Virus record (IMG/VR): IMGVR_UViG_3300036859_000226
Span: 1-57,741 of that record
Origin: a virus
Length of the DNA stretch: 57,741 bases
Strand: one strand, 5' to 3'
The translations under genes and the position numbers were made by a program. Positions within the stretch are counted from its first letter, which is position 1; each line of letters starts with the position of its first letter. Below are positions 1 to 57,741 of the stretch, in pieces. Under the pieces are notes generated by a model. It made no database searches and was not told the DNA's origin. It was given only the letters and a program-made list of their open reading frames with translations.

Positions 1-172
1 CCCTGACGATGCGCATCGAGATGTTCTTGTACATCTCGCGCGCCTTGAAATCGACCCCATCGGGCAATTCCTTCGGCACGGTCACGAGGCCGAAGGCGTC
101 GCGGACAAAGCCGAGGTTCTGTGGCAGGTTGACGCCAGTCGCGCCGCTGATCACCGTCACGGGCGCATTGTT
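1..172. repeat. Left copy of 172-bp terminal overlap (circular closure)
   Basis: Bases 1-172 match 57570-57741 at every position except 128 (G) versus 57697 (A). The overlap lies inside the coat gene, and the difference falls in an Asn codon (AAC/AAT), so it is synonymous. The simplest reading is the join of a circularly permuted or circular genome assembled with overlap; a true short terminal repeat inside the coat gene would truncate it. Confidence 0.9.
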
Positions 173-1084
173 CGCCGGAGACACGTCGACATTTTGGTAG
201 GCCCCCGAGATTGTCAGCGCCGGATAGATCGGCAACGCGATCGATCCCGTCGTGTCGGAGATATTGGCCGTGACGACGAAGTTGGCCAGGACGCCGGTCG
301 AGGTGAAGTTCTGCGGGTTGACCGAGTGGACGCCATCGAAGGTCACGACATCGCCGGCCTTGAGGCTGGTTACGCCCGACCCCCACCCATCCGTATTGAT
401 CGTCGCTCCGGTCTGGCCGGCGAGGTTCACCAGCGGCGTCCCCGAATAGGTGCCGTTCTGGTGCGCACGGATGTTCTGGTCTTCGTAAATCTCGAAATTA
501 GCGATCGCCGCGAGGAATCCCTTCAGCGCCGGCTCGGCGACGCTGCGCACGAAGAGCGTCGTCAGCGCCGTCGCCAGCGCCCAGTTGGCGGCTGCATTGA
601 GGATCAGCACGCGGCCGTCCTGCGGCACGGCGCCCTCGTCCATGCGCTGCCCCACCGCCGCCAAGAACGAGAAGTTGTTCGGCGTCGTCCCCGGAGTGCC
701 GACGAGGTTCTGCACCGAGGAATAGAGGCTGAGCACGTCGAAATCGATCTTGTTGGCGAGCACCGCCGCGATCGGCTTCAGATAGCGCTCGGAGAACTCT
801 TCGATGATCAGCGTCAACTCGCGGCTCGAAAACAGAAAGCCGACGTGCTTCTGGTTGCTGATCGTAATCGAGGTCGACGGCTCTGTGATGTTCTGGATCA
901 CGAGGCCGGGACCGTCCGAGACCGTGAACTTGTTCGGCTTCCTGACGGTGATCGTGTCGCCGATCTTGACGAACTGGTTCTCAAACTGGCGATTGACCTT
1001 GGCCGCTGCGACCAGGTTGTTCTCCAGGATGACCAGCGTCTCCTTAGTGATCAACGACGGGGTAAGAAGGGTGTTGTCAGCCAT
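1..1084 (-). CDS. Major capsid protein, P22 coat fold (N-terminal part; continues at 57569-57472)
   Basis: This is the shell subunit of the P22-like head. It starts at an ATG at 1084, 7 nt after GGAG, and runs off base 1; on the circle it continues to the stop at 57472 for a total of 393 residues, slightly shorter than P22 gp5 (430). The start reads MADNTLLTPSLITKE and the C-terminal half contains LGFVRDAFGLVTVPKELPDG and KNISMRIVRAFDINND, which are typical of the P22 coat family. It lies downstream of portal and scaffold, the normal order. An untranslated leader of over 200 bp precedes it, unlike most genes here. Family call is strong; the exact fold was not computed. Confidence 0.9.
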   Translation of the reverse strand, partial: MADNTLLTPSLITKETLVILENNLVAAAKVNRQFENQFVKIGDTITVRKPNKFTVSDGPGLVIQNITEPSTSITISNQKHVGFLFSSRELTLIIEEFSERYLKPIAAVLANKIDFDVLSLYSSVQNLVGTPGTTPNNFSFLAAVGQRMDEGAVPQDGRVLILNAAANWALATALTTLFVRSVAEPALKGFLAAIANFEIYEDQNIRAHQNGTYSGTPLVNLAGQTGATINTDGWGSGVTSLKAGDVVTFDGVHSVNPQNFTSTGVLANFVVTANISDTTGSIALPIYPALTISGAYQNVDVSPANNAPVTVISGATGVNLPQNLGFVRDAFGLVTVPKELPDGVDFKAREMYKNISMRIVR

Positions 1085-1292
1085 GACGCGCTCCGCGTTG
1101 GGATTTGCTCGGAAGGCCCAAGCAAGCCTGCGTGCGTCGCCACGGTTGTCCCCGCGCTTTCGGGCTGCGGTCGCCCCATCCGTTCCGGTGGACTATCCCG
1201 ACCGCCTTTGCGCAAAGCGGCGTGCGGTTGAGCGCTCCTAACGGGAGCTGGTCGCCACCCTCGCGCGGGCGGGGCGCGTTCTCTTGTCGTTG

Positions 1293-1321
1293 CCGCTACA
1301 GCAACACGCCCCCGCTGTCAA
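1293..1321 (-). promoter_or_regulatory. Candidate promoter in the 233-bp leader of the coat gene
   Basis: The gap 1085-1317 holds no convincing gene. On the minus strand TTGACA (1321-1316) is followed after 17 nt by TAGCGG (1298-1293), a good -35 with a poor -10. The -10 sits in a small hairpin (GTTGC/GCAAC, 1290-1306). Further down is a perfect 12-bp palindrome CTTTGCGCAAAG (1206-1217). The position in front of the most expressed virion gene fits a dedicated promoter or a stabilising leader, but the promoter match is weak. Confidence 0.35.
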
Positions 1322-2331
1322 GACGGTTTGACCTGTCCCCACATGCCGGCGCGGCGTTCGGCGCGGAGTTGCGGCAAGCGTTGGGCCGCATATTCCTCCG
1401 TTGACAACTCATCGAGCGCCCGCGGGGTTGCCCCGTTATTACCGCCAACCGGGGCCATCGGCCGCGGCAGTCGCGACGGCTGCGGGCGCTCCGGCAATGC
1501 GAGGCGAGCCGATATCTTCCCGATCTCGACCGCCTGCTGAAGCGGGTTGAGCGCGGCAATGCGCGTCGCTTCAGCAGGGTTCTTGCCGAGATGGTAGAGC
1601 ACCTGCGGCCCGTTGTCGGCGATTAGGAGCGGCCCGATCATCGTCTCCGTCACCGGCAACGTCTCCGCCTCGGCGATCAACTCGAAATCGGCGTAGGCCG
1701 GGTCTTCCAGCAGCTTCGCCCGCTTCTCGGCATAGCCGTTGCGCAGGCTTTCAAAGTGCTGTTGCTCAGCCTGCCGCTGCCGTGCGGTTTCCTCAGTGTC
1801 GCGTTGCTCCTTCTGCCGCCGATCCAGTTCTTCGGCCGTGCGCTGGGCCGCCGCGGTCGCGGCCTTGCTCGTCGCCCACGACACTAGCGCCTCGTCATAA
1901 GCGTCAGGATCGGCAAACTGATCCCGCTGCGGCTTTGGCACGACCGGCTCGGTCGGGGCGGCCGGTTGCTGTTGGGCGGCCGTCAACTTCTCGACCAACT
2001 GCGTCAGCTTATCGACGCGGGCATCCGCTGCGGCGCGAGCCTCTTCGGCCGCCCGACGTGCCGCCGTCAATTCGGATAGGCGCTGCCCGAACCGTGATTG
2101 CTGCGGCTGCGACGCTGCCGGCGCACCCGCCTCGCCAATCTCGCCCTCACCACCCTCGGTGGCGGTTGTTCCGGTTTCTGCTTCTTGCCCGTTGGCTTGC
2201 GGCGGGGCGGCATTGTCTGTTCCCGGATGAGGCGGCGGTGGGGCAGGCGGCGGGGGTGTATCCGATGTCGCCGACGTAGCGGGCCCCGGCGGTGGCGCCG
2301 AGAGAATGTCGATGTTCGTTCCGTCAGCCAT
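1318..2331 (-). CDS. Scaffolding / head-assembly protein
   Basis: The 337-residue protein has a Pro/Ala-rich acidic N-terminus (1-75), a charged Ala/Glu/Arg/Gln-rich region (about 85-220) that should form long helices and coiled coil, and a basic C-terminal tail rich in Arg. This composition, and its place between portal and coat, is typical of P22-like scaffolds, whose sequence is poorly conserved. The ATG at 2331 lies inside the end of the portal gene (8-bp overlap), so it is probably translationally coupled. Function rests mainly on position and composition. Confidence 0.72.
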   Translation of the reverse strand: MADGTNIDILSAPPPGPATSATSDTPPPPAPPPPHPGTDNAAPPQANGQEAETGTTATEGGEGEIGEAGAPAASQPQQSRFGQRLSELTAARRAAEEARAAADARVDKLTQLVEKLTAAQQQPAAPTEPVVPKPQRDQFADPDAYDEALVSWATSKAATAAAQRTAEELDRRQKEQRDTEETARQRQAEQQHFESLRNGYAEKRAKLLEDPAYADFELIAEAETLPVTETMIGPLLIADNGPQVLYHLGKNPAEATRIAALNPLQQAVEIGKISARLALPERPQPSRLPRPMAPVGGNNGATPRALDELSTEEYAAQRLPQLRAERRAGMWGQVKPS

Positions 2332-4573
2332 TTGCAGCCTTCCCGTTCGGCAGCGGCCGATCCATCGCCGCGCGCAATTCTTCTACCCCACGCGCCAACT
2401 CGGCAATCGGCTCGCCGACTTGCTTCATCATCGCCTCGTCCTGCTTCTGCTGTATCGCCGCCATCTTGGTCTCAACCTGCGCGACGATCGCCAGAAGCTT
2501 CGCCTCGAATGTCTTCTCGATCTGGTCGGCCTGCAATGCCCGGTCGCTCTGCCGCTCGGTCAGCGCCGCGAGCAATTGCTGTTTCTCGGCAGCGGCTGCC
2601 TGCAAAGCCTTCTGCATCTGCATAATCATCGCCTGCACCTGCGGCGGCACGTCCTTCATCGTGTCCGGGGTCAGCAACTCCGGCGGCAGCATCTTCGCCA
2701 GCCTGGTCGCCATCTCCTCGGCCCCGGGCCAATCCATGTTCTTTGCCACGAGATCAGCAACATTGGCCGCAATCTGCGGCGCCGCTGGCGCCAAAGCCCG
2801 AACAAAATCCAGCATGCTCTCGCCGGCCTCAATCCGCTTCGTCGCGTAGGACGGGCCGATCGTCACCGTCACCCCGTATTTCCCAAAATTCGGATTGAAT
2901 ATCTTGAGCGTCTTGCCGGTCTGCGGGTTGCGCTGCTCCTGGAAGGGGCGCGCCGCGTGCGGGTCGACTTGGACCTGCTCCTCGCTGTCGTCCTCCCGAA
3001 GGATCGTCAACATCCGCTTCTGCTCGTAAACCTTCGGAATCAGATCGACGAGGATCTCGCCGGTGTGCCGCAAAGACCGGGCAAAGTTGTCGATGTAGTG
3101 AAACGAGCCCAAGTCGCCGCGCTCCCGCAACTCCCTGAGCGCCCGGCCACTCTCATCATAGACACGCTCGCCCCGCGTCGCGTCAAAACGGATGCCCGTG
3201 ACCGCCATCATGTCCTGCGCGGCAGCCTCGACCTCGGCCAGCACGGCTTGCGGCGCCCCCTGGAACGGCTGGCGCATCGGCGCCGGCGCGGCCTTGCCAC
3301 CCAGGTCCGTCCCCTTGTAAAGCAGATACGGCAGTGTCTTGACGTTGGCCTGCTTCCACTCCTGCTCGTGCCCCTCGACCTGCCCTTCCTCCATGACCCA
3401 GGGCGCTTTCGGCTGAAGCGAAGTGATCTCGACCGACAGGGTACGATGGAAGTTGTACATCATCTGCGGCTGCTTGGCGTTGCGGATCAGGCCCGACAAC
3501 CTCACCTTGCCCTGAATATCCGTTTCGTTACCGATGCACTTGATGAGCGGAATCCATTTGCCGGGCCACTCGGCCTCTTCCAACACATCGACAGCGGTCA
3601 GCTTGTAGTGCATGACCCGCGGCACGTCCGCCCACCGCTCGTCAACAACCTCCATCCGCTTCGCCGCGTCGTCGAGTTCGTCCCAGAACCCCTCGTGTCC
3701 GTTTTCAAGCAGCACGAGGCGGCGCTTCTCCACCTCGACCTCGAAGTACTCCGCGATGCGTATCTCGTCCTTTGTGACCCACTCCTTGTAATCCTCGCCG
3801 AAGCCGCCTTCGGTCCACGCCATCGGGTCGGCATCGGGCCATTCGTCCTCGAACTCCTTGCGCGACACCAGCTCGGTGACGAACCCATAGCGCGCATCTG
3901 AGCCGTCCGGCTCCTGCGCTCGCGGGTCCAAGTACACGGTAAACGGGTTGCGCACGCGGCGCAGAACGATCGTTTGCCGCAGCGTCTCGGGCGACTCGTA
4001 CTCAAGCATCACCCGCCAATAACCCCAGCCAATCGACACGGCCGAGTCAAACCCCGTGTCGTAGGCAATATCGGCGACGCTGGCCCGCTCGATCGCTCGG
4101 ATGAGACCGCGGTACATCTTTGCGACTTCAGGGTCGCTCTTGTCGCCGACCGGGTTGATGTTGATCGCCGGCCGGTTCATGCGCTGGTCATTGACGACCT
4201 GGTTGACGAACGTCGGCAGCTTGTTGATCGTCAGGCACGGCCGCATGTCGAAGTTGCGATCGGCCACGACATCGGCTGGCCACTGCCCCTCGCCCGTCTT
4301 GAACTTGAGATCGTCGAGCCCTTGCTTGCGGTTGTCGCTCTCGGCGGAGACGCATCCCATAAACCGCTTGCGGGCGCGGGCAAGCAATTCCTGCCGCGCA
4401 TCCTTGTCCGCCTTCGCCGGCGTCGGATCGCCCGGTTGCATCGCGATCGGGTCTTTGCCGCCGGCACTCGACTCGCGCAAGTTTGGTGACGGAACCTTGT
4501 TCATCGCCGTATCGACCGGCGGCAACCGTACCCGGCCGCTCTGCCTTGGCTTGCGCGGGTCTTGCGCGGCCAT
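2324..4573 (-). CDS. Portal protein, P22 gp1-like
   Basis: This 749-residue protein forms the dodecameric vertex through which DNA is packaged and ejected. The block PCLTINKLPTFVNQVVNDQR near residue 115, the later VDERWADVPRV and the region around DATRGERVYDESGRALRELR are characteristic of the P22-type portal. The C-terminal 150 residues are Gln/Ala-rich and helical, resembling the barrel of P22 gp1. Length agrees with the family (P22: 725). The ATG at 4573 follows a weak GGGGTGA; a small TTG-initiated gene ends just upstream at 4575. Confidence 0.93.
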   Translation of the reverse strand: MAAQDPRKPRQSGRVRLPPVDTAMNKVPSPNLRESSAGGKDPIAMQPGDPTPAKADKDARQELLARARKRFMGCVSAESDNRKQGLDDLKFKTGEGQWPADVVADRNFDMRPCLTINKLPTFVNQVVNDQRMNRPAININPVGDKSDPEVAKMYRGLIRAIERASVADIAYDTGFDSAVSIGWGYWRVMLEYESPETLRQTIVLRRVRNPFTVYLDPRAQEPDGSDARYGFVTELVSRKEFEDEWPDADPMAWTEGGFGEDYKEWVTKDEIRIAEYFEVEVEKRRLVLLENGHEGFWDELDDAAKRMEVVDERWADVPRVMHYKLTAVDVLEEAEWPGKWIPLIKCIGNETDIQGKVRLSGLIRNAKQPQMMYNFHRTLSVEITSLQPKAPWVMEEGQVEGHEQEWKQANVKTLPYLLYKGTDLGGKAAPAPMRQPFQGAPQAVLAEVEAAAQDMMAVTGIRFDATRGERVYDESGRALRELRERGDLGSFHYIDNFARSLRHTGEILVDLIPKVYEQKRMLTILREDDSEEQVQVDPHAARPFQEQRNPQTGKTLKIFNPNFGKYGVTVTIGPSYATKRIEAGESMLDFVRALAPAAPQIAANVADLVAKNMDWPGAEEMATRLAKMLPPELLTPDTMKDVPPQVQAMIMQMQKALQAAAAEKQQLLAALTERQSDRALQADQIEKTFEAKLLAIVAQVETKMAAIQQKQDEAMMKQVGEPIAELARGVEELRAAMDRPLPNGKAANG

Positions 4574-4574
4574 G

Positions 4575-4751
4575 TTATCGCGTCACCCCTTTACCCGGCG
4601 TCACGTTCTGCGGGACCCGCTGCGGATCTGGGGGCATCTCCAGCTTGCGCCCGACCGCCGGCCGGCTTGTCCCGCTTTCACGCGCATCCGGCGGCGTCGA
4701 CGGGCGCGTCTGTGTCAGCGGCGCCTCATGCGGCTTCGTGCTGTTCGCCAA
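4575..4751 (-). CDS. Small hypothetical protein with TTG start
   Basis: A 58-residue reading frame fills the gap before the portal gene. It starts at TTG (4751), preceded by GGGGAGGTGA at ideal spacing (6 nt after GGAGG), the best ribosome binding site in this part of the window, and stops at TAA 4575, one base before the portal ATG. The start overlaps the end of the upstream gene (stop 4726). The product begins MANSTKPHEAPLTQTRP and is Pro/Arg/Thr-rich and probably disordered. No family is recognised; the call rests on the ribosome binding site and on filling a tight operon. Confidence 0.6.
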   Translation of the reverse strand: MANSTKPHEAPLTQTRPSTPPDARESGTSRPAVGRKLEMPPDPQRVPQNVTPGKGVTR

Positions 4752-4996
4752 CTCTCACCTCCCCAGGCTCGTCGCCCGCTGTGATTGCACCATCGATCGC
4801 GTCCAACGCTGCGTCCCGACGCGCGCGCCAACCCTTGCCTGTCGCAGACGCCACGATCGCGTAATACTCCCTTCCCTGCCGATCCGCCATAGAGAGCCGC
4901 ACCGCCTCGCTGTCGAGATCGGCCGACCAAAAACGAAATTGCCGATAGCCGGTCACTCTCCCCTCAGCAGCTTGTGCCCTCGACCTGAAGTTGGCC
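4726..4996 (-). pseudogene. 3' part of a phage gene split by the inserted block
   Basis: The open frame from the junction at 4996 reads NFRSRAQAAEGRVTGYRQF, then a conserved-looking stretch FWSADLDSEAVRLS, REYYAIVASATGKGW and a helical tail. No good start lies inside the phage part; a GTG at 4956 exists but its Shine-Dalgarno touches it. The frame runs into foreign DNA upstream. If bases 4997-6351 are removed it joins in frame to the ORF at 6352-6575, giving a 164-residue protein. It may still be made from the GTG (76 residues). The function is unknown. Confidence 0.55.
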
Positions 4997-5074
4997 AGAT
5001 GTATCAGGCGGGCGGGGACGGGCGATGCAATTGTGGCGTGAGCGGACCGCGCCGCGCCGGGTGAAGGGGCGGCC

Positions 5075-5860
5075 ATGAAAATCGCCAGCTGGAACGTCAA
5101 TTCGGTCAAGGTGCGGCTGCCGCATCTGCTCGCGTTTCTGCAGGACACGCAACCCGACGTGTTGTGCCTGCAGGAGATCAAATGCATGGCCGACGACTTC
5201 CCTTCCCTCGAAATCGCCGCGCTCGGCTACCACGTCGAGGCGCTCGGCCAGCGCGCCTATAACGGCGTGGCTCTGGTGTCGCGCGAGCCGGCGCGCGATG
5301 TCGTCCGCGGCCTTCCCGAGGCGGGCGACGACGACCAGGCGCGCTATATCGAGGCCTCGTTCGGCAGCGCCGACGGCAACGAGGTGCGCGTCGCCTCGAT
5401 CTACCTGCCCAACGGCAACCCCGCCGGCACCGACAAGTTCACCTACAAACTCGCCTGGATGGAGCGGCTGGTCGGCCATGCGCAGGGCCTCTTGCGTCGC
5501 GAGATCCCGGTGGTTCTCGCCGGGGACTACAACGTCTGTCCGGCCGACGAGGATGTCTACGACCCGGTCGCCTGGCGCGACGATGCGCTGTGCCGGATTG
5601 AAGCGCGCTCGCGCTTTCGCGCGCTCCTGAACCTCGGCCTCTCGGACGCCTACCGCGTCTTTCACCGCGAGCCGCACCGCTACACCTTCTGGGATTACCA
5701 GGCCGGGCGCTGGAACCGCGACGAGGGGCTGCGCATCGACCATCTCCTGCTGTCGCCGCACGCGGTCGACCGGGCCGCCGCTTGCGACATCGACAAGAGC
5801 CCGCGCGGCAAGGAGCGGGCCTCCGACCACACCCCGATCTGGTGCGAGCTCGCCGTCTGA
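5075..5860 (+). CDS. xth: Exodeoxyribonuclease III
   Basis: The 261-residue protein is a complete member of the ExoIII/AP-endonuclease family, which nicks abasic sites and degrades duplex DNA 3' to 5' in base excision repair. It begins MKIASWNVNSVKVRL and shows the metal-binding LQEIK, the YNGVALVSR block, the catalytic GDYNVCP, the TFWDYQAGRWNRDEGLRIDH segment and the final SDHTPIW with the active-site histidine. Length matches chromosomal copies. It lies on the strand opposite to all neighbouring head genes and next to a truncated host-like gene, so it looks acquired from a bacterium. Expression in the phage is uncertain since no clear promoter is seen. Confidence 0.93.
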   Translation: MKIASWNVNSVKVRLPHLLAFLQDTQPDVLCLQEIKCMADDFPSLEIAALGYHVEALGQRAYNGVALVSREPARDVVRGLPEAGDDDQARYIEASFGSADGNEVRVASIYLPNGNPAGTDKFTYKLAWMERLVGHAQGLLRREIPVVLAGDYNVCPADEDVYDPVAWRDDALCRIEARSRFRALLNLGLSDAYRVFHREPHRYTFWDYQAGRWNRDEGLRIDHLLLSPHAVDRAAACDIDKSPRGKERASDHTPIWCELAV

Positions 5861-5875
5861 ACGGTTCGCCGTTCA
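5858..5875. terminator. Bidirectional hairpin between convergent xth and trkA fragment
   Basis: TGAACGG-TTCG-CCGTTCA is a perfect 7-bp stem with a UUCG tetraloop. The stop codon of xth (5858-5860) and of the opposing gene (5873-5875) form the two bases of the stem. There is no long T tract on either side. It is a natural end for two convergent chromosomal genes and supports the view that this block came in as a unit. Confidence 0.55.
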
Positions 5876-6343
5876 ACCGCCGATGACGCGCTCGGCGACG
5901 GCGGCGAGGCTTTCCCCGCCGTTGTGGAACGGGGCCAACGGCACCAGGATCAGCGTGCGCGTGCCGGGCGCCAGCTCGGCAAAATCGCGGACCAGGGTGA
6001 ACTCGCCGTCAATCGCGGCGGCGAGCGGGATACCGAGGCGCTGCAACTCGCTCGGCATGTTGCCGGCGAGGGTGATCTCGGCGAGCGCGAATTCCTGCTC
6101 GCCCCAGGAGATGCGGCCGCGCGCGCCGGGCAGCCGCGACAATCCGGCAAACGCCGGCCCGGCCAACGCCGCGACCGAGAAGGTGGTATCGAACTGGAAA
6201 TGCCGGGCGATCGAGGCGGCAAATTCCGCCTCGGCGATGCGCAGCACGACCGGCATGCCGGGATTGCGGGCGCGCGCGCCGAGCCCGATTTCGAGGTTGA
6301 GGCTGTCGGCGAACAGGCGACGATCGGAGGCATAGTCAGACAT
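5873..6343 (-). pseudogene. 3' fragment of a TrkA-N/RCK-type potassium channel or transporter gene
   Basis: The 156-residue frame begins at the block edge and reads LNLEIGLGARARNPGMPVVL, then HFQFDTTFSVAALAGPAFAG and later EFALAEITLAGNMPSEL. The order 'NLEIxLxARxxNPxxxVVLR ... TxFSxxxLAxPAFA' matches the second half of the NAD-binding TrkA-N fold and the following RCK-type region of bacterial potassium channels. The glycine-rich nucleotide loop and the membrane part expected upstream are missing because phage sequence begins at 6352. The 3' end looks intact. The ATG at 6343 is probably fortuitous. Family assignment is by motif only. Confidence 0.6.
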
Positions 6344-6575
6344 CCTTGGCCCTCCGGCGCCGCATGTACTCCCGTTGATATGACCGCTTGTCAAACCGCT
6401 CTGAAACCGCAGTGGGGAGCGTAGCCGGCTCTAGCACGATCACCGGCCTGGGCTTGGCGACCTGTGGCCGCTCGGCGCGCTCAGGGGCATCCTTGCCCCA
6501 TACGTGCGGCTCGTATCGCCAATGCCGTCCGCCGCAGAGTCGGCACAACTGCCGTGTTGTCGCTTCGCCCATCAC
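6336..6575 (-). CDS. 5' part of split phage gene; zinc-binding N-terminus
   Basis: The frame gives 79 residues. It starts MMGEATTRQLCRLCGGRHWR, where CxxC with a nearby His suggests a small zinc knuckle, followed by a Pro/Val linker and a very basic end SYQREYMRRRRA. The last three codons (KDV and the stop) lie in the foreign block; across the TTGGCC repeat the frame is continuous with 4996-4726. It sits directly after terminase. It may be an intact short gene or the front of a disrupted 164-residue gene; I favour the second. Confidence 0.6.
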   Translation of the reverse strand: MMGEATTRQLCRLCGGRHWRYEPHVWGKDAPERAERPQVAKPRPVIVLEPATLPTAVSERFDKRSYQREYMRRRRAKDV

Positions 6576-6579
6576 GGCA

Positions 6580-6620
6580 GTCTAACATCGCGCGCCCGAT
6601 TGTCTAACATTGTCTAACAG
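6580..6620. repeat. Three copies of GTCTAACA upstream of the split gene
   Basis: GTCTAACA occurs at 6580-6587, 6602-6609 and 6612-6619; the last two form a 10-bp tandem (TGTCTAACAT, TGTCTAACAG). They occupy the 58-bp gap between the terminase stop and the next start, one of few real gaps in this operon. They could be an operator or an RNA-level signal; no hairpin is formed between copies in the same orientation. Confidence 0.5.
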
Positions 6621-6633
6621 GTGCGTGTCCACC

Positions 6634-7932
6634 TTACCGCCCGAGCCACGCCGCGCTCGGTTGCGCAGACCCGACCTCCATCAGAGGCCGACGCGACTGT
6701 CCAGGCCCCGCGCTGCGCCTCACCGCCGTCTTGTGCCCGACCGCGAGATAGCGGAACCCGTCTGCCGCGTTCGAGGCCCAGTCGTGCAGCGGGTGAGATT
6801 GAAACACCCGGCGCTTCTCGTCCCACGTCTTGCGGTAGCTTGTCAGCGCCAGCCGCCCGCGCTCCGTCTTCTCCCGATCGAACCAGCATCGGGCAAGGAA
6901 GTTGCGGGCCGCCTCGATTCCGTCCATCAAACCTATGTCCGGCACGATCTGGAATTTGATCCCGAGGTTTGCCGCCGTCTCCAGCCGGGACCGACCGCTG
7001 CCGAGTTCGCGCACCCGGATATCGTGCGGCGCATGGTGCGCCCCGTAAACGTATCCGCGATCCTGCAGAACCTTGGCGTAGTGCGCCAAACCCTCGCCGG
7101 ATTGCTCATAATAGTCAATGGCGTGCACCTCACGCCCAACCGTCTGTGTGAACCAGATCGCCGTTGCGTCGTCAACGCCGAGATCCCACCACGTCTCGAC
7201 CGCCGTCTCGGGCTGGTATGGGACACGACAGATACGGCCATCAGCATCGGCCGCCTGCATTTCGCGCCCAAAATAGGCACCAACTACGGAGGCGGCGAAG
7301 CTGCACTCGAACTCGGCGAGATACTGTTCCTCGCTCATCTCACGGCGCGCGTTGGCGAGCTCATCAGCCGGCAGCAATCCTGTCGCGCTTGCCTTGAGGC
7401 TCATCGTCAGCCACTCGGGGTCGCTCTGCGCTCGCTCCCACGCCTCGGCAAAATGGTTGAGCCCGCGGGGCGTGCCGATGAAGATCGCCCATCCCAGCCG
7501 ATCCGCAAGGCTTGCGCGCAGAACCTCCTGCCACGCCCGCGGGTCCATGTCCCCATACTCGTCAAGCACCAGGCCATCGAAGTAGAGACCGCGCAGCCGT
7601 TCGTAATTGTCTGCACCGTAGAGACGCACCCTGCCGCCGTTGGGCAGGTCAACCCGCAACTCGCTCTCGTTTGCCGCGACGCCGGGAATCGGCGCCGTAT
7701 AGGTCTTCAGGTATGACCAAGCCACATCCTTTGCTTGGCTGAAATAGGGCGCGACGTAGGCAAACCGCGGCGCCTTCTGCCGACAGCGCAGCGCGCCGTC
7801 GATCAGATCGTTGATGCAAGCCACAGTCTTGCCAGCGCGGCGGTGAGCCACCGTGATCGCCCAGCGTTGGCGTCGCGCGTGGAGTGGAGCGAATTGGCTG
7901 CGGGCGCGGTAGCCCGTCTCAACCCTTCGCAT
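6634..7932 (-). CDS. Terminase large subunit (ATPase-nuclease)
   Basis: The 432-residue packaging motor has a Walker A-type HRRAGKT at residues 30-36, Walker B LVLDEYG at 121-127, the coupling motif IGTPRG at 152-157 and an RNase H-like nuclease with WWDLGVDDATAIW (Asp250, Asp254) and a C-terminal HDWASNAADGFRYLA. The length is normal for this class. I take the ATG at 7932, which overlaps the small subunit stop by 14 bp; a TTG at 7947 is also in frame. It translocates DNA into the prohead through the portal encoded downstream. Confidence 0.93.
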   Translation of the reverse strand: MRRVETGYRARSQFAPLHARRQRWAITVAHRRAGKTVACINDLIDGALRCRQKAPRFAYVAPYFSQAKDVAWSYLKTYTAPIPGVAANESELRVDLPNGGRVRLYGADNYERLRGLYFDGLVLDEYGDMDPRAWQEVLRASLADRLGWAIFIGTPRGLNHFAEAWERAQSDPEWLTMSLKASATGLLPADELANARREMSEEQYLAEFECSFAASVVGAYFGREMQAADADGRICRVPYQPETAVETWWDLGVDDATAIWFTQTVGREVHAIDYYEQSGEGLAHYAKVLQDRGYVYGAHHAPHDIRVRELGSGRSRLETAANLGIKFQIVPDIGLMDGIEAARNFLARCWFDREKTERGRLALTSYRKTWDEKRRVFQSHPLHDWASNAADGFRYLAVGHKTAVRRSAGPGQSRRPLMEVGSAQPSAAWLGR

Positions 7933-8368
7933 CTTCGTCTCGGGCAACGCCCGTCACGATCATCAGCGGGCCGCCATCTGCGCCCGTGTGCTCATGCCGA
8001 TCGCGCCACTTGGCCGGCTGCCGATTGCGTAGCCAGAGCGAGGCCGCCTGCGTGTCGGGAGGATAATGCTCGATGTAGGGCGCGTAGACCGGCGCGTCTG
8101 CACCGGCTGGCATGAAAATCTTGACTGCTTCGTGGCTATACCCCATCGCCCGATGCTTGAGCGCATGCCCGACTTCGGCATCGGCTACAAGCTTTCCGCG
8201 CGTCATGGCATCCAAGAATTCGGGATGAGCCTTACGCCAGTTATCGAGGGTTGTTTCCCGAACCCCGAAAAAATCGGCGATTTCTACATCGGTCGCCATG
8301 AGCAAACAGAGTTTGTAAACCTGCTCGACGAACTCGGGCCTGTAGTCGGTTGGCCTCCCTCGCGCCAT
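7919..8368 (-). CDS. Terminase small subunit
   Basis: The 149-residue protein starts MARGRPTDYRPEFVEQVYKL and has a helix-turn-helix in residues 20-50 (ATDVEIADFFGVRETTLDNW), followed by a helical region and the block EHYPPDTQAASLWLRNRQP common in phage TerS proteins ahead of this TerL type. It recognises phage DNA for packaging. It overlaps TerL, so the two are coupled. A 5-bp hairpin (GGTCA/TGACC) sits immediately before the ATG and may affect initiation. Confidence 0.85.
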   Translation of the reverse strand: MARGRPTDYRPEFVEQVYKLCLLMATDVEIADFFGVRETTLDNWRKAHPEFLDAMTRGKLVADAEVGHALKHRAMGYSHEAVKIFMPAGADAPVYAPYIEHYPPDTQAASLWLRNRQPAKWRDRHEHTGADGGPLMIVTGVARDEDAKG

Positions 8369-8386
8369 AGGTCAGTCTGCGTGACC

Positions 8387-8560
8387 TTATTTCAGCGACC
8401 CGGCAACATCGCGCCCTTGCGTATGGGCATTCGCTGGCGCCGAGGAAGGGATCTTGATGCGGGAGGGCGTCGGACGGGAGCCGGAGCCGACGGAGGTATT
8501 CTGGGGCTTGGAGGACTGGGGCGGGGCTTTGAGGCCGCCGGTATCGGAGATGAGGGCCAT
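8387..8560 (-). CDS. Small hypothetical protein before terminase
   Basis: The 57-residue frame begins MALISDTGGLKAPPQSSKPQ and is Ser/Pro-rich and probably disordered. I choose the ATG at 8560, preceded by GGGAGTGA, over a GTG at 8623, since a promoter candidate would place the transcript start between them. It ends 18 bp before the small terminase gene. No family recognised. Confidence 0.55.
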   Translation of the reverse strand: MALISDTGGLKAPPQSSKPQNTSVGSGSRPTPSRIKIPSSAPANAHTQGRDVAGSLK

Positions 8561-8602
8561 AATCTGGATCACTCCCAGGGGTGTAACAATGCGCTGATCT
8601 GC

Positions 8603-8631
8603 CTTTACTCCGCGTCGGGCCACTGTGTCAA
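8603..8631 (-). promoter_or_regulatory. Candidate promoter for the terminase-portal-head cluster
   Basis: On the minus strand TTGACA (8631-8626) is followed after 17 nt by GTAAAG (8608-8603). A transcript from here would start about 35 nt before the ATG at 8560. The -35 is perfect and the -10 is fair. The position separates the early/accessory genes from the packaging genes. Confidence 0.4.
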
Positions 8632-8633
8632 CA

Positions 8634-8837
8634 TCATCTAGCCAGTTTCGCGGCGAGCATCGCTCGCCAGATCGCGGCGAGGTATTGAGCCTCGCTGGTC
8701 TGCCGCGCCACGCCGGGGCGCACGATCGCCGCCTGCTCTGCCGCGCGGCTGCCGGCCTCGATCATCGCTGGCGTTACGGCCGACAGTTCCTCTACCAGCA
8801 CGGTAAGGGCGTGTTGGTTGGTTGCTGGGTCGCTCAT
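8634..8837 (-). CDS. Small hypothetical protein
   Basis: The 67-residue, mostly helical, Ala-rich protein starts MSDPATNQHALTVLVEEL. The ATG at 8837 overlaps the stop of the preceding gene as ATGA, so translation is coupled. No family recognised. Confidence 0.6.
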   Translation of the reverse strand: MSDPATNQHALTVLVEELSAVTPAMIEAGSRAAEQAAIVRPGVARQTSEAQYLAAIWRAMLAAKLAR

Positions 8838-9718
8838 ACGCCGCAACCCCCCTCGCAGTCGGCGAAGGCGTCAAAGCCAGTGTCGTCGGGATCAAGATAG
8901 AGGCCGGGCAGTGTGGGTTCGCGTCTGATGCGATCAGCGATTTGTGCATAACTCTCGCGGTCAGGTGACCGGAACTGGCCGTTCGTATAGCCGCGAGCCT
9001 TCGCCAGCCGCTCTTGTTCGCTCCACCACAGCATTTTGTCGGGGTGGTCAATCGTCATGCGCACGAGCGAGCCTTGCCGTTTCAGGAAACAACCGTCGCA
9101 GTTTCCTTCCCAATCACCCGCCAAGCCAAGATCGAACGGTTGCGCGGCCCAGAACGGTTTGACGTGCCCTAGCTTTGTCATTCTCGCCTTGGCGAGCGGG
9201 CACGATCCGAAATGGCCGTCGCGGCGCGAGGCGTTACGAAGGGCTATCCGGTGTACCCGGTGAAGCTCGTCATACCGAAGGCCGAGATACCGTCGGTGCC
9301 ATCCCCAACCAAGCTCATCGCGCACCCAACGTTGCACGGTGCGCATTTTCAATTCCTCGGTGCAGAAGCGCATCTTTGGTCCAGGTAGCATGTAGCCGCG
9401 CGCTTCGAGGAGTTGGACGAATGGTTCCCCGTTACGGCTGGCGCTGTTGTGACTCACTGCCTCTGCCCATTGCCTGCCAGTCTCCGGATCGCGCCGATAC
9501 TCAAGCCATTGGATATGGACGCTCCAATGCACGGACATATCCCGCACGAAATCCAGCGTTGCCGGCATTTCGCGTCCGGTGTTGCAGAAGAACGCAAACA
9601 CATCTGGAGGCAACCTGCCGTCGTGGCGCTCAAGGATGTGATGCAGCATCATCCCCGACGTTCGGCCGCCGCTGACATTGATCGCTGACGGGCCTTGGAG
9701 GCGGAACGGGTCAGGCAT
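8834..9718 (-). CDS. PAPS reductase-like / PP-loop enzyme
   Basis: The 294-residue protein has an N-terminal PP-loop INVSGGRTSGMML (the SGGxxS nucleotide loop of ATP-pyrophosphatase and PAPS-reductase families), the block FFCNTGREMPATLDFV that commonly follows it, and Cys-rich patches CTEELKMR, NCDGCFLKR and CEGGC at the end. Such stand-alone phage enzymes are widespread and their substrate is not known; relatives handle sulfate activation, tRNA or DNA sulfur chemistry. It sits between a secreted nuclease and a small protein. The fold call is good; the reaction cannot be named. Confidence 0.75.
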   Translation of the reverse strand: MPDPFRLQGPSAINVSGGRTSGMMLHHILERHDGRLPPDVFAFFCNTGREMPATLDFVRDMSVHWSVHIQWLEYRRDPETGRQWAEAVSHNSASRNGEPFVQLLEARGYMLPGPKMRFCTEELKMRTVQRWVRDELGWGWHRRYLGLRYDELHRVHRIALRNASRRDGHFGSCPLAKARMTKLGHVKPFWAAQPFDLGLAGDWEGNCDGCFLKRQGSLVRMTIDHPDKMLWWSEQERLAKARGYTNGQFRSPDRESYAQIADRIRREPTLPGLYLDPDDTGFDAFADCEGGCGV

Positions 9719-9721
9719 CGC

Positions 9722-10222
9722 TCATTTCCCCTGCCTCTTGCGCCATTCCCAGGGCCAATCGAACTCACCCGACCATACACCCAATCGCTCGGCCTTCGCC
9801 GCCTCTTGCCGATCCTCGTAGGCTCCGGTCGAGTAGCGCGGCCATACCGCCGCCAACCCGTGGCTGACGAGCATCCCGGCGATGTCGCCCTCAGACGTGG
9901 CACAGGACGCGACGGAGCGCCCATACACATCAATTGAGCGCACGGAGCATGTGGCGGGGCCGCGGGCGAGGATACGCGCCAGCGCCTTCTCGGCCTCTTC
10001 TCCGCAAAACCACGGGATGCGCTCGATGCAAAGCTGGTCGCGCTCGGGCGCGTCGATTTCCGCGAGTCGCACCCGGACGCCGGCGACGATCAGGGTGTCG
10101 CCATCAATGGCTTGCGCGTAGCCGCTGATCGTGACCTGCGCCTGCGGCTCGGGGATGGCGAGCGCGGCGAGGGAGCCGGCGAGGACGAGGCAGGCCAGCG
10201 CGGAGTTTAGGTGGTCGGTCAT
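9722..10222 (-). CDS. Exported thermonuclease-like protein (SNase fold)
   Basis: This 166-residue protein has a Sec-type signal (residues 1-30, LNSALACLVLAGSLAALAIP) and then an SNase domain: YAQAIDGDTLIVAGVRVRLA, IDAPERDQLC, and VYGRSVASC. These match the staphylococcal-nuclease core (DGDTxxV, RLxxIDAPE, YGR), though the later catalytic Glu/Arg pattern was not fully checked. The ATG at 10222 overlaps the stop of the upstream 54-residue gene. It would act in the periplasm or be lytic-stage degradative; cysteines suggest disulfides. Confidence 0.8.
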   Translation of the reverse strand: MTDHLNSALACLVLAGSLAALAIPEPQAQVTISGYAQAIDGDTLIVAGVRVRLAEIDAPERDQLCIERIPWFCGEEAEKALARILARGPATCSVRSIDVYGRSVASCATSEGDIAGMLVSHGLAAVWPRYSTGAYEDRQEAAKAERLGVWSGEFDWPWEWRKRQGK

Positions 10223-10383
10223 GGCTCGTCCGTAGCCGGGAGTGGCGGCAAATCGATTGGTTCCCAATATTGCCAATTTCGGAGGCGCCAAAGAGTACCG
10301 TCGCTAGCAAGAACGATGGTGTTTGCGGGGTTCACGGCGACATTATCAAAGCAGACAACTTGCGCGATTTTTCGATCGTCCAT
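10219..10383 (-). CDS. Small hypothetical protein, 54 residues
   Basis: The reading frame from ATG 10383 to TGA 10219 encodes MDDRKIAQVVCFDNVAVN..., ending in a Pro-rich tail. Its Trp-rich part TLWRLRNWQYWEPI resembles short phage proteins of unknown role. It overlaps its neighbours on both sides by start/stop fusions (ATGTGATGG upstream, ATGA downstream), which is the main argument that it is real. Confidence 0.65.
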   Translation of the reverse strand: MDDRKIAQVVCFDNVAVNPANTIVLASDGTLWRLRNWQYWEPIDLPPLPATDEP

Positions 10384-10469
10384 CACATCACTCCCATCCC
10401 GTCGATCTCATAGGACGGTGCGGCCAGCGCGAGCGCCAGCCCGGCGACGAATAGGAGCTTCCTGAGCAT
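10383..10469 (-). CDS. 28-residue exported or membrane micropeptide
   Basis: The frame ATG 10469 to TGA 10383 reads MLRKLLFVAGLALALAAPS followed by nine residues. It is little more than a signal peptide or single membrane helix. It starts within the stop of the preceding gene (ATGA) and its own stop overlaps the next start, so it sits in a chain of coupled genes. No family recognised. Confidence 0.55.
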   Translation of the reverse strand: MLRKLLFVAGLALALAAPSYEIDGMGVM

Positions 10470-11095
10470 CACTCCCTCCCGCTGCTTCCAGGATCAATCA
10501 ACTGCAAGATTTCCTCGTATTTGCCGAGGATTTCCTTAAGCCGCTGCAAGCCTGCGCGATCCACGTCCGCCGAAATTTCCAGACGGTTGCCCCGGAGCAG
10601 CACACTTAAATCTCCGTCTTGCCCCGCGTAAGCGCTGGAGGCGGAGCGCGGGCCTCCTTGTGGCGTCAGCTTGGGAGCATCAACCACGGTCAGCTCGCTT
10701 GTTGGGATGCCGGTCATACTGCCAAACACCCGCGCATGGCGTCCGTCCTCGGAAAGCCAGTTGACCCGGCGCGGCTTTTCAAACTGGTCCTGCCCATTGC
10801 TCGTCCATTGCACATCATCGCCAATCCTCACTTCCCTTATGGGCGGCGGCGCGGGAGCTGGCGACCCCTCATGTGGTTCCCGCCCCTTGACCGCGACGGG
10901 CGAATCGTCGCTTGGTGCGGCCAACTTGGCAAAAGCTAAATTGGCCTTGTAGAGGGTCAGAAGTAACGCGGCGGCGTTCTCCGCATACCCGAACTCGACT
11001 TTGAGGGTGCTGCGGGCAATCTGGTCAGCGGGTGGCTTGTCGCGCCAGGTCGTCCAAAGGCTGGCAAAAGAGTATCGCGCCCTCGACACATCCAC
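10469..11095 (-). CDS. Hypothetical protein with acidic C-terminal helix
   Basis: The frame gives up to 208 residues from a GTG at 11095. The N-terminal third overlaps the preceding gene by 139 bp and has no Shine-Dalgarno. The central part has a Pro-rich linker, then a beta-rich region IREVRIGDDVQW ... RHARVFGSMTGIPTSELTVV that looks like a small SH3-like fold, and a helical end LQRLKEILGKYEEILQLID. The C-terminal half is convincingly coding; the true start is unclear. Function unknown. Confidence 0.55.
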   Translation of the reverse strand: MDVSRARYSFASLWTTWRDKPPADQIARSTLKVEFGYAENAAALLLTLYKANLAFAKLAAPSDDSPVAVKGREPHEGSPAPAPPPIREVRIGDDVQWTSNGQDQFEKPRRVNWLSEDGRHARVFGSMTGIPTSELTVVDAPKLTPQGGPRSASSAYAGQDGDLSVLLRGNRLEISADVDRAGLQRLKEILGKYEEILQLIDPGSSGRE

Positions 11096-11343
11096 GCGAA
11101 CAACGTTTTTGCAATTAGCCCAAGCCGCACCATTAACGGCACATGCCGGCGTAGAAATTGCCGCTGTTCTGCCTCGGGGAGCGTATGGACGTACTCAAGA
11201 TAGTCGTGGATAGCGGCCGCCAATTTGCTCAACACCTCGTGGTCAGAGGTGCCTTGCACCGCTATGTCGAAATCCAGACAGATCGCCTCCCACGCATTCC
11301 CAGACCCCTCAGCGTAGCAGAGTAGAACCGTCGGACCTTTCAT
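10957..11343 (-). CDS. HicB-like domain protein
   Basis: From ATG 11343 (after GGAG) the 128-residue protein begins MKGPTVLLCYAEGSGNAWEA and continues ICLDFDIAVQGTSDHEVLSK, a pattern seen in HicB-type partial RNase H folds (strand, strand, 'C(L)xxDIxxQGxTxxE', helix). No HicA toxin gene is adjacent, so it is more likely a solitary regulator than an antitoxin. The last 45 residues overlap the next gene in another frame and look less protein-like, so the real end or a frameshift needs care. Confidence 0.6.
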   Translation of the reverse strand: MKGPTVLLCYAEGSGNAWEAICLDFDIAVQGTSDHEVLSKLAAAIHDYLEYVHTLPEAEQRQFLRRHVPLMVRLGLIAKTLFAWMCRGRDTLLPAFGRPGATSHPLTRLPAAPSKSSSGMRRTPPRYF

Positions 11344-11382
11344 GCTCCAACCTCGCTGGTCAACGATTCGCCAGATTGTCAA

Positions 11383-11546
11383 GCGGAAAATTCGCGACTA
11401 ACCAGCTAACACCATTAGGATTAGCGGTTCCTTGACAGGCGTCAAAATGGTTTGATGTTTTGTGAGGCCGCCAGCTCAGTCCCGTTGGGAATCAGAGCGC
11501 CACCACATTTAGCAATGTGTGAACACCAAACCTGGTTTTCAATGGC
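11383..11546. promoter_or_regulatory. Intergenic region with operator-like palindrome
   Basis: This 164-bp gap holds no gene. It contains the inverted repeat TTGAC-AGGC-GTCAA (11432-11445) and AT-rich flanks. TTGACA and TTGACG -35-like boxes occur on the two strands within the repeat but no good -10 follows either. It may control the operon of small exported proteins downstream on the minus strand. Confidence 0.35.
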
Positions 11547-12281
11547 TTAACTGGCTGATTCTGCGCGCCCGATATAGCGCAGCGTGACATTCGCAATCCG
11601 CGCGTCAGCCATGCGTGATGTGCATGCGCAGTCTGTGCTAGGCGAATCGCCTGGTCCCATCTGCGCCCGAATACCGTCGTAATGGCCCTCAAACTCCTTG
11701 GTCGGCTCTCCGCACACGTATTGGCCGTAGATCGCGTCGCGCCCGTGAACCTCGGCGTAACCGTACTCACGCGACCGTGATTGCGCGTAGAAGTGGGCGT
11801 CGTCAACCGCAGCCAGCAGCAACCGGCGCTTCTTCACCCGCTCATCCAGCTGGGCCTTGATCTCGGCGAGCGCCGGCCAGAAGACCTGATTCTCGCCGAG
11901 CCACCGGCATGCCTCGACCACGGCATCCTCGGGATAGGTCGCCAGCAGTTCCCGGTAAATCTGCAGCGTGAGGGCGGTGTCCTGGTCGGGTTCGGTACGC
12001 GCCTTTGTCGACAGGCGCAGCCTCGTCAACTCGGCCATGACCACGCGATCTGCGCAGGGATCGAGGTTGCGCAACAGGATCTGCCGGCATTCCGCCAGCA
12101 CCCCGGGCGGGCAACCAGGCGCGATCGTATAGCCGATGAGTTCCCAATCCCGGTCAGCCTGTTCCACCAGCGGGTGGGAGCCAAGACATGATTTCAACGA
12201 TGCTTGCACGCCCCTTTCGATCTCGTGACAGGTCGGCCGTTGGACGTTGGTTGAAAGCTCGCGTCCGGTCTTCTCGCTCAT
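11547..12281 (-). CDS. Putative replisome-loader-type protein
   Basis: The 244-residue protein starts at ATG 12281 after AAGGAAGGT. Its core, TYPEDAVVEACRW followed by FWPALAEIKAQLDERVKKRR, resembles phage proteins encoded beside O-like initiators in which a helical domain ends with a 'WP.W.E' block and a basic helix; these are often taken as helicase loaders or replisome organisers. The C-terminal 70 residues include Cys and look less ordered. It overlaps the O-like gene by 128 bp. The role is inferred from neighbours and is not certain. Confidence 0.5.
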   Translation of the reverse strand: MSEKTGRELSTNVQRPTCHEIERGVQASLKSCLGSHPLVEQADRDWELIGYTIAPGCPPGVLAECRQILLRNLDPCADRVVMAELTRLRLSTKARTEPDQDTALTLQIYRELLATYPEDAVVEACRWLGENQVFWPALAEIKAQLDERVKKRRLLLAAVDDAHFYAQSRSREYGYAEVHGRDAIYGQYVCGEPTKEFEGHYDGIRAQMGPGDSPSTDCACTSRMADARIANVTLRYIGRAESAS

Positions 12282-13227
12282 CGTACCTTCCTTCGAGGAT
12301 CTTGATCGCGTTCTCGGGATTGATGACCCACCCCAAGTCGGTTTTGAAGCCATTTATCTCACCGCGGAGATAGGGTGAGTCGCGCACCTTGCCGCAGAAC
12401 TCCCGCCACTCGTCGAGACTGCCGTGAAAATTCCCCCGCAGGCGGGCAAGCAGCTTGCCCTTCCGAGAAGCATTCAGCGTCCGCGACAGCGCGATCGTTC
12501 CCACCCCCGCGCACACCTCGTTCCACGTGGAACGCATCGCTTCGGCGACATCCTCCTTCGACGATGGTCTCCTGGGTTCCTCAGATGTGAGGGTCAGGGG
12601 CTCGACGTTCGGGTAGTGCTTCCCGTTCACCCCGTTCAGTGAATGCCCGTGCCCCTCGCCCTCTTCCCCCGCAGCGGGGAGAGGGCCGCCGGCGGCGTTC
12701 GTGGCGGGCTGCCCATCGTTCGTCGGCGTCAAGCCGACAAGAGATTCTCCGTCAGGAGAATCTCCTTCTTCCTTGGGTATAGGGTATAGGGTATAGGGGG
12801 CTATAGGGGGGGCTATAGGGGGGGCTATAGGGGTCGCTGAAATTTCGGTTGGCGATACAGAATTTTCTGTTTGTTTACTGCGCCTTGCGCGGAGGCCTTC
12901 AAGACCGTTTTTTCGGTTAATTTCTCGCCGTTTCTCGTCGCGAACCATTCTCCGATTGTAAATGACGCCGGTTCGCGTCCGGCTGAACACCCCTCTTTGA
13001 GCGAGTTCACCGATGAGCGGCTCTACCTCTGATATGGGTTTTCCGGCCAGCTTGGCGATGTCGTCATTCGAGCAAGCGGAACCCTGGACCGCAAGGTAGC
13101 CTCCCGATCTTGCGGCGACCGAAAGCATCCGCATCCACAATCCCTGAGCCGCGAGGGAACAGAGCGCAAGCGCGCGATCATTGTCCCAATCATTCCAGAA
13201 CCAGCGCGTCGACGGGTTGATACTCAC
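12154..13227 (-). CDS. O-like replication initiation protein with candidate origin in the gene
   Basis: From GTG 13227 (GAGGGG nine bases upstream) the protein has 357 residues. The first 115 residues form a winged-helix-like region (TRWFWNDWDNDRALALCSLA, then CSNDDIAKLAGKPISEVEPL, then GVIYNRRMVRDEK), as in phage replication proteins that recognise DNA. A low-complexity linker with an IAPPIAPPIAP repeat follows, encoded by tandem DNA repeats. The C-terminal domain (EAMRSTWNEVCA ... REFCGKVRDSPYLRGE) resembles the helicase-interacting part of O/DnaT-type proteins. The downstream loader-like gene and the DnaB helicase support a role in initiation. Confidence 0.65.
   Translation of the reverse strand: MSINPSTRWFWNDWDNDRALALCSLAAQGLWMRMLSVAARSGGYLAVQGSACSNDDIAKLAGKPISEVEPLIGELAQRGVFSRTRTGVIYNRRMVRDEKRREINRKNGLEGLRARRSKQTENSVSPTEISATPIAPPIAPPIAPYTLYPIPKEEGDSPDGESLVGLTPTNDGQPATNAAGGPLPAAGEEGEGHGHSLNGVNGKHYPNVEPLTLTSEEPRRPSSKEDVAEAMRSTWNEVCAGVGTIALSRTLNASRKGKLLARLRGNFHGSLDEWREFCGKVRDSPYLRGEINGFKTDLGWVINPENAIKILEGRYDEREDRTRAFNQRPTADLSRDRKGRASIVEIMSWLPPAGGTG
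12519..12534. promoter_or_regulatory. parS-like 16-bp palindrome
   Basis: CGTTCCACGTGGAACG is a perfect 16-bp palindrome. Its inner 14 bases equal the core of the bacterial chromosome centromere site parS as found in pseudomonads (GTTCCACGTGGAAC). It lies inside the O-like gene. A shorter relative is at 20627-20640. No ParA/ParB gene is present here, so binding by host ParB is conjecture. Confidence 0.55.
12741..12764. repeat. Perfect 10-bp inverted repeat in the O-like gene
   Basis: GAGATTCTCC-GTCA-GGAGAATCTC forms a 10-bp stem with a 4-nt loop, 10 bp from the iteron-like tandem array at 12775. Together with the AT-rich stretch that follows the array it may be part of an origin of replication. 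Confidence 0.8.
12775..12833. repeat. Tandem iteron-like array (GGGTATA x3, then G-run + CTATA x3)
   Basis: Three GGGTATA units (12775-12795) are followed by GGGGGCTATA and two copies of GGGGGGGCTATA (to 12829) and a final GGGG. The coding strand reads IAPPIAPPIAPYTLYP, a linker free of obvious constraint. AT-rich sequence with runs such as GAATTTTCTGTTTGTTTAC follows at 12840-12880. Iterons in the initiator gene next to an AT-rich segment are the layout of the lambda origin, so I propose an origin here. Confidence 0.55.
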
Positions 13228-13261
13228 GAAAGCAACCCCTCGCTGATACCTTCTCGGGGCA

Positions 13262-13675
13262 TTACGCTGCCACGAGTTCGGCGGGAATGCTCCAGGCAAT
13301 AGCGGCAGCCTCGATGATGAGGCCCGCGTCCATCAGCAGTCTGCCGGCGTGGGCGGCATCCTTCTCGGTTACAGTCCCGGTGATCTCGCCGTCTAAACCA
13401 ATGCGTGCTTCGCCATAGCGAAACGAGGCCCGATAGAGTGGGAGATTTGACGTGTACATGGCAATCGCCCCCCGAATAAACTTCTGATTTAACTCGGGAA
13501 GCGCCTCGACAAGCTGGTCATATATGCCGATCGCGAGCGGCGACCGGATGTCGCCAGGCTGTGCAAAGCATTCAGGGAAAAGATCATAGATCGGTTGGTA
13601 GGCCAGAAGTTTGCGCGCCCGTATCCGTCGCAGATTGCTGCGATGACGGCGCTGACTACGGGTCAACTTCGGCAC
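13262..13675 (-). CDS. ProQ/FinO-domain RNA-binding protein
   Basis: The 137-residue protein starts at GTG 13675 after AGGGGGATC. After a basic N-terminus (residues 1-22, rich in Arg) it has YDLFPECFAQPGDIRSPLAI, then DQLVEALPELNQKFIRGAIA, a YTSNLPLYRAS segment and RIGLDGEITGTVTEKDAAHA. This order of 'P.PLAIGI.. L...LP ... Y......Y......G..R..LDG...G.VT....HA' is that of the ProQ/FinO domain, an RNA chaperone fold. It is the first gene of the replication group, upstream of the O-like gene by 35 bp. It may control replication or host sRNA use. Confidence 0.8.
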   Translation of the reverse strand: MPKLTRSQRRHRSNLRRIRARKLLAYQPIYDLFPECFAQPGDIRSPLAIGIYDQLVEALPELNQKFIRGAIAMYTSNLPLYRASFRYGEARIGLDGEITGTVTEKDAAHAGRLLMDAGLIIEAAAIAWSIPAELVAA

Positions 13676-13803
13676 GCGATCCCCCTACGATCCCCTGGAG
13701 AAGAGTGAGCGCGAGCCCAACCCAAGTCTGAGCTGGGGATCGTTTAGCTGAACGGGTGCGAACTCGGGGGATCAACCCGAGCGGCCCGCGCTCGCCGACT
13801 ACG
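13676..13803. promoter_or_regulatory. Intergenic region upstream of ProQ-like gene
   Basis: No gene is seen in these 128 bp. There is a 6-bp hairpin CTCGGG/CCCGAG (13765-13783) without a T tract, and an inverted pair CGATCCCC (13678) / GGGGATCG (13735). A TTGACG box on the minus strand near 13812 has no good -10. Control of the ProQ/O-like pair is possible. Confidence 0.3.
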
Positions 13804-13998
13804 CTACGGGAGGCCGGGGCGCGCCGTCAAGACCCCCTTCTGCGGCTTCGGTCGGCGCCCTGTTTTGCGCGGGATCACGCCAATGGCGTTGAGCCGGTGC
13901 CGGGATTCGATGTCTTCCTTCGCAGCTTTGATCGCCGCTTCGCGCCGGGCGCGGTCTTCGGCTGAAGAATATCTCTCTAATTGCGTTTTTTTAGACAC
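13804..13998 (-). CDS. Small basic hypothetical protein
   Basis: The 64-residue frame from GTG 13998 reads MSKKTQLERYSSAEDRARRE, a charged helical N-terminal half, then a basic Arg/Lys/Pro tail. It lies 12 bp after the stop of the preceding gene. It could bind nucleic acid; no family recognised. Confidence 0.5.
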   Translation of the reverse strand: MSKKTQLERYSSAEDRARREAAIKAAKEDIESRHRLNAIGVIPRKTGRRPKPQKGVLTARPGLP

Positions 13999-14010
13999 AC
14001 CAGCACCGCC

Positions 14011-14196
14011 TCAGCGCCGGGCCGGCCAAGGGAGTGGTTTGTCGCTCGGCTCCGGGGTTGCGCGATATCGGAGTCCTTGAGCCCCAGCGTCTGCCTGTCG
14101 CGCGATCAACTCGCACAGCGCCCGAAACTCGGGCCCGATGTAACACCACGGCGGCGGCTTCGCGGCCCAGTCGCAATCGTGTTTGATCGGTTTCAA
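14011..14196 (-). CDS. Small hypothetical protein
   Basis: The 61-residue frame starts MKPIKHDCDWAAKPPPWCYI at an ATG fused with the methyltransferase stop (ATGA, 14193-14196). It has two Cys and several Trp near the N-terminus, and then a helix. Proteins of this size often follow phage methyltransferases, but I cannot assign a role. Confidence 0.55.
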   Translation of the reverse strand: MKPIKHDCDWAAKPPPWCYIGPEFRALCELIARQADAGAQGLRYRATPEPSDKPLPWPARR

Positions 14197-15613
14197 TCCG
14201 CCACCTCCGCGAATAGGCCGGCGTCCTTTATCAGGCGCTTGCGGGCCATTTCCGTAAAAGTTGGATTAAGTTCGACGCCGACCGCGTTTCGGCCGAGACG
14301 ATCCGCGACAACCAGGGAAGTCCCCGAGCCCGCGAAACAATCCAACACCGTTGCCGGCACCGGATCAGCAGCCGGGCAGGAGCAGGAGGACGACCAGCCG
14401 ATCTCCGTCGTCTCGACGCGATCTCGCCAATGACCGACCCCGCTTGCGCCGATCCGCTGGCCGCCATTGTTGACCGGCCAGGAACCCGTCAGAGGCTCGC
14501 CGTCGCGCGTGCGTCGTTTATCAACCACCCGCACCCATGGCGCGCCACAGGCCGGGCACACCCCCTTCTCGCTGGTGCCTGCCAGGATCGCGCGCCGCGG
14601 GATCTCGCTGGGGAAAACCGCAAAGTGAGCGTCAGGATACGGCTCGGGCCCGAGCAGCCACCAGTTTCGCATGTTCCGTTTCTGCATGACGGCGCGGAAC
14701 GCCGGTTGATCGGTATCCGCCCATTTGCCGCCGAAGCGGCCCTTCGGGACCGACGGCCGGGAGGCCCGCCATTGTTGGTCGTTGCCGCGCGGGCCGTTGG
14801 CGTCAGCGTAGGATAGCCTCGCTTCACGCTTGAAGCCGTTTCCGCTGTCGTGATCTGAGACGGATTCCTCCTGTACGGCGACAGCATCCCAGAAATACCG
14901 CTCGCTCTTCGTCAGCAGGAAAACCTTCTCGGTCGCGCTGGTCGGCCGATCCCTGACGCTTTCGGGCATCGGGGCCCTTTTGGCCCAGGTGATCTCGGAG
15001 CGGATCCACCACCCATCCGCCTGTAAGGCGAGGGCGATCCGCGCCGGCATCATCATCAGGTCTTTGGGCTTTAGATTGAAGCCGCGGATCGTCCCGGTGT
15101 GGCTCGCACGCTTCGGGTGGTTTTTGATCTGCGATGAATGCCAGGACGGCTCGTCACTTTCGGTGACCCGACGGCCCTGTGCGCCCCACGAGCCAGCGTA
15201 GCTATCGCCCAGGTTCAGGAAAAGGGTGCCATCCGATCGAAGGACGCGCCTTACTTCCCGAAAAACCTCGACGATGTGCTCGATGTAGAGCGCGGGGCCG
15301 GGCTCAAGGCCGAGCTCGCCGCGCCACGCGCCGCAGCGGCCGCAAAAAGCTCCAGGCGCAACGCCGCGTTGATGGCTCCCGGTGTTCGTCGCCTGCTTCG
15401 GGGTCGGCTCCTCTTCGGGGAAATGGCGGCTGTCGACCACCGTGGCGTCCTGCCAGGAATGGCCGCAGGCCGGATTACCGCCCAGATTTGCGGCTCTGTG
15501 TCATATGCCCGCAGACCCAGATAGGGAGGCGAGGTAACGACGCAGTGCACGCTCTCGCTCTCCATTTCCCGGAGCACCGTCAGCGCGTCGCCGCAGATGA
15601 TCCGCACGCTCAT
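14193..15613 (-). CDS. DNA methyltransferase (SPPY type), broken by one-base frameshift
   Basis: The enzyme should start MSVRIICGDALTVLREMESE at ATG 15613 and carries the catalytic TSPPYLGLRAYDTEPQIW at about residues 33-50. Then the frame is lost: the natural continuation GGNPACGHSWQDATVVDSRH lies in the frame that ends at 14193 and is reached if one G is added in the run at 15481-15483. That second part holds CGRCGAWRGELGLEP, RRVLRSDGTLFLNLGDSYAG and the AdoMet motif DCFAGSGTSL. Motif IV before motif I means beta-type N4-cytosine or N6-adenine methylase. ATGA overlaps link it to both neighbours. Either a sequencing error, a disabling mutation or recoding explains the shift. Confidence 0.8.
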
Positions 15614-15990
15614 AGGCACCCGATCCCGAGCGACCATTCGGCCGCCAGCGTGTCGATTGGGATAATCGGCATGTTGCGCACGTCGATGCCGCCGCGGTAG
15701 AGCCAGATCCCCTCTCTCGGGATGTCGGGGTCGGGCCCGAGCAGCGCGCGCGGTACGCGGGCGTCGTCTATCACGATGACGCGGATCGCCTCGATGAACT
15801 CGCGCGGCGACGCCGCGTCGTCAGCCGCCTGCCGAAACCAGTCCAGCAGCACATAGACGGCGTGCTCCGCTGCTTCGGCCAGATAGACGCCGCGCTCGAT
15901 GGCCGGCCACCGCGCCGCGCCGGCGGCACCCAACCCGTGCGCCAGGATCGACGGAATGCGGTCGATCGTCGTGGCGTGGAAGTAGGTCAT
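15610..15990 (-). CDS. ADP-ribosyltransferase/KptA-like fold protein (tentative)
   Basis: The 126-residue protein begins MTYFHATTIDRIPSILAHGL and has ERGVYLAEAAEHAVY about 30 residues later. The pattern 'YHAT....I..IL..GL ... GVYLA.....A..Y' is that of small ART/PARP- and RNA 2'-phosphotransferase-like folds, also seen in phage proteins that modify host targets. The later acidic segment VIVIDDARVPRALLGPDPD may complete it. It is coupled (ATGA) to the methyltransferase. A toxin-like or tRNA-repair role is possible; no active-site test was made. Confidence 0.45.
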   Translation of the reverse strand: MTYFHATTIDRIPSILAHGLGAAGAARWPAIERGVYLAEAAEHAVYVLLDWFRQAADDAASPREFIEAIRVIVIDDARVPRALLGPDPDIPREGIWLYRGGIDVRNMPIIPIDTLAAEWSLGIGCL

Positions 15991-16934
15991 GCGTGATCCG
16001 TCTCGCGGTGAAAGCGATAGTCGCGCACCGGGCCCGACCAGAGGCAGTCATGGCAGTTCTTGTAACCAGGCGTGGCGATCTCCCGGGACTCGTCGGGAGC
16101 GGCGGCAAGGGGGAACGAGGTTGCTTCCTCTATCGTCTCGTTCTCTTCGACGGCCGCCTCAGCAGCGGGCGCAGGCGCAGGCTCATCCTCATCTGGGGTT
16201 CCGCGCGGAACCTCGGGCGGCGCAGCGAGGTGTGCATCTACCCAATTATCCGGCGACTGGCGCCGCGCTATCGAGCCGCGGATCAACTCCTGCGCATGCT
16301 CGTGGGAGCACGTCTTGCGAACCCCGAAGTTGTTGACTGGCTCGCCGACGCGGCGCTCAAGCTTGACCCCGCAGACCTCGCAGTGCCGCGGTGGTAGGGC
16401 GGCCGCGAGTTCGTCAAGGCGCTTTTCTGTTGCAGCCTTCCGCTCTTCGCGGGTCAGAGGCCGTTCCGCAGCTGCGGGATTGTCCTCGGTCGCGGCGGGA
16501 GCGGTCGGCGGCGGTTCGGGGAGCCGCTCGATCGGTGCCAGGGCCTCGGCTGCGGTTGCCGCCACGCCGCCGACGCCGTCGTCCTCCAACTGTTTAATTC
16601 CCTCCGCCGCGACATTATCGACCCAAGCAGCCTGATCCGCCGCATAGAACCTGGCCCGTTGCTCGGAGTGAAAGGTCGCAACGTGCCGCCACCACTCGGG
16701 CGTGCTGTCGTGCCAGCAGAAGACGTGCCAGTCGTTGTCGTGCTCGACGACCTCGTAGTTCGCGCTGACCGATTGCTCCTCGTCGGGCTCCTTCGGGGGC
16801 GCAGCGAGCAGCCGGAAATACCGGCTCACCGTGTCGCGGTGCACGCCGGTCAGCCGCTCGGTCTCGCGGATGCCGCGGCCCTCGTTGAAGCATTTCTCGA
16901 CGGCGGCAAGTTTCTCGGGGGGTAAGAGGTTCAT
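15987..16934 (-). CDS. HTH and zinc-finger putative DNA-binding regulator
   Basis: The 315-residue protein starts at ATG 16934 (ATGA with the helicase stop). Residues 1-45 hold a clear helix-turn-helix, GRGIRETERLTGVHRDTVSR. A Trp-rich middle (NDWHVFCWHDSTPEWWRHVA) follows, then a long Ala/Pro/Glu linker, a treble-clef-like cluster HCEVCGVKLERRVGE with CSHEH, and a final CHDCLWSGPVRDYRFHRETD. Two zinc sites and an HTH suggest DNA or RNA binding. It contains one copy of the 16-bp palindrome (16197-16212). Function beyond that is unknown. Confidence 0.55.
   Translation of the reverse strand: MNLLPPEKLAAVEKCFNEGRGIRETERLTGVHRDTVSRYFRLLAAPPKEPDEEQSVSANYEVVEHDNDWHVFCWHDSTPEWWRHVATFHSEQRARFYAADQAAWVDNVAAEGIKQLEDDGVGGVAATAAEALAPIERLPEPPPTAPAATEDNPAAAERPLTREERKAATEKRLDELAAALPPRHCEVCGVKLERRVGEPVNNFGVRKTCSHEHAQELIRGSIARRQSPDNWVDAHLAAPPEVPRGTPDEDEPAPAPAAEAAVEENETIEEATSFPLAAAPDESREIATPGYKNCHDCLWSGPVRDYRFHRETDHA
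16197..16212. promoter_or_regulatory. 16-bp palindrome GGTTCCGCGCGGAACC, copy 1
   Basis: A perfect 16-bp palindrome inside the HTH/zinc gene. The same 16 bases recur at 20587-20602 in a different codon phase (here read EVPRGT, there GSARN), so the DNA rather than the protein is repeated. Shape and spacing resemble parS-type sites with CGCG in place of ACGT at the centre. Confidence 0.6.
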
Positions 16935-18352
16935 CGCTCCCATCTCTCCAGATTGCTGAACCGCGTCAACGCCGCGTCCCAATGGCATTTGATCGAGCCG
17001 GTGGGACCGAAGCGGTTCTTCGCCAAGATCAGATCCGCAATGCCGGCGGCGGCCTCGATCGATTCGACCCACCGCTGATGCCGGTCGTTGAACCGATCCT
17101 GGGGTTCCTCGGCGCGCCGCTCGGGCTCGGCCCGACTCAGATAGTACTCCTGCCGGTAGACGAAGATAACCCGGTCAGCATCCGATTCGATGTCGCCGCT
17201 CTCGCGCAGATCGGACAGGAGCGGGCGCTTGTTGTCGCGCGCCTCGACGGCGCGGCTCAATTGCGACAGCAGGACAATCGGAATGCCCAACTCCTTCGCG
17301 ACCCGCTTCAGCGTTCGGGTGATCTCGCCGACCTCGACCCGACGGCTCTCGACGCGGCCGGCCGATCCGATGATCTGCAGATGGTCGACGATCGCCAGCC
17401 GAACGCCCTGGCGTCGCACCAGATCGCGCATGCGCCGCCGTAGCTGCGGCACAGTTTGCCCAGGCGTCTCGTCGATGTAGATCGGCAACCGGCCGATGCG
17501 CTGCTCGGCATCGACGATGCTTTGCCAGTGCACCATGTCGAGATCGCCGCGGCGCTGGCGGTCAGAGGCCACACCCGACTCTATAGCGACAATCCGCTGC
17601 GCCTGTTGCGCGGCCGTCTCTTCGAGGCTGAAGAGTGCGACCGGCATCCCCCGCGAGGCGACGTAGTGCGCGATGCCCCCAGCCAGCGCCGATTTGCCCA
17701 TCGAGGGCCTGCCCGCGACCACCTCGAGATTGCCGGGCAGCAGACCGCCGAGAAGTCGATCAAGATCGGCGAGTCCAGTCTCGACGCCCTGAATCGCGCC
17801 CCCTGCGCGATAGACAGCCTCAGTGCGGGCGATACTCTCGCGTGCCGCCGCCGCCATTGTCGCAACGCGCGCCTCCGGGGCGCGCTCCCCGAGCTCGTAC
17901 AGGCGCTGTTCGTGCTGGTCGATGACCATCGACACCGGACGGTCGAAACTCACGCCCTGTGCCGCCGCTAGCGTCTCCTGGCATGCTTCTATCAGCGCCC
18001 GTCGCCGGGCAAGGTCGACGATCTGCTCGGCATAGTGGCGAGCGTTGATGATCGTGACCGCGTTCTCGGCGAGTTGGGCGAGGTACACGGTGCCGCCAGC
18101 CCCAACGAGCGCCTCGTCCCGCGCGAAGACATCGCTCAGGGTAACGGGGTTCGCCACGCGGCCTGCGTCAATCGCTGCGGCGACGGCGGCGTATATCCGC
18201 TGGTGGACCGGCAGAGAGAAATCTTCGGGGCGCAGGATGTCGGCAACCCTAGCGTGACTCTCGTTCCATACCAGAAGTGCCCCAAGGAGGCTTTGCTCGG
18301 CCTCGACGTTGGCCGGAAACGGCGGCGGGCCCCGGTCGTCCTCAGCGCGCAT
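16931..18352 (-). CDS. dnaB: Replicative DNA helicase, DnaB type
   Basis: The 473-residue hexameric helicase unwinds DNA at the fork. The N-terminal domain is recognisable (PFPANVEAEQSLLGALLVWN; HQRIYAAVAAAIDAG), the linker runs to about 185, and the RecA-type motor has Walker A VVAGRPSMGKSAL at 212-224, FSLEETAAQQAQRIVA, IVDHLQIIG (Walker B) and VLLSQLSRAVEARDNKRP with the DLRESGDIESDAD motif. ATG 18352 is chosen because it overlaps the end of the preceding membrane-protein gene and starts right before the conserved region. It should work with the O-like and loader-like proteins. Confidence 0.93.
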   Translation of the reverse strand: MRAEDDRGPPPFPANVEAEQSLLGALLVWNESHARVADILRPEDFSLPVHQRIYAAVAAAIDAGRVANPVTLSDVFARDEALVGAGGTVYLAQLAENAVTIINARHYAEQIVDLARRRALIEACQETLAAAQGVSFDRPVSMVIDQHEQRLYELGERAPEARVATMAAAARESIARTEAVYRAGGAIQGVETGLADLDRLLGGLLPGNLEVVAGRPSMGKSALAGGIAHYVASRGMPVALFSLEETAAQQAQRIVAIESGVASDRQRRGDLDMVHWQSIVDAEQRIGRLPIYIDETPGQTVPQLRRRMRDLVRRQGVRLAIVDHLQIIGSAGRVESRRVEVGEITRTLKRVAKELGIPIVLLSQLSRAVEARDNKRPLLSDLRESGDIESDADRVIFVYRQEYYLSRAEPERRAEEPQDRFNDRHQRWVESIEAAAGIADLILAKNRFGPTGSIKCHWDAALTRFSNLERWER

Positions 18353-18545
18353 CGCCCCAGTCCTCCGGCGTCTCGATCGTGCCGCGCACAATGTCGGCGG
18401 CGGAGCGCTTGGTCGGAATACGGTCCAACGCGGCCTCAATCGCTCGACGACGCTCCTGCGCCCTGCGGTCTCTGCGGCGCGCTGACACCATGATTACGAG
18501 GCCGAGCGCCGTGCCAAGCAGGAAGGAGGCAAGATCGAACGTCAT
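18342..18545 (-). CDS. Small single-helix membrane protein
   Basis: The 67-residue protein starts MTFDLASFLLGTALGLVIMV, one membrane segment (5-21), followed by a strongly basic Arg-rich cytoplasmic part. It ends 11 bp inside the helicase gene. It may anchor a replication component to the membrane, but that is inference. Confidence 0.6.
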   Translation of the reverse strand: MTFDLASFLLGTALGLVIMVSARRRDRRAQERRRAIEAALDRIPTKRSAADIVRGTIETPEDWGDAR

Positions 18546-18556
18546 CGTCTCGCCCC

Positions 18557-19120
18557 CTAATTGAGATACCCGAGCCGCTTGCGCTCGGCGCGCTTCGCTT
18601 GAACGAGTTCCTGGATTTGAGGGATCTGCAATTCGGGCATCAGGGTTTCGATCGCCGGCATCTGTTCGAGGAACAGACGCGCTGCATCGGACTCCAACCC
18701 GTGGGCTATGATCTCGGTCTGGGCGTTGAGGCTGAGTTGTTCGATTTGAGAAAGCGCCTCTTTCTCGATCGCTTCAACCTTCGACTTCGCCGCTCGACGC
18801 AGTTCTGTCCGTCGCTCGGCGACGGCGTTGTGTCCCCGCCCGTGCCAATACATTTCGATCCCTGGCGCGAACTCTGCGGGAATGCCGAGTTCGCTACAGC
18901 GCGCCGCGATGGCCTGCTTGGCCTCTTCAATCGCCTTGTCCGCCGCTGCCTTTACACGCGCCCAAACCTCATCCTCATCCCAATGGTGGATCTTGGCGGA
19001 TTGCGCGTCGAACTCGGCCAGAAGCGCCGCTGACCGCTCCTGCGCTTTCGCCTTCATCACCTTCTCGCGCTTTCGGACGAGTTGCAAAAGCTGGTCGCGC
19101 TCAGCCTTGGTCATGCTCAT
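18557..19120 (-). CDS. Coiled-coil hypothetical protein
   Basis: The 187-residue protein starts MSMTKAERDQLLQLVRKREK (ATG 19120, ATGA with the previous stop). It is almost entirely helical, with long heptad-like charged stretches, and ends in a basic motif AKRAERKRLGYLN. Similar proteins occur in early regions of alphaproteobacterial phages; no function is known to me. Confidence 0.65.
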   Translation of the reverse strand: MSMTKAERDQLLQLVRKREKVMKAKAQERSAALLAEFDAQSAKIHHWDEDEVWARVKAAADKAIEEAKQAIAARCSELGIPAEFAPGIEMYWHGRGHNAVAERRTELRRAAKSKVEAIEKEALSQIEQLSLNAQTEIIAHGLESDAARLFLEQMPAIETLMPELQIPQIQELVQAKRAERKRLGYLN

Positions 19121-19392
19121 TTTAGACCACCGCAATTGAAACCCTTGATGCACTTGCTGCGCGCCGAGAACAGATCGCCAGGCGCGCACGTCGCGCTTAC
19201 CGGCTCGTCACCGACTGGTCGCCACAACCCGCGCTCGATCGCCCGCACCGCAGCTTGGCATGTCGCCGGCGATGTCGCGGCCATCCGTTCGTCGCGGCCA
19301 TCCGGCCACCGGAGGGTGAGGGTCTGCGGGTCGTAGTCGGCCGAGGCGATCAGCACGACGCCGAGGGCGAAGAGCGCGGGCGGGAAGGTCAT
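19117..19392 (-). CDS. Small exported cysteine-containing protein
   Basis: The 91-residue protein begins with a signal-like segment MTFPPALFALGVVLIASADY and then has four cysteines (TCQAAV, TCAPGD, KCIKGF, NCGG) consistent with two disulfides in the periplasm. It overlaps the Dcm stop and the coiled-coil start. It resembles short phage exported proteins of unknown role. Confidence 0.6.
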   Translation of the reverse strand: MTFPPALFALGVVLIASADYDPQTLTLRWPDGRDERMAATSPATCQAAVRAIERGLWRPVGDEPVSATCAPGDLFSARSKCIKGFNCGGLK

Positions 19393-20096
19393 GGCCGGTA
19401 AACCGCCGCAACGTGCGTCGCAAGCGCCAGCGGGATTTTGGCGATCATGGCGCTGGCGGCCTTGCGGGCGGCGCCATGCGCGCTGGCGGCCGGATCACGG
19501 TTTGCCTTTGTGACGTTGCGAGCGATCGAAAACTTTGCGCCAACACTCGCCGTCTGAAACGATCGGCCGCTGCCGTCGAACCGGAAGCCCGGCACCTTCT
19601 GCGCCGCTGTCCACGGCATCAGTGCCGGCACGTCGCCCCAAAGGTGATAGCTGCCGAAGTTCCACCGCGACCGGCCAACCCACGGGATTGCTCCCCGCAC
19701 ATTCTCGACGACCATCGGAATGTGCCGCCCGGCCGCGAGCGAGGCTTGCGCCTGGATGCGGAAACAGGCATCGAACAGCCGGTTGAGGTCGGCCAGCATT
19801 TGCCCCGTCTCGTCGGCGCGGATAGCCGCAGCCTTCGCCTTCGCCCGCTTCCACGGCATCGCCATGTAGCTGTATTCCTGGCACGGCGGCGAGGCGACGA
19901 TCAGCGCGGCATCCTTGAACTGCGAGCCGTGCAGCGTCAGCACGTCCTGAATGACGAGTTGCGTCGGGTAGCGGTGCTCGCCGTACTGGTGCCGCTCGAT
20001 ATCGAAGCCGACGACATCCCATCCCTCGGCCAGAAGGCCATCGGCCCAGCCACCGAGGCCGCAGAAGAGATCGATGGCCAAGGGCCTGCGCATCAT
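19389..20096 (-). CDS. C5-cytosine DNA methyltransferase
   Basis: This 235-residue enzyme shows AIDLFCGLGGWADGL (AdoMet loop), VASPPCQEYS (motif IV with catalytic Cys) and VVENVRGA (motif VI). It is short compared with full-size Dcm enzymes (over 300), so the target-recognition region between motifs VIII and IX is small; solitary phage C5 enzymes of this size exist. It probably masks sites from host restriction. It is coupled to the LmbU-like gene (stop 20093). Confidence 0.85.
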   Translation of the reverse strand: MMRRPLAIDLFCGLGGWADGLLAEGWDVVGFDIERHQYGEHRYPTQLVIQDVLTLHGSQFKDAALIVASPPCQEYSYMAMPWKRAKAKAAAIRADETGQMLADLNRLFDACFRIQAQASLAAGRHIPMVVENVRGAIPWVGRSRWNFGSYHLWGDVPALMPWTAAQKVPGFRFDGSGRSFQTASVGAKFSIARNVTKANRDPAASAHGAARKAASAMIAKIPLALATHVAAVYRP

Positions 20097-21094
20097 GGCG
20101 ACAGCAAATCGCTGATCGTGGCTGCGATGGCAGCCTCAAGAACGCTCGCGGCCAGCCAGGGTCCGATCCCGAGCGCGAGCCCGCCGCCCCGCCGCTGCAA
20201 TTCGACCGTCCACTTCCGCCCGCCGAAGACCTTCTCCCCACCCTCCATGCAGATCACCGCGCGCCACGCGTCCGGGATCATGTCGATCGCGGCCTGGACA
20301 TCGTGCAGCGGGTTGGGCGCGAGGTCGGCTACCCCGAGCGCCGCGGCGATCTTCCCCGGCAGCGTGTGTATGTCCGGGTCGGGCAGGTTCAGCGCCAGTT
20401 TCTTGGCTACGGTCCTGATGTCCTCGATGCAGGCGCGCAGGTCGGCGACGCTTGGTGCGCGCGAAATCTCCTGCGCGACTGCCCGCCACTGATCAGCCGA
20501 GCCAGGGAGGGTGTCGTCCGCGCATCCTGTGGGCCCGTCTCCGTTGAGCCAGCCCTCGATCGCGGCTTCCGCCTCGTCCTCGGTCGGGTTCCGCGCGGAA
20601 CCCTCCTCGTCTTCCTCGCCGGGCTGATTCCACGTGGAATTTTCGGGGTCGGCTGGCGGGTCGGCTGGCGCGCCGTTTTTGGGATATGCGGCGGCGGCCA
20701 TCATCTGCTTCAGCTGCTTGACCGTCCATTTCCCGGCCTCGGCCCGGTCGAGCCATTCATCCTGCAACCGCGGATCACGGATAGCGGCGAGTTCTCGGTG
20801 CATCGAGTAACTCAAACCCGCACGACGGCGGCCTGCTTCGATCCGCGAACAGACCCACATGGGGCCGTGCTGCTGATGGATGTACTTTTCGTCGACGACT
20901 TGGCTCCAGGTATCGGGGAACGCCGCCAAGGCATAGTTGAGCGCATCCCCGACCCAAAAATTGATCGACCGGCTCATCCGGTCTGCGCTGGACCAGAGGC
21001 CTTGCCATTCATCCCATCCGGTGCCCGGCAGGATCGTCAGGCGGTGCTCGCCGAACTCCCATGCTGGCGCGCGCTCTTCACCGCCGTCAGGCAT
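20093..21094 (-). CDS. LmbU-like putative DNA-binding protein
   Basis: The 333-residue protein starts at ATG 21094, inside the end of the MT-A70 gene. The first 115 residues (LTILPGTGWDEWQGLW, INFWVGDALNYALAAFPDTW, and a helix ending YSMHRELAAI) follow the pattern of LmbU-like proteins that occur in actinobacterial regulators and phages: a helical DNA-binding-like domain. A disordered acidic region follows, then a C-terminal domain with a GG-rich end. It carries two palindromes (20586-20603 and 20627-20640). Confidence 0.45.
   Translation of the reverse strand: MPDGGEERAPAWEFGEHRLTILPGTGWDEWQGLWSSADRMSRSINFWVGDALNYALAAFPDTWSQVVDEKYIHQQHGPMWVCSRIEAGRRRAGLSYSMHRELAAIRDPRLQDEWLDRAEAGKWTVKQLKQMMAAAAYPKNGAPADPPADPENSTWNQPGEEDEEGSARNPTEDEAEAAIEGWLNGDGPTGCADDTLPGSADQWRAVAQEISRAPSVADLRACIEDIRTVAKKLALNLPDPDIHTLPGKIAAALGVADLAPNPLHDVQAAIDMIPDAWRAVICMEGGEKVFGGRKWTVELQRRGGGLALGIGPWLAASVLEAAIAATISDLLSP
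20586..20603. promoter_or_regulatory. 18-bp palindrome GGGTTCCGCGCGGAACCC, copy 2
   Basis: Perfect 18-bp palindrome whose inner 16 bases equal 16197-16212. It is 23 bp from a CACGTG-centred palindrome at 20627, so two related sites are paired here. Confidence 0.6.
20627..20640. promoter_or_regulatory. parS-like 14-bp palindrome ATTCCACGTGGAAT
   Basis: Shares the TTCCACGTGGAA core with 12521-12532. Both encode STWN on the minus strand, so coding could explain this pair, but the surrounding residues differ. Confidence 0.5.
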
Positions 21095-21779
21095 CTTGAC
21101 TCTCCGCAAACTGCACGCCGATGGGCAGGCTTGGTGCGCGCCGCGCCTTGCCGGTGAGCACCGGAGTGAACTTGTCGGCCTGATCACCCCAACTATCCCA
21201 GCCGGGCCGCATAGTGCGCGCGAAAAGTTCGAGATACGGCCCATCGCAATACCGCTCGACCCGCGCGGCTGCCTCGTCTGGTTTGCGGGAGTGCTCCCGC
21301 ACCGGGGCCATGATTATTTCGCGCACGTCTTTGGCGTTGCGGTGCGCGTTCCCGCGGCGCCCCAGAAGGCAAAATTCTGCGTTCTTTCGTGTCGTGAGTC
21401 CGAGACCGACATGCAGGTCTGACTCGGCTGTCGGCAGGAACCTCAGCTGCAAACGATCATGGCTCCGCTTCAGCTTGACCCAGGTGAACGCCACTGATGA
21501 ATAGCGGAAACCCCACGCTTCGATCACGTCGAACGCCATGCGCAGGCACGGGCCGGTGGTCCACAGGAACAGGTGCGCGTCGCTGGCTGCCAGCTGTTTG
21601 ACCGGCAGGGCCATGATGTCCTCGATGCCCATCACGTCGTAATGCTTTTCTGCGTCACGGCGGCTGGTCCAGTTGCCTACCTGGAGCGCCGTGCGGGCGC
21701 GAAAATGCCAAGGTGGGTCAACCAACAGCGCGCCGTAGTGCGCTCGCGGCAGATCGCCAAATGGCCACTCGTCGCTCAT
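21087..21779 (-). CDS. MT-A70 family N6-adenine methyltransferase
   Basis: The 230-residue enzyme has the catalytic DPPWHFRAR near residue 21, then HYDVMGIEDIMALPV, AHLFLWTTGPCLRMA, AWGFRY, TWVKLKRS, GLGLTTRKNAEFCLLG and the end YLELFARTMRPGWDSWGD, in the order of MT-A70 adenine methyltransferases. It is the third DNA methylase in this early operon and probably serves against restriction or regulates phage promoters. Confidence 0.9.
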   Translation of the reverse strand: MSDEWPFGDLPRAHYGALLVDPPWHFRARTALQVGNWTSRRDAEKHYDVMGIEDIMALPVKQLAASDAHLFLWTTGPCLRMAFDVIEAWGFRYSSVAFTWVKLKRSHDRLQLRFLPTAESDLHVGLGLTTRKNAEFCLLGRRGNAHRNAKDVREIIMAPVREHSRKPDEAAARVERYCDGPYLELFARTMRPGWDSWGDQADKFTPVLTGKARRAPSLPIGVQFAESQDA

Positions 21780-22261
21780 GCGGCGAAGAGCGGCCCGATC
21801 CCGGGCGCACTATCGGCTTGACTGGCGAGCCGCCTGACCGGGCTCACGATGATGTCAAGCCGCGGGCGCTCGCCGTAGACCTTGGCACAATCGGCATACC
21901 GCACGATCTGACTGTCCTCGACATAGACGATGGACTGCATCGCGTCCTTCGCCCCCTTAATCGAATTGTCGAGATCGGGACGCGAGGTTTTGTGGATCAG
22001 CCCGGCGAGCGCCATTTTGCGCTTCTTCCCGGACCAGGACGGCGGGACAGCGAAGACGGCGCGCACGGTCAATTCGACCGGCCCCACGATAGGCGCCCGC
22101 CCGCCCATCGCACGCTCGGCCGCCATCCTCACGACGGCGTGATAGGCCTCGACCTTCGCGTCAGTGAAGGTACGGACCCCGCCGTTGGCGAACCGCTGCC
22201 GCTGGGCTCTTTTCCAAGGTGTAATAGCGCCAGGCACGCTGATAAAGACGGGGGCGTCCAT
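21776..22261 (-). CDS. rusA: RusA-type Holliday junction resolvase
   Basis: The 161-residue protein from ATG 22261 begins MDAPVFISVPGAITPWKRAQ and has IHKTSRPDLDNSIKGAKDAM, the RusA signature with acidic catalytic residues (RPDxDN), then VEDSQIVRYADCAKVYG. RusA resolves four-way junctions formed during phage recombination, fitting with the RecT-like protein in the opposite unit. Confidence 0.88.
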   Translation of the reverse strand: MDAPVFISVPGAITPWKRAQRQRFANGGVRTFTDAKVEAYHAVVRMAAERAMGGRAPIVGPVELTVRAVFAVPPSWSGKKRKMALAGLIHKTSRPDLDNSIKGAKDAMQSIVYVEDSQIVRYADCAKVYGERPRLDIIVSPVRRLASQADSAPGIGPLFAA

Positions 22262-22268
22262 TGCCGGG

Positions 22269-22874
22269 TTACTCGGCGGCCGCCTGCGTAGCGGACGCGG
22301 CCTTCGCAGCAGCAACCCGCTCGCGACCTTCCTTCATCTTCCGCTTCTGCTCTTCGGTCATCGTGCGTCCCTTGCGGCCATCGGCTTTCGCTGGCGCTGG
22401 TTCGGTCGGCTTGATGGTTTCCTTGACGCGCTTCGCCTGCTCCTCTTGCCACCCCTTCGCGTAGGCGTTGAACCGATCATCGTCTTCGGGATAGGGGTTG
22501 TCGTAGGCGGCACCGATGAAACCGGCCTTGCGGCCGGCTTGGTAGGCGTCATAGCCCGAGGCCGTCTCAGCATCCACCGGCTGGTCGCTCACCCCAGCGC
22601 GCACCGCCGCTGCGTCCCCGAGCGGCGTGCCGCGGAGCATGCCGAGCGCCGCCATGATCTGCTCGGCCTCGCTTTCGATCGCCTCGCGGCTGAGGCGGGC
22701 GTCCTCGTCTTCCATCTTCCGCTTGACGACGAGCCGAATCGCCCCTTTCCGGTGCCCGGCCTCTTTCGCCTCGGTGTAGATGTCCTTGATGTCCCCTCGG
22801 AGACCACGGACATCCTCCTCGAGGGACACGATGCGGTCGATATAGCTGGCCGCTGGGTGCTCGTTGCTCTTCAT
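22269..22874 (-). CDS. GapR-like (DUF2312) protein fused to an Rmf/CrpP-like domain
   Basis: Residues 1-60 (IDRIVSLEEDVRGLRGDIKD, then IYTEAKEAGHRKGAIRLVVK) follow GapR/DUF2312, the alphaproteobacterial nucleoid protein that tracks overtwisted DNA. A second part, about 105-145 (YDAYQAGRKAGFIGAAYDNP and YAKGWQEEQ), has the 'G..AG..G....NPY....... W..GW' pattern of small Rmf/CrpP-like ribosome-modulation folds (here AKGW). A Lys/Ala-rich basic tail ends the protein. It is the second gene of the leftward unit (ATGA with the HTH gene). The fusion is unusual. Confidence 0.65.
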   Translation of the reverse strand: MKSNEHPAASYIDRIVSLEEDVRGLRGDIKDIYTEAKEAGHRKGAIRLVVKRKMEDEDARLSREAIESEAEQIMAALGMLRGTPLGDAAAVRAGVSDQPVDAETASGYDAYQAGRKAGFIGAAYDNPYPEDDDRFNAYAKGWQEEQAKRVKETIKPTEPAPAKADGRKGRTMTEEQKRKMKEGRERVAAAKAASATQAAAE

Positions 22875-23119
22875 GGACTCTTTTCCTCTGTTCCGGGAAT
22901 CAGCCTATCGGGATGCAGCACCGTAATAGACCTGGTCTTGCTCCATGCCACCCATCCGCGCTCTCGCAGCTTCTCGGCCAGGCCGAACGCGCCAGCAGCC
23001 GACATGCCAAGCTCGGCCCCCAATTCCTTGAAACTCGGCCCGACAACGCCGTTGGAAAGTCGGGAAATCGCCATCAGGCAGCGGTATTGCGACGGAGTGA
23101 GCGGCAGCGGATCGTTCAT
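22871..23119 (-). CDS. LexA-type winged-helix regulator
   Basis: The 82-residue protein starts MNDPLPLTPSQYRCLMAISR and continues GPSFKELGAELGMSAAGAFG then LRERGWV, which is the LexA N-terminal winged helix. It lacks the LexA protease domain, so it would not self-cleave. As the first gene of the leftward unit next to the divergent promoter it is the likely local repressor or autoregulator. ATG 23119 lies about nine bases from a good -10, so its mRNA may be leaderless. Confidence 0.7.
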   Translation of the reverse strand: MNDPLPLTPSQYRCLMAISRLSNGVVGPSFKELGAELGMSAAGAFGLAEKLRERGWVAWSKTRSITVLHPDRLIPGTEEKSP

Positions 23120-23127
23120 GGGGCGGC

Positions 23128-23165
23128 ATTTTAGCCTTGACACGTCGCTTATGACAAGTTGAAAT
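23128..23165. promoter_or_regulatory. Divergent, overlapping early promoters
   Basis: Rightward: TTGACA (23137-23142), 17 nt, TGAAAT (23160-23165). Leftward: TTGTCA (23157-23152), 18 nt, TAAAAT (23133-23128). The -35 boxes sit in an imperfect inverted repeat CTTGACA...TGACAAG (23136-23158), an operator-like layout that would let one protein control both units. The leftward start would fall at about 23121, at the ATG of the HTH gene. Confidence 0.6.
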
Positions 23166-23208
23166 TCGGTTGGCGCGATCTGAGACAGTCGAATGGGGAT
23201 TTGCATCA

Positions 23209-23601
23209 ATGAGCGAGATCGACCAAGCCATCGCTGACCTTCGGGTGCGCCGTGATAAGCGCGTGGAGCAGATCGCAGGGTATGAGGCTGAGATCAGCGA
23301 TCTTCGCACCGCACTCGCCGCTATAGACGGCGAGATCCGTGGCCTAGAGCGGGCGAAGGAACTGCTAGGCGCGCCCGCCACCGAGGCTGCGCCGCGCGAG
23401 CGCCATGCCGTGCAGCGCGTCATCATGAACCTTTTCGGGGGTGCCGTGACGCACTTCACCGAAGCGGAGATCGTCGCGGCCACCAATCTCCCGGTCGCGT
23501 CGGCGCACACCTTCCTGCTCAGGGCCGCGCGCTCCGGGAAGCTGTTCGAGCAGAACGGTGTCTACTACAAGCACAAGCCGACCGCGGAAGCAGCGGCATG
23601 A
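23209..23601 (+). CDS. Coiled-coil plus winged-helix protein
   Basis: The 130-residue protein from ATG 23209 begins MSEIDQAIADLRVRRDKRVE, a coiled coil to about residue 55. Then comes a wHTH-like domain (HAVQRVIMNLFGGAVTHFTE, EIVAATNLPVASAHTFLLRA, GKLFEQNGVYY). It is the first gene of the rightward unit. A regulator role is plausible. ATGA couples it to the next gene. Confidence 0.6.
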   Translation: MSEIDQAIADLRVRRDKRVEQIAGYEAEISDLRTALAAIDGEIRGLERAKELLGAPATEAAPRERHAVQRVIMNLFGGAVTHFTEAEIVAATNLPVASAHTFLLRAARSGKLFEQNGVYYKHKPTAEAAA

Positions 23602-23876
23602 GCGAGCCCGTTCCCCCGAGATACGAGGCGCGCCCGATGCCCGGCTCGATCCACGCCGTCGCCATGTTCGGCATCTTCGATACGTTCACCCAGGAGTTCG
23701 TCTTTGGCGTCGCCGCGCACAGCAGCGCCGAGAGCGCTCGTAAAGCTGCGACACGGCTGAATGCGGCTGTCGCGGTCGCCCAGCGCCTCTTCCGCATCAG
23801 CGGTGATACAGAGCGGGGGTTCGCGGCGATTGCACACGCTCGCCCCGGCCTTCCTACAGCTTGGCTTCCACCATGA
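23598..23876 (+). CDS. Hypothetical protein
   Basis: The 92-residue protein starts MSEPVPPRYEARPMPGSIHA and has an aromatic patch MFGIFDTFTQEFVFGVAAHS followed by an Ala-rich helix. No family recognised. Support is the ATGA overlap and coding-like frame. Confidence 0.5.
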   Translation: MSEPVPPRYEARPMPGSIHAVAMFGIFDTFTQEFVFGVAAHSSAESARKAATRLNAAVAVAQRLFRISGDTERGFAAIAHARPGLPTAWLPP

Positions 23877-23889
23877 TTGGAGAACAGCC

Positions 23890-24012
23890 GTGAAGATCGC
23901 GACCCGCCGCGCGTGGCGGCGCGCCTGGAACTGCCTCGGTCCGGTCCTACCGCTGGCGCTCGCGGCCGGGCTGATCGCCGGGAGCGTGCTAGCCTACTGG
24001 CGCATAGCATGA
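23890..24012 (+). CDS. 40-residue membrane micropeptide
   Basis: GTG at 23890 follows GGAG by seven bases. The peptide has a basic Arg-rich N-terminus (KIATRRAWRRAWN) and one membrane helix LPLALAAGLIAGSVLAYW. Its stop overlaps the next ATG. Function unknown. Confidence 0.55.
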   Translation: MKIATRRAWRRAWNCLGPVLPLALAAGLIAGSVLAYWRIA

Positions 24013-24545
24013 CCGAACAAATCCTGACGCCATTCTGTTACGCGGGCACAGATCGTCCGCATTTGAGCCGCCCGTTCTCGCTCGGCGAATGGACCTACGC
24101 GACCAACGGGCACATCGCCGTCCGGGTCCCACGGCGTCCCGATGTGCCCGAGTCGGAGACAAGCATACCCATCGAAAAGCTGTTCGCGGACTTCGCCGGT
24201 TGGCGAACATGGGCAAAATTGCTGCCGCTGGATGCACCGCAGCCATCCGATGTCCCGTGTTCCTGCTATGATGGCCGCCTGCACGATTGCCCGAGTTGCG
24301 AATGCAACTGCCCCAAATGCGACGGCAGCGGGTTAGCGCCGCTGGACGCATCGGTTGGGATCGGCGAGGCCGCCTTTGATGCGAAATACATCCGCATGAT
24401 CGCGCCGCTTCCTGGACTGCTGGTCCCTCCCGCGCCGCACCCGACAGACCCCATGCCGTTCTGCTTTAAGGGCGGCGAAGGCATACTGATGCCGCTCCGA
24501 GGTGCGCGCGCCATCCATGTCGTAGCGGAGATAACGGCGCCATGA
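24009..24545 (+). CDS. Phage protein with Cys-rich zinc knuckle
   Basis: The 178-residue protein from ATG 24009 has SLGEWTYATNGHIAVRVPRR, a segment found in many phage proteins with a clamp-like fold, and a DnaJ-type CDGRLHD...CPSCECNCPKCDGSG region with paired cysteines in the middle. The end GEGILMPLRGARAIHVV is beta-rich. It may be a zinc-stabilised DNA-metabolism protein; the role is not known. Confidence 0.55.
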   Translation: MTEQILTPFCYAGTDRPHLSRPFSLGEWTYATNGHIAVRVPRRPDVPESETSIPIEKLFADFAGWRTWAKLLPLDAPQPSDVPCSCYDGRLHDCPSCECNCPKCDGSGLAPLDASVGIGEAAFDAKYIRMIAPLPGLLVPPAPHPTDPMPFCFKGGEGILMPLRGARAIHVVAEITAP

Positions 24546-24616
24546 TCGCCGCCCCCCGCTCCTGGGTTCGCGACGCCTCGCCGATCGTTACCGGCTACTG
24601 GCTGATTTTGCCATGA
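24542..24616 (+). CDS. 24-residue micropeptide (tentative)
   Basis: ATG 24542 to TGA 24616 bridges two genes with ATGA overlaps at both ends. The peptide (MIAAPRSWVRDASPIVTGYW and four more) is too short to judge. It may serve only to couple translation. Confidence 0.35.
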   Translation: MIAAPRSWVRDASPIVTGYWLILP

Positions 24617-25140
24617 CCGTACCATTAACCCAAGAATACGTGCGACAGATTTTGGATTACGATCCTGTATCTGGCATTTTTATTTGGCGGCATCGAACGG
24701 ACGTAATGGCAAAATGGAATACTCGATATGCTGGAGCCCGCGCTGGATCAATAGCGATCGGCTCGCGCGGGGGTGTTCGATTTTTGATAGCAATCAACAA
24801 GAAGCAATATCCTGCTGCAAAAATCGCGTGGCCGCACCATTATGGCACATGGCCAGAGGCGATAGTTGATCACGCCAACACAAACCCCTTGGACAACGGG
24901 CTGCTGAACCTTCGCTTGGCTACCCCGCCGCAAAACGGCTGGAACACAAGCAAACACAAAAATAATACATCCGGGTTCAAAGGTGTCGATTTCCGCCCCG
25001 AACGCCAAAAATGGCGAGCGCGCATTAGAGTCGGCAATACACGGCTAAACCTCGGCCATTTTACCCATCTACAAGATGCTGTTGCTGCATATCAGCAGGC
25101 CGCAACGCAATTCCACGATACATTCGCCAGGACGACCTAA
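24613..25140 (+). CDS. HNH homing endonuclease with AP2 domain
   Basis: The 175-residue protein reads VRQILDYDPVSGIFIWRHR, then VDHANTNPLDNGLLNLRLAT (the HNH fold with conserved H and N residues) and a C-terminal AP2 domain NTSGFKGVDFRPERQKWRAR. This is the usual architecture of free-standing phage homing endonucleases. Base composition is AT-richer than its neighbours, a sign of transfer. Confidence 0.85.
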   Translation: MTVPLTQEYVRQILDYDPVSGIFIWRHRTDVMAKWNTRYAGARAGSIAIGSRGGVRFLIAINKKQYPAAKIAWPHHYGTWPEAIVDHANTNPLDNGLLNLRLATPPQNGWNTSKHKNNTSGFKGVDFRPERQKWRARIRVGNTRLNLGHFTHLQDAVAAYQQAATQFHDTFARTT

Positions 25141-25142
25141 AT

Positions 25143-25571
25143 ATGCCCCCTTCGTCTCGTAGCGGGAATGCTGCACTCAACGCGCGGAACTGGGTAAATC
25201 TCGCAGATCGTTTGGTAGAGGGATATTGGCTGGTGCGTGAACGTCTAGGTTTCAATAAATGGGGCCCGCCGTTGCCGGCTGCCATCATGCGCGTGCACAC
25301 GACGGTCGAACCCGGGCAGCCAACGAACCGTATGGAGCGCTCGCCGTTCCTCGCGGCGTTTGTCGGCGGCGAGCCCGTCAGCATCTACAGCCTGCAGCAG
25401 GAAACGCATACCTACGGCAACCGGATCTACCGCCGCGAGCGGGAAATCAGCGAAAGCGACTATCGATTCAGGCTGGCTGATCTTGAGTGGTCAAAGCAGC
25501 ACGCTCCACATGAGCCGCAAGCCCGACCGCGCGAGGCGCTGAACCTCTTGCAAGCCACTCTGCCGTTTTGA
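25143..25571 (+). CDS. Hypothetical protein
   Basis: The 142-residue protein starts MPPSSRSGNAALNARNWVNL. It has no motif I recognise; middle parts (PFLAAFVGGEPVSIYSLQQE) look well folded. It lies between a homing endonuclease and a basic protein. Confidence 0.5.
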   Translation: MPPSSRSGNAALNARNWVNLADRLVEGYWLVRERLGFNKWGPPLPAAIMRVHTTVEPGQPTNRMERSPFLAAFVGGEPVSIYSLQQETHTYGNRIYRREREISESDYRFRLADLEWSKQHAPHEPQARPREALNLLQATLPF

Positions 25572-25596
25572 CCCGGAAAAGAGAAGGGGAAATACA

Positions 25597-25962
25597 ATGC
25601 CGCTGACAGGCGATAGGAAAAGAGCGGTTGACCGAGCCTCACAGAAGCGTTGGCGCGAACGGCTGAAGGCCGATCCAGAACGATATGAGTCTTTCAAGAA
25701 GAAGGAACGCCGGCGCATTCAGCTTCTTCAGCAACAAGATCCCGGATATGCAGAGCGCCGCAGAGCGCAGATGCGTAAGCGCTATCATGAAGATCCAACG
25801 GTACGCGAGCGCGCTAAACAGCGCCAGGGAACACCGGAACAACGACAACGGAAGAGGGCACTCAAATGTCTGGACAGCGGCCTGTCGGCGCATCTGCCGG
25901 ATCAGATAACGATAGTGAAGGAGCGACTGGAACGGCTGTTGAGACACATCGAGGAGATGTGA
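25597..25962 (+). CDS. Very basic hypothetical protein
   Basis: The 121-residue protein, preceded by AGAGAAGGGG, is Arg/Lys/Gln-rich (RKRAVDRASQKRWRERLKAD and later RRRAQMRKRYHEDP), typical of small nucleic-acid binders or of the N-terminal region of phage HNH-associated proteins. Its last 30 residues overlap the next gene by 97 bp. Confidence 0.5.
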   Translation: MPLTGDRKRAVDRASQKRWRERLKADPERYESFKKKERRRIQLLQQQDPGYAERRRAQMRKRYHEDPTVRERAKQRQGTPEQRQRKRALKCLDSGLSAHLPDQITIVKERLERLLRHIEEM

Positions 25963-26348
25963 AGATTACCAACGTTGATATCGGCGCAATGGCTACGGAC
26001 CTACGCGATATGTTTGACAGGGTTATGTCGGGGCAGCCATATGATCAAGCGCAGGTAAGAAATGCCACCAACATTACGAATACCATCGTAAAAGTTCTCC
26101 GATTTGAATTTGATGTCTACAAACATTTTGTAAAAGATACGGAGAAACGCCCCGGCCGACCAGCTATCACGGTTGCGTACATTGCTGAATGGCTTCGAGC
26201 ACGCGGCGATAACGTGGAGAAAGGTGCTGGAGTCGGCTTGTGGAAGATTAACAATCGCCCCTGCGAGGAGAAGGATTTGCTCATCCGGGCGAACAACCTG
26301 CGTGAGCAGCTAGGCGAAAAGCCATTCCGGTTGGATATTGGAGCTTAG
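25866..26348 (+). CDS. Hypothetical protein with DNA-binding-like region
   Basis: The 160-residue protein from ATG 25866 (after AGAGGG) has a disordered start and then an ordered domain from about residue 35 (ITNVDIGAMATDLRDMFDRV; NITNTIVKVLRFEFDVYKHF). RPAITVAYIAEWLRARGDNV could be a helix-turn-helix. AT-richer than the surrounding DNA. Function unknown. Confidence 0.5.
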   Translation: MSGQRPVGASAGSDNDSEGATGTAVETHRGDVKITNVDIGAMATDLRDMFDRVMSGQPYDQAQVRNATNITNTIVKVLRFEFDVYKHFVKDTEKRPGRPAITVAYIAEWLRARGDNVEKGAGVGLWKINNRPCEEKDLLIRANNLREQLGEKPFRLDIGA

Positions 26349-26351
26349 AAT

Positions 26352-27128
26352 ATGAGCGATGCCGTTGAAAACCAACTAGCCGGCCGGGATCACAACCAGC
26401 CACCCCTTGACGAGCTTCTGACCGAGGAAACCGCCGATCTAGCCCGTCGTCGCGACGATCTTCTCGCATCCGCCGAGCGCGCCCCGGCTGTCGTCGAGGA
26501 CGAGACGGTTTCACAGAAGGTTGCCGATCTCGTCCGGTTGATCGCCGCTTGCCGCAAGGCTGCCGAGACTTGGCGCGTCGGACGCAAAGAGCCCTTCCTG
26601 GCAACGGAGAGGCTTATTGACGCCCACGGCAAGCGGATCACAGATCCGCTCGATCGGACAAAGGCTGTCCTGGAGAAGCGCCTCACGCTCTACCAGCGTG
26701 CCAAGGCCGAGGAAGAGCGGTGCCGCCGGGAAGCCGAAGCGCGCGCGCGGGCCGAGGAAGCGGAGCGCCAGCGCCGCGAGGCCGAGGCTGCCGCAGCCGC
26801 GGCGCAGACCGAGCAGGAACTCGATACCGCGGTCAGCGCCGAGGAACTCGCGCGCCAGGCCGCAGCCGACGCGGTGAAGGCTCAGAAGGCGGCCGAGGTG
26901 AAGCCGGCCGAGTTGTCGCGGACCCGAGGCGAGTTCGGAAGCGTCGCCTCCTTGAGGACAGAATGGGTTGGCGATGTGGTTGATCGCGAGGCGCTAGACC
27001 TCGACAAACTCCGACCTTTTATCCCTCTTGATGCCCTAGAGAAGGCAATACGAGGCTTTGTGAAGGCAGGCGGCAGAGAACTGCGGGGCGCTCATATCTA
27101 CGAGCATCATCACACGGTTGTCCGATGA
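26352..27128 (+). CDS. Coiled-coil protein of the recombination operon
   Basis: The 258-residue protein has a helical N-terminus, a long Ala/Glu/Arg coiled coil at about 115-195, and a C-terminal domain (LRTEWVGDVVDREALDLDKL; FIPLDALEKAIRGFVKAGGR). Proteins of this design recur next to RecT-like annealases in alphaproteobacterial phages, where they may help recombination. The role is inferred. Confidence 0.6.
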   Translation: MSDAVENQLAGRDHNQPPLDELLTEETADLARRRDDLLASAERAPAVVEDETVSQKVADLVRLIAACRKAAETWRVGRKEPFLATERLIDAHGKRITDPLDRTKAVLEKRLTLYQRAKAEEERCRREAEARARAEEAERQRREAEAAAAAAQTEQELDTAVSAEELARQAAADAVKAQKAAEVKPAELSRTRGEFGSVASLRTEWVGDVVDREALDLDKLRPFIPLDALEKAIRGFVKAGGRELRGAHIYEHHHTVVR

Positions 27129-27673
27129 CAGAATGGAAGGAGTGCCCTCGTTGGCCCGATTATGAGGTCGGCGACAGTGGGCAAATTCGGCGGATACGCG
27201 GCGGCCTTAAACGCCGGTTGCTGCAGCCCCGCGCCCTACCCGTAGGAGGACACGGATACGTCGTCATAACATTTTGGCAAGACGGACGCCACCGATCGGA
27301 AACTCTTCATACCTTGATCTGCGAAGCATTTCACGGTCCGCGGCCATCGCCAAAGCATTACGCGTGCCATTGGGATGGCGATAAACTCAACAATCTACCG
27401 ACCAACTTGCGATGGGCTCTGCCCGTGGAAAATTCGGCAGACGCGCGTCGTCACGGCACCTTGCCAATGGGAGAGAAGAACGGCCGCGCAATTCTGACGA
27501 CTGAGCAGGTTGAGTGTATCCGCGAAGAATATAAGGCATATCAAACCTACAGAGGGGACCGCCGCAAACCGGCCCATGTTTTGGCAGCAAAATATGGAGT
27601 AACTTGGGGGTGCATTAAAGCCATCGTCCAGAATGCAAACTGGACACACGTTTCCGGGACGAGTGTCCGCTGA
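27125..27673 (+). CDS. NUMOD4-type HNH homing endonuclease
   Basis: The 182-residue protein begins MTEWKECPRWPDYEVGDSGQ, the NUMOD4 motif (W..IP.. Y.VS..G.I...), followed by HTLICEAFHGPRPSPKHYAC, HWDGDKLNNLPTNLRWAL (HNH_3 with conserved H, D, N) and a C-terminal HTH (HVLAAKYGVTWGCIKAIVQN). AT-richer than neighbours. It is a second mobile endonuclease in this unit. Confidence 0.85.
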   Translation: MTEWKECPRWPDYEVGDSGQIRRIRGGLKRRLLQPRALPVGGHGYVVITFWQDGRHRSETLHTLICEAFHGPRPSPKHYACHWDGDKLNNLPTNLRWALPVENSADARRHGTLPMGEKNGRAILTTEQVECIREEYKAYQTYRGDRRKPAHVLAAKYGVTWGCIKAIVQNANWTHVSGTSVR

Positions 27674-27858
27674 TGCCCCGCACCCCGATCGGCGTCGACC
27701 CCGATTGCGTCGAACTGGCCCGGCTTTTCCTCGATGACGAGCGGCACCGTCGGCCGATGACCGACGCGGCAGCGCAGGCGCACATCACGTCGCTGTCCGA
27801 GGCCATTCAGCGCGCCGTCGAGGACTGGTTCGAGGCGCAGAACTGGGAGCCGCGATGA
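27673..27858 (+). CDS. Small hypothetical protein
   Basis: The 61-residue helical protein MPRTPIGVDPDCVELARLFL... overlaps its neighbours as TGATG and ATGA. No family recognised. Confidence 0.5.
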   Translation: MPRTPIGVDPDCVELARLFLDDERHRRPMTDAAAQAHITSLSEAIQRAVEDWFEAQNWEPR

Positions 27859-28430
27859 CCTCGGCCTACCCCTTGGCTTGGCCTGCCGGGTTCCCCCGGA
27901 CCCAGAAGCGCGAGGCCGGCGCGTTCAAGACGACGCTCCCGCGCGCCCTCGACAACGTACAGACCTCGCTCCGCCTCTTCGGCAAGGATAGCGGAAAGCC
28001 GGTGCACGGGGTTGTGCTGTCGTCGAACGTGACGCTTGGCGAACACCGTCCGGCCGATCCCGGCGTCGCGGCCTACTTCACCTGGGAGGGGATGCAGGTC
28101 TGCATCCCGGTTGACCGCTACAGCTCCGTGGAGGCCAATCTTCAGGCGATCCACCACATCATCGAGGCGCGCCGGGTCGAGCTCCGCCACGGCACCCTGG
28201 CGCTCGTCCGGGCGACGTTCCAAGGGTTCTCGGCGCTGCCACCACCGAACGACTGGCGACGGACGCTCGACCTTGCGCCGGGTGGTGCCGTGACGCGCGA
28301 GGCGGTTGAGGCGGCCTACCGTCGCCTTGCGCGCTCTCGACACCCCGACGCTGGCGGCAGCCATACCGCAATGGCCGACCTGAATGCCGCGAGGACCGCG
28401 GCCCTGCAAGAGATAACCCCGGAGGGATGA
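27855..28430 (+). CDS. J-domain protein (DnaJ-like C-terminal domain)
   Basis: Of 191 residues, the C-terminal 55 form a J domain: AVTREAVEAAYRRLARSRHP followed by DAGGSHTAMADLNAARTAAL, with the invariant HPD. The N-terminal part (FPRTQKREAGAFKTTLPRAL; VCIPVDRYSSVEANLQAIHH) is a domain of its own. The protein could recruit host DnaK to a replication or recombination complex, as lambda P does by other means. It lies two genes upstream of recT. Confidence 0.75.
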   Translation: MTSAYPLAWPAGFPRTQKREAGAFKTTLPRALDNVQTSLRLFGKDSGKPVHGVVLSSNVTLGEHRPADPGVAAYFTWEGMQVCIPVDRYSSVEANLQAIHHIIEARRVELRHGTLALVRATFQGFSALPPPNDWRRTLDLAPGGAVTREAVEAAYRRLARSRHPDAGGSHTAMADLNAARTAALQEITPEG

Positions 28431-28808
28431 ATGGCCGACGACGCGACGCCCGAAGAAACGTGGGGGCTGGTAGAAATCTTTGGACATAGGCGACACTACG
28501 GCCGGGTCCGGGAGGTCGAGAAGTTCGGCACGGTGATGCTGTGCGTCGATGTCCCCGGCACCGACCATCGGCCATTGCTCGACGGCGAGGAAAAGTTCGA
28601 CACGTTTCTCTACGGCGGTGCCGCAATCTTCTCCTTCACGCCGATGACCGAAGAGGCTGCGCGCAAGTGGGCCGACAACGAGCGTCCGCGGCCATACAAG
28701 CCACTCGATCGCCTGCCGGCACCGGACTATGGCGAAGAGGCCGTCTACGGCGTCGAGGAACGTGGCGAGCGCGCCCCGCCGCCCTTCGATGACCCCATCC
28801 CACTTTGA
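28431..28808 (+). CDS. Hypothetical phage protein
   Basis: The 125-residue protein starts MADDATPEETWGLVEIFGHR and has a GGAAIFSFTPMTEEAARKWA segment. Similar short proteins (W..VE.FGH....GR..E) are common in phages; their function is unknown. It directly precedes the RecT-like gene. Confidence 0.6.
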   Translation: MADDATPEETWGLVEIFGHRRHYGRVREVEKFGTVMLCVDVPGTDHRPLLDGEEKFDTFLYGGAAIFSFTPMTEEAARKWADNERPRPYKPLDRLPAPDYGEEAVYGVEERGERAPPPFDDPIPL

Positions 28809-28822
28809 GGAGAACCCCCGAA

Positions 28823-30328
28823 ATGCCCGACGATAATCGCGCTATCACACCCGTCCAGAACGGCGACATCGCAACCATGCCGATCGAGCAGGCGCTCGAA
28901 GTCTATGCTCCGAACTTCGCCGCGGTGCTCCCGCCGAACATCCCGGTCGACCACTTTAAGCGAATCGTCGTTACCGCTCTCAACATCAATCCGGCACTGG
29001 CGAACGCCGACCGGCGAACGCTTTTCAACGCAGCCGTCAAACTCGCGAGTGACGGCTTGCTCCCCGATGGTCGCGAGGCCGCTCTCGTCGTCTACAAGAC
29101 GAAGATCAAAGATCGTCAGGGACGCGAGCACTGGATCGAGGCAGTGCAGGCGATGCCGATGATCGCCGGAATCCGTAAGCGCCTGCGCAACAGCGGTGAA
29201 GTCGACAGCGCCATAGCCGAGGTGGTCTATCGGCACGATCGGTTCAAATACGCCCTCGGCGATCAGGCTTTCATTGAGCACGAACCGCCGCCGCTCGACC
29301 AAGACCGAGGAGAGCCTGTCGGAGCCTACGCCATCATCAAACTTGCCAGCGGCGAGACCATTCGCGAGGTGATGAGCGTCAAGGAGATCGAGCGCGTCCG
29401 CGCCGTGAGCCGCGCCAAGGATCGCGGGCCCTGGGTCGACTGGTGGGGAGAAATGGCCCGTAAGGTGGTTCTCCGGCGCGCATCGAAGGCCGCTCCCCAG
29501 GCTTCGGTGCTCGAAAAGCTGCTGATGCGGGACGAGGAGATGGATCACCTGCCGGCACCGGAAATTCTGCCGGCGATCCCGCCGCGGCCGACCCGAGAGC
29601 AATTCATCCAGACAGCGGAGCCCGACCCTCCGCTCGAGGTCGTCGACATGACGGGGACCGTCGGCGAGTACCCGACGGTCGAGCTCGCGGTCGAGGCCTA
29701 CTACGACGCGCTCGACGAGGCCGAGAAGCAGCGCGGCGAGGCCGGGCTCACGACCGTCTGGGACAACAACCAGGGCCTCATGCGCACCCTCGACGAGCGG
29801 GGCTTCGACGAGTTGACGAAGGGCATGAGCAGCGATTACGGCACTCGCCGGCGGGTCGCGTCCGAGAAGGTGGTCGTCCGCGAGACTCAGCAGGCCGCGC
29901 CCCCACAGAACACCGATCTCTCCGGCGAGGGGGCCGGCGAGCGCCCTGGCGCTGGTTCTCCCCAGGCACCGCGTCAGGGCGAGCCTATCGCAGATGCGGC
30001 GTCCACCGCGGGCCAGCCGGCGCATGACGCGGCTGATTCCGGTGCCACCGTAGTGGAGGGGGGCGGCCAATCAGGCGCTCCCCTCCCGCCCGCCAGCGGC
30101 ACCGGGAAGCTGGGTCTCGGTGTCCCTGCCGACGCGCCGCAGAGCGACCTGCTCAACACCGGCGCGAGCGGCGCGCAAGAAACCGGGGCGGCGCGCACGC
30201 CAGCCGAGCGACGCGCAGCCAGGACACATCCTTTCTGGCACCAGAAGCAGTCAAAGCGCACACTGCCCGAGGATCGCGATACCTTCCTGCACGACCTGCC
30301 GCTACGGCTCGCCGAGTGCATCGACTGA
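28823..30328 (+). CDS. recT: RecT-family single-strand annealing protein with long tail
   Basis: The 501-residue protein from ATG 28823 (after GAGGAG) has a RecT core to about residue 240: FKRIVVTALNINPALANADR, LFNAAVKLASDGLLPDGREA, IEAVQAMPMIAGIRKRLRNS, VYRHDRFKYALGDQAFIEHE and AYAIIKLASG. RecT anneals single strands in phage recombination and replication. The C-terminal 260 residues are Pro/Gly/Ala/Glu-rich, mostly disordered with a small conserved end (THPFWHQKQSKRTLPED); RecT is usually about 270 residues, so this is a strong extension. No exonuclease partner is seen beside it. Confidence 0.88.
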   Translation: MPDDNRAITPVQNGDIATMPIEQALEVYAPNFAAVLPPNIPVDHFKRIVVTALNINPALANADRRTLFNAAVKLASDGLLPDGREAALVVYKTKIKDRQGREHWIEAVQAMPMIAGIRKRLRNSGEVDSAIAEVVYRHDRFKYALGDQAFIEHEPPPLDQDRGEPVGAYAIIKLASGETIREVMSVKEIERVRAVSRAKDRGPWVDWWGEMARKVVLRRASKAAPQASVLEKLLMRDEEMDHLPAPEILPAIPPRPTREQFIQTAEPDPPLEVVDMTGTVGEYPTVELAVEAYYDALDEAEKQRGEAGLTTVWDNNQGLMRTLDERGFDELTKGMSSDYGTRRRVASEKVVVRETQQAAPPQNTDLSGEGAGERPGAGSPQAPRQGEPIADAASTAGQPAHDAADSGATVVEGGGQSGAPLPPASGTGKLGLGVPADAPQSDLLNTGASGAQETGAARTPAERRAARTHPFWHQKQSKRTLPEDRDTFLHDLPLRLAECID

Positions 30329-30343
30329 GCCGAGGTTGATGAC

Positions 30344-30448
30344 TTGGATCGCCATAACGCGCACGTGATCAGGGCGCTATCGGCCGACGACCGGACGGCT
30401 ATCGCCAGAATGTTTGCTGCGCGCCGGGAAGAAATACGAGGCGCGTGA
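30344..30448 (+). CDS. 34-residue ORF with TTG start (tentative)
   Basis: TTG 30344 lies eight bases after GAGG. The frame reads MDRHNAHVIRALSADDRTAI and ends RREEIRGA, a plausible helical peptide. It occupies the otherwise empty 177 bp between recT and the next gene. Low confidence because of size and start codon. Confidence 0.35.
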   Translation: MDRHNAHVIRALSADDRTAIARMFAARREEIRGA

Positions 30449-30505
30449 TCCTCGCGCTCGCTGTCGGCGAGTGGCCGGTGTGGGTAAGGAATGGGAGAAA
30501 GCATA

Positions 30506-30796
30506 ATGCCTGAGCAACCCCCGAGCACCGAGATGGTTGAGCCGAAAGAAGTTACCCATAGTCGCTTTTATGATGCCTTCCATGCGTGGTTCATGCAAAG
30601 CGGCTGCGACTTCTGGAGTGAGTGCGACGCGCCGGAGTCTCTCGCGACGATCGCCGTTGAGTTAAACGACGCCTTCGCCGCGCGGGCCGTGGCCGAGGAG
30701 CGGGCGCGGTGCCTCGCGTGGGTTCACAAGCGAACGTTCTACTCGGATTGGTCCGTGCTCATTGAAGCGATCAGAGACGGGAGGCCGGCGCCATGA
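30506..30796 (+). CDS. Hypothetical protein
   Basis: The 96-residue protein starts MPEQPPSTEMVEPKEVTHSR after GGGAGAAAG. It has two Cys in QSGCDFWSECDA. Short proteins of this kind populate the early regions of many phages. Function unknown. Confidence 0.55.
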   Translation: MPEQPPSTEMVEPKEVTHSRFYDAFHAWFMQSGCDFWSECDAPESLATIAVELNDAFAARAVAEERARCLAWVHKRTFYSDWSVLIEAIRDGRPAP

Positions 30797-31152
30797 CCGA
30801 CGACGAGCGTGAAGCGCAAAAATGGGTCGGCGACGAGGCCGCCATACGCAAGAAACACGGAGATGATCGATGTCTAGATGCCGCCAGCGAGAGCGGACGC
30901 ATCGGCAGTTCCGGACTGGTCAATCCATACTACTACTCCGCCGTAGAAATACTGCTCCTCCGGCTCAACGAGGCCCGCGACGAGATCGCCGACAAGCAGC
31001 GCACGTTCGACCTGCTCTGGGCCGCGCAGATGCGCGCGATCGAGAGGTGGCAGGCGGCGCACCCCGGCAACGAGATGGTGTGGCCGGACCACGCCATGCT
31101 GGTCGAGTGGCTGCTGGAGGAGATCGCCCGGCTGACCGCTGCCTCGGCCTAA
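30793..31152 (+). CDS. Hypothetical helical protein
   Basis: The 119-residue protein overlaps its neighbours by ATGA. The region YYYSAVEILLLRLNEARDEI and ERWQAAHPGNEMVWPDHAML resembles Ead/Ea22-like phage proteins in style, but this is only a resemblance. Confidence 0.55.
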   Translation: MTDDEREAQKWVGDEAAIRKKHGDDRCLDAASESGRIGSSGLVNPYYYSAVEILLLRLNEARDEIADKQRTFDLLWAAQMRAIERWQAAHPGNEMVWPDHAMLVEWLLEEIARLTAASA

Positions 31153-31340
31153 TGCGCCGCGCCGACCTCGGCTGCATCTGGACGAACGACCAGATCAACC
31201 GCGAGGTCGCCGGCCAGATATTCGGCGCGCCGGCGGCCGGCCTATCGTTCTCCGAGCCGCACGGCGTTCTGTGGGAGTTGCTTGACCTACTGTGGCCGAG
31301 GGCAAACTTCATTCAGGTGTGGGAGAGGGTCGATGGCTGA
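31152..31340 (+). CDS. Small hypothetical protein
   Basis: The 62-residue protein MRRADLGCIWTNDQINREVA... begins at an ATG sharing its A with the previous stop. It has several Trp and a helical end. Function unknown. Confidence 0.5.
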   Translation: MRRADLGCIWTNDQINREVAGQIFGAPAAGLSFSEPHGVLWELLDLLWPRANFIQVWERVDG

Positions 31341-31683
31341 CTTACCGCCGATGGAGCCGAGCGCGACTGAGCGCGTATTCGATGTACTAATAAATAAAAC
31401 ACATAATGGCGAGATTATCGCCGGTATCAATACGGTTGAATTACTTCAAGAAATAAAAGCTGTAGTCGTGGGCGCCTACCGCGACGGCTTCCTCACCGCC
31501 CTCTCCCTACTGCGCGAGCCGAGCGAGGAGTTGGTGAAGGCGGTAAAATCGGCGTTGGTAGAAGCCATCGAAGAGTCCCCGCACAATTTCGGAGAACAAG
31601 GGATTGCAGCGACATATGTCGATGCGTCCCGCGCCGCCCTCCGCGCCGCTGCGGAGGCGCTGGCTACTGCCACGCCCCGCTGA
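31333..31683 (+). CDS. Hypothetical protein, last of the rightward unit
   Basis: The 116-residue helical protein starts MADLPPMEPSATERVFDVLI. The segment 31380-31470 is AT-rich and uses rare codons compared with its neighbours. Its end overlaps by 20 bp the end of the oppositely oriented membrane-protein gene, with no terminator between the converging units. Confidence 0.55.
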   Translation: MADLPPMEPSATERVFDVLINKTHNGEIIAGINTVELLQEIKAVVVGAYRDGFLTALSLLREPSEELVKAVKSALVEAIEESPHNFGEQGIAATYVDASRAALRAAAEALATATPR

Positions 31684-31879
31684 GGATCAACCCCACCGGC
31701 CCAAACTGAGTAGGCGGCCCGAGGATCAGCAGCGCCAACACGATAAACGCGAGCACGGCCAGCGCGGCGACGAGCAGCATCGGCCTCCCCGGCGTCCAGC
31801 GGCGCACGGTTGGCTTCGGGGCGTAGCGGTCGAGCCAGGTCGGCGGCAGGCTCGGCGGGAGGCCGGGGCGGGCGCTCAC
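31664..31879 (-). CDS. Small membrane protein, last gene of the leftward unit
   Basis: The 71-residue protein from GTG 31879 (GTGA with the upstream stop) has a Pro-rich, basic N-terminus and one hydrophobic segment MLLVAALAVLAFIVLALLIL. It belongs to the lysis end of the operon and could be a holin-accessory or spanin-type protein; no motif supports either. Confidence 0.5.
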   Translation of the reverse strand: MSARPGLPPSLPPTWLDRYAPKPTVRRWTPGRPMLLVAALAVLAFIVLALLILGPPTQFGPVGLILSGAWQ

Positions 31880-32079
31880 GGCTCTATCTGGCGCATCGTC
31901 TTTGGATCATAGCCGGCTGCGATTATCTTCGACCAAAGTATGCAGCGAGCATGCTCTACCCATCGATCATGCTCGACCTGCTTGATCCGACGCATCAGGC
32001 CACGCTCTTCATACGCGCGCTCTTCCGCCTCCTGCGCACGCCGAATGGCAGCTTGGAATAGCGTTGTCACAGCCGCCAC
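31876..32079 (-). CDS. Small basic helical protein
   Basis: The 67-residue frame from GTG 32079 reads MAAVTTLFQAAIRRAQEAEE and RIKQVEHDRWVEHARCILWS. It overlaps the preceding membrane peptide by 13 bp. Helical and charged; unknown function. Confidence 0.5.
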   Translation of the reverse strand: MAAVTTLFQAAIRRAQEAEERAYEERGLMRRIKQVEHDRWVEHARCILWSKIIAAGYDPKTMRQIEP

Positions 32080-32210
32080 CGCACCATCGCGACATCACAC
32101 GAAGCCCGCGCATACTTGCCCGTCGCCCAGCCGTACCAGCGCGGACGGCCGACCCAGTAAAGCGGCGCGAGCGACCAGCTAACCGCCCACCAGAAAACAA
32201 CGCGCGTCAT
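32067..32210 (-). CDS. 47-residue Trp-rich membrane peptide
   Basis: ATG 32210 to TGA 32067 gives MTRVVFWWAVSWSLAPLYWV..., with one short hydrophobic, Trp-rich segment and a basic tail. It sits tightly between neighbouring lysis-region genes. Real coding is supported by operon packing only. Confidence 0.45.
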   Translation of the reverse strand: MTRVVFWWAVSWSLAPLYWVGRPRWYGWATGKYARASCDVAMVRWRL

Positions 32211-32220
32211 CGCCGCACCA

Positions 32221-32535
32221 TCACAACAGCCCGACGAGAAGCGGGATCAGCGCCGGTAGGAGCTGCGGGATGAGCACCTTCATCTCGCCCCAGATCATCG
32301 CACGCCAGCTCTCGTCGACGCCGGCGACCGGCACGCCATTGACGCAGGCCGACTTCGCGTCGGCCCAGAGCACGCCGAGCGTCGAGTGCGGGTTTTGCGC
32401 GTCGAGCGTCGCGACCACGGCCGGCGGGAGCGCCGCCATGTCGGTGCACGCGGTCTTGAACGCGCCGGTGAGCTGAGCGCAGCCGCCGAGGGCGAGGGCG
32501 GCGGCGAGCGGAAGGGCGACGTAAGTGCGGGTCAT
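32221..32535 (-). CDS. Putative lipoprotein of the lysis region
   Basis: The 104-residue protein starts MTRTYVALPLAAALALGGCA with a lipobox LGGC, so Cys19 would be lipidated. Two further cysteines follow and the C-terminus is hydrophobic (LIPQLLPALIPLLVGLL). Outer-membrane lipoproteins of this size near holin genes can be outer spanins, but o-spanins are usually shorter and Pro-rich, so the role stays open. Confidence 0.6.
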   Translation of the reverse strand: MTRTYVALPLAAALALGGCAQLTGAFKTACTDMAALPPAVVATLDAQNPHSTLGVLWADAKSACVNGVPVAGVDESWRAMIWGEMKVLIPQLLPALIPLLVGLL

Positions 32536-32565
32536 GGCGTTTTCCTTCTGTGAAGATTAAAAAGT

Positions 32566-32745
32566 TCAGTACTCCGTCGGGTATCTCGGGAACACCCGCT
32601 CGTAGATGTCCCGCTTCTCAGTCATCGCCCGCTGAATCACGGCCTCGGCCTCAGCGATGATGCCAGGCACCTGCGCTGGGTCGATGACCCGCCGCTCGCA
32701 CAGGGTCAGCGCCAACTCCTCGGCGAACCGCCTGGGCGACTTCAC
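32566..32745 (-). CDS. Small hypothetical protein
   Basis: GTG 32745 overlaps the stop of the upstream membrane protein (GTGA). The 59-residue product MKSPRRFAEELALTLCERRV... is helical and charged, ending VFPRYPTEY. Unknown function. Confidence 0.55.
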   Translation of the reverse strand: MKSPRRFAEELALTLCERRVIDPAQVPGIIAEAEAVIQRAMTEKRDIYERVFPRYPTEY

Positions 32746-32900
32746 CGGATCGGTGCGCCGAAGACGCCCCACCCCAACAGGCCGATCAGGATGTAGATCA
32801 ACCCATACGGCGCATGCGCCGGGCCGAACGGCCAACTCGACCATCCGGTAAAAACCAGCGAGATCACGTACAGAATCCAGAACCAGATGCCGGCGGTCAT
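32742..32900 (-). CDS. Small two-helix membrane protein
   Basis: ATG 32900 follows GGAGGATTAA, a strong ribosome site. The 52-residue protein has two membrane segments (GIWFWILYVISLVF and GLIYILIGLLGWGVF) with PFGPAHAPYG between. The type is common downstream of phage holins and may take part in lysis or host membrane remodelling. Confidence 0.65.
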   Translation of the reverse strand: MTAGIWFWILYVISLVFTGWSSWPFGPAHAPYGLIYILIGLLGWGVFGAPIR

Positions 32901-32910
32901 TTAATCCTCC

Positions 32911-33321
32911 TCACACACCCTTGGGAGCCGGGCTCGGCTCCACGTTGGCCGGCGCAGAAGGTGCCGCGGCAATCTCTTCCGGCGAGACCCGAACCGCTTT
33001 ATTAGGCATCCCCTCAGCGGTCACGGTCAGAGTAACCGGCGTCGCAACGCCCGCGGTCATCGTGGCTGCGGCCGATGCCTTCGCAGCCGCGACTTCGGCC
33101 CTGCGTGCATTCCTGATTGCGACAATCTTCTGCCACGCCGACCAGAGCAGAGTCGCGAGCATGAAGCCGGCGCTTACCGCCATCGTAACTTGGTCGCCGG
33201 TCACGGTCAGCGCCCAGGTGAAGCCGAACCCGCTCGCGATCTGCACCAGGCCGCGCACAACAGCCCCGACGATCGGCAGGTACGGCTGCATCCATTCCGC
33301 GATCGTGAGTTTATCCGACAC
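32911..33321 (-). CDS. Holin, Pam3-gp28-like
   Basis: I choose GTG 33321, preceded by GGGAGGGGAAG, giving 136 residues. It starts with LTIAEWMQPYLPIVGAVVRG, has two membrane segments (about 14-40 and 47-68) and a long Ala-rich charged C-terminal tail. Layout and the WQKYI-like start resemble the Pam3-gp28 family of putative holins. It follows the endolysin gene on the same strand, after the tRNA-like locus. Confidence 0.65.
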   Translation of the reverse strand: MSDKLTIAEWMQPYLPIVGAVVRGLVQIASGFGFTWALTVTGDQVTMAVSAGFMLATLLWSAWQKIVAIRNARRAEVAAAKASAAATMTAGVATPVTLTVTAEGMPNKAVRVSPEEIAAAPSAPANVEPSPAPKGV

Positions 33322-33384
33322 TGGCTTCCCCTCCCGCGCTTGCCGTGCAATAATGCGCCCGCGCGGCGTTGCCTGCAACATTGG

Positions 33385-33460
33385 TGCAGGTGGAAGGGAC
33401 AGCGACCTAATCAGGTTCATACCCTGATTGCTACGGGTGCAATTCCCGTACCTGCCTCCA
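33385..33460 (+). tRNA. Degenerate initiator-type tRNA-Met (CAU) with encoded CCA
   Basis: Exactly 76 nt fold as a cloverleaf: acceptor TGCAGGT/ACCTGCC with positions 2-7 paired and a mismatch at 1-72, D stem AGG/CCT, anticodon stem TCAGG/CCTGA with loop TTCATAC (anticodon CAT, U33, A37), T stem ACGGG/CCCGT and a 3' T-CCA. The 1-72 mismatch and A11-T24 pair are features of bacterial initiator tRNA. G8, G14, C19 and the T-loop TGCAATT are non-standard, so it may be a decayed or specialised RNA. It lies on the strand opposite to the lysis genes. Confidence 0.6.
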
Positions 33461-33502
33461 ATATCTGCAACCTCGCGCCTCTACCTCCCAGTTGCAAAAC
33501 TC

Positions 33503-33527
33503 GGCCGGCGGCAACGTCGGCCTTTTT
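33503..33527 (+). terminator. Rho-independent terminator of the tRNA-like gene
   Basis: GGCCG (33503-33507) pairs with CGGCC (33518-33522) across a 10-nt loop and is followed at once by TTTTT (33523-33527). It lies 42 bp after the CCA and is directed on the plus strand, so the tRNA-like RNA appears to have its own transcription unit. Confidence 0.6.
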
Positions 33528-33697
33528 GCTGCGCGGCGGCGATGCTATCCTGTGCGCGCTGCGGCGAGCTTTGAACCTAAACACTGGTTCGTCCGGTGTG
33601 CCGGCCCGCAGCGTAATGGACGACAGCGTGCGCTTTAGTGGCGCGAGCCTATGCCAAGCTGACTGCCGGGGGGAGGAAATGCCCCCTGGCGCCAGCG

Positions 33698-34366
33698 TCA
33701 TCCCCGCCTCGCCTGCCACGCCTTGAGCGCCGCATCGGTGCGCTCGCCTGGTATGCCATCGATCGGCCCCGGATTATATCCTGCTGCCTTGAGCACGGTC
33801 TGCAATGCCCGCACGGTCGCCGACATAGCGAGATAGGTCGCCTGCACCGTATCGTTCAGGTCTTGGGTCGGCGGCGGAGTCTGGACAGGCGATACGCGCG
33901 GTCCGGCGAGCGCCAGCTTGGCATAATCGAGGCGCGGGGCAAATCCGGCATCCGGATCGGATGGCCGCTCGAATAGGCGCTGGAATACGTCAACAGCCTT
34001 CGAGACAGTCAATGTCTTGCGGAGAGCAGCGAGCGCCCGCGCCTCGGTGGTTTGGAGTTCATGAATTAGAAAACCGTAATTCGCCTCGTCGGTGCCGACA
34101 TCAAGCCCCTCGTTTGCCGCCCATGTCTCGAATGCGGCGCGCCGGCTCCCGGTCCACTGCGCGATTCCAAAGCCACCGCGGCTGCCCGGCACGAGCGGAT
34201 GGTGCTCGTTGATGTCCGGGTCCAGTCCACTCTCGCCCCCAAGATTGCCGACGATGCCGGCCGCCTGGTTCTCGGTCAGCGCGAGGTCGGCCATCAGCCG
34301 GTCGATCAGCCACCGCCCGCGTGCGGGGAAGCCGGCGGACAGCGGCGGCATGTCGAATGCGGTCAT
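33698..34366 (-). CDS. Endolysin: tail-lysozyme domain plus peptidoglycan-binding domain
   Basis: The 222-residue protein has an N-terminal phage_tail_lysozyme-like domain (LALTENQAAGIVGNLGGESG with the catalytic Glu, then GGFGIAQWTGSRRAAFETWA) and a C-terminal peptidoglycan-binding repeat (VRALQTVLKAAGYNPGPIDG ... RTDAALKAWQ). It has no signal peptide, so it needs a holin, present at 32911-33321. It cuts the cell wall at the end of infection. Confidence 0.88.
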   Translation of the reverse strand: MTAFDMPPLSAGFPARGRWLIDRLMADLALTENQAAGIVGNLGGESGLDPDINEHHPLVPGSRGGFGIAQWTGSRRAAFETWAANEGLDVGTDEANYGFLIHELQTTEARALAALRKTLTVSKAVDVFQRLFERPSDPDAGFAPRLDYAKLALAGPRVSPVQTPPPTQDLNDTVQATYLAMSATVRALQTVLKAAGYNPGPIDGIPGERTDAALKAWQARRG

Positions 34367-34680
34367 CTACCCCTCGCTCGACTGAGTATCGCTTGCCGTC
34401 TCTCGACCCAACGCCGGAAAACCTCACGATTCATTTCCCTCGCAGGGAACTCGCTCGGCTTGTTGATCGCCTCGTCTCGCTCAACTCGCAAATCATCAAC
34501 ACGCGCGCTGATCGTATCATATTCCTCGATCGCGTACCGCCGCCGCTCCGGCTCTGGCCGCATCTCGCTCGGATCGCCGGCCCGCATGATGCAGGTGCTG
34601 TCGTCACCTGGGTTGACCGCCCCGCAGATGCGGCAGCGAACGCCGCCCTCGAACGGTTGGGGATCGTGCTGACGGATCAT
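34363..34680 (-). CDS. Hypothetical protein with Cys cluster
   Basis: The 105-residue protein begins MIRQHDPQPFEGGVRCRICG and has CxxC and a third Cys (STCIMR), then charged helices. Overlaps by ATGA with the endolysin and with the corrected end of the upstream gene. Unknown function, lysis-operon context. Confidence 0.55.
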   Translation of the reverse strand: MIRQHDPQPFEGGVRCRICGAVNPGDDSTCIMRAGDPSEMRPEPERRRYAIEEYDTISARVDDLRVERDEAINKPSEFPAREMNREVFRRWVERRQAILSRARGR

Positions 34681-35053
34681 GGCTCGTCTCCTCCCCTTCG
34701 CTTGTTCGCCTCACCCATCGAGATGCCGCGCCTCTCGCCGGCAGCGTCGGCCTCGCTGACCTGCACGCGCGCCGACTCATCATGGCCGCGAGCGCCGCGG
34801 CCATGATGCTGTTGGTGTTGGTCGCAACCTCCTTGATATCGGCTGCCATGCCGACAACGACAACCGCAGCCCTCTCGGCGTGCGTCGCAGCAGCGCTAGC
34901 CGCCCTCTCAGCCGCAATCGCCGCAATCAGGGCCTCAGCCCGCGATCCCCGCGCCTCGCGCGTCACTTGGAACATCTTGACCAGCGCCAGGACCAGCGTC
35001 AGCAAGGTGAGGGCTTGGACGCCTAAGCTGATGATGAGGAGAGCCGCGCTCAC
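34677..35053 (-). CDS. Membrane-anchored helical protein, frameshifted near its 3' end
   Basis: GTG 35053 (GTGA with the previous stop) starts MSAALLIISLGVQALTLLTL, one membrane helix, followed by Ala/Glu/Arg helices to VATNTNSIMAAALAAMM. There the continuation that looks natural, ESARVQVSEADAAGERRGIS, lies in another frame and ends exactly at TGA 34677, ATGA-coupled to the next gene. One missing G at about 34779 explains it. As sequenced, the frame instead runs to 34604. It may be a spanin- or holin-type component. Confidence 0.6.
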
Positions 35054-35538
35054 CGAACGCCCATCCCGGAAAAATGCTGGACCGTCAGCACCAGGATCGC
35101 CGTCGCCAACGTCACGCCAGCCGCAATCACTGCCGGCGCGATAGCCCGTTTCCAAGCGGCCCACCCCTCCTTGTCCGCCTCGAATGCATCCAATCTGGCA
35201 CCGATCCCGGCAAGTAGGCTGCCATGCGCGGCAAAGCGGCTATCGTCGCGGCTGTCGTGTTGCTCGAGATGGTCGCCGAATCTTTGAAGTTGCTCCATCA
35301 GCGCTCCATGATCGCGCTGGCGCTGTTCTCCTTGGAGTACGAGTGCCGAGACCTCGCTGACCATTCGGTGCACGATCGGCCGTAGCAAGGCCAACTCGCC
35401 CGTCTGGATGTCCATCTTGGTCTCGACGCGAGTGACACGCTCGCCGATCTCGGCAAAGCCTGTGCGACGTTCTGCCCGGTCCCCGTCGCTCATCGGCGCC
35501 CATACCTCATCCAAGAATGTGCTTGCGCTGTGTGCCAT
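35050..35538 (-). CDS. Coiled-coil membrane protein of the lysis region
   Basis: The 162-residue protein from ATG 35538 has a coiled-coil region (RVTRVETKMDIQTGELALLR; QLQRFGDHLEQHDSRDDSRF) and a C-terminal membrane segment IAPAVIAAGVTLATAILVLT. The plan (cytoplasmic coil, C-terminal anchor) resembles haemolysin-XhlA-like phage proteins. Upstream, 35539-35638 holds the palindrome CGGAAATTTCCG (35597-35608) but no gene. Confidence 0.55.
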   Translation of the reverse strand: MAHSASTFLDEVWAPMSDGDRAERRTGFAEIGERVTRVETKMDIQTGELALLRPIVHRMVSEVSALVLQGEQRQRDHGALMEQLQRFGDHLEQHDSRDDSRFAAHGSLLAGIGARLDAFEADKEGWAAWKRAIAPAVIAAGVTLATAILVLTVQHFSGMGVR

Positions 35539-35638
35539 GATGTACGTGCTCCCCCGATCGATGGAAGAGGGGTACACAGAGAGGCGAGCATTTTCGCGGA
35601 AATTTCCGTTAATCCAACGTTCAAAGCGCCGGAATCGT

Positions 35639-36682
35639 TCACGGCCCGAGCAACCATTGCAGGCCCACCATTTCTGGCGGCGTGTACGCCACACCCGGCC
35701 GCAAGCCCTGCGAAGTCGCCGTGCGTAGCGGTGAGGATAGCGCAGCGACGGCCAGCCGCGGTCGCCGCGCGGCATCGAACAACCCGAACCGGCCGATGCC
35801 ATCATGGTCGGCGAACTCCCACACGTTCGCCCCGACCTGCGCCGCGTTGAACACACGGTAGGCCGCTGCGAGGAAGGCCGCTTGGTCGGCCGCGGTGAGA
35901 TCGGAGGAAATCGGCGCCGACGAGGCGAGCAACATCCCGATTTCATCGGCATGGATCGGTATCGGGCCCGCCGCAGCACGGAGGCGCGCCAGCCAGTCCC
36001 GCACCATGCCGGCCCAGTCAACGACGCCGTCGTGCTCCCATCCCGCCGCCTGGAGCCAAGCGTGCGAGGTCGGATACATCTGGCACCCGAAGAAACTCGG
36101 CGGGCGTTCGGTGAGGTTTGCACGCGCCCAAGCGATGCTGTCCACTGCCCGATCGCAGAGCGTCGCGTCGCCGGAAGTGAGTTCAATCCCGATTCCGCAC
36201 GCCGGGCACTTCGCGACGAAGTACGGCCACTCCCGCAGGAGCCAATCGCGGTGATTGTAGACGATGGTCTGCCCGATGTCATGACCCCCGAGGCGAAGAT
36301 CTCCGCCGAAGTAGACTCGCGACAGCAGCCCGCCCCACATCCAGTTCCATACTGCGTCGATGAACTGCCGGTACATCGCCGACGAGACATCGTTCTGATA
36401 ATAGAGGTTCTGGTGATCCGCCATGACGAACACGACCTCGTAGGTCATGCCGAACGCGGCGGTCATCTGCGTGAACTCGAACAGGTTCGTCAACTCATCC
36501 GGGGTCGGTTGCGGAAACGTCAAGAAGATGCCGCTCGGCCAAGGGTCGTAGAGCGGGTCGCCGCCCTTCGTGAACGTCAGCATCCGAAGGTGCGAGAAGC
36601 CGATCTGCCGCAGGAGCGAGAGGTCGGCGGCGATGGCCCAACGCTGCGTCGGGGTGAGGCTCACGGGGGCGAGCGCGGGCAT
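35639..36682 (-). CDS. Putative barrel-type glycoside hydrolase
   Basis: The 347-residue protein runs through alternating strands and helices in TIM-barrel style: LLRQIGFSHLRMLTFTKGGD, TYEVVFVMADHQNLYYQND, VYFGGDLRLGGHD, IPIHADEIGMLL with an acidic pair (DEIG) in the position of a catalytic acid, and VGANVWEFADHDGIGRFGLF near the end. This is how endoglucanase/mannanase-like barrels look. No signal peptide. It may degrade host capsular polysaccharide or be a virion depolymerase. The substrate cannot be named. Confidence 0.45.
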   Translation of the reverse strand: MPALAPVSLTPTQRWAIAADLSLLRQIGFSHLRMLTFTKGGDPLYDPWPSGIFLTFPQPTPDELTNLFEFTQMTAAFGMTYEVVFVMADHQNLYYQNDVSSAMYRQFIDAVWNWMWGGLLSRVYFGGDLRLGGHDIGQTIVYNHRDWLLREWPYFVAKCPACGIGIELTSGDATLCDRAVDSIAWARANLTERPPSFFGCQMYPTSHAWLQAAGWEHDGVVDWAGMVRDWLARLRAAAGPIPIHADEIGMLLASSAPISSDLTAADQAAFLAAAYRVFNAAQVGANVWEFADHDGIGRFGLFDAARRPRLAVAALSSPLRTATSQGLRPGVAYTPPEMVGLQWLLGP

Positions 36683-36864
36683 GCCAGCGGCGGCGGGTCA
36701 TGCCGGCCGGGATACCAGAAGGTCCAATTTATGCAGCCATCCTCGTATAGACGATCAGGCTTCATCTCGCGTAGGCGGTCCATCCGGTCGGCAACAATCA
36801 CCACCGATAATGCAAAGCCGGCAATTGCTCCCCAACCCAATAGGAGAATAGCGAAATGTGTCAT
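36661..36864 (-). CDS. Small membrane protein
   Basis: The 67-residue protein begins MTHFAILLLGWGAIAGFALS, a single N-terminal membrane helix, then a charged tail with one Cys pair region (EDGCINWTFWYPG). It overlaps the next gene by 22 bp and starts in the previous stop. Confidence 0.55.
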   Translation of the reverse strand: MTHFAILLLGWGAIAGFALSVVIVADRMDRLREMKPDRLYEDGCINWTFWYPGRHDPPPLACPRSPP

Positions 36865-37229
36865 GGCTTCTCAGCCCCGCCCGACGGCGCATAGAGCGGC
36901 TTGGCATACCCCTCCCAATCCCGAACCCGCTGCTCCATCGCCGCTTTCTCCATCGCCGCCTTCCTCGCGTCCTCCCGCGCCAGGGTGATCGCCGCCGTCG
37001 CATCGTTCAACTCGCCTAGCATCTGCCCCATGCGCTGCGTGTCGAGCGCAATCCGGCAGCGCACTTGGTCGAGATCGACGCCCCCAGCTGGCGGCTGCCC
37101 GCTCCGAACGCAAGGCGATGGGGATGGTTGCTGTGCATTGGCTCCAGCCATCATGGTTGCGAAGCCAATAAGCATAATCACCACCACCACCAGCGCGCCG
37201 GGCGGCGGCATATCGTCGTCTCGTCTCAT
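36861..37229 (-). CDS. Exported or membrane-anchored helical protein
   Basis: The 122-residue protein from ATG 37229 starts MRRDDDMPPPGALVVVVIML, with a hydrophobic segment ending near MAGANAQQ that could be a cleaved signal. A Cys pair (SPCVRSG, VRCRIAL) and a long helix (MLGELNDATAAITLAREDAR) follow. Inner-membrane anchor plus periplasmic coil would suit an i-spanin, but this is only by layout. Confidence 0.5.
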   Translation of the reverse strand: MRRDDDMPPPGALVVVVIMLIGFATMMAGANAQQPSPSPCVRSGQPPAGGVDLDQVRCRIALDTQRMGQMLGELNDATAAITLAREDARKAAMEKAAMEQRVRDWEGYAKPLYAPSGGAEKP

Positions 37230-38152
37230 GTCGCCTCCACCACTACCGCCGCCCGGCGCGCTGTCGGCTTCCGCGCCAGCGCCGGCCTCTCGACCAGATA
37301 CCACGACAGCGCCGCGAGCGCGACAGTCACGGTCAGAGAGAGCGCGAACAGCCCAGCGATCGGCACGCCCGGCATCAGCGAGGCGAACACCCGCTCGACC
37401 GGGTAGCCGTAGATGTAGATGCCGTAGGAGAAGTCGCCGAGGCGGCCAGCGTCCCGCAGGCCAGGCCACGATAGCAGCCCGATCCAGAGCGCCAGCGGGG
37501 CCATCAGAGTGAAGCCAAGGTAATCGTGCAGCGGCAGGAGCGCGAGACCCGCCAGCGCCATCCACGGCGCTCCGCGCACGACCCAGGGCCACGCTGCGGC
37601 CGCGGCACCGATCGCGAAGAACAGGCCGAGGCGTCCGGTCTGCGCCAGCGTGAAGTTGTCGGGCGGGATCAGCACCAGCAGGACCGCCCCCGCAATCCAA
37701 ATGAGGGGCATCCGTCGCGTTACCACAGCGCCGACCACAAACAGCCCGTAGCACAGCGCCTCGATCGGGATCGTCCACAAGGAGCCGTTGCCCCAGGCCA
37801 CCGGCACCCGCGTCAGCGCGTTGTCCGCGAGGTACGGCTCGACCCCTGGCACATTGCCCGAGATGATCGCGAGTTCTGCCGTAAGAAACAGGCATGGCCC
37901 CAGCGCCGGCAGTAGCCGCAGCGCCCGCCTCGCAAGAAACCGCCCGACATCGGGATCGCTCGACCAACTGCGCGAGACCAGATAGCCGCTGATCGTGAAG
38001 AACAGCATCACGCCGAGCTCGCCAAGCTGCCGGCCGGCGACGAGGAACGGTTGCGGGAGGGCCGCCAAGCCGTACAGGTGCGTGACGAAAACGGCAAGCG
38101 CCCCGATGAGGCGCAGCGCGTCGAAATTGTTTGAACGATTAGTCATATCCAT
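37226..38152 (-). CDS. Acyltransferase 3 family membrane enzyme
   Basis: The 308-residue protein starts MDMTNRSNNFDALRLIGALA and shows the acyltransferase-3 pattern: N-terminal FDALR, then VTHLYGLA with the conserved His, VMLFFTISGYLVSRSW, LARRALRLLPALG, GSLWTIPIEALCYGLF and about ten membrane segments ending SWYLVERPAL. Family members such as OafA O-acetylate surface polysaccharide. In a phage it could alter the host O-antigen to block further adsorption. The gene overlaps the fibre-like gene upstream by 14 bp. Confidence 0.88.
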   Translation of the reverse strand: MDMTNRSNNFDALRLIGALAVFVTHLYGLAALPQPFLVAGRQLGELGVMLFFTISGYLVSRSWSSDPDVGRFLARRALRLLPALGPCLFLTAELAIISGNVPGVEPYLADNALTRVPVAWGNGSLWTIPIEALCYGLFVVGAVVTRRMPLIWIAGAVLLVLIPPDNFTLAQTGRLGLFFAIGAAAAAWPWVVRGAPWMALAGLALLPLHDYLGFTLMAPLALWIGLLSWPGLRDAGRLGDFSYGIYIYGYPVERVFASLMPGVPIAGLFALSLTVTVALAALSWYLVERPALARKPTARRAAVVVEAT

Positions 38153-39515
38153 AAAGCATCGCCTTCCCTGACGCCAAATTCCCACTCGATGAAGTGATGA
38201 ACAAATCGGTGATCGCATTGGTGTCCGCGGTATAGGTGCAAGAGCCAAGATGCCGGAAGACGCTCGTCCCGTTGTAGAAGGTCTGGACGTAGGAGGCCGA
38301 CTTAGCCTGCGTCGTCGATTGCAGGTTCTTCATCGTATATTCGCCGTTGACGCCACCGTGCGAAGTCGTGTTCGTCACGGCGTTGAAGTTGGCACAGAAG
38401 CTGTTCGCCTCGCTGTTGGTGTTAGTTGTCGTGGTGGTGGCGCTGGAGGTCGAGAGGAACGTCGTGTGGTAGCCGCTGGTCTTCGAGACCCCCGCCTCCC
38501 CGAAGGTGAAGGTGATGCTGACGCTGTTCGTCGCGGGCAGGATCGCGTCGAGGACCAGAACGTAGTTGTTGTAGGTTGGCAAGGATGAGAATTGGAGCGT
38601 CGTCGCGGTGTTGTTCGCGGTCAGGGTGGAAATGAGGCACCACCCCTTGTTGGTGATTCCCGTCGCGCACGGAAGCCCCGTCGCGTTCGTCAGCACGCCA
38701 GCCGACGGCGTGCCGAGATCGCCGCCCTGAAAATACGCGGCGCCGGTGCCGCTCTCGTCGGTCAGCGCGCCGCGCAGGTTGGTGCTCGACGGCGTGCCGA
38801 GAAATGTCGCGACGCCGGCGCCAAGGCCGCTGATACCGGTATCGACCGGCAGCCCCGTCGCGCTCGTAAGCGTCGCGGCACTCGGCGTCCCCAGGTTCGG
38901 GGTCGTCAGCACCATGTTCGCCGCCGCGAGACCGCTCGGCAGCGTCGTGCTAATTGACGGGACACCAGTCCCGCCCGTCACCAGCACGCCACTATTGCCG
39001 GTTGCTAGATTGCCGAGCACGCCCGCGTTGTCGTACAGGAGGCCCTTGTCGGTGCCGCTGGTGATTGCAGTCGTGCCGACCGTAAGATTGGTCGCCGATC
39101 CACCCCCACCCCCACCCTTTGCAAGCGGCGATCCGACGCCGGCCGCCATCGAGAGTGTTGTGCTGCCGCTCGCAGTAATGCCGGCAAGATGCGTCGCGCC
39201 ATTGAGTGCGATCATGGCATCGCCGCCAGCCGCGACAAGAACTCCGCCGGTCGTTGCGACAACCGCGCTGTCACCGGCCACCACATAGGCGTCAACCAAA
39301 CCGCCGTTGTGGAGCCAAAGGTTTGTCGGTGGCGGCGTCGGTCTGACGGCGGTCCACCCCAATGCCACCCGGGAGGACGAATTGCTCGCCGACAGGCTGA
39401 CGGTGGCTCCGACCTGCGCCCACGGTGCCTGATAAACCACGCCAGACTGAGCGAGCGCCGCTGCCGACGCCAGCAGCAACACAACGCCAGCCGCTATTCC
39501 TCTCCATCCCTTCAT
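38139..39515 (-). CDS. Fibre-like protein with signal peptide (1)
   Basis: The 458-residue protein from ATG 39515 begins with a clear Sec signal (MKGWRGIAAGVVLLLASAAA, cleavage near ALA-QS). The middle carries the tail-fibre repeat pattern NLGTPSAATLTSATGLPVDT and DLGTPSAGVLTNATGLPCAT, Ser/Thr/Gly-rich and beta-structured. The C-terminal domain is a sandwich-like fold with several Cys. Fibre repeats in an exported protein are unusual. Confidence 0.65.
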   Translation of the reverse strand: MKGWRGIAAGVVLLLASAAALAQSGVVYQAPWAQVGATVSLSASNSSSRVALGWTAVRPTPPPTNLWLHNGGLVDAYVVAGDSAVVATTGGVLVAAGGDAMIALNGATHLAGITASGSTTLSMAAGVGSPLAKGGGGGGSATNLTVGTTAITSGTDKGLLYDNAGVLGNLATGNSGVLVTGGTGVPSISTTLPSGLAAANMVLTTPNLGTPSAATLTSATGLPVDTGISGLGAGVATFLGTPSSTNLRGALTDESGTGAAYFQGGDLGTPSAGVLTNATGLPCATGITNKGWCLISTLTANNTATTLQFSSLPTYNNYVLVLDAILPATNSVSITFTFGEAGVSKTSGYHTTFLSTSSATTTTTNTNSEANSFCANFNAVTNTTSHGGVNGEYTMKNLQSTTQAKSASYVQTFYNGTSVFRHLGSCTYTADTNAITDLFITSSSGNLASGKAMLYGYD

Positions 39516-39528
39516 CGCGTCCTCCCGG

Positions 39529-41244
39529 TTAATAAAGGCTCGCCGCCGGCCCAACATTGGCCGTGAACGTTGTTGGCGGCGTGATCGTGGTAAACCCGGT
39601 GGCGAAGGTCTGCCCGGTTTGTGCCGCCGTCCCGCACGCCCCCATCTTCAAAGCGTTCGCCCGCTGCGTCGCGTTGTCGTAAAACGTTTCGACATAGTAT
39701 GTCGCTGGCCCTTTGGCCGCATAGGGCGCCGTGAACGGCACGAGTTGGTACGTCTGCGCTCCGCTCGCCGCCGTACTCGCCGAGGTCGCGACATTGACGC
39801 CGCTGGAATTGGCGAGGCCCACCTTCATGTTGCCGCTCACGACCGATCCGTTGAAGACGGCCACCCCTGTCACCGTCATATTTGCCGGCACAAAAACCTC
39901 GGCGATATAGACTTCGGTTGCCACAGGCGTCTGATCCGTCAGAGCGCCAGCGGCATCCCGCCCCGACCCGCCGCAGGTCACAACATTGCGGGGCGATGTG
40001 GCAAAGCCACCGGCCGCGCCAATCCCCCCCGTCGGGGTCAACCCCGACACGCCGAGCGTCCCCACAACCGCCCCGCCGTCTGTCCAGAAATACTGACCGC
40101 CGTCGACCGCGCAATTCCAGCCGGTGTAAGAGCCTCCCGCCGGGTTCCCGTTGGCTAATCCGTAGTCGATGATCGTGCCGGATGTCCCGCTGCACGCCCC
40201 GCCGGCTGCAGACTTGGGCATGGTAATCGCCGCTGTCGTCACAAGCGCATTGTTCATCGCAATGCCGTAACCCATGCCCACCGCGCTCGTCATCGAAATG
40301 CCACCCGTCGTCAACTTCGTGCTGATGTTGTTGAGGACGAGATTCCAGGCGACATGGCTGCCGTCGGTATCGGCATACTGTGCATTCAGAACGGCTTGGA
40401 CCGGAGCCATCGAAACGGACTGCCCCGTGCCGCCATCAGCGGCAGCCGGATTGCGCGCCACAAACTCGTTGTCGGCGATGCCTGTGCCGAACTGAACGGC
40501 GCTGCCGAGAAATGCCGCCACCCCGGCGTTGACGGCCGAACTGGTCGCGGCTCGTGCACGGCTGTCTACACCGATGATGTTCTTGTAGCTGGTCTGCCAC
40601 GAGCCTGGGCTTGGCCCATAGGCGGCAAACACCCCGGCAATGTTCGCGTGCGCCAGCGTGTAGACTGTCGTGTCGCTGTCGTCATTTTCGATGTAGAGCG
40701 TGTCTCGGAAGCTGCCGGCTGTGTCGGAGATCGCGCCGGAGAGCGAGAGTTTGCCCCTGATCCCGGTCAATTGGGAATAGGTCGGAAAATAGTCTGGGTT
40801 GAGGGCCGAAAGGGCCGCTGTCGCGGGTGCGAGATCGGTATTCCCCGTGACGGTGAGGTTGCCGGAGATAGCGAGGCTCGAAAACAGGCTGGACGGGATA
40901 TTGTCCACCGTCCAAATCGGCGCCGTAGGGGGGTCGCTATCCGTGGACGGCGAGAGGGTAAACTTGTATGTGCCGACTGCCAGCCAGATATTGGCTTCCC
41001 CGCGAGAATCGAGGATTATCGGGTTGATGTTCGGTGTGCCGGCCGTCGAATCGGTGTAGGTCGCCGTCTTCGTCGTCGTCCCGGCCGTATAGGTGAACAC
41101 CTTGCACCCGCTGCATGGGGCACCGTTGTTGTCGTCAAAATGCGCCTTCGGCCACGGCGACAGCGCGGCATTCTGCGCCCCAGATGGAGACGGCAGCGCC
41201 AAGAGGCCGGCAAGAAACGCGCACCGCAGCAGAGATCCAATCAT
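39529..41244 (-). CDS. Tail-fibre/spike-like protein with signal peptide (2)
   Basis: The 571-residue protein from ATG 41244 has a signal-like start (MIGSLLRCAFLAGLLALPSP, then SGAQ) followed by PKAHFDDNNGAPCSGCKVFT and NPIILDSRGEANIWLAVGTY, the N-terminal domain shared by many phage tail fibres and spikes. The remainder is Gly/Ser/Thr-rich with Cys pairs. It is the best-recognised fibre of the four and should be part of the virion, so its signal peptide needs explanation. Confidence 0.75.
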   Translation of the reverse strand: MIGSLLRCAFLAGLLALPSPSGAQNAALSPWPKAHFDDNNGAPCSGCKVFTYTAGTTTKTATYTDSTAGTPNINPIILDSRGEANIWLAVGTYKFTLSPSTDSDPPTAPIWTVDNIPSSLFSSLAISGNLTVTGNTDLAPATAALSALNPDYFPTYSQLTGIRGKLSLSGAISDTAGSFRDTLYIENDDSDTTVYTLAHANIAGVFAAYGPSPGSWQTSYKNIIGVDSRARAATSSAVNAGVAAFLGSAVQFGTGIADNEFVARNPAAADGGTGQSVSMAPVQAVLNAQYADTDGSHVAWNLVLNNISTKLTTGGISMTSAVGMGYGIAMNNALVTTAAITMPKSAAGGACSGTSGTIIDYGLANGNPAGGSYTGWNCAVDGGQYFWTDGGAVVGTLGVSGLTPTGGIGAAGGFATSPRNVVTCGGSGRDAAGALTDQTPVATEVYIAEVFVPANMTVTGVAVFNGSVVSGNMKVGLANSSGVNVATSASTAASGAQTYQLVPFTAPYAAKGPATYYVETFYDNATQRANALKMGACGTAAQTGQTFATGFTTITPPTTFTANVGPAASLY

Positions 41245-41266
41245 TAGCAATCCCCTCCGTCAGCCA

Positions 41267-42280
41267 TCACGGCGTCCCATACCTCGTCTGCTGATTCGCC
41301 CGCACCGCGGCCCGCAGGCCCGCGGTGTTCATGTTGACCGAACAGCCGCCCTCGTTGAATTGCGTGTTGAGGGTCTGCCCGGCCCGTCCAAAGATCCTCA
41401 CCTTCGCGACCGTCGTGTTGATGCTCTTCGTCCCGCCGTTCTCGGTCCCGTCGATGTTGAGCGTCGCGGTCGGGCCGCTATCATCCATCGAGCCGTTCGC
41501 GGCATGGATTGCCCCGTCGCTCGCCCCCGTCGTTCCCTGCCCGTCGATCGTCCAGTTCGCCGACGAGCCCGACGAACTGATCGCGTTGTTGATGTCGCTC
41601 GACGCCGACCAGCCGCCGCACTGCACGAAGCGAAAGACCCCGTTCACCGCCTTCCCCCCCACATCCGAGATCGCCAGCGGGCTAGCCGGCGTGTAGTTGT
41701 TGGCGCTCCGGTATTCCTGCGTCGCGATCGTCGGCGACACCGCGCAGGGGATCGACGGGGTGTAGCAGAGGCCGTCCGACCCCCAGGCGAACCGGACTTC
41801 TCCCGCGTTCGTCGTCGCGACCGCCACCGCGTCGCCGTAGCTGCTGCCGGTCATATCATAGAACGTGTTGATCTTGATGAACTCGGTGCCGAGCGGGCTG
41901 CGGTTCTGGCCCCAGACATCGACCGTCGTGCTGCCGGGACACCCCGCGGTGTGCGTCAGATCAGGCGTTCCATCGGTGTAGACCTTGACCGTGCAGGAAT
42001 CTTGATACGTGCCGCCGCTGTTAAACCGATCCAGCAGCAGCATGTTGTTCGTGCCCGGCTGCGCATAGGCGTAGCTGTACGAAAACGAGGCGCTGTACCA
42101 GGGCGCGAAGGTGGTGATGTCGCCGACGCCGCAGAAGTGCGTCGCGCAGCTTCCGAGGCTCGATGGCGGCGGCGGCCACAGCGGCGAGAAGGCGAGCGAA
42201 TTCGTCGCGAGCATCGCGACGCCGGAGGCAAAGAGCAGCGCGGCGCCGGCCAGCGCCCCCGCAAGCCGCAACATCGTCAC
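41267..42280 (-). CDS. Fibre- or carbohydrate-binding-like protein with signal peptide (3)
   Basis: GTG 42280 (GTGA with the upstream stop) or ATG 42274 begins a hydrophobic leader (LRLAGALAGAALLFASGVAM). The mature part has paired Cys (SCATHFCG, SCTVKVYTD, GLCYTPSIPC) and the segment SCTVKVYTDGTPDLTHTAGC followed by FYDMTGSSYGD, somewhat like the lectin fold of fungal arabinofuranosidase-B-type proteins. It would be an exported disulfide-bonded protein, about 337 residues. Function open. Confidence 0.55.
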   Translation of the reverse strand: MTMLRLAGALAGAALLFASGVAMLATNSLAFSPLWPPPPSSLGSCATHFCGVGDITTFAPWYSASFSYSYAYAQPGTNNMLLLDRFNSGGTYQDSCTVKVYTDGTPDLTHTAGCPGSTTVDVWGQNRSPLGTEFIKINTFYDMTGSSYGDAVAVATTNAGEVRFAWGSDGLCYTPSIPCAVSPTIATQEYRSANNYTPASPLAISDVGGKAVNGVFRFVQCGGWSASSDINNAISSSGSSANWTIDGQGTTGASDGAIHAANGSMDDSGPTATLNIDGTENGGTKSINTTVAKVRIFGRAGQTLNTQFNEGGCSVNMNTAGLRAAVRANQQTRYGTP

Positions 42281-43716
42281 TGGTACGCCTTCACGGCGCA
42301 GTCCGAGACGCCGTTGATCCGGGTGAAGTAGAACTTGAACTTGCTCGTGTTCACCGTCGTCAGCGCCGACCCATCGCACGCACCGCCGACCAGCGTGAAG
42401 CCAGAGAGCGTCACCGCCCCGGCGCTCGCCCCGTTTGTCATCAGGTAGGCGCAAGAGCCGTCAGCGCTGTCCGCCGCCAGCGTGAACGCACCATTATTCG
42501 TGAAGTATTGCAGATCGCGCGTGCCGCAGGCGACGGTCAGCGTGCCGCTCGATATCGTCCCGAGGTTGTTCGATGTGACGACAAAGCCGCCGGTCACGAC
42601 CTGATTCGCGATATCGAGCGCCGCGATCGCCATGTTCGAGTTCGGCACCGTCCAAGTTCTCGCGGCGGTCGGCCCCGTCACCGTGATCGTCTGCGGGATG
42701 ATCGGCACCTTCGTCGAGGCCGCCGGGAAGGTCCAGACGCTCGCGCCGAGCGCCCCGGTGTCGGCGACGATCTCGCCGAGCCCCGAGGTCGCGTTGCCGA
42801 GAAAGATGCCGCCCGCGACGCCGGATGATCCGATTGTCAGCGCCGCGCCAGCCGCTGTGATGCTTGTATCCGTCGTGCAGCCGTTCGACCCATTGTTGAG
42901 AACGATGCCCGCCGCGCCGGAGACGATGCAGCTTCCTGTCGGCGTCACCGCGCTCAGCACCGCGCCTGTCTCGGTGATCGTGGTGCCGTCTACCTTGTAG
43001 ACGCCGAACACGGTTGTCGAACCGTGCGGGAGTGCCTGAAACGAATGGGTCGATGCCTCAAGGAAGGTGTTGAGAACCCCGCCGCTTGCCGGAACCGCGC
43101 CCGAGAGCGCGTCGGTAAATGGATTGATGAGGGTCGTCAGTTGCGTCTTCGTCAGCGCGGCCGGCACAGCAGCCACGCCCCCGACGTTGCCGAGCGCGGT
43201 CAGACTGGGGATCGGTGCCATGCCGGCCGTGCCAACGGCGACAACCGGGTTCGGCGTTGATGTCAGGCCGTCGTTGAACGTAATACTCGTAACCGATCCC
43301 GACCCCTCCACTTTCCCGGTCGGGAGCGCGTACCAGTTCATATCTTGCTGGATGTTGACAACAGCACCCTGTGCCGCCGCCAATGTAAGCGATGATTGCA
43401 GGTTGACTAAGCGAAACAGCCCCGTTCCAGGGTCACGCAGATTGACGAACGTGACCGTCGCCCCATTGATCGGGAGAACGGTGAACTCGAAGTTCGGAGC
43501 AAAAACCAGCCCCGGCGCCGGCAGTGAGATCGTCACCGGGTCCGTCGCCGTCAGCAAAATCCAGCCGCAGCGGTCGGTCGTGTTGACGGTATATGCCGTA
43601 GCAGAAACGAGTTTCGGGGCGATCGTTTGCGCGCACGGCTGCGTCTGCGCTTGAGCCGCGCCAGCAAACGCAAGCAACAGCCCGAGGCAGAGAACGCTAA
43701 GCCATGTCTTGCGCAT
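42277..43716 (-). CDS. Fibre-like protein with signal peptide (4)
   Basis: The 479-residue protein begins MRKTWLSVLCLGLLLAFAGA with cleavage near AQA-QT, a textbook Sec signal. The body is beta-rich with Gly/Thr/Val repeats (SVTSITFNDGLTSTPNPVVA; AALDIANQVVTGGFVVTS), as in fibre shafts, and ends in a Cys-containing domain. It begins within the last codons of the ATP-grasp gene (20-bp overlap). Confidence 0.6.
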   Translation of the reverse strand: MRKTWLSVLCLGLLLAFAGAAQAQTQPCAQTIAPKLVSATAYTVNTTDRCGWILLTATDPVTISLPAPGLVFAPNFEFTVLPINGATVTFVNLRDPGTGLFRLVNLQSSLTLAAAQGAVVNIQQDMNWYALPTGKVEGSGSVTSITFNDGLTSTPNPVVAVGTAGMAPIPSLTALGNVGGVAAVPAALTKTQLTTLINPFTDALSGAVPASGGVLNTFLEASTHSFQALPHGSTTVFGVYKVDGTTITETGAVLSAVTPTGSCIVSGAAGIVLNNGSNGCTTDTSITAAGAALTIGSSGVAGGIFLGNATSGLGEIVADTGALGASVWTFPAASTKVPIIPQTITVTGPTAARTWTVPNSNMAIAALDIANQVVTGGFVVTSNNLGTISSGTLTVACGTRDLQYFTNNGAFTLAADSADGSCAYLMTNGASAGAVTLSGFTLVGGACDGSALTTVNTSKFKFYFTRINGVSDCAVKAYQ

Positions 43717-45016
43717 AACCCATCCTGTGCAATGCCGGCAGCGCCTCGATCACCTTACAGCCGATGTCGTCGCGCACGATCTTGTCAGGAATGCGAACTG
43801 CGTCGACCGCGCGATAGACTCGCTCGCGCGCCCGCTCGACCGTCTTTCCCAACCCGGTGCAGACCAGCACATATTCCCCGGTCGTTTGATATTGTGGGCC
43901 GTTGACGATCTTCTCGCCCTCCATGTGCGGGCCGGCGCCCATCATCACCGAGGCAAGGTGGACCTGATCGCGCACTTCGTCGACGCCGAATATCGGGTTG
44001 CCCTCGACCAGCTCTGGCGGGCTGGCATTGTACGGATAGCGCGGCTGGCCGCAAACAACGCCGATCGCAACGTCGTAGCTGACGCGCAGGCTGTCCTTGC
44101 CGTCGAGAAGATCACGCATCCACTTCGCCGGGTCGCCCCGGTGCGAGGCCATCTGAATCCACCACGCCGGGTAGCCGAGGCGCGCGGTCCACTCGAAGAA
44201 CCACGGCTTGCCCTTCGTGTCGATCGCGCCCCCAAAGGCAAAATCGCCCCGGTGCCCGAGCGTCCGCAACACCGGCTCCATCGGCTTCATCACTTCATCG
44301 GCCAACTTGTCATCCTCGACGTACTGGCAGACCGTGCCTGCTTCGCCGGTTTGGGGCCCCTTCTCCCCCGGCATCAGCTTCTTGTGCTCAAAGCAGACCT
44401 GCCATTTGTCTGGCAGGAACCCCTCGGGGCCGCACCATCCAGACACACCGATCTCGGCCAGCAGGTCGATCTTCTCCTGCAACAGACACTTCTTGACCTT
44501 CTTCCCGGCAGCGATCTGCCGTCGCAACCACCCGCACAGGTCAGCCGGATCGTCGGCGACATAGGTCATGGCCTTGTTTTCCTCATCCCCGCCCGGCTTG
44601 AACACGAACGCCCGGTCTGACTTGCGAGCGAACGCCTCCGCATCTTCCAGGCCAGCAAACTCGTGATACTCTGGCACGTTGATGCCAGCAGCTCGGGCCG
44701 CCTCGATCCCGGCCATGCGGTCGATTTCCAGCCGCGCGCTCTGCGGCGTCGGGGCGAAGACCGGATATCCGAACTCGCGATACCGTTGCATCTCGTGCAG
44801 GAGCGTGTAGTTGCCAGTCAGCACGATCAGCCCCTCGCGCGCCCACGCCATTGATGCGCGCCAGTCGTCGACCAGCGCAATCTGCTTGAACCCCTCACCG
44901 TAGCGCTCGCGCTTCTTCGGCATGTGCCGGTAAAGGCGCACGGAATGCCCTGCCGCAGCGCAACGCAGCGCGAAGTCGAGCCCCATCAGCTCGATATCCG
45001 CGACGAGTACATTCAC
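43697..45016 (-). CDS. ATP-grasp enzyme, PurD-like
   Basis: The 439-residue protein starts MNVLVADIELMGLDFALRCA, an N-domain of glycinamide ribonucleotide synthetase type, followed by FAPTPQSARLEIDRMAGIEA, FVFKPGGDEENKAM (the ATP lysine region), QEKIDLLAEIGVSGWC and GDFAFGGAIDTKGKPWFFEW with ATARLG-like end typical of ATP-grasp ligases. Phage versions in structural operons have no proven substrate; they may modify a protein, surface sugar or nucleotide. Coupled by ATGA to the upstream gene. Strong family call, unknown reaction. Confidence 0.75.
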   Translation of the reverse strand: MNVLVADIELMGLDFALRCAAAGHSVRLYRHMPKKRERYGEGFKQIALVDDWRASMAWAREGLIVLTGNYTLLHEMQRYREFGYPVFAPTPQSARLEIDRMAGIEAARAAGINVPEYHEFAGLEDAEAFARKSDRAFVFKPGGDEENKAMTYVADDPADLCGWLRRQIAAGKKVKKCLLQEKIDLLAEIGVSGWCGPEGFLPDKWQVCFEHKKLMPGEKGPQTGEAGTVCQYVEDDKLADEVMKPMEPVLRTLGHRGDFAFGGAIDTKGKPWFFEWTARLGYPAWWIQMASHRGDPAKWMRDLLDGKDSLRVSYDVAIGVVCGQPRYPYNASPPELVEGNPIFGVDEVRDQVHLASVMMGAGPHMEGEKIVNGPQYQTTGEYVLVCTGLGKTVERARERVYRAVDAVRIPDKIVRDDIGCKVIEALPALHRMGYAQDMA

Positions 45017-45588
45017 GCGCTGACCACCCCCAACTGCGCGCTGATCCAGGTATTTGCGGCTACCGCATAGAAGATCGCGCGCTTGGCGTTGGTGAGCGGA
45101 ACGCCCGTGCTCCCTGCCACGCCGTCGATGGTGTCCGAGCCGGCGCCGTAGACCTGCATCGCGTTTGCGCCAGCGTTGAAAACGACCACGGCAGCGCCGA
45201 CGCCAGCAGCGGATACCGCCGGGAGGACAACCCCCGTTCCCGCCCCCGCAGCCGTCACGTTGTTGATGTTCTTCGTCAGGGCAAGGGCATCGGCGCGTGT
45301 CGTGCCGACCGCTGTCAGAGCGTTGCCGACCGATTCATCGACGTATCCACCAGCCACTACGTTGCCGCCGGCGCTGATCGCGCCACCCGCGCTGAGCGTC
45401 GTCCCGAACGTGCCGCCGCTGGTGACAGCGAGTGAATTAACCCCCAACGCTGTGCCGCCGCTCACCGGCCGCACCCCGCTATCTTCGATGCCGCCATTGC
45501 CTGTGAAGACAACGACGTTGCCGGATGACGCTTCGCCGTATTGGATTATCCCCGGCCGCTGCGGGCGGGGGTCAGGCGGGATCGGCAT
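45013..45588 (-). CDS. Fibre-associated structural protein
   Basis: The 191-residue protein MPIPPDPRPQRPGIIQYGEA... is Gly/Ala/Ser/Val-rich with trimeric beta-shaft style sequence (VDESVGNALTAVGTTRADAL; VVVFNAGANAMQVYGAGSDT). The last motif (V.FNAGAN...V....) is common at the end of phage fibre proteins. Probably a virion shaft or tip component. Confidence 0.55.
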   Translation of the reverse strand: MPIPPDPRPQRPGIIQYGEASSGNVVVFTGNGGIEDSGVRPVSGGTALGVNSLAVTSGGTFGTTLSAGGAISAGGNVVAGGYVDESVGNALTAVGTTRADALALTKNINNVTAAGAGTGVVLPAVSAAGVGAAVVVFNAGANAMQVYGAGSDTIDGVAGSTGVPLTNAKRAIFYAVAANTWISAQLGVVSA

Positions 45589-45600
45589 GGCGTGTTCCTT

Positions 45601-45945
45601 TCATCGAACGGTGCCGTAGGAGCTGAGGCCGAACTCGCGAGCCATCAGGTGTTCGACCAGCATCGCGAACCTATGCTCGTTGCGGTAGGGCGCCGCGGGA
45701 TGGTCGCCGGGCTCTTCGTCAGGGGCGTGATCGATCGTGCTGCCAAAGGCCGTGTCGAACCGATCGACAGCCTCCTGACTGATGCCCCGCGCCCGGCACA
45801 GCATCGCTTCGACCAACTCGTGCAACGCGAACAGAAATGTCTCGGGCTCGGCCAAGTCGGAGCCGATCACGCGAATGGTGAGATTGCCGGCGGTGTCGTA
45901 AAACCAATCCCCGGCCTGCGTCTCAGTGTGGTAGGGTGGGCGCAT
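45601..45945 (-). CDS. Hypothetical protein with HELVE motif
   Basis: The 114-residue protein from ATG 45945 has ETFLFALHELVEAMLCRARG, in which H-E-L-V-E resembles a metal-binding motif, and later a His-rich end (EEPGDHPAAPYRNEHRFAML). Phage proteins with 'HELVEA..C...GI' occur widely; no activity is known. The 5' gap 45946-46126 is otherwise empty on this strand. Confidence 0.5.
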   Translation of the reverse strand: MRPPYHTETQAGDWFYDTAGNLTIRVIGSDLAEPETFLFALHELVEAMLCRARGISQEAVDRFDTAFGSTIDHAPDEEPGDHPAAPYRNEHRFAMLVEHLMAREFGLSSYGTVR

Positions 45946-45982
45946 TGCCGATTGCGACACAGCTTCGAGGACGATCTGTCTC

Positions 45983-46246
45983 GTGGGATACTCTTTCCTG
46001 TTCGTCGCACTGGCCGTTGGCATTGCTGGGCCTATATTCTGGTGGGAGAAGCGCACAGGGCCGGGATGGGAACGCCAAGCGTTTGCAAAGCAGCAACGCG
46101 GCGAGCCGCTGACTGGGGCCGAATCATTATGGCTGGCCCGCATTGCCGACAACAGTCCCCGCCGGTCCAGCGACCGCCGCTCCTTGTCGGAATGGCTGTG
46201 CCATCATATTGCGCACCGCAGGGAACGCCGTCGCCCAACCGCGTAG
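45983..46246 (+). CDS. Possible small membrane protein on the opposite strand
   Basis: A plus-strand frame from GTG 45983 encodes 87 residues: a membrane helix MGYSFLFVALAVGIAGPIFW, then WEKRTGPGWERQAFAKQQRG and LTGAESLWLARIADNS, which look coding. It covers the only sizeable gap in this stretch and then overlaps the antisense gene by 120 bp. It would be one of few plus-strand genes among virion genes. Low confidence. Confidence 0.3.
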   Translation: MGYSFLFVALAVGIAGPIFWWEKRTGPGWERQAFAKQQRGEPLTGAESLWLARIADNSPRRSSDRRSLSEWLCHHIAHRRERRRPTA

Positions 46247-48547
46247 GGCATTCATTCCAATTCCCGTGTATGGTGCCGTCGCGGCAAGCCCTCCCATCAA
46301 CATGCCGGGGCTGAAATACGCCGCCCCCCCTCCCGCCAGCAAGGCCATCGCCCGTTCGGTCAGCAACCGTTCCGGTGTCCCGCTATCAGGCACCGTGCGA
46401 GGCAACGTCGCCTCTGCCGCGTCCGACAAATCCTGCATCAACGCTTCGCCCTTGGCAAAATCGAGTTTGCGCAGCGACGGGTCGCTCTGCCGCACCGCCA
46501 TGCGCAATTGTGCCGGGCTAAACACCCCCTCTTTCGCTCCCGACGACGATGCAGCACGTCCGACCCGGACGAAATTGGCGTAGGCTTCATTCGCTGCCCT
46601 AAGATCCCCGGCATATTGCGGATTTTGCCGCATCAGCGTGGCTCGGAAGGCGGCGTGGAGATCATCAATGATGTGCCCGAGTTTCCGGTTGTCATGCATT
46701 GGATCGCTTTTGTAGCCCCGCGCCTCGGCGCCGAGCATGCTGTCGATCCCCTTGAGTTGATCCCCGCGAGCCGGCGCCGACACCTTGTCGAGCAGTTGCG
46801 ACCGCACGATTTCTGCAAATCGGCGTCGCTGCTCGGTTGGCAACTCGCTACGAGCACGCTGCGCCACCTGAACAAGATCGGTGACAAACTGCCTGTCCGC
46901 CTGTCCGACAAGGTTAGGCACGACGCGATTGTAGGCTGCGTCGATGACGTCATCCACGTACTGCGCTGCGTCGCGCCCAGGCAAGACACTGCGCGGCAAT
47001 GATTCCCCAAGCGGGGCCAGGACACGGTTCCAAGCCGCCCGATTGAAGTCCTCAATCGCCCGCCTCTGGCCGGCGCGCACCGCTTGCCCCACAATCGGGA
47101 CGCTCGAAAACGCATCCTCCATGCGCCTCGCCGCACCCCCCGCCATCTGTCCCGGGGTGAGCCTGATGCCCTCTTTGAGCATCGCATTGACTTGCGGCCG
47201 GAATGTCGGGGCGATGGCCTGGCCGATGCCATACCCGCCCGCTCCGAGCCCGCCACCGATAGCAGCACCAATGCCAGCCTCTTTTGCCTTCTCCCACCAA
47301 AATTGCTGGCCCGGCTTCTCCTCGATCGGCGTCAGCGCAGCCCCGGCAGCGCTTCCCACAGCCCCCGCCAGCGCGGCGCGCGCAAGGGTCGTGGGAGCCC
47401 CGCCGACAGCAGCAAGCGGCAGGGCCGCCACCATGCGCCCCGCGATGCGAGGAACATCGGTCCCGGTGTCGCCCGCAGATGCACGTTCCTGCGCTATATC
47501 GGCTTCCCGCTGTCGCTGCCGCTCAATGATCGGCTTACCCACAACCTCGGGCAAGACGTGAGCGAGCATTTGAAGCGGCCCCTCGACCGCTATATCACGC
47601 ACCCCGCTATAGAAATCCCCGCTCTGCTGAAGAGACCTTGGCGATTGTCCTTTCTGCAATGCCGGCAAATCGCCAAAAATGCCGAGAGCGCCGCTAACTA
47701 GCGAGGGCGCGCTCCCCGCCTTCGGTACCGGCGTAAAGTTGAACGGTCGCTCGTTGCCGTGCGTATCGGCGATCCAAGCCGGCGGCGTTTCACGTAAAAC
47801 GCCTTTGATGAAGACCGGGATCAACCCGTCAGTCCCCAACTCCTCCTCGGCGATGCGCGCCCTGTTCGACCCGTCGTGCCCGACGATCTTGACCTGGCCA
47901 CCCTTCTTTGCCGTCTCAAGCTCCGGCAGATCGGCAATCGCATCCCCACCCATCAGGCTCTTGAGCAATGAGCGGCGCTTCGTCGAACTCGGCGTTTCCT
48001 CGATCGCGGCGCGGTATTCGCCCGGCGTCATCCACCACACCGAACCGTCAGAGCGCGCCTGTGCGGCGGCTATCGCGGACGGCTCGACCCGCCATTTGCC
48101 GCCCTCGACGGCCGGGTCTTTGCCGTAGCCGCCGCCGATAGCACGCGCCAGCGCGGGATTGTACGGCGCCCACGGATTGTAGCCTTCTTCGTCGTACATC
48201 TTCTGAGCGACGGTCTGTTGCGCCTCGCGAGGGGCCGACATCGCAGTGGGGTATTTTTCGACATCGATGCCGAGTTTAGGACCATAATTCCGCCAGTTGG
48301 TATCGGTGATCTGCCAATAGCCGCTCGCCGTGTGCGTTTTGTCGTAGCGGTAATTCGGCAAGTTTTTGCCACCCGACTCGTATCGTTCGATTACAGAGAG
48401 CGGCGGCGGCAGTGGCGTGACCGGCGCGACGTAAGGGACATCACGCCCCAACTGCGGATCGTATATCGTCTGCGCCGGCTTCGGCGATTGCCTCTGCCAC
48501 GCGTCAGGTGCCGCGAGTGGTTCTGTGGGATCGTCGCCGTAGGGCAT
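46127..48547 (-). CDS. Large ejection/internal virion protein with transglycosylase domain
   Basis: The 806-residue protein has an N-terminal lysozyme-like transglycosylase region (PLSVIERYESGGKNLPNYRY, then ASGYWQITDTNWRNYGPKLG; catalytic Glu in ERYESGG). Next is a segment VKIVGHDGSNRARIAEEELG of the type found in large polyvalent phage proteins, then Gly/Ala-rich membrane-like patches (GIGAAIGGGLGAGGYGIGQA) and a long helical C-terminus. It likely enters the cell during DNA ejection and cuts peptidoglycan. Confidence 0.75.
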   Translation of the reverse strand: MPYGDDPTEPLAAPDAWQRQSPKPAQTIYDPQLGRDVPYVAPVTPLPPPLSVIERYESGGKNLPNYRYDKTHTASGYWQITDTNWRNYGPKLGIDVEKYPTAMSAPREAQQTVAQKMYDEEGYNPWAPYNPALARAIGGGYGKDPAVEGGKWRVEPSAIAAAQARSDGSVWWMTPGEYRAAIEETPSSTKRRSLLKSLMGGDAIADLPELETAKKGGQVKIVGHDGSNRARIAEEELGTDGLIPVFIKGVLRETPPAWIADTHGNERPFNFTPVPKAGSAPSLVSGALGIFGDLPALQKGQSPRSLQQSGDFYSGVRDIAVEGPLQMLAHVLPEVVGKPIIERQRQREADIAQERASAGDTGTDVPRIAGRMVAALPLAAVGGAPTTLARAALAGAVGSAAGAALTPIEEKPGQQFWWEKAKEAGIGAAIGGGLGAGGYGIGQAIAPTFRPQVNAMLKEGIRLTPGQMAGGAARRMEDAFSSVPIVGQAVRAGQRRAIEDFNRAAWNRVLAPLGESLPRSVLPGRDAAQYVDDVIDAAYNRVVPNLVGQADRQFVTDLVQVAQRARSELPTEQRRRFAEIVRSQLLDKVSAPARGDQLKGIDSMLGAEARGYKSDPMHDNRKLGHIIDDLHAAFRATLMRQNPQYAGDLRAANEAYANFVRVGRAASSSGAKEGVFSPAQLRMAVRQSDPSLRKLDFAKGEALMQDLSDAAEATLPRTVPDSGTPERLLTERAMALLAGGGAAYFSPGMLMGGLAATAPYTGIGMNALRGWATAFPAVRNMMAQPFRQGAAVAGPAGTVVGNAGQP

Positions 48548-48549
48548 GG

Positions 48550-50295
48550 CTATGGCTTGTACATGACACGGGGGTTGCCGGGCACCCGATAGGCAGAACC
48601 CGATGGCAAGGCGTTGTACTGTTCCTCAGTGACCTCGGGCGCGCTGCCGCGCCCCGCTGGCTGCGGCGACACAGCGCCCCCCGGCGCCGGCGGTGGCTCG
48701 ATCGTGTCGGATGGAGCGCCAGGCGATGCAGTAGGCGAGCCTGCCGATGCAGGAGGCAAGGGTGCAGGCTCTCCCCGCGTCCCCTGCGGGCGCAAACCCC
48801 GCAGCGACAGAATTTCCTCGCCCCTCGGCAGAGCCGACAGCGTTTTCTTTGCCGATGGCGTCAGCAACTCCGTCACGTCCGCTGTCGGCCCCATGCCGCG
48901 TCGGTACTGTTCGCCGATCGCATCGACGCGCGACGCCAACAGATCGACACCCTGCCCAATCGCAGCGTGTAGCGACGACGGAGAATCAATGTCGCTCAGG
49001 CTCTTTTCCCAATCCTTGATGTCTGACACGTTGCCGCCAGTCCCGCGGAATGCGCGCGTCAATTCGGTTGCCACCGCCTGTTTCGCGACGTTGAACTCCT
49101 TCTGCGCTTCCTGAAACCGGGTATTGCCGCCGGCATAATTCAGCCAATTCGACGCCATGTTCCAGTAGGGGAAATTGCTGTTGTTCAGCTTCTCAACAGC
49201 CCTGTTCAAATTCCCCATGTGGCCGATCGCCGTATTGACTGACGTGAGATTTTGCGACGACTTCCCGGACGTAAAGTCTCGCCTTGTGCTAGCCCTGGCG
49301 TTGTAGTTGACTGCATCGAAATCGGGATCGTATTGCGTGATGTCGGCAACCATCTTCTGCCAGTACGGCGAGCGGAGTGAAAAACTGCCGGGGAAGGCTA
49401 TGCGCCCCTCGGCATACCCTTTGATCTGAGCCGCCCGCGAGGCCGGCAGCGCCTTCAGATATTCCTCGCCGCGCAAATCTGTCGGCCCGGTCGGGACACC
49501 AGCAGCGCTGGCATCCTCATCCCCCTTCGTGCCGATCTTCCGCACCCCACCCGCGACCTTGACGGGTTCGCCTTGTGCATTTCTGAAGCCCGTCTCCCCG
49601 CCATAAGCCAGCGGGACATTCTTCGTCACCGTGCCGTCGGCATTCTTTACGTCGCCGACGAAGGTCGGGACGTTCGCTTTCCGCACGGCGTCGAGCCGTT
49701 TCACGTCAAGCTCTGTTTCCTGCCGCTGCTCGGCGCGCTGCTGTGCCGGGGATTGGATCGCCTTCGACCCCAGGACCGCCGCGCGCAGCCGCTCGGGATC
49801 TTTCGGGCCCCGGCTCAATTGGTCGATGTATTGCGGGCTATACCGACCGCTCGTGCGCATCTCTTGCATTTTGGCGTCGGCGGCCGCATCGAACTTCTGT
49901 TTTGCTGCCTCGGGCGTCATCGTCTTCAGGTCAGCATCGTAAACGGCAACCAGCGGCGCCAACTCGTCGGTCGCAGACGCGCGCTCCGCCTCGTTGAACT
50001 TCATGACGTTCATCTGGGTCGCTTGCCGCTGCTGACCGATTTTGGCCTGCGCCTCCATCAGGTCCAGAGCGGCCGGCGGATAGACGCCGCCGAGTTGGCT
50101 TATCGCTTCCGGCTTCAGCAGCCCGTTTTGCAGGTTGTCGGGGTTGCGGAACAACTCGGCCAGAGCGTTATAGCCGGCCTGCTGCTGCTGCGCCTGCTGC
50201 AACTTGAGACGCAATGCCTGGTTCTGAAGCGGCGTCGTCCCGCTGAGATCGGGCGGCTTCTGTAGGAGGTTCCACCAGGGGATCAATTCGGGCAT
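48550..50295 (-). CDS. Ejection/internal virion protein
   Basis: The 581-residue protein starts MPELIPWWNLLQKPPDLSGT and is Gln/Ala-rich and mostly helical (ALRLKLQQAQQQQAGYNALA; LEA-type helices), with a Pro-rich C-terminal tail. Its place between the two other ejection candidates, as in P22 (gp7, gp20, gp16), supports a role in DNA transfer across the envelope. Confidence 0.65.
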   Translation of the reverse strand: MPELIPWWNLLQKPPDLSGTTPLQNQALRLKLQQAQQQQAGYNALAELFRNPDNLQNGLLKPEAISQLGGVYPPAALDLMEAQAKIGQQRQATQMNVMKFNEAERASATDELAPLVAVYDADLKTMTPEAAKQKFDAAADAKMQEMRTSGRYSPQYIDQLSRGPKDPERLRAAVLGSKAIQSPAQQRAEQRQETELDVKRLDAVRKANVPTFVGDVKNADGTVTKNVPLAYGGETGFRNAQGEPVKVAGGVRKIGTKGDEDASAAGVPTGPTDLRGEEYLKALPASRAAQIKGYAEGRIAFPGSFSLRSPYWQKMVADITQYDPDFDAVNYNARASTRRDFTSGKSSQNLTSVNTAIGHMGNLNRAVEKLNNSNFPYWNMASNWLNYAGGNTRFQEAQKEFNVAKQAVATELTRAFRGTGGNVSDIKDWEKSLSDIDSPSSLHAAIGQGVDLLASRVDAIGEQYRRGMGPTADVTELLTPSAKKTLSALPRGEEILSLRGLRPQGTRGEPAPLPPASAGSPTASPGAPSDTIEPPPAPGGAVSPQPAGRGSAPEVTEEQYNALPSGSAYRVPGNPRVMYKP

Positions 50296-50300
50296 TGTCC

Positions 50301-51161
50301 TCAGAAACCCCCGGCAAAGTCACCGCTCGGCGTCAGGAATTGTGACCCATACGGCGTCGCGCCGCTTGGGAAACCGCCACCTCCACCCCCGCCGCCGATC
50401 CCGAGAGCGCCGAACAGGGCGCCGAAATCGATGTTGTTGAGTGCCCCGCCGATCCCGCTCGACAACGCGTTGCTCTGCCCGAGAATGCCAGCCGCCTGCG
50501 AGGAGCCCAGCGTCCCCAGCAATCCGCCGATGTTGTTGACTGCGCTCTGCCCGAAGCCGCCAAGTTGCGCCGCAGCGTTCTGCCCGGCTCCGGCGAGCGA
50601 ACCGAGCCCGCCGATGATTGTCGATCGCTGGTTCGCGATGTCGCTGTACCGGTTGGCGTAATTACCGAGTACCGCATTGTAGTTGTTCCACCAGTCGTTG
50701 TTCGCCAAGCCGGTCGCGTTGCCCTGCAATGCCCGAAGCATGTTGCCGGACACCGCCCCGGTGCGCCCAGCGGCGCTGTTCTGGATCGCATTCCCCGATT
50801 GCTGCAAGGCGTATTGGTAGCCGGGCGACGCGCGGAACGCATCGCGCAGGGCCGGATCATTCGGATTTGGCGGTGCCCCCACCGTCGCCGAGATCGGCTG
50901 CAAAAACGGCGCGTTCGGATCGTAGCCGCCCTCCGGGTTGATGCCAAAATAGTTGCGCCCCAAAACCGTGCCAGCCGTCGTCCCCATCTTGAGGAACGGC
51001 AGCATCTTGGCGGCGATGTCCTTGTATTCCATCTCCTGTAGCTGGATCGCGCGATTGATCGCGGCTGATTGTGCGTTGGACGCATCTTTCGCCGAACTCC
51101 CGCCGAAAATGCCGCCGAGCAACGATCCGGCACCGGAGATGAGGCCGCCGAAGAAAGGCAT
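50301..51161 (-). CDS. DNA-transfer/ejection protein, P22 gp7/gp20-like
   Basis: The 286-residue protein begins MPFFGGLISGAGSLLGGIFG, a glycine-rich amphipathic start, followed by AKDASNAQSAAINRAIQLQE, RASPGYQYALQQSGNAIQNS and NYNAVLGNYANRYSDIANQR, a pattern well known in podovirus ejection proteins. Gly-rich C-terminus. It probably forms or lines the conduit for phage DNA. Confidence 0.72.
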   Translation of the reverse strand: MPFFGGLISGAGSLLGGIFGGSSAKDASNAQSAAINRAIQLQEMEYKDIAAKMLPFLKMGTTAGTVLGRNYFGINPEGGYDPNAPFLQPISATVGAPPNPNDPALRDAFRASPGYQYALQQSGNAIQNSAAGRTGAVSGNMLRALQGNATGLANNDWWNNYNAVLGNYANRYSDIANQRSTIIGGLGSLAGAGQNAAAQLGGFGQSAVNNIGGLLGTLGSSQAAGILGQSNALSSGIGGALNNIDFGALFGALGIGGGGGGGGFPSGATPYGSQFLTPSGDFAGGF

Positions 51162-51162
51162 G

Positions 51163-51567
51163 TCAGAACCCTACCCTATGCTCATCGAGAACCGCTGCGA
51201 CCTGGGGATGCAACGCATTGTGGATGCAGAGAACCGTCGTGTCGTTCTCGATCGTCTGGAACGTGTGTTTGACGCCCGCCTTGACGAACAGGCAGGCGGG
51301 GCCGTCATGGCGCCCATCGAGCACGCCGTCGCGCCACAGGTACACCGCCCCGGTCACGATCATCGTCGTGTGATCCCAAACGTGCGCGTGCTGTGCGACG
51401 ATCGAGCCGGCCACCGGGAACGTGTAACGCTTGATCCAAATGCCATCGGCCGTTGTTACCTCGTAGCCGCCCTCGTCGATGTCGAGCGGCACGCCGGTAA
51501 CGCGCGCAAGATCGACCGGGCGGCCTTCTCGAACGGCATCGATCGTGGCGCGCTCGGCCTCGGTCAT
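51163..51567 (-). CDS. Cupin-domain protein
   Basis: The 134-residue protein from ATG 51567 (ATGA with the upstream stop) has a cupin barrel: RYTFPVAGSIVAQHAHVWDH (HxH), TTMIVTGAVYLW and CLFVKAGVKHTFQTIENDTT. Metal ligands HAH, D/H and the later H are visible. Such genes in phage structural regions have no known substrate; a capsid or fibre accessory or a sugar isomerase-like enzyme are possible. Confidence 0.65.
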   Translation of the reverse strand: MTEAERATIDAVREGRPVDLARVTGVPLDIDEGGYEVTTADGIWIKRYTFPVAGSIVAQHAHVWDHTTMIVTGAVYLWRDGVLDGRHDGPACLFVKAGVKHTFQTIENDTTVLCIHNALHPQVAAVLDEHRVGF

Positions 51568-51917
51568 TGCGTCCATCCACTGGCCACGAGGTTGATTGCC
51601 GTCGCCGTGTCGCTCAGCGCGTGCAGGGCGTCGCCCGGTCGCAGGACAAGCCCAGCGAGCGCATTGAGCACGGTCGGCTCCACTGGCCCAGCCGAAATGC
51701 TTTGTCCTGCCGCCGCTGCGCCGACGATGATGTTGGCGTCGGCCCGCGCGCCGCCGCTGCGCACGATCCACAACTTCAACGTCGCCGCTCCCGCCGTGAC
51801 GTTAGTCGCCACCGCTCGGGTGATGACCGACGTGGTATTGGCCGGTGACGTGTAAACGGCCCCCGCCGATGTCGCCGCCTGAACCGGACCAAAAAGCGCG
51901 CTCGGGCTTATCGTCAT
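51564..51917 (-). CDS. Small virion-type protein
   Basis: The 117-residue beta-rich protein MTISPSALFGPVQAATSAGA... has the repetitive Ala/Thr/Val style of decoration or fibre-base proteins (PANTTSVITRAVATNVTAGA; LNALAGLVLRPGDALHALSD). Fits the pattern of small structural proteins between tail genes. Confidence 0.55.
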   Translation of the reverse strand: MTISPSALFGPVQAATSAGAVYTSPANTTSVITRAVATNVTAGAATLKLWIVRSGGARADANIIVGAAAAGQSISAGPVEPTVLNALAGLVLRPGDALHALSDTATAINLVASGWTQ

Positions 51918-52258
51918 GCCGGCATCCCCAAGCTCAATGCACGCATCACGATCTGATCCGCCGACACGCCGTCCGGCGGGACCTGAACAACAACCCCAGA
52001 AAGCGTCGGATCGCCCGGCTGATCGGCAACGCCCTGTTGGCCGATGATCGCGCTAAGCAAGTCAACCGGGATCGGCGGCACATCGGGCGGCACAAACGGA
52101 AAGATTGTCGAGACATCGATCTGCCCTTGCTGTGCCAGCGCAACCTGAAACACCTGGTTGAACCACAGCCACCATTCGCGAGCGCATCGCCCGGTCTGCG
52201 GATCGGCGATCGGCACGTTGGGGATCGGCGGGATGATGGGCTCTTGTGAGGTAATCAT
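51914..52258 (-). CDS. Structural protein following the gp10-like gene
   Basis: The 114-residue protein starts [20 protein letters not shown] and has REWWLWFNQVFQVALAQQGQ. This short protein, with its WWxW motif, commonly lies next to tail-accessory genes in P22-like phages of alphaproteobacteria. Function unknown. Confidence 0.6.
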   Translation of the reverse strand: MITSQEPIIPPIPNVPIADPQTGRCAREWWLWFNQVFQVALAQQGQIDVSTIFPFVPPDVPPIPVDLLSAIIGQQGVADQPGDPTLSGVVVQVPPDGVSADQIVMRALSLGMPA

Positions 52259-53949
52259 GCCGCGTCAAGCTCCGCGTCGATGATCGCCACCGGGAACGGG
52301 TCCGCAGACGACACCTCGAATATCCGGTCCAGCCCAGTATTGCGCCGCGTTGCCCCCAACCGCCGGAACATGACGCGGCGCGCCGTCTCGCCCGTCTGCC
52401 CCACGGCGGCCAAGTGCTCGTTCGACCACACATGGCCGCCATCGTCCGACCACCGGAGCATGATCTGAGGATTGGTCCCGTCCGGCACGCCGATGCCGGT
52501 CTGCACGTCGAGCCGCAGCGCGTTGAAGCGCACCGGTTCCTCGCTTGGCTTCTGCAACGCCCGCCACGATCGCAGCCACTTTCGTTGCGTCCCGTTATCG
52601 GTAAGCGTGTCGAGGTCCAACCCATAGAGGTTGCCGTTGCGGTAATCTCCGACCACCGCCTTGCCGGCGAACGTCGCGTGGTATTGTCCCCAGTGCCGAT
52701 GGAAAAGGCCGCTCGCGAGGGCCGCGCGCTGGTGCCAAACCGGCTCCCCCAGTTGCGCCGACGCTGCCACGTCGTAAACCCAAGTCGCATCTCCCGTCGG
52801 GAAATTAAGCACATAAAAGACGTGCCCGCCCTGCTGGTAGCAGTAGCCGTTGGCATCGGTCACGCTGCTGTACCGGCCGATCGCGGTTTCGAGCGCATGC
52901 GTCGAGATGCGCCGCGCGTCATGGCCGCGCGTCTGCACCACGATCCGTTCGCCCGACGAGTTGCGGCCGAGCCAATAAAGGCTCTCGCCGCTCTGCGCCA
53001 ACGACTCCACGGCCTCGATGCCGATTTCGATGTAGGGGCCGGGCAGCAGCGCAAAGGCGAAGTTGGGCGTCCCCGCGTTGTACCATATTTCGGAGTGCAA
53101 CTCCTTGATGACCCAGATTTCCCGAATGATCTGCGCGACACTCACCACGTTGTCGGGATCGCCCGACGACTCTCCAAATTGCAACGCCGGCCAGGACGAG
53201 AGGTCTAGCAGGTCGGATTGGAAGATAAACCCGGTTCCGGGCTGGTTGATGATGCCGAACCCGTCCTGATAGGCCGCCCGGATCGGCGTCGGCCCCGTTG
53301 CGAACGGCAAGACAATCGGAAACAGTTGCGATGCGCCATAGGTCGGCGCGGTGAGCACAAGCCCAGATCCGGCCCCTGTCGTCGCCGCCTGCGAAAAACT
53401 CGCCGGGTTGGCCGTGAACGAGCCGCCAGAAACCACCGCAAACGCCGTGACCCCGCCCGCACCGTCCACCGCCGTCACGCGCACGGAGGCTGTCGCGACC
53501 TGCACGCCACCCGTTTGAACGAGCGTAATCACGTCGTTGACGGCGTTTCCCGTACCGGCAGTGCCGATCGTCGCCCCGGTCAGCGGCCTCCCCGGCGGCG
53601 CGATGAACCCGACCGAGCCGCTGAACACAGCGAGTTGCGTGCCGTTGTTGATCATGCTGACCGCGCCCGCCGACGCCACAGTGCCGAGAACCACAGAGGC
53701 AAAGGTCGCGTCGACCGCATAGAGCGTGTTCCCCGACACGACGTAGAGTTTCCCCGCCATGACGTGCATGCCGCGGATCGGCCCCGCTCCGAGCGTCGCC
53801 AGCAAATCGAGCCCTGGGCAGCCGTAGAGCGCGCCGACCGCTTTCCCGTCCTTCGTCTCGACGATCTCGGGATAAAGGTTGACGAGCCGGTTGTCGGCAA
53901 GATTGCTCGACCGGCTGACATCGAAGGGGCCAAAAATCGGGGTTTTCAT
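52255..53949 (-). CDS. P22 gp10-like packaged-DNA stabilisation / tail hub protein
   Basis: The 564-residue protein from ATG 53949 starts [20 protein letters not shown], followed by [20 protein letters not shown] and [13 protein letters not shown], the classic N-terminus of P22-like gp10 proteins. A Gly/Ala/Val insertion at about 125-200 (VAGGG-type repeat) then interrupts a beta-propeller like body ([37 protein letters not shown]). It closes the tail channel and binds spikes. Coupled to the homing endonuclease gene (ATGA). Confidence 0.85.
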
Positions 53950-54539
53950 CGAGGCGACCACCCCAACTTGACGAGGCGTTTCGCTTCTTTATGCCCCACA
54001 AGAACCTCATGCCGTGGCGACATCAAGGTAGCCTCGAAAATCATCCAAACGCCCCGGTTATTGGCCTGCTGCGTGTCTGTTGCCCAGCGGCAATTTTCGG
54101 GAGAATACCCGCGATTGTTGTCTATCCGATCAATTGATTTGTGAAGCGGAACCTCACCCATGTCGTCGAGGAACGCCTGAAACTCTCTCCATCGATCACA
54201 AACTCTGATCCCACGATCCCTATAGAGCGGATTTGCCCGGCAGCGCCGGATCATCGCATACCAGATGGCATACGTTCGCGCTTTCTGGCCTTTCACTGTG
54301 GTAACGCCGCGAGACCTCCCATGTCTCGTCTTGGCCTTAGCAATTCTGGCCCCGCGCGTGCATCCACAAGATTTTGATACCCCCGTGCGAAGCGTTTGTG
54401 CGGCAACAGCCCTTTCGGTTCCACAAATACACCGGCAATTCCATATGGTTTGCTTACTATTCCCATTCGCGGCACGGCTAACAACTATCCAATCTCCGAA
54501 TACCTTGCCAGTCAAGTCGATCAAAGCCCATTTCGCCAT
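53946..54539 (-). CDS. Homing endonuclease-like protein (third)
   Basis: The 197-residue protein starts [20 protein letters not shown] and has [20 protein letters not shown] with a zinc ribbon, then [40 protein letters not shown] and [15 protein letters not shown]. The 'RG..VC..W..F..F..DMG..P....LDRIDN..GY...NCRW' string is a widespread phage HNH-like family. It sits between gp4-like and gp10-like genes and uses AT-richer codons, so it is a recent arrival. Confidence 0.82.
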
Positions 54540-54615
54540 AGGACACCTCCGCATTATTGCGGGTTGTATTCTAACTGACTTCTGATGGTTTGTATATATC
54601 ATTTATCAAACACTG

Positions 54616-55356
54616 TCAGCGCCAGCTGTCCGAATAGATGTTGTAGACAGCCCCGCCCCTCGCCGTCAGAACCTTCTCGAACTGCGCGATGTTGAGCCGG
54701 AGATTTGAGCGCTTGATATTGCCCTTCGACCGCGCTGCCGTCGCGAGTAACAGTTGCGGGATAGCATAATTGTCGCCCTTGAAGTACGGTGCCGCCTCCA
54801 CCGCAAGGTTGTCCTGGATCGCCTTCACATAACCGGGCGGCAGGCTGACGGCACTCGTCAGGCCAAGAAACTCTGAAAGCTGAAGGTAGCTGTTCCAGTG
54901 CAGCACGACGCCGAGCCCGCCAGCGTAGTTCGGCCACACGTTGATGATCCCCAAGGGGAACTGCGGGTCATAGAAGATCGTGCTCGGTAGGTTGGAGTTG
55001 ATCTGCGTGATGTTCCACAGCTGGTTCCACTTGTCCTGCGGCACCACGTCAATCGGATAGCGGTTGCCGTTGACATCGACGAGGAAGGCCGCGCCAGGAC
55101 CATCAAGAATGCGGATCGGACGCGTCATGTTGAAATTGCCGCCCGTACCGATCGTGTAGGCCGTCTGCCCGACAACGAGCTGGGCGCTCTGTTCCAAAAC
55201 GGCAAAAGTCGTCAGCGTCTCGGTCGACCACGAATCGATCATGTCGTTGAGGACTTTGAGGAAGCGCGCGCTGTCAGCCGCGGAGATCGTCTCTCCCGGC
55301 GCGTAGACGCCAAGCCGCTCGGCGGCGTCCTGGATCATGTCGAGCGCAGTCGTCAT
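54616..55356 (-). CDS. P22 gp4-like tail accessory / head completion protein
   Basis: The 246-residue protein starts MTTALDMIQDAAERLGVYAP and has FLKVLNDMIDSWSTETLTTF, TYTIGTGGNFNMTRP-like and YPIDVVPQDKWNQLW. These are typical of the gp4-like proteins that attach below the portal. It is followed downstream by the homing endonuclease and the gp10-like hub, which is the conserved order in P22-like phages. Confidence 0.88.
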   Translation of the reverse strand: MTTALDMIQDAAERLGVYAPGETISAADSARFLKVLNDMIDSWSTETLTTFAVLEQSAQLVVGQTAYTIGTGGNFNMTRPIRILDGPGAAFLVDVNGNRYPIDVVPQDKWNQLWNITQINSNLPSTIFYDPQFPLGIINVWPNYAGGLGVVLHWNSYLQLSEFLGLTSAVSLPPGYVKAIQDNLAVEAAPYFKGDNYAIPQLLLATAARSKGNIKRSNLRLNIAQFEKVLTARGGAVYNIYSDSWR

Positions 55357-55359
55357 GCC

Positions 55360-55551
55360 TCATGTCTTCCTCGACCGCTTACTCTTCGCGGCCGATTTCG
55401 CTGCGGCAGCATTGCCGGCCGCGACTGCGCGCCCCTCATCGCCCGTCTGCGCCAACACGCTGTTCGCCGCATGCGCAAACGCCCGAGACGCCTTTGGTTT
55501 GCCGGCGGCTTTCTTTGTGTGACGGCTGGCATCTTTTGCAGACCAGGGCAT
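55360..55551 (-). CDS. Small conserved phage protein
   Basis: The 63-residue protein reads MPWSAKDASRHTKKAAGKPK and RAFAHAANSVLAQTGDEGRA, a pattern ('W...A..HT..A.....R.WA..AN..L...GDEG.A') seen in many phages and bacteria without known function. Stop is three bases before the gp4-like ATG. Confidence 0.7.
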   Translation of the reverse strand: MPWSAKDASRHTKKAAGKPKASRAFAHAANSVLAQTGDEGRAVAAGNAAAAKSAAKSKRSRKT

Positions 55552-55555
55552 GCGT

Positions 55556-55681
55556 TCAGTATCCCTTTGGCCGACCGCCCTTCGGCATACCCTTCATCCC
55601 CTTCCCCATGCCAGGGATCGGCTTTGGCATCGTCGGCGCGGGCGCCATCGGCCCCTTACGCGGCTTCGGTTTGCTTTTCAC
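55556..55681 (-). CDS. Small Met/Gly/Lys/Pro-rich protein
   Basis: GTG 55681 to TGA 55556 gives 41 residues: MKSKPKPRKGPMAPAPTMPK, then repeats of GMGKGMKGMPKGGRPKG. It starts inside the end of the upstream gene and ends 4 bp before the next start. Composition suggests a disordered, nucleic-acid- or capsid-binding peptide. Confidence 0.55.
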   Translation of the reverse strand: MKSKPKPRKGPMAPAPTMPKPIPGMGKGMKGMPKGGRPKGY

Positions 55682-56213
55682 GTCCGGCCTCCTCGATTGC
55701 GCGTTGCAGGCGTTCGATCGTCCACTTCCCATCCGCGGGGATACCCAGCGCCTTGGCCTCCCGGATCAATTCCCAGCGACGGGCAAGCCCGGCGCCCTTC
55801 GGCGTAGACCCGTGCACCGTAGTTTTTTGGCGATCTTCAGCACTCCACGCCGCCTCGATCTCCGCCGCCTCCTGCGGCGTCTTGGCAAGCGCCTGCCTGC
55901 CATCGCGAAACAGCCATTGCGGCCATTCTCCCAGATCGATCTCAGGTTGGGCAGCAGGCGATCCTTGGCTCACCAGCGGCATGACCGGCCTCGGCACGAA
56001 TGCCGGACGCTGACTCGGCCCCACCCTATACCCCTGCGCGGCATAGTATGCCTCCTGCGTGCGGTCCATGACCTGCACCGGCGGGAACATCCGCGGGCGA
56101 CCGGGCGGCGCCGAATAGCCGAGAGGCGGCTTTTGCCCGATCTCGTAATCGTCGCTCAACACGGCCGGCTGCTCGTGCGGATGGTTCATCCACTTCGGAT
56201 ACTCGTCGTTCAT
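55656..56213 (-). CDS. Hypothetical head-region protein
   Basis: The 185-residue protein from ATG 56213 starts MNDEYPKWMNHPHEQPAVLS, has a Pro-rich N-terminal half and a C-terminal part (GDGRQALAKTPQEAAEIEAA-like, then WELIREAKALGIPADGKWTI) with a SAP-like helix-extended-helix in the last 40 residues, a possible DNA-binding module. Coupled by ATGA to the glycosyltransferase gene. Confidence 0.55.
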   Translation of the reverse strand: MNDEYPKWMNHPHEQPAVLSDDYEIGQKPPLGYSAPPGRPRMFPPVQVMDRTQEAYYAAQGYRVGPSQRPAFVPRPVMPLVSQGSPAAQPEIDLGEWPQWLFRDGRQALAKTPQEAAEIEAAWSAEDRQKTTVHGSTPKGAGLARRWELIREAKALGIPADGKWTIERLQRAIEEAGREKQTEAA

Positions 56214-56893
56214 GCTGCCTCTCTCAGCCGCGAGCGCATCCAAGCGCCCCACGACCCTTCCCACGCCTTGCCCCCGGTGTGGGTGAAATGAAGTTCGGGT
56301 AGAATGTAGATCTTCCCACCGAGGCTGCGCCAGCGCGATGCAAAATCGGTGTCCTCCCCGCTGTACCGGCCATGCCTGACGCCAGAATGGAAATACCCCA
56401 TCCACTCGTTGTCGCGATCGTCACGGTACATCGTCACAGGCAACGCCTCGAAGACCGCCCGGTTGAGCCGCAGAAACCCGGTCGGCACGCTTGCCGCCTC
56501 GACCAATCCCTGGGCATCGGCCCGCAACTCGTCGACATCGAACGTGACCGGAAACGTCGTGTCGTCGCGCTTCATCGGGTAGACACCGGCCACGTATGGC
56601 CGCGTCGCGCGCGCGATCTGCACGACGGCTTCGGGCGAGAACCCTACATCGGCGTCGACAAACAACATGTCCGTCGCTTCCGACCGCATGAAGGCTGTCG
56701 CCAGCATGTTGCGCGTGTGGTCGAGATAGCAGCACCCCTGCTGCATCCCGAACGTGACCTCGATCCCCGCCAAAGCCAAAGCGACGCCGGCGCCTGCGAG
56801 TGCCAGCGCCGTTTCCGCCTTGACTTCGCCGCCGTAGGCCGGGACGCCGACCCAGAGATGCCGCGCCGGCAGAACGCGCTGGGCAACCGTCAC
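56210..56893 (-). CDS. GT-A type glycosyltransferase
   Basis: The 227-residue protein has VGVPAYGGEVKAETALALAG, a DHTRNMLATAFMRSEATDML stretch, FVDADVGFSPEAVVQIARAT (the DxD metal/sugar motif) and RLNRAVFEALP, later GEDTDFASRWRSLGGKIY. The 'R.......S..D...F.DADVGF.P' run is found in a family of phage and bacterial glycosyltransferases. No membrane segment. It is encoded between coat-adjacent genes, so virion or host glycan decoration can be imagined. Confidence 0.75.
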   Translation of the reverse strand: MTVAQRVLPARHLWVGVPAYGGEVKAETALALAGAGVALALAGIEVTFGMQQGCCYLDHTRNMLATAFMRSEATDMLFVDADVGFSPEAVVQIARATRPYVAGVYPMKRDDTTFPVTFDVDELRADAQGLVEAASVPTGFLRLNRAVFEALPVTMYRDDRDNEWMGYFHSGVRHGRYSGEDTDFASRWRSLGGKIYILPELHFTHTGGKAWEGSWGAWMRSRLREAA

Positions 56894-57123
56894 GTTGCCG
56901 GCATCAACCCGTTGGCAACGAGCGTTGCCTGGATCTCGATCAGCACCGCCGTCTGCACCGTCGTCGTCGCGCCGGTCGTCAACAGCGTATTGCTGCCCGT
57001 CGCCCGCTGCGCCACCGGCGTCTTGCCGTAAAAGCCGATCGGGTCGGTGATGCTGGCACCGAGCAACTGCCCGTCAGGATTTGCCGGGTTCGCCCGCAAG
57101 ACAATCGTTTCCGCATCCGCCAT
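56890..57123 (-). CDS. Small protein next to the coat gene
   Basis: The 77-residue protein MADAETIVLRANPANPDGQL... contains DPIGFYGKTPVAQRA and an Ala/Thr/Val end. Such short proteins commonly follow the coat gene in phages and may be head decoration or fibre proteins. Coupled to the glycosyltransferase by ATGA. Confidence 0.65.
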   Translation of the reverse strand: MADAETIVLRANPANPDGQLLGASITDPIGFYGKTPVAQRATGSNTLLTTGATTTVQTAVLIEIQATLVANGLMPAT

Positions 57124-57136
57124 CGTTCGCGCTCCT

Positions 57137-57472
57137 TCAGATAACCAGTTTGCCCATCTCGGGCGTGACGCAAATCAGCGTCGGATTGCTCCATCGCCGC
57201 TCCGCCCCAAGCCCGATCTGCTGCTCGATCGCCAGCCGCATTAACTCCGCGTACTGGTGCCCCATCTGCGGACCGACGCGAAGCTCCTTGTTGCCGTCGC
57301 GCTTGTCGCGCACGACCACCTGATAGAGCGGCGGCTTCTCCGGCCGTGGGGGCGCCGGGAAGCCACGCCCCCACGGATTGAGCGGCACGAACTCCGGCTC
57401 GCCCCGGGGCATGTTCGGCTGGCCGCCCGAGAACCGGACGAGCGGCTTTGGCGCTTTGGCTGCCGCGTTCAT
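57137..57472 (-). CDS. Hypothetical protein following the coat gene
   Basis: The 111-residue protein starts at an ATG fused to the coat stop (57472, ATGA). The first half is Pro-rich, the second (YQVVVRDKRDGNKELRVGPQ; YAELMRLAIEQQIGLGAERR) is ordered. Probably a head-completion or decoration protein by place; no family recognised. Confidence 0.6.
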   Translation of the reverse strand: MNAAAKAPKPLVRFSGGQPNMPRGEPEFVPLNPWGRGFPAPPRPEKPPLYQVVVRDKRDGNKELRVGPQMGHQYAELMRLAIEQQIGLGAERRWSNPTLICVTPEMGKLVI

Positions 57473-57741
57473 CAGCCGGTCAGCCGGACGGCGAGCTCGG
57501 GGTAAAACGCCGAAACGCCGTAAAGGATATCAACACGGCATGGCATCACGTCGTTGTTGATGTCGAACGCCCTGACGATGCGCATCGAGATGTTCTTGTA
57601 CATCTCGCGCGCCTTGAAATCGACCCCATCGGGCAATTCCTTCGGCACGGTCACGAGGCCGAAGGCGTCGCGGACAAAGCCGAGGTTCTGTGGCAGATTG
57701 ACGCCAGTCGCGCCGCTGATCACCGTCACGGGCGCATTGTT
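57472..57741 (-). CDS. Major capsid protein, C-terminal part (continues from 1-1084)
   Basis: This is the end of the P22-fold coat gene. The last 172 bases duplicate 1-172; only 57472-57569 (32 codons plus stop) are new sequence. It reads YGVSAFYPELAVRLTG at the terminus, a typical end for the family. See 1-1084 for the full description. Confidence 0.9.
   Translation of the reverse strand, partial: NNAPVTVISGATGVNLPQNLGFVRDAFGLVTVPKELPDGVDFKAREMYKNISMRIVRAFDINNDVMPCRVDILYGVSAFYPELAVRLTG
57570..57741. repeat. Right copy of the 172-bp terminal overlap
   Basis: Identical to 1-172 except for A at 57697 against G at 128. See the left copy. Confidence 0.9.

Follow-up and report, generated by a model that had tools for sequence, protein, structure and literature searches.

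A phage tRNA(CAU) gene of initiator-like character with an A18/G55 elbow exchange

Codon supply does not explain why phages should bring their own start tRNA. This question is raised by a lone gene in the 57,741-base virus record analyzed here over its whole length (the window), in which we recognized genes for a P22-like portal protein (2324-4573; PHROG 156), a terminase and a DnaB helicase, together with RecT-like genes. The original prediction had pointed to an initiator-like tRNA(CAU) with abnormal loops, followed by a terminator and lying antisense to the lysis genes. To say what this element is, its fold, its class, its initiator marks and its genomic setting have to be considered in turn.

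Fold and variant elbow of the window tRNA

ARAGORN recovered a single tRNA from the window, a tRNA-Met(CAT) of 76 nt at 33385-33460 on the plus strand, and 200 dinucleotide-shuffled copies of the window gave three calls, or 0.015 per copy. The gene forms a four-arm cloverleaf with standard spacings and with anticodon and T loops of 7 nt, as expected of a tRNA. Its acceptor stem has six pairs (2-7/66-71), its D stem three (11-13/22-24) and its anticodon (27-31/39-43) and T (49-53/61-65) stems five each, all of them standard, and the CCA 3' end is encoded (33458-33460). The predicted cloverleaf, with its 76 nt, CCA, CAU anticodon, 1-72 mismatch and A11-U24 pair, is thus borne out by the ARAGORN call, which had been proposed as a check, by the inspection of the stems and by the shuffle control. 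Free-energy folding placed the minimum at -28.8 kcal/mol and the cloverleaf at -23.5 kcal/mol, favoring another fold by about 5 kcal/mol. The sequence matches none of the Rfam families at the gathering score, which fits a divergent tRNA. The element is a real but unusual start-type tRNA of a phage.

In the normal elbow, residue 18 is inserted between residues 57 and 58 of the T-loop, where it touches Psi55, and residue 19 pairs with 56 (PMC4810234). Comparison with the sequence class described below places A18-G19-C20 in the D-loop GACAGCGA of the window tRNA (33398-33405, plus strand) and G55-C56 in its T-loop TGCAATT (33438-33444, plus strand), so that G19-C56 persists and A18-G55 takes the place of the near-universal G18-Psi55. 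Instead of the U8-A14 contact there are G8 (33392) and G14 (33398). Positions 8, 14 and 19 and the T-loop had all been called abnormal; this holds for 8, 14 and the T-loop, whereas position 19 is normal once the loop is read in register as A18-G19-C20. The A18/G55 exchange marks a variant tRNA and does not exclude the element from being one, as other kinds of tRNA without the canonical elbow bases are known.

Paired exchange at positions 18 and 55

Viral sequences were searched for the class with the pattern GGTTCATACC N9-15 GGT(G/T)C(A/G)A.TCC, which returned at least 120 stretches, and most of those listed are initiator-like tRNA(CAU) genes, the majority of which form no standard 1-72 pair. 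The T-loop of this class has either the normal TTC or TGC, and TGC goes together with a D-loop in which AG replaces GG. Among the unique class sequences listed, 58 of the 59 with G55 (the window tRNA counted) have A18-G19 and 84 of the 86 with U55 have G18-G19, counts that come from partly listed matches and kin sequences and therefore describe an association, not a frequency. A two-base-pair helix of G19-C56 and C20-G55 was considered and dropped, since position 20 is C in 101 cases, U in 80 and sometimes A or G.

As a control we took tRNAs that lie near the listed matches and are independent of the pattern: 35 have A18/G55, 3 have A18/U55, 590 have G18/U55 and none has G18/G55, and 57 more with an AGG D-loop are ambiguous (55 with U55, 2 with G55). 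Fisher's test on these neighboring tRNAs gives p ~1e-54 for the 18/55 association, a value that ignores shared descent and is not a true probability. When the D-loop was fixed and the T-loop left free, tRNAs with an AGC D-loop carried G55, except L181 (U55); L180 had been mis-framed in parsing. When an all-isotype template was run in full for A18 combined with U55, 80 stretches were recovered, only four of them genuine in-register tRNAs, and on that template at least 95 unique tRNAs have A18/G55. Like the class counts, these control counts describe an association and not a frequency.

The exchange extends well beyond tRNA(CAU). Isotypes called for the pattern-independent A18/G55 members are Glu, Cys, Leu, Gln, Ile, Lys, Thr, Asn, Pro, Ala, Tyr, Phe and Gly. 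Long variable arms are seen in the Leu and Tyr members, which are therefore not re-anticodoned initiators; this makes an origin of the exchange from one initiator gene unlikely. The window tRNA is one of many phage tRNAs whose bases 18 and 55 have been exchanged together, the L-shape apparently being retained, and the covariation points to an 18-55 contact in these tRNAs. On the evidence of these sequences, its loop oddities are not random decay: they recur as a paired exchange, as a working tRNA fold predicts.

Not every oddity is shared, however. The changes at 18 and 55 are common to the class, whereas those at 8, 10, 14, 72 and 73 are rare in it or unique to the window copy. Among the matches listed, U8 and A14 are each present in 58 of the 59 G55 members; the window tRNA is the sole carrier of G8, of G14 and of A/A at 10-25 among these 59 sequences, and its C72 and U73 are uncommon there. 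The window copy is thus more divergent than its class at G8, A10 and G14, and may be decaying. A former working member of the class that now drifts without present function would account for changes at 8, 10 and 14 that set it apart from the 58 other G55 members listed, for the rare bases at 72 and 73, and for the absence of the tRNA from portal-level relatives in IMG/VR (50-56% identity). Drift should break pairs, however, and here the helices, the CAU anticodon, the CCA end and the matched A18/G55 are all intact, with a strong terminator-like hairpin downstream. We regard decay as unlikely, though by no means negligible. G8 with G14 is possibly a second paired change or a further remodeling of the core, which a single sequence cannot establish.

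Searches for exact and similar DNA with the window tRNA in phages, plasmids and viral contigs gave nothing useful, and searches with the endolysin and holin found no closer phages and no relatives with the same locus. L046, a 56 kb contig related by its portal protein, has a cluster of three other tRNAs (Gln, Pro and Thr) at 9521-9787. The G55 initiator-like pattern, scanned across some 85,000 genomes of bacteria and archaea, matched 34 stretches, which come mainly from Nostoc and other cyanobacteria and in a few cases from Brucella, Reyranella and others. With one template applied to 289 alphaproteobacterial genomes, A18/G55 was found in 2/289, as against 129/289 for G18/U55. Judged from these sequences, the exchange is rare in bacterial chromosomes. 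Tandem tRNAs of Nostoc and other cyanobacteria (compare the Anabaena trn operon, PMC10272220) also include A18/G55 tRNA(CAU), along with Glu, Gln and Cys tRNAs, and several cyanobacterial tRNAs are among the sequences nearest to the window tRNA; these are arrays in bacterial genomes, in contrast to the single phage gene described here.

Initiator character and genomic setting

The window tRNA resembles bacterial initiator tRNA-fMet in its CAU anticodon, called by ARAGORN, in U1/C72, which form no Watson-Crick pair, in A11-U24 and in the encoded CCA; the first three of these support the claim of an initiator-like tRNA(CAU). Unlike tRNA-fMet, it does not have three G-C pairs at 29-31/39-41, as 29-41 is A-U and only 30-40 and 31-39 are G-C, and for this reason we label it initiator-like and not a proven initiator. 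It also differs from tRNA-fMet in its anticodon loop (UUCAUAC instead of CUCAUAA), in its elbow (A18/G55 instead of G18/Psi55) and in G8, G14 and U73. Among the G55 class members listed, A11-U24 is present in 43/59 and a 1-72 position without a standard pair in 52/59, with G-C at 29-41 in only 10/59; A11-U24 is present in 36/86 of the U55 members listed. An elongator tRNA-Met, or a tRNA-Ile2 with lysidine at C34, would be compatible with the A-U at 29-41 in place of the classical G-C, and with the C11-G24 of some class members, but the 1-72 mismatch and A11-U24 are marks of an initiator and make either identity rather improbable.

Rightward genes stop near 31.7 kb. Downstream of the tRNA, at 33503-33527 on the plus strand, lies a hairpin of eight pairs (seven of them G-C) followed by TTTTT, which resembles an intrinsic terminator and agrees with the hairpin and T5 run originally described; it is the only terminator-like site on the plus strand within 22.5-35 kb. 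No local promoter was recognized for the tRNA. With rightward genes reaching about 31.7 kb, a plus strand free of terminator-like sites from 22.5 kb up to 33503 and no local promoter recognized, the simplest arrangement places the tRNA last among the rightward genes. From the sequence, it is probably the final gene of a rightward transcript, with the hairpin as the transcript end.

Genes for lysis converge on this site. A probable holin is encoded on the minus strand at 32911-33321 (PHROG 263, E 2.6e-4 for the longer ORF 32911-33420), its GTG start at 33321, after GGAGGGG, having been picked from reading the sequence. An endolysin with Phage_lysozyme2 and PG_binding_1 domains (Pfam E 4e-28) follows at 33698-34366, also on the minus strand, and an Acyltransferase-3 domain protein (37226-38248; Pfam E 1.6e-19) lies within the minus-strand gene block. 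The tRNA is upstream of the holin, 64 bases from its probable start and on the opposite strand, a position that had suggested an antisense or decoy RNA against the holin leader. However, such a position is expected of any convergent gene. Inspection of holin neighborhoods in relatives had been proposed, and in Phage CBW1004C-Prop1 an unannotated tRNA of the class does adjoin lysis genes: antitermination protein Q, a GIY-YIG nuclease and a terminator-like run rich in T precede it, and peptidase, lysis protein and terminase genes follow. There the tRNA and the lysis genes share one strand, so being antisense is no feature of the class. Further isolated members are found near terminase, portal or helicase genes. 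A role as decoy or regulator of the holin leader is therefore unsupported and highly improbable, and the antisense overlap appears to follow simply from the convergent layout of the genes.

Genes for tRNA are frequent integration sites of temperate phages. The copy might thus be an attP marker of an integration site, unused as a tRNA, but the gene is complete rather than reduced to its 3' part, and a search of the window for a tyrosine integrase, whose control worked, found none, in a record that is possibly incomplete. We consider an attP marker extremely improbable.

We assign a probability of about 0.6 to the reading that the window holds a phage initiator-class tRNA(CAU) gene of the A18-G55 elbow class, which supplies a start tRNA and probably ends a rightward transcript. 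The rightward transcript would pass the convergent lysis genes and halt at 33503-33527, and the tRNA would then be charged, formylated and used in initiation, supplying a start tRNA in infection. A18-G55 would stand in for G18-Psi55 with G19-C56 unchanged, and the L-shape should hold without Psi55 (TruB) and Gm18 (TrmH).

Possible advantages and related tRNAs

With G at 55 and A at 18, neither Psi55 nor Gm18 can form, so A18/G55 tRNAs do not depend on TruB or TrmH at either site; that this independence is the advantage of the exchange is a guess. The exchange may also bring a benefit through escape from modification or from host defences that cut tRNA. More broadly, though with less than even confidence, we suggest that the A18-G55 elbow arose repeatedly in phages and tRNA arrays, freeing their tRNAs from TruB and TrmH and maybe concealing them from elbow-reading host enzymes, and that it is common in initiator-like tRNAs, where it provides phages with a modification-independent start tRNA.

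A search of the open-licence literature gave no relevant report of the A18/G55 exchange or of 18-55 covariation. Zagryadskaya, Kotlova and Steinberg reportedly found (J Mol Biol in 2004 and later) that in selected suppressor tRNAs alternative elbow contacts support a working tRNA; those were laboratory selections, in contrast to the natural phage tRNAs described here. As a recurring natural replacement, mainly in phages, the A18/G55 tRNAs offer a ready set for testing the role of the 18-55 pair and of its modifications. T-loops whose second residue is G occur in FMN and cobalamin riboswitches (PMC2258182), which makes the A18/G55 geometry plausible.

Phage tRNAs with changed anticodon loops have been proposed to evade host tRNA nucleases, and the phages examined in that study generally avoid tRNA-fMet where VapC targets tRNA-fMet (eLife 2023, PMC10264068). 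What they have in common with our case is a phage tRNA gene with a changed anticodon loop; the parts of that article consulted here concern anticodon loops and mention no exchange in the D- or T-loop. By analogy, the nuclease-escape idea, as put forward in those parts, could extend to A18/G55 tRNAs.

Some phage A18/G55 tRNAs with initiator bodies have other anticodons. CCU replaces CAU in L290 (3811-3885), L326 (1105-1179), L343 (10399-10473) and L368 (949-1023). The loop region of the L368 tRNA reads CCUCCUUA, which we take to be identical to the 3' end of 16S rRNA (the anti-Shine-Dalgarno sequence). The CCU tRNAs may be start tRNAs that read another codon, or may be mimics. A CUU anticodon is found on a further initiator-bodied A18/G55 tRNA, in L371 (2403-2476).

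Follow-up and report, generated by a model that had tools for sequence, protein, structure and literature searches.

Four adjacent genes on the minus strand of a P22-like podovirus genome (positions 38139-43716 of the 57,741-base IMG/VR viral record referred to here as the window) encode fibre-like proteins that each begin with a Sec-type N-terminus, which confirms the observation of four consecutive signal-peptide fibre genes made in the original prediction. We consider it probable, at roughly 60%, that these genes, designated D, C, B and A in minus-strand order, constitute the late virion fibre and tailspike module of the phage, and that their products are Sec preproteins which dock onto the virion at or after lysis. 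Export of the four products is well supported by their predicted N-termini and cysteine content, while their docking to the virion is a step that we infer. The cytoplasm is the assumed site of folding and assembly for the receptor-binding proteins of tailed phages. The combination of export signals and paired cysteines in A-D and in many related viruses suggests that, contrary to this textbook picture, some tailed-phage host-recognition spikes may be made outside the cytoplasm.

The window encodes a portal protein (2324-4573, minus strand), scaffold, terminase and DNA-ejection proteins, and the head closure protein Hc3, a P22 gp10-like tail hub protein (52255-53961, minus strand; phrog_578, 4e-96). 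Along the minus strand, the ejection-type proteins are followed by a small cytoplasmic fibre-like protein (45013-45588), a PurD-like ATP-grasp enzyme that overlaps the start of D (43697-45016; PF02843 and PF01071, with TIGR00877 below the cut-off), the genes D, C, B and A, and an acyltransferase adjoining the fibre run (37226-38152, minus strand; PF01757, 8e-20; phrog_3333 O-acetyltransferase, 7e-28), beyond which lies the endolysin (33698-34366). The acyltransferase that had been reported next door is thus real. Upstream of the fibre module, a putative ejection protein with a transglycosylase-like domain (46127-48547, minus strand) contains no cysteine and returned no relatives when searched in viral contigs. 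From the ejection proteins through A, each gene either overlaps the next or is separated from it by no more than about 25 bases, so that a single late operon would fit this stretch, and A-D stand at the tailspike position, immediately behind the ejection proteins. Promoter and terminator scans gave results near chance, the promoter scan being only slightly above it and detecting, inside the fibre run, no minus-strand site of sigma-70 type; neither scan was relied on. The window also carries a phosphoadenosine phosphosulfate reductase-like gene, an auxiliary metabolic gene (8834-9718, minus strand; phrog_424, 4e-43), and a tRNA-Met (CAT) gene opposite the lysis region (33385-33460, plus strand).

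The first fibre-like gene with a Sec-type signal peptide, D (42277-43716, minus strand; 479 residues), begins with MRKTWLSVLCLGLLLAFAGAAQA (43648-43716), presumably cleaved before QTQ, and its end overlaps by four bases with C (41267-42280, minus strand; 335-337 residues), whose signal peptide MLRLAGALAGAALLFASGVAMLATNSLA (42191-42274), followed by FSP, has a long hydrophobic core and a weak cleavage site. The exported tailspike candidate B (39529-41244, minus strand; 571 residues) starts with MIGSLLRCAFLAGLLALPSPSGA (41176-41244) ahead of QNA, and A (38139-39515, minus strand; 458 residues) with MKGWRGIAAGVVLLLASAAALA (39450-39515) ahead of QSG, all four cleavage points having been set by reading the sequence. 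Each of these N-termini opens with a basic n-region, continues with a hydrophobic core free of charged residues and has small residues at -3/-1; C is marginal in these respects, and its signal peptide is less certain than the other three. The starts of A, B and D are backed by ribosome-binding sites, the Shine-Dalgarno sequence being strong at A (39515, gggagg) and B (41244, ggagggg) and reading agga at D (43716); C, with a weaker Shine-Dalgarno, starts at the GTG at 42280 or the ATG at 42274, and the start codons originally named were right throughout. A rule-based caller assigned signal peptides to 5 of the 78 open reading frames in the window, namely A-D and one lipoprotein; as its false calls amount to about 2% on composition-matched random N-termini, four consecutive signal peptides lie far beyond chance, and the original claim of four Sec signals held, marginally for C. 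The only call outside the fibre genes is a small lipoprotein-like frame (32221-32535, minus strand) that begins MTRTYVALPLAAALALGGCAQ.

A virion role is indicated by B, in which the signal peptide is directly followed by a tailspike head-binding domain (40897-41175, minus strand), the only one in the genome, which resembles the Pam1 and Pan3 domains in sequence, with profile matches to Pam1 (7eeq, 1.8e-7) and 9vyg (5e-8). This domain is what had been described as the usual tail-fibre N-terminal domain, and its AF2 model (pLDDT 84) matches the head-binding domains of the Pan3, Pam1 and P22 tailspikes. The model of C, folded alone and without an alignment, was meaningless (pLDDT 31). B shares with the P22-type tailspike (gp9; Pam1/Pan3, P22) the fold of the head-binding domain (7eeq, 9vyg, 1lkt) and the gene neighbourhood of P22-like podoviruses, tail hub gp10/Hc3 included. 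It differs in that signal-less spikes begin at the head-binding domain, whereas B carries a signal peptide ahead of it, and in that its hairpin reads C-S-G-C (41104-41115, minus strand) in place of the usual L-V-G-G type and its body cysteines are paired, unlike those of signal-less spikes. No match to a fibre body turned up among PDB sequences, and searches of viral contigs with whole B and whole D returned no relatives; A, C and D show little overall similarity to anything, apart from the C-terminal 110 residues of D, which align with UOF80288, a fibre protein without a signal peptide from a P22-like phage.

Homologues of the N-terminal part of B in viral contigs nearly all lack a signal peptide and have L-V-G-G or a comparable sequence, and the single signal-bearing relative in that search (L028) reads C-S-G-C; B likewise has C-S-G-C where PBR31 and MW202483 have L-A-G-G. 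A DNA-pattern scan for C-x-G-C-K...A-G-T, which is blind to signal peptides, yielded 22 stretches, 14 of them true fibre open reading frames, and a signal peptide was present in all 14. Altogether, a signal peptide precedes the head-binding domain in B and 14 relatives, and C-x-G-C occurs in 15/15 signal-bearing head-binding domains and is absent from 57 of the 58 signal-less ones, an association (p = 1e-14) that we do not treat as decisive because relatedness among the sequences inflates it. When the motif is masked, the label for a signal peptide switches six times across the domain tree and well-supported branches force only one origin, so the statistic overstates independence and does not represent 15 independent events. 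The sole exception, a signal-less head-binding domain with C-A-G-C (L053:7998-8294), is placed, with weak support, beside signal-bearing sequences on the first tree and may be a fibre whose signal peptide was lost. Two apparent signal-bearing cases, Vibrio 1.184.A and Shewanella X14, were rejected: their alignments seemed to enter a signal peptide, but the annotated proteins are signal-less and start at the domain.

Since relatedness inflates the motif association, more weight falls on cysteine parity, measured on mostly unrelated bodies, and on a second fibre family. The cysteine-containing bodies of the original prediction were borne out, with 4, 6, 8 and 8 mature cysteines in A, B, C and D, respectively, and the A-D bodies together hold 26 cysteines in 1747 mature residues vs 5 in 3518 in seven other virion proteins (p = 8e-9). 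An even mature count was found in all 29 complete fibre-module proteins with signal peptides (24/24 after thinning of related copies), a set drawn from the signal-bearing loci and the window that includes neighbours of head-binding genes as well as the domain carriers, and for some of whose members the start or cut point of the signal peptide was assigned by rule or visually. Of 42 signal-less head-binding-domain fibres that contain any cysteine, 21 have an even and 21 an odd count. The cysteines of the C-terminal region of D are absent from the aligned, signal-less UOF80288. Because signal peptides go together with cysteine pairs, the A-D signals look functional, and the mature bodies, with paired cysteines in even numbers, fit an oxidising compartment.

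The link between signal peptide and cysteines holds in a second, unrelated fibre family, typified by BcepC6B gp19 and orf035 of Xanthomonas phage PBR31 ('tail fiber protein' and 'putative structural protein'), whose annotations carry no remark on an export signal. Like A-D, these are fibre-like late proteins with signal-peptide N-termini of Sec type and paired cysteines; they differ in body family, which has a TAGDW tip, and in that one signal-bearing gene lies beside a signal-less fibre or spike. A scan for their relatives gave about 40 signal-bearing and 33 signal-less proteins. Between gp19 and orf035, a C-terminal cysteine pair is jointly present or jointly absent. Among the relatives, the C-x16-C pair occurs in 29/38 signal-bearing vs 1/29 signal-less members (p = 5e-10), with 28 even and 7 odd counts among the signal-bearing ones. 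In 398 sampled genomes of Pseudomonadota, the phylum of L085, one prophage-like signal-bearing fibre of this second family was found (L200), and the few head-binding-domain matches gave no new signal-bearing case.

Among the 15 records with a signal-bearing head-binding domain, Hc3 is present in 13, which are all those longer than 8 kb and are P22-like podoviruses, the other two being 5-7 kb fragments. Each of the 15 has one clear head-binding domain, and it is always the one behind the signal peptide; in G006 the region of a neighbouring signal-bearing gene, immediately downstream, yields one further match, a weak one (E = 0.009). In five contigs (L087, L095, L099, L091 and L107), two to four consecutive signal-bearing genes follow cysteine-free ejection-type genes. 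With the signal-bearing head-binding domain the only clear one in these P22-like phages, and accompanied by Hc3, the most economical reading is export of the spikes themselves. The fibre and spike proteins checked in the cultured P22-like phages phiAX1, CBW1004C-Prop1 and DSL-LC05 have no signal peptide, so P22-like architecture does not need export. The tail fibre genes of CBW1004C-Prop1 adjoin a small gene annotated as 'putative exported protein' (L198:15481-15834), whose product has a signal peptide and four cysteines. The PurD-like ATP-grasp enzyme, which has no match in PHROG, is a recurrent neighbour: in at least eight contigs (L096, L064, L005, L085, L043, L011, L027 and L084) its gene lies directly or a short way upstream of the fibre gene that carries the head-binding domain, whether or not that gene has a signal peptide, and it also occurs near fibres of the second family (L116, L138, L139, L145, L157, L163, L168 and L176).

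In the proposed module, the A-D products would be translocated via Sec and lose their signal peptides; in the periplasm they would form disulfides and fold or trimerise. Once the inner membrane is opened by the holin, the exported proteins would meet cytoplasmic heads with completed tail hubs, and the spikes would dock via the head-binding domain, at or after lysis. The virion reading thus carries the burden that exported spikes must meet virions during or after lysis. Such docking is feasible, since free P22 spikes are known to bind spike-less heads in vitro. The joining of P22 heads and base-plate parts in vitro is reported by Israel et al. 1967, as cited in PMC2989905. Whether this arrangement characterises a widespread P22-like group, in which the only tailspikes are exported by Sec, oxidised in the periplasm and docked during or after lysis, with infectivity dependent on the host Sec and disulfide machinery, we regard as evenly balanced.

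The same signal peptides and cysteine pairs would also suit proteins that are exported without entering the virion, coating the infected cell, blocking receptors or acting as adhesins together with the O-acyltransferase, in superinfection exclusion or for easier release of progeny. The acyltransferase adjoins the fibre run, Ig-like, fn3 and CHB_HEX_C domains are found in signal-bearing relatives, and lambda Lom, a lysogenic-conversion protein, provides a precedent, being an exported product whose gene lies in a fibre region (PMC12309495). However, Lom is not a fibre: it is an outer-membrane beta-barrel, whereas A-D have no Pfam or PHROG match to an outer-membrane anchor or barrel family and, by inspection, no lipobox, and B retains a virion-docking domain of which it is the sole carrier in the genome. 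The place of A-D behind the ejection proteins, apparently in one operon with them, is also that of a spike gene, and in BcepC6B and PBR31 the signal-bearing gene lies in a late-gene position, between the fibre or spike gene and the holin. We therefore judge a purely non-virion role unlikely; a soluble exported spike freed at lysis could bind receptors as a side effect. Of the original interpretation, export stood, in two unrelated fibre families, while the receptor-masking or adhesion system with the acyltransferase found no specific support.

It is very unlikely that the hydrophobic N-termini are instead uncleaved peptides used in the virion or at the membrane, with disulfides forming only after lysis. 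The N-terminus of C does resemble a membrane anchor, and disulfide bonds strengthen virion proteins of the Agrobacterium phages 7-7-1 and Milano, the virion disulfide networks of 7-7-1 being described with no signal peptide mentioned in the available text of PMC12796354. In the proteins studied here, however, cysteine pairs are found mostly where there is a signal peptide and follow its presence inside the same domain families, and ordinary Sec n-, h- and c-regions with A-x-A-like ends recur in many unrelated proteins. A degenerate or recombined region, in which host secreted genes or chance hydrophobic starts were fused to fibre debris, would accommodate the scant similarity of A, C and D to other proteins but is disfavoured and scarcely credible, the frames being intact, tightly packed, provided with ribosome sites and biased in codon position, and the same arrangement recurring in many independent viral contigs.

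A search of open-access full text, with subscription papers and preprints outside its range, found no description of signal peptides on tailed-phage spikes, and the nearest literature in it concerns Lom, signal-sequence endolysins and virion disulfide networks. A Klebsiella screen in which dsbA affects several phages explains the effect via receptor folding. If the late virion module proposed here is correct, virion completion would be split between compartments, and host range could depend on the export and disulfide-forming machinery of the host. In that case, recombinant expression of such spikes without their signal would yield misfolded protein. The combination of a signal peptide, an even cysteine count and the C-x-G-C hairpin would provide a simple sequence test for such phages.
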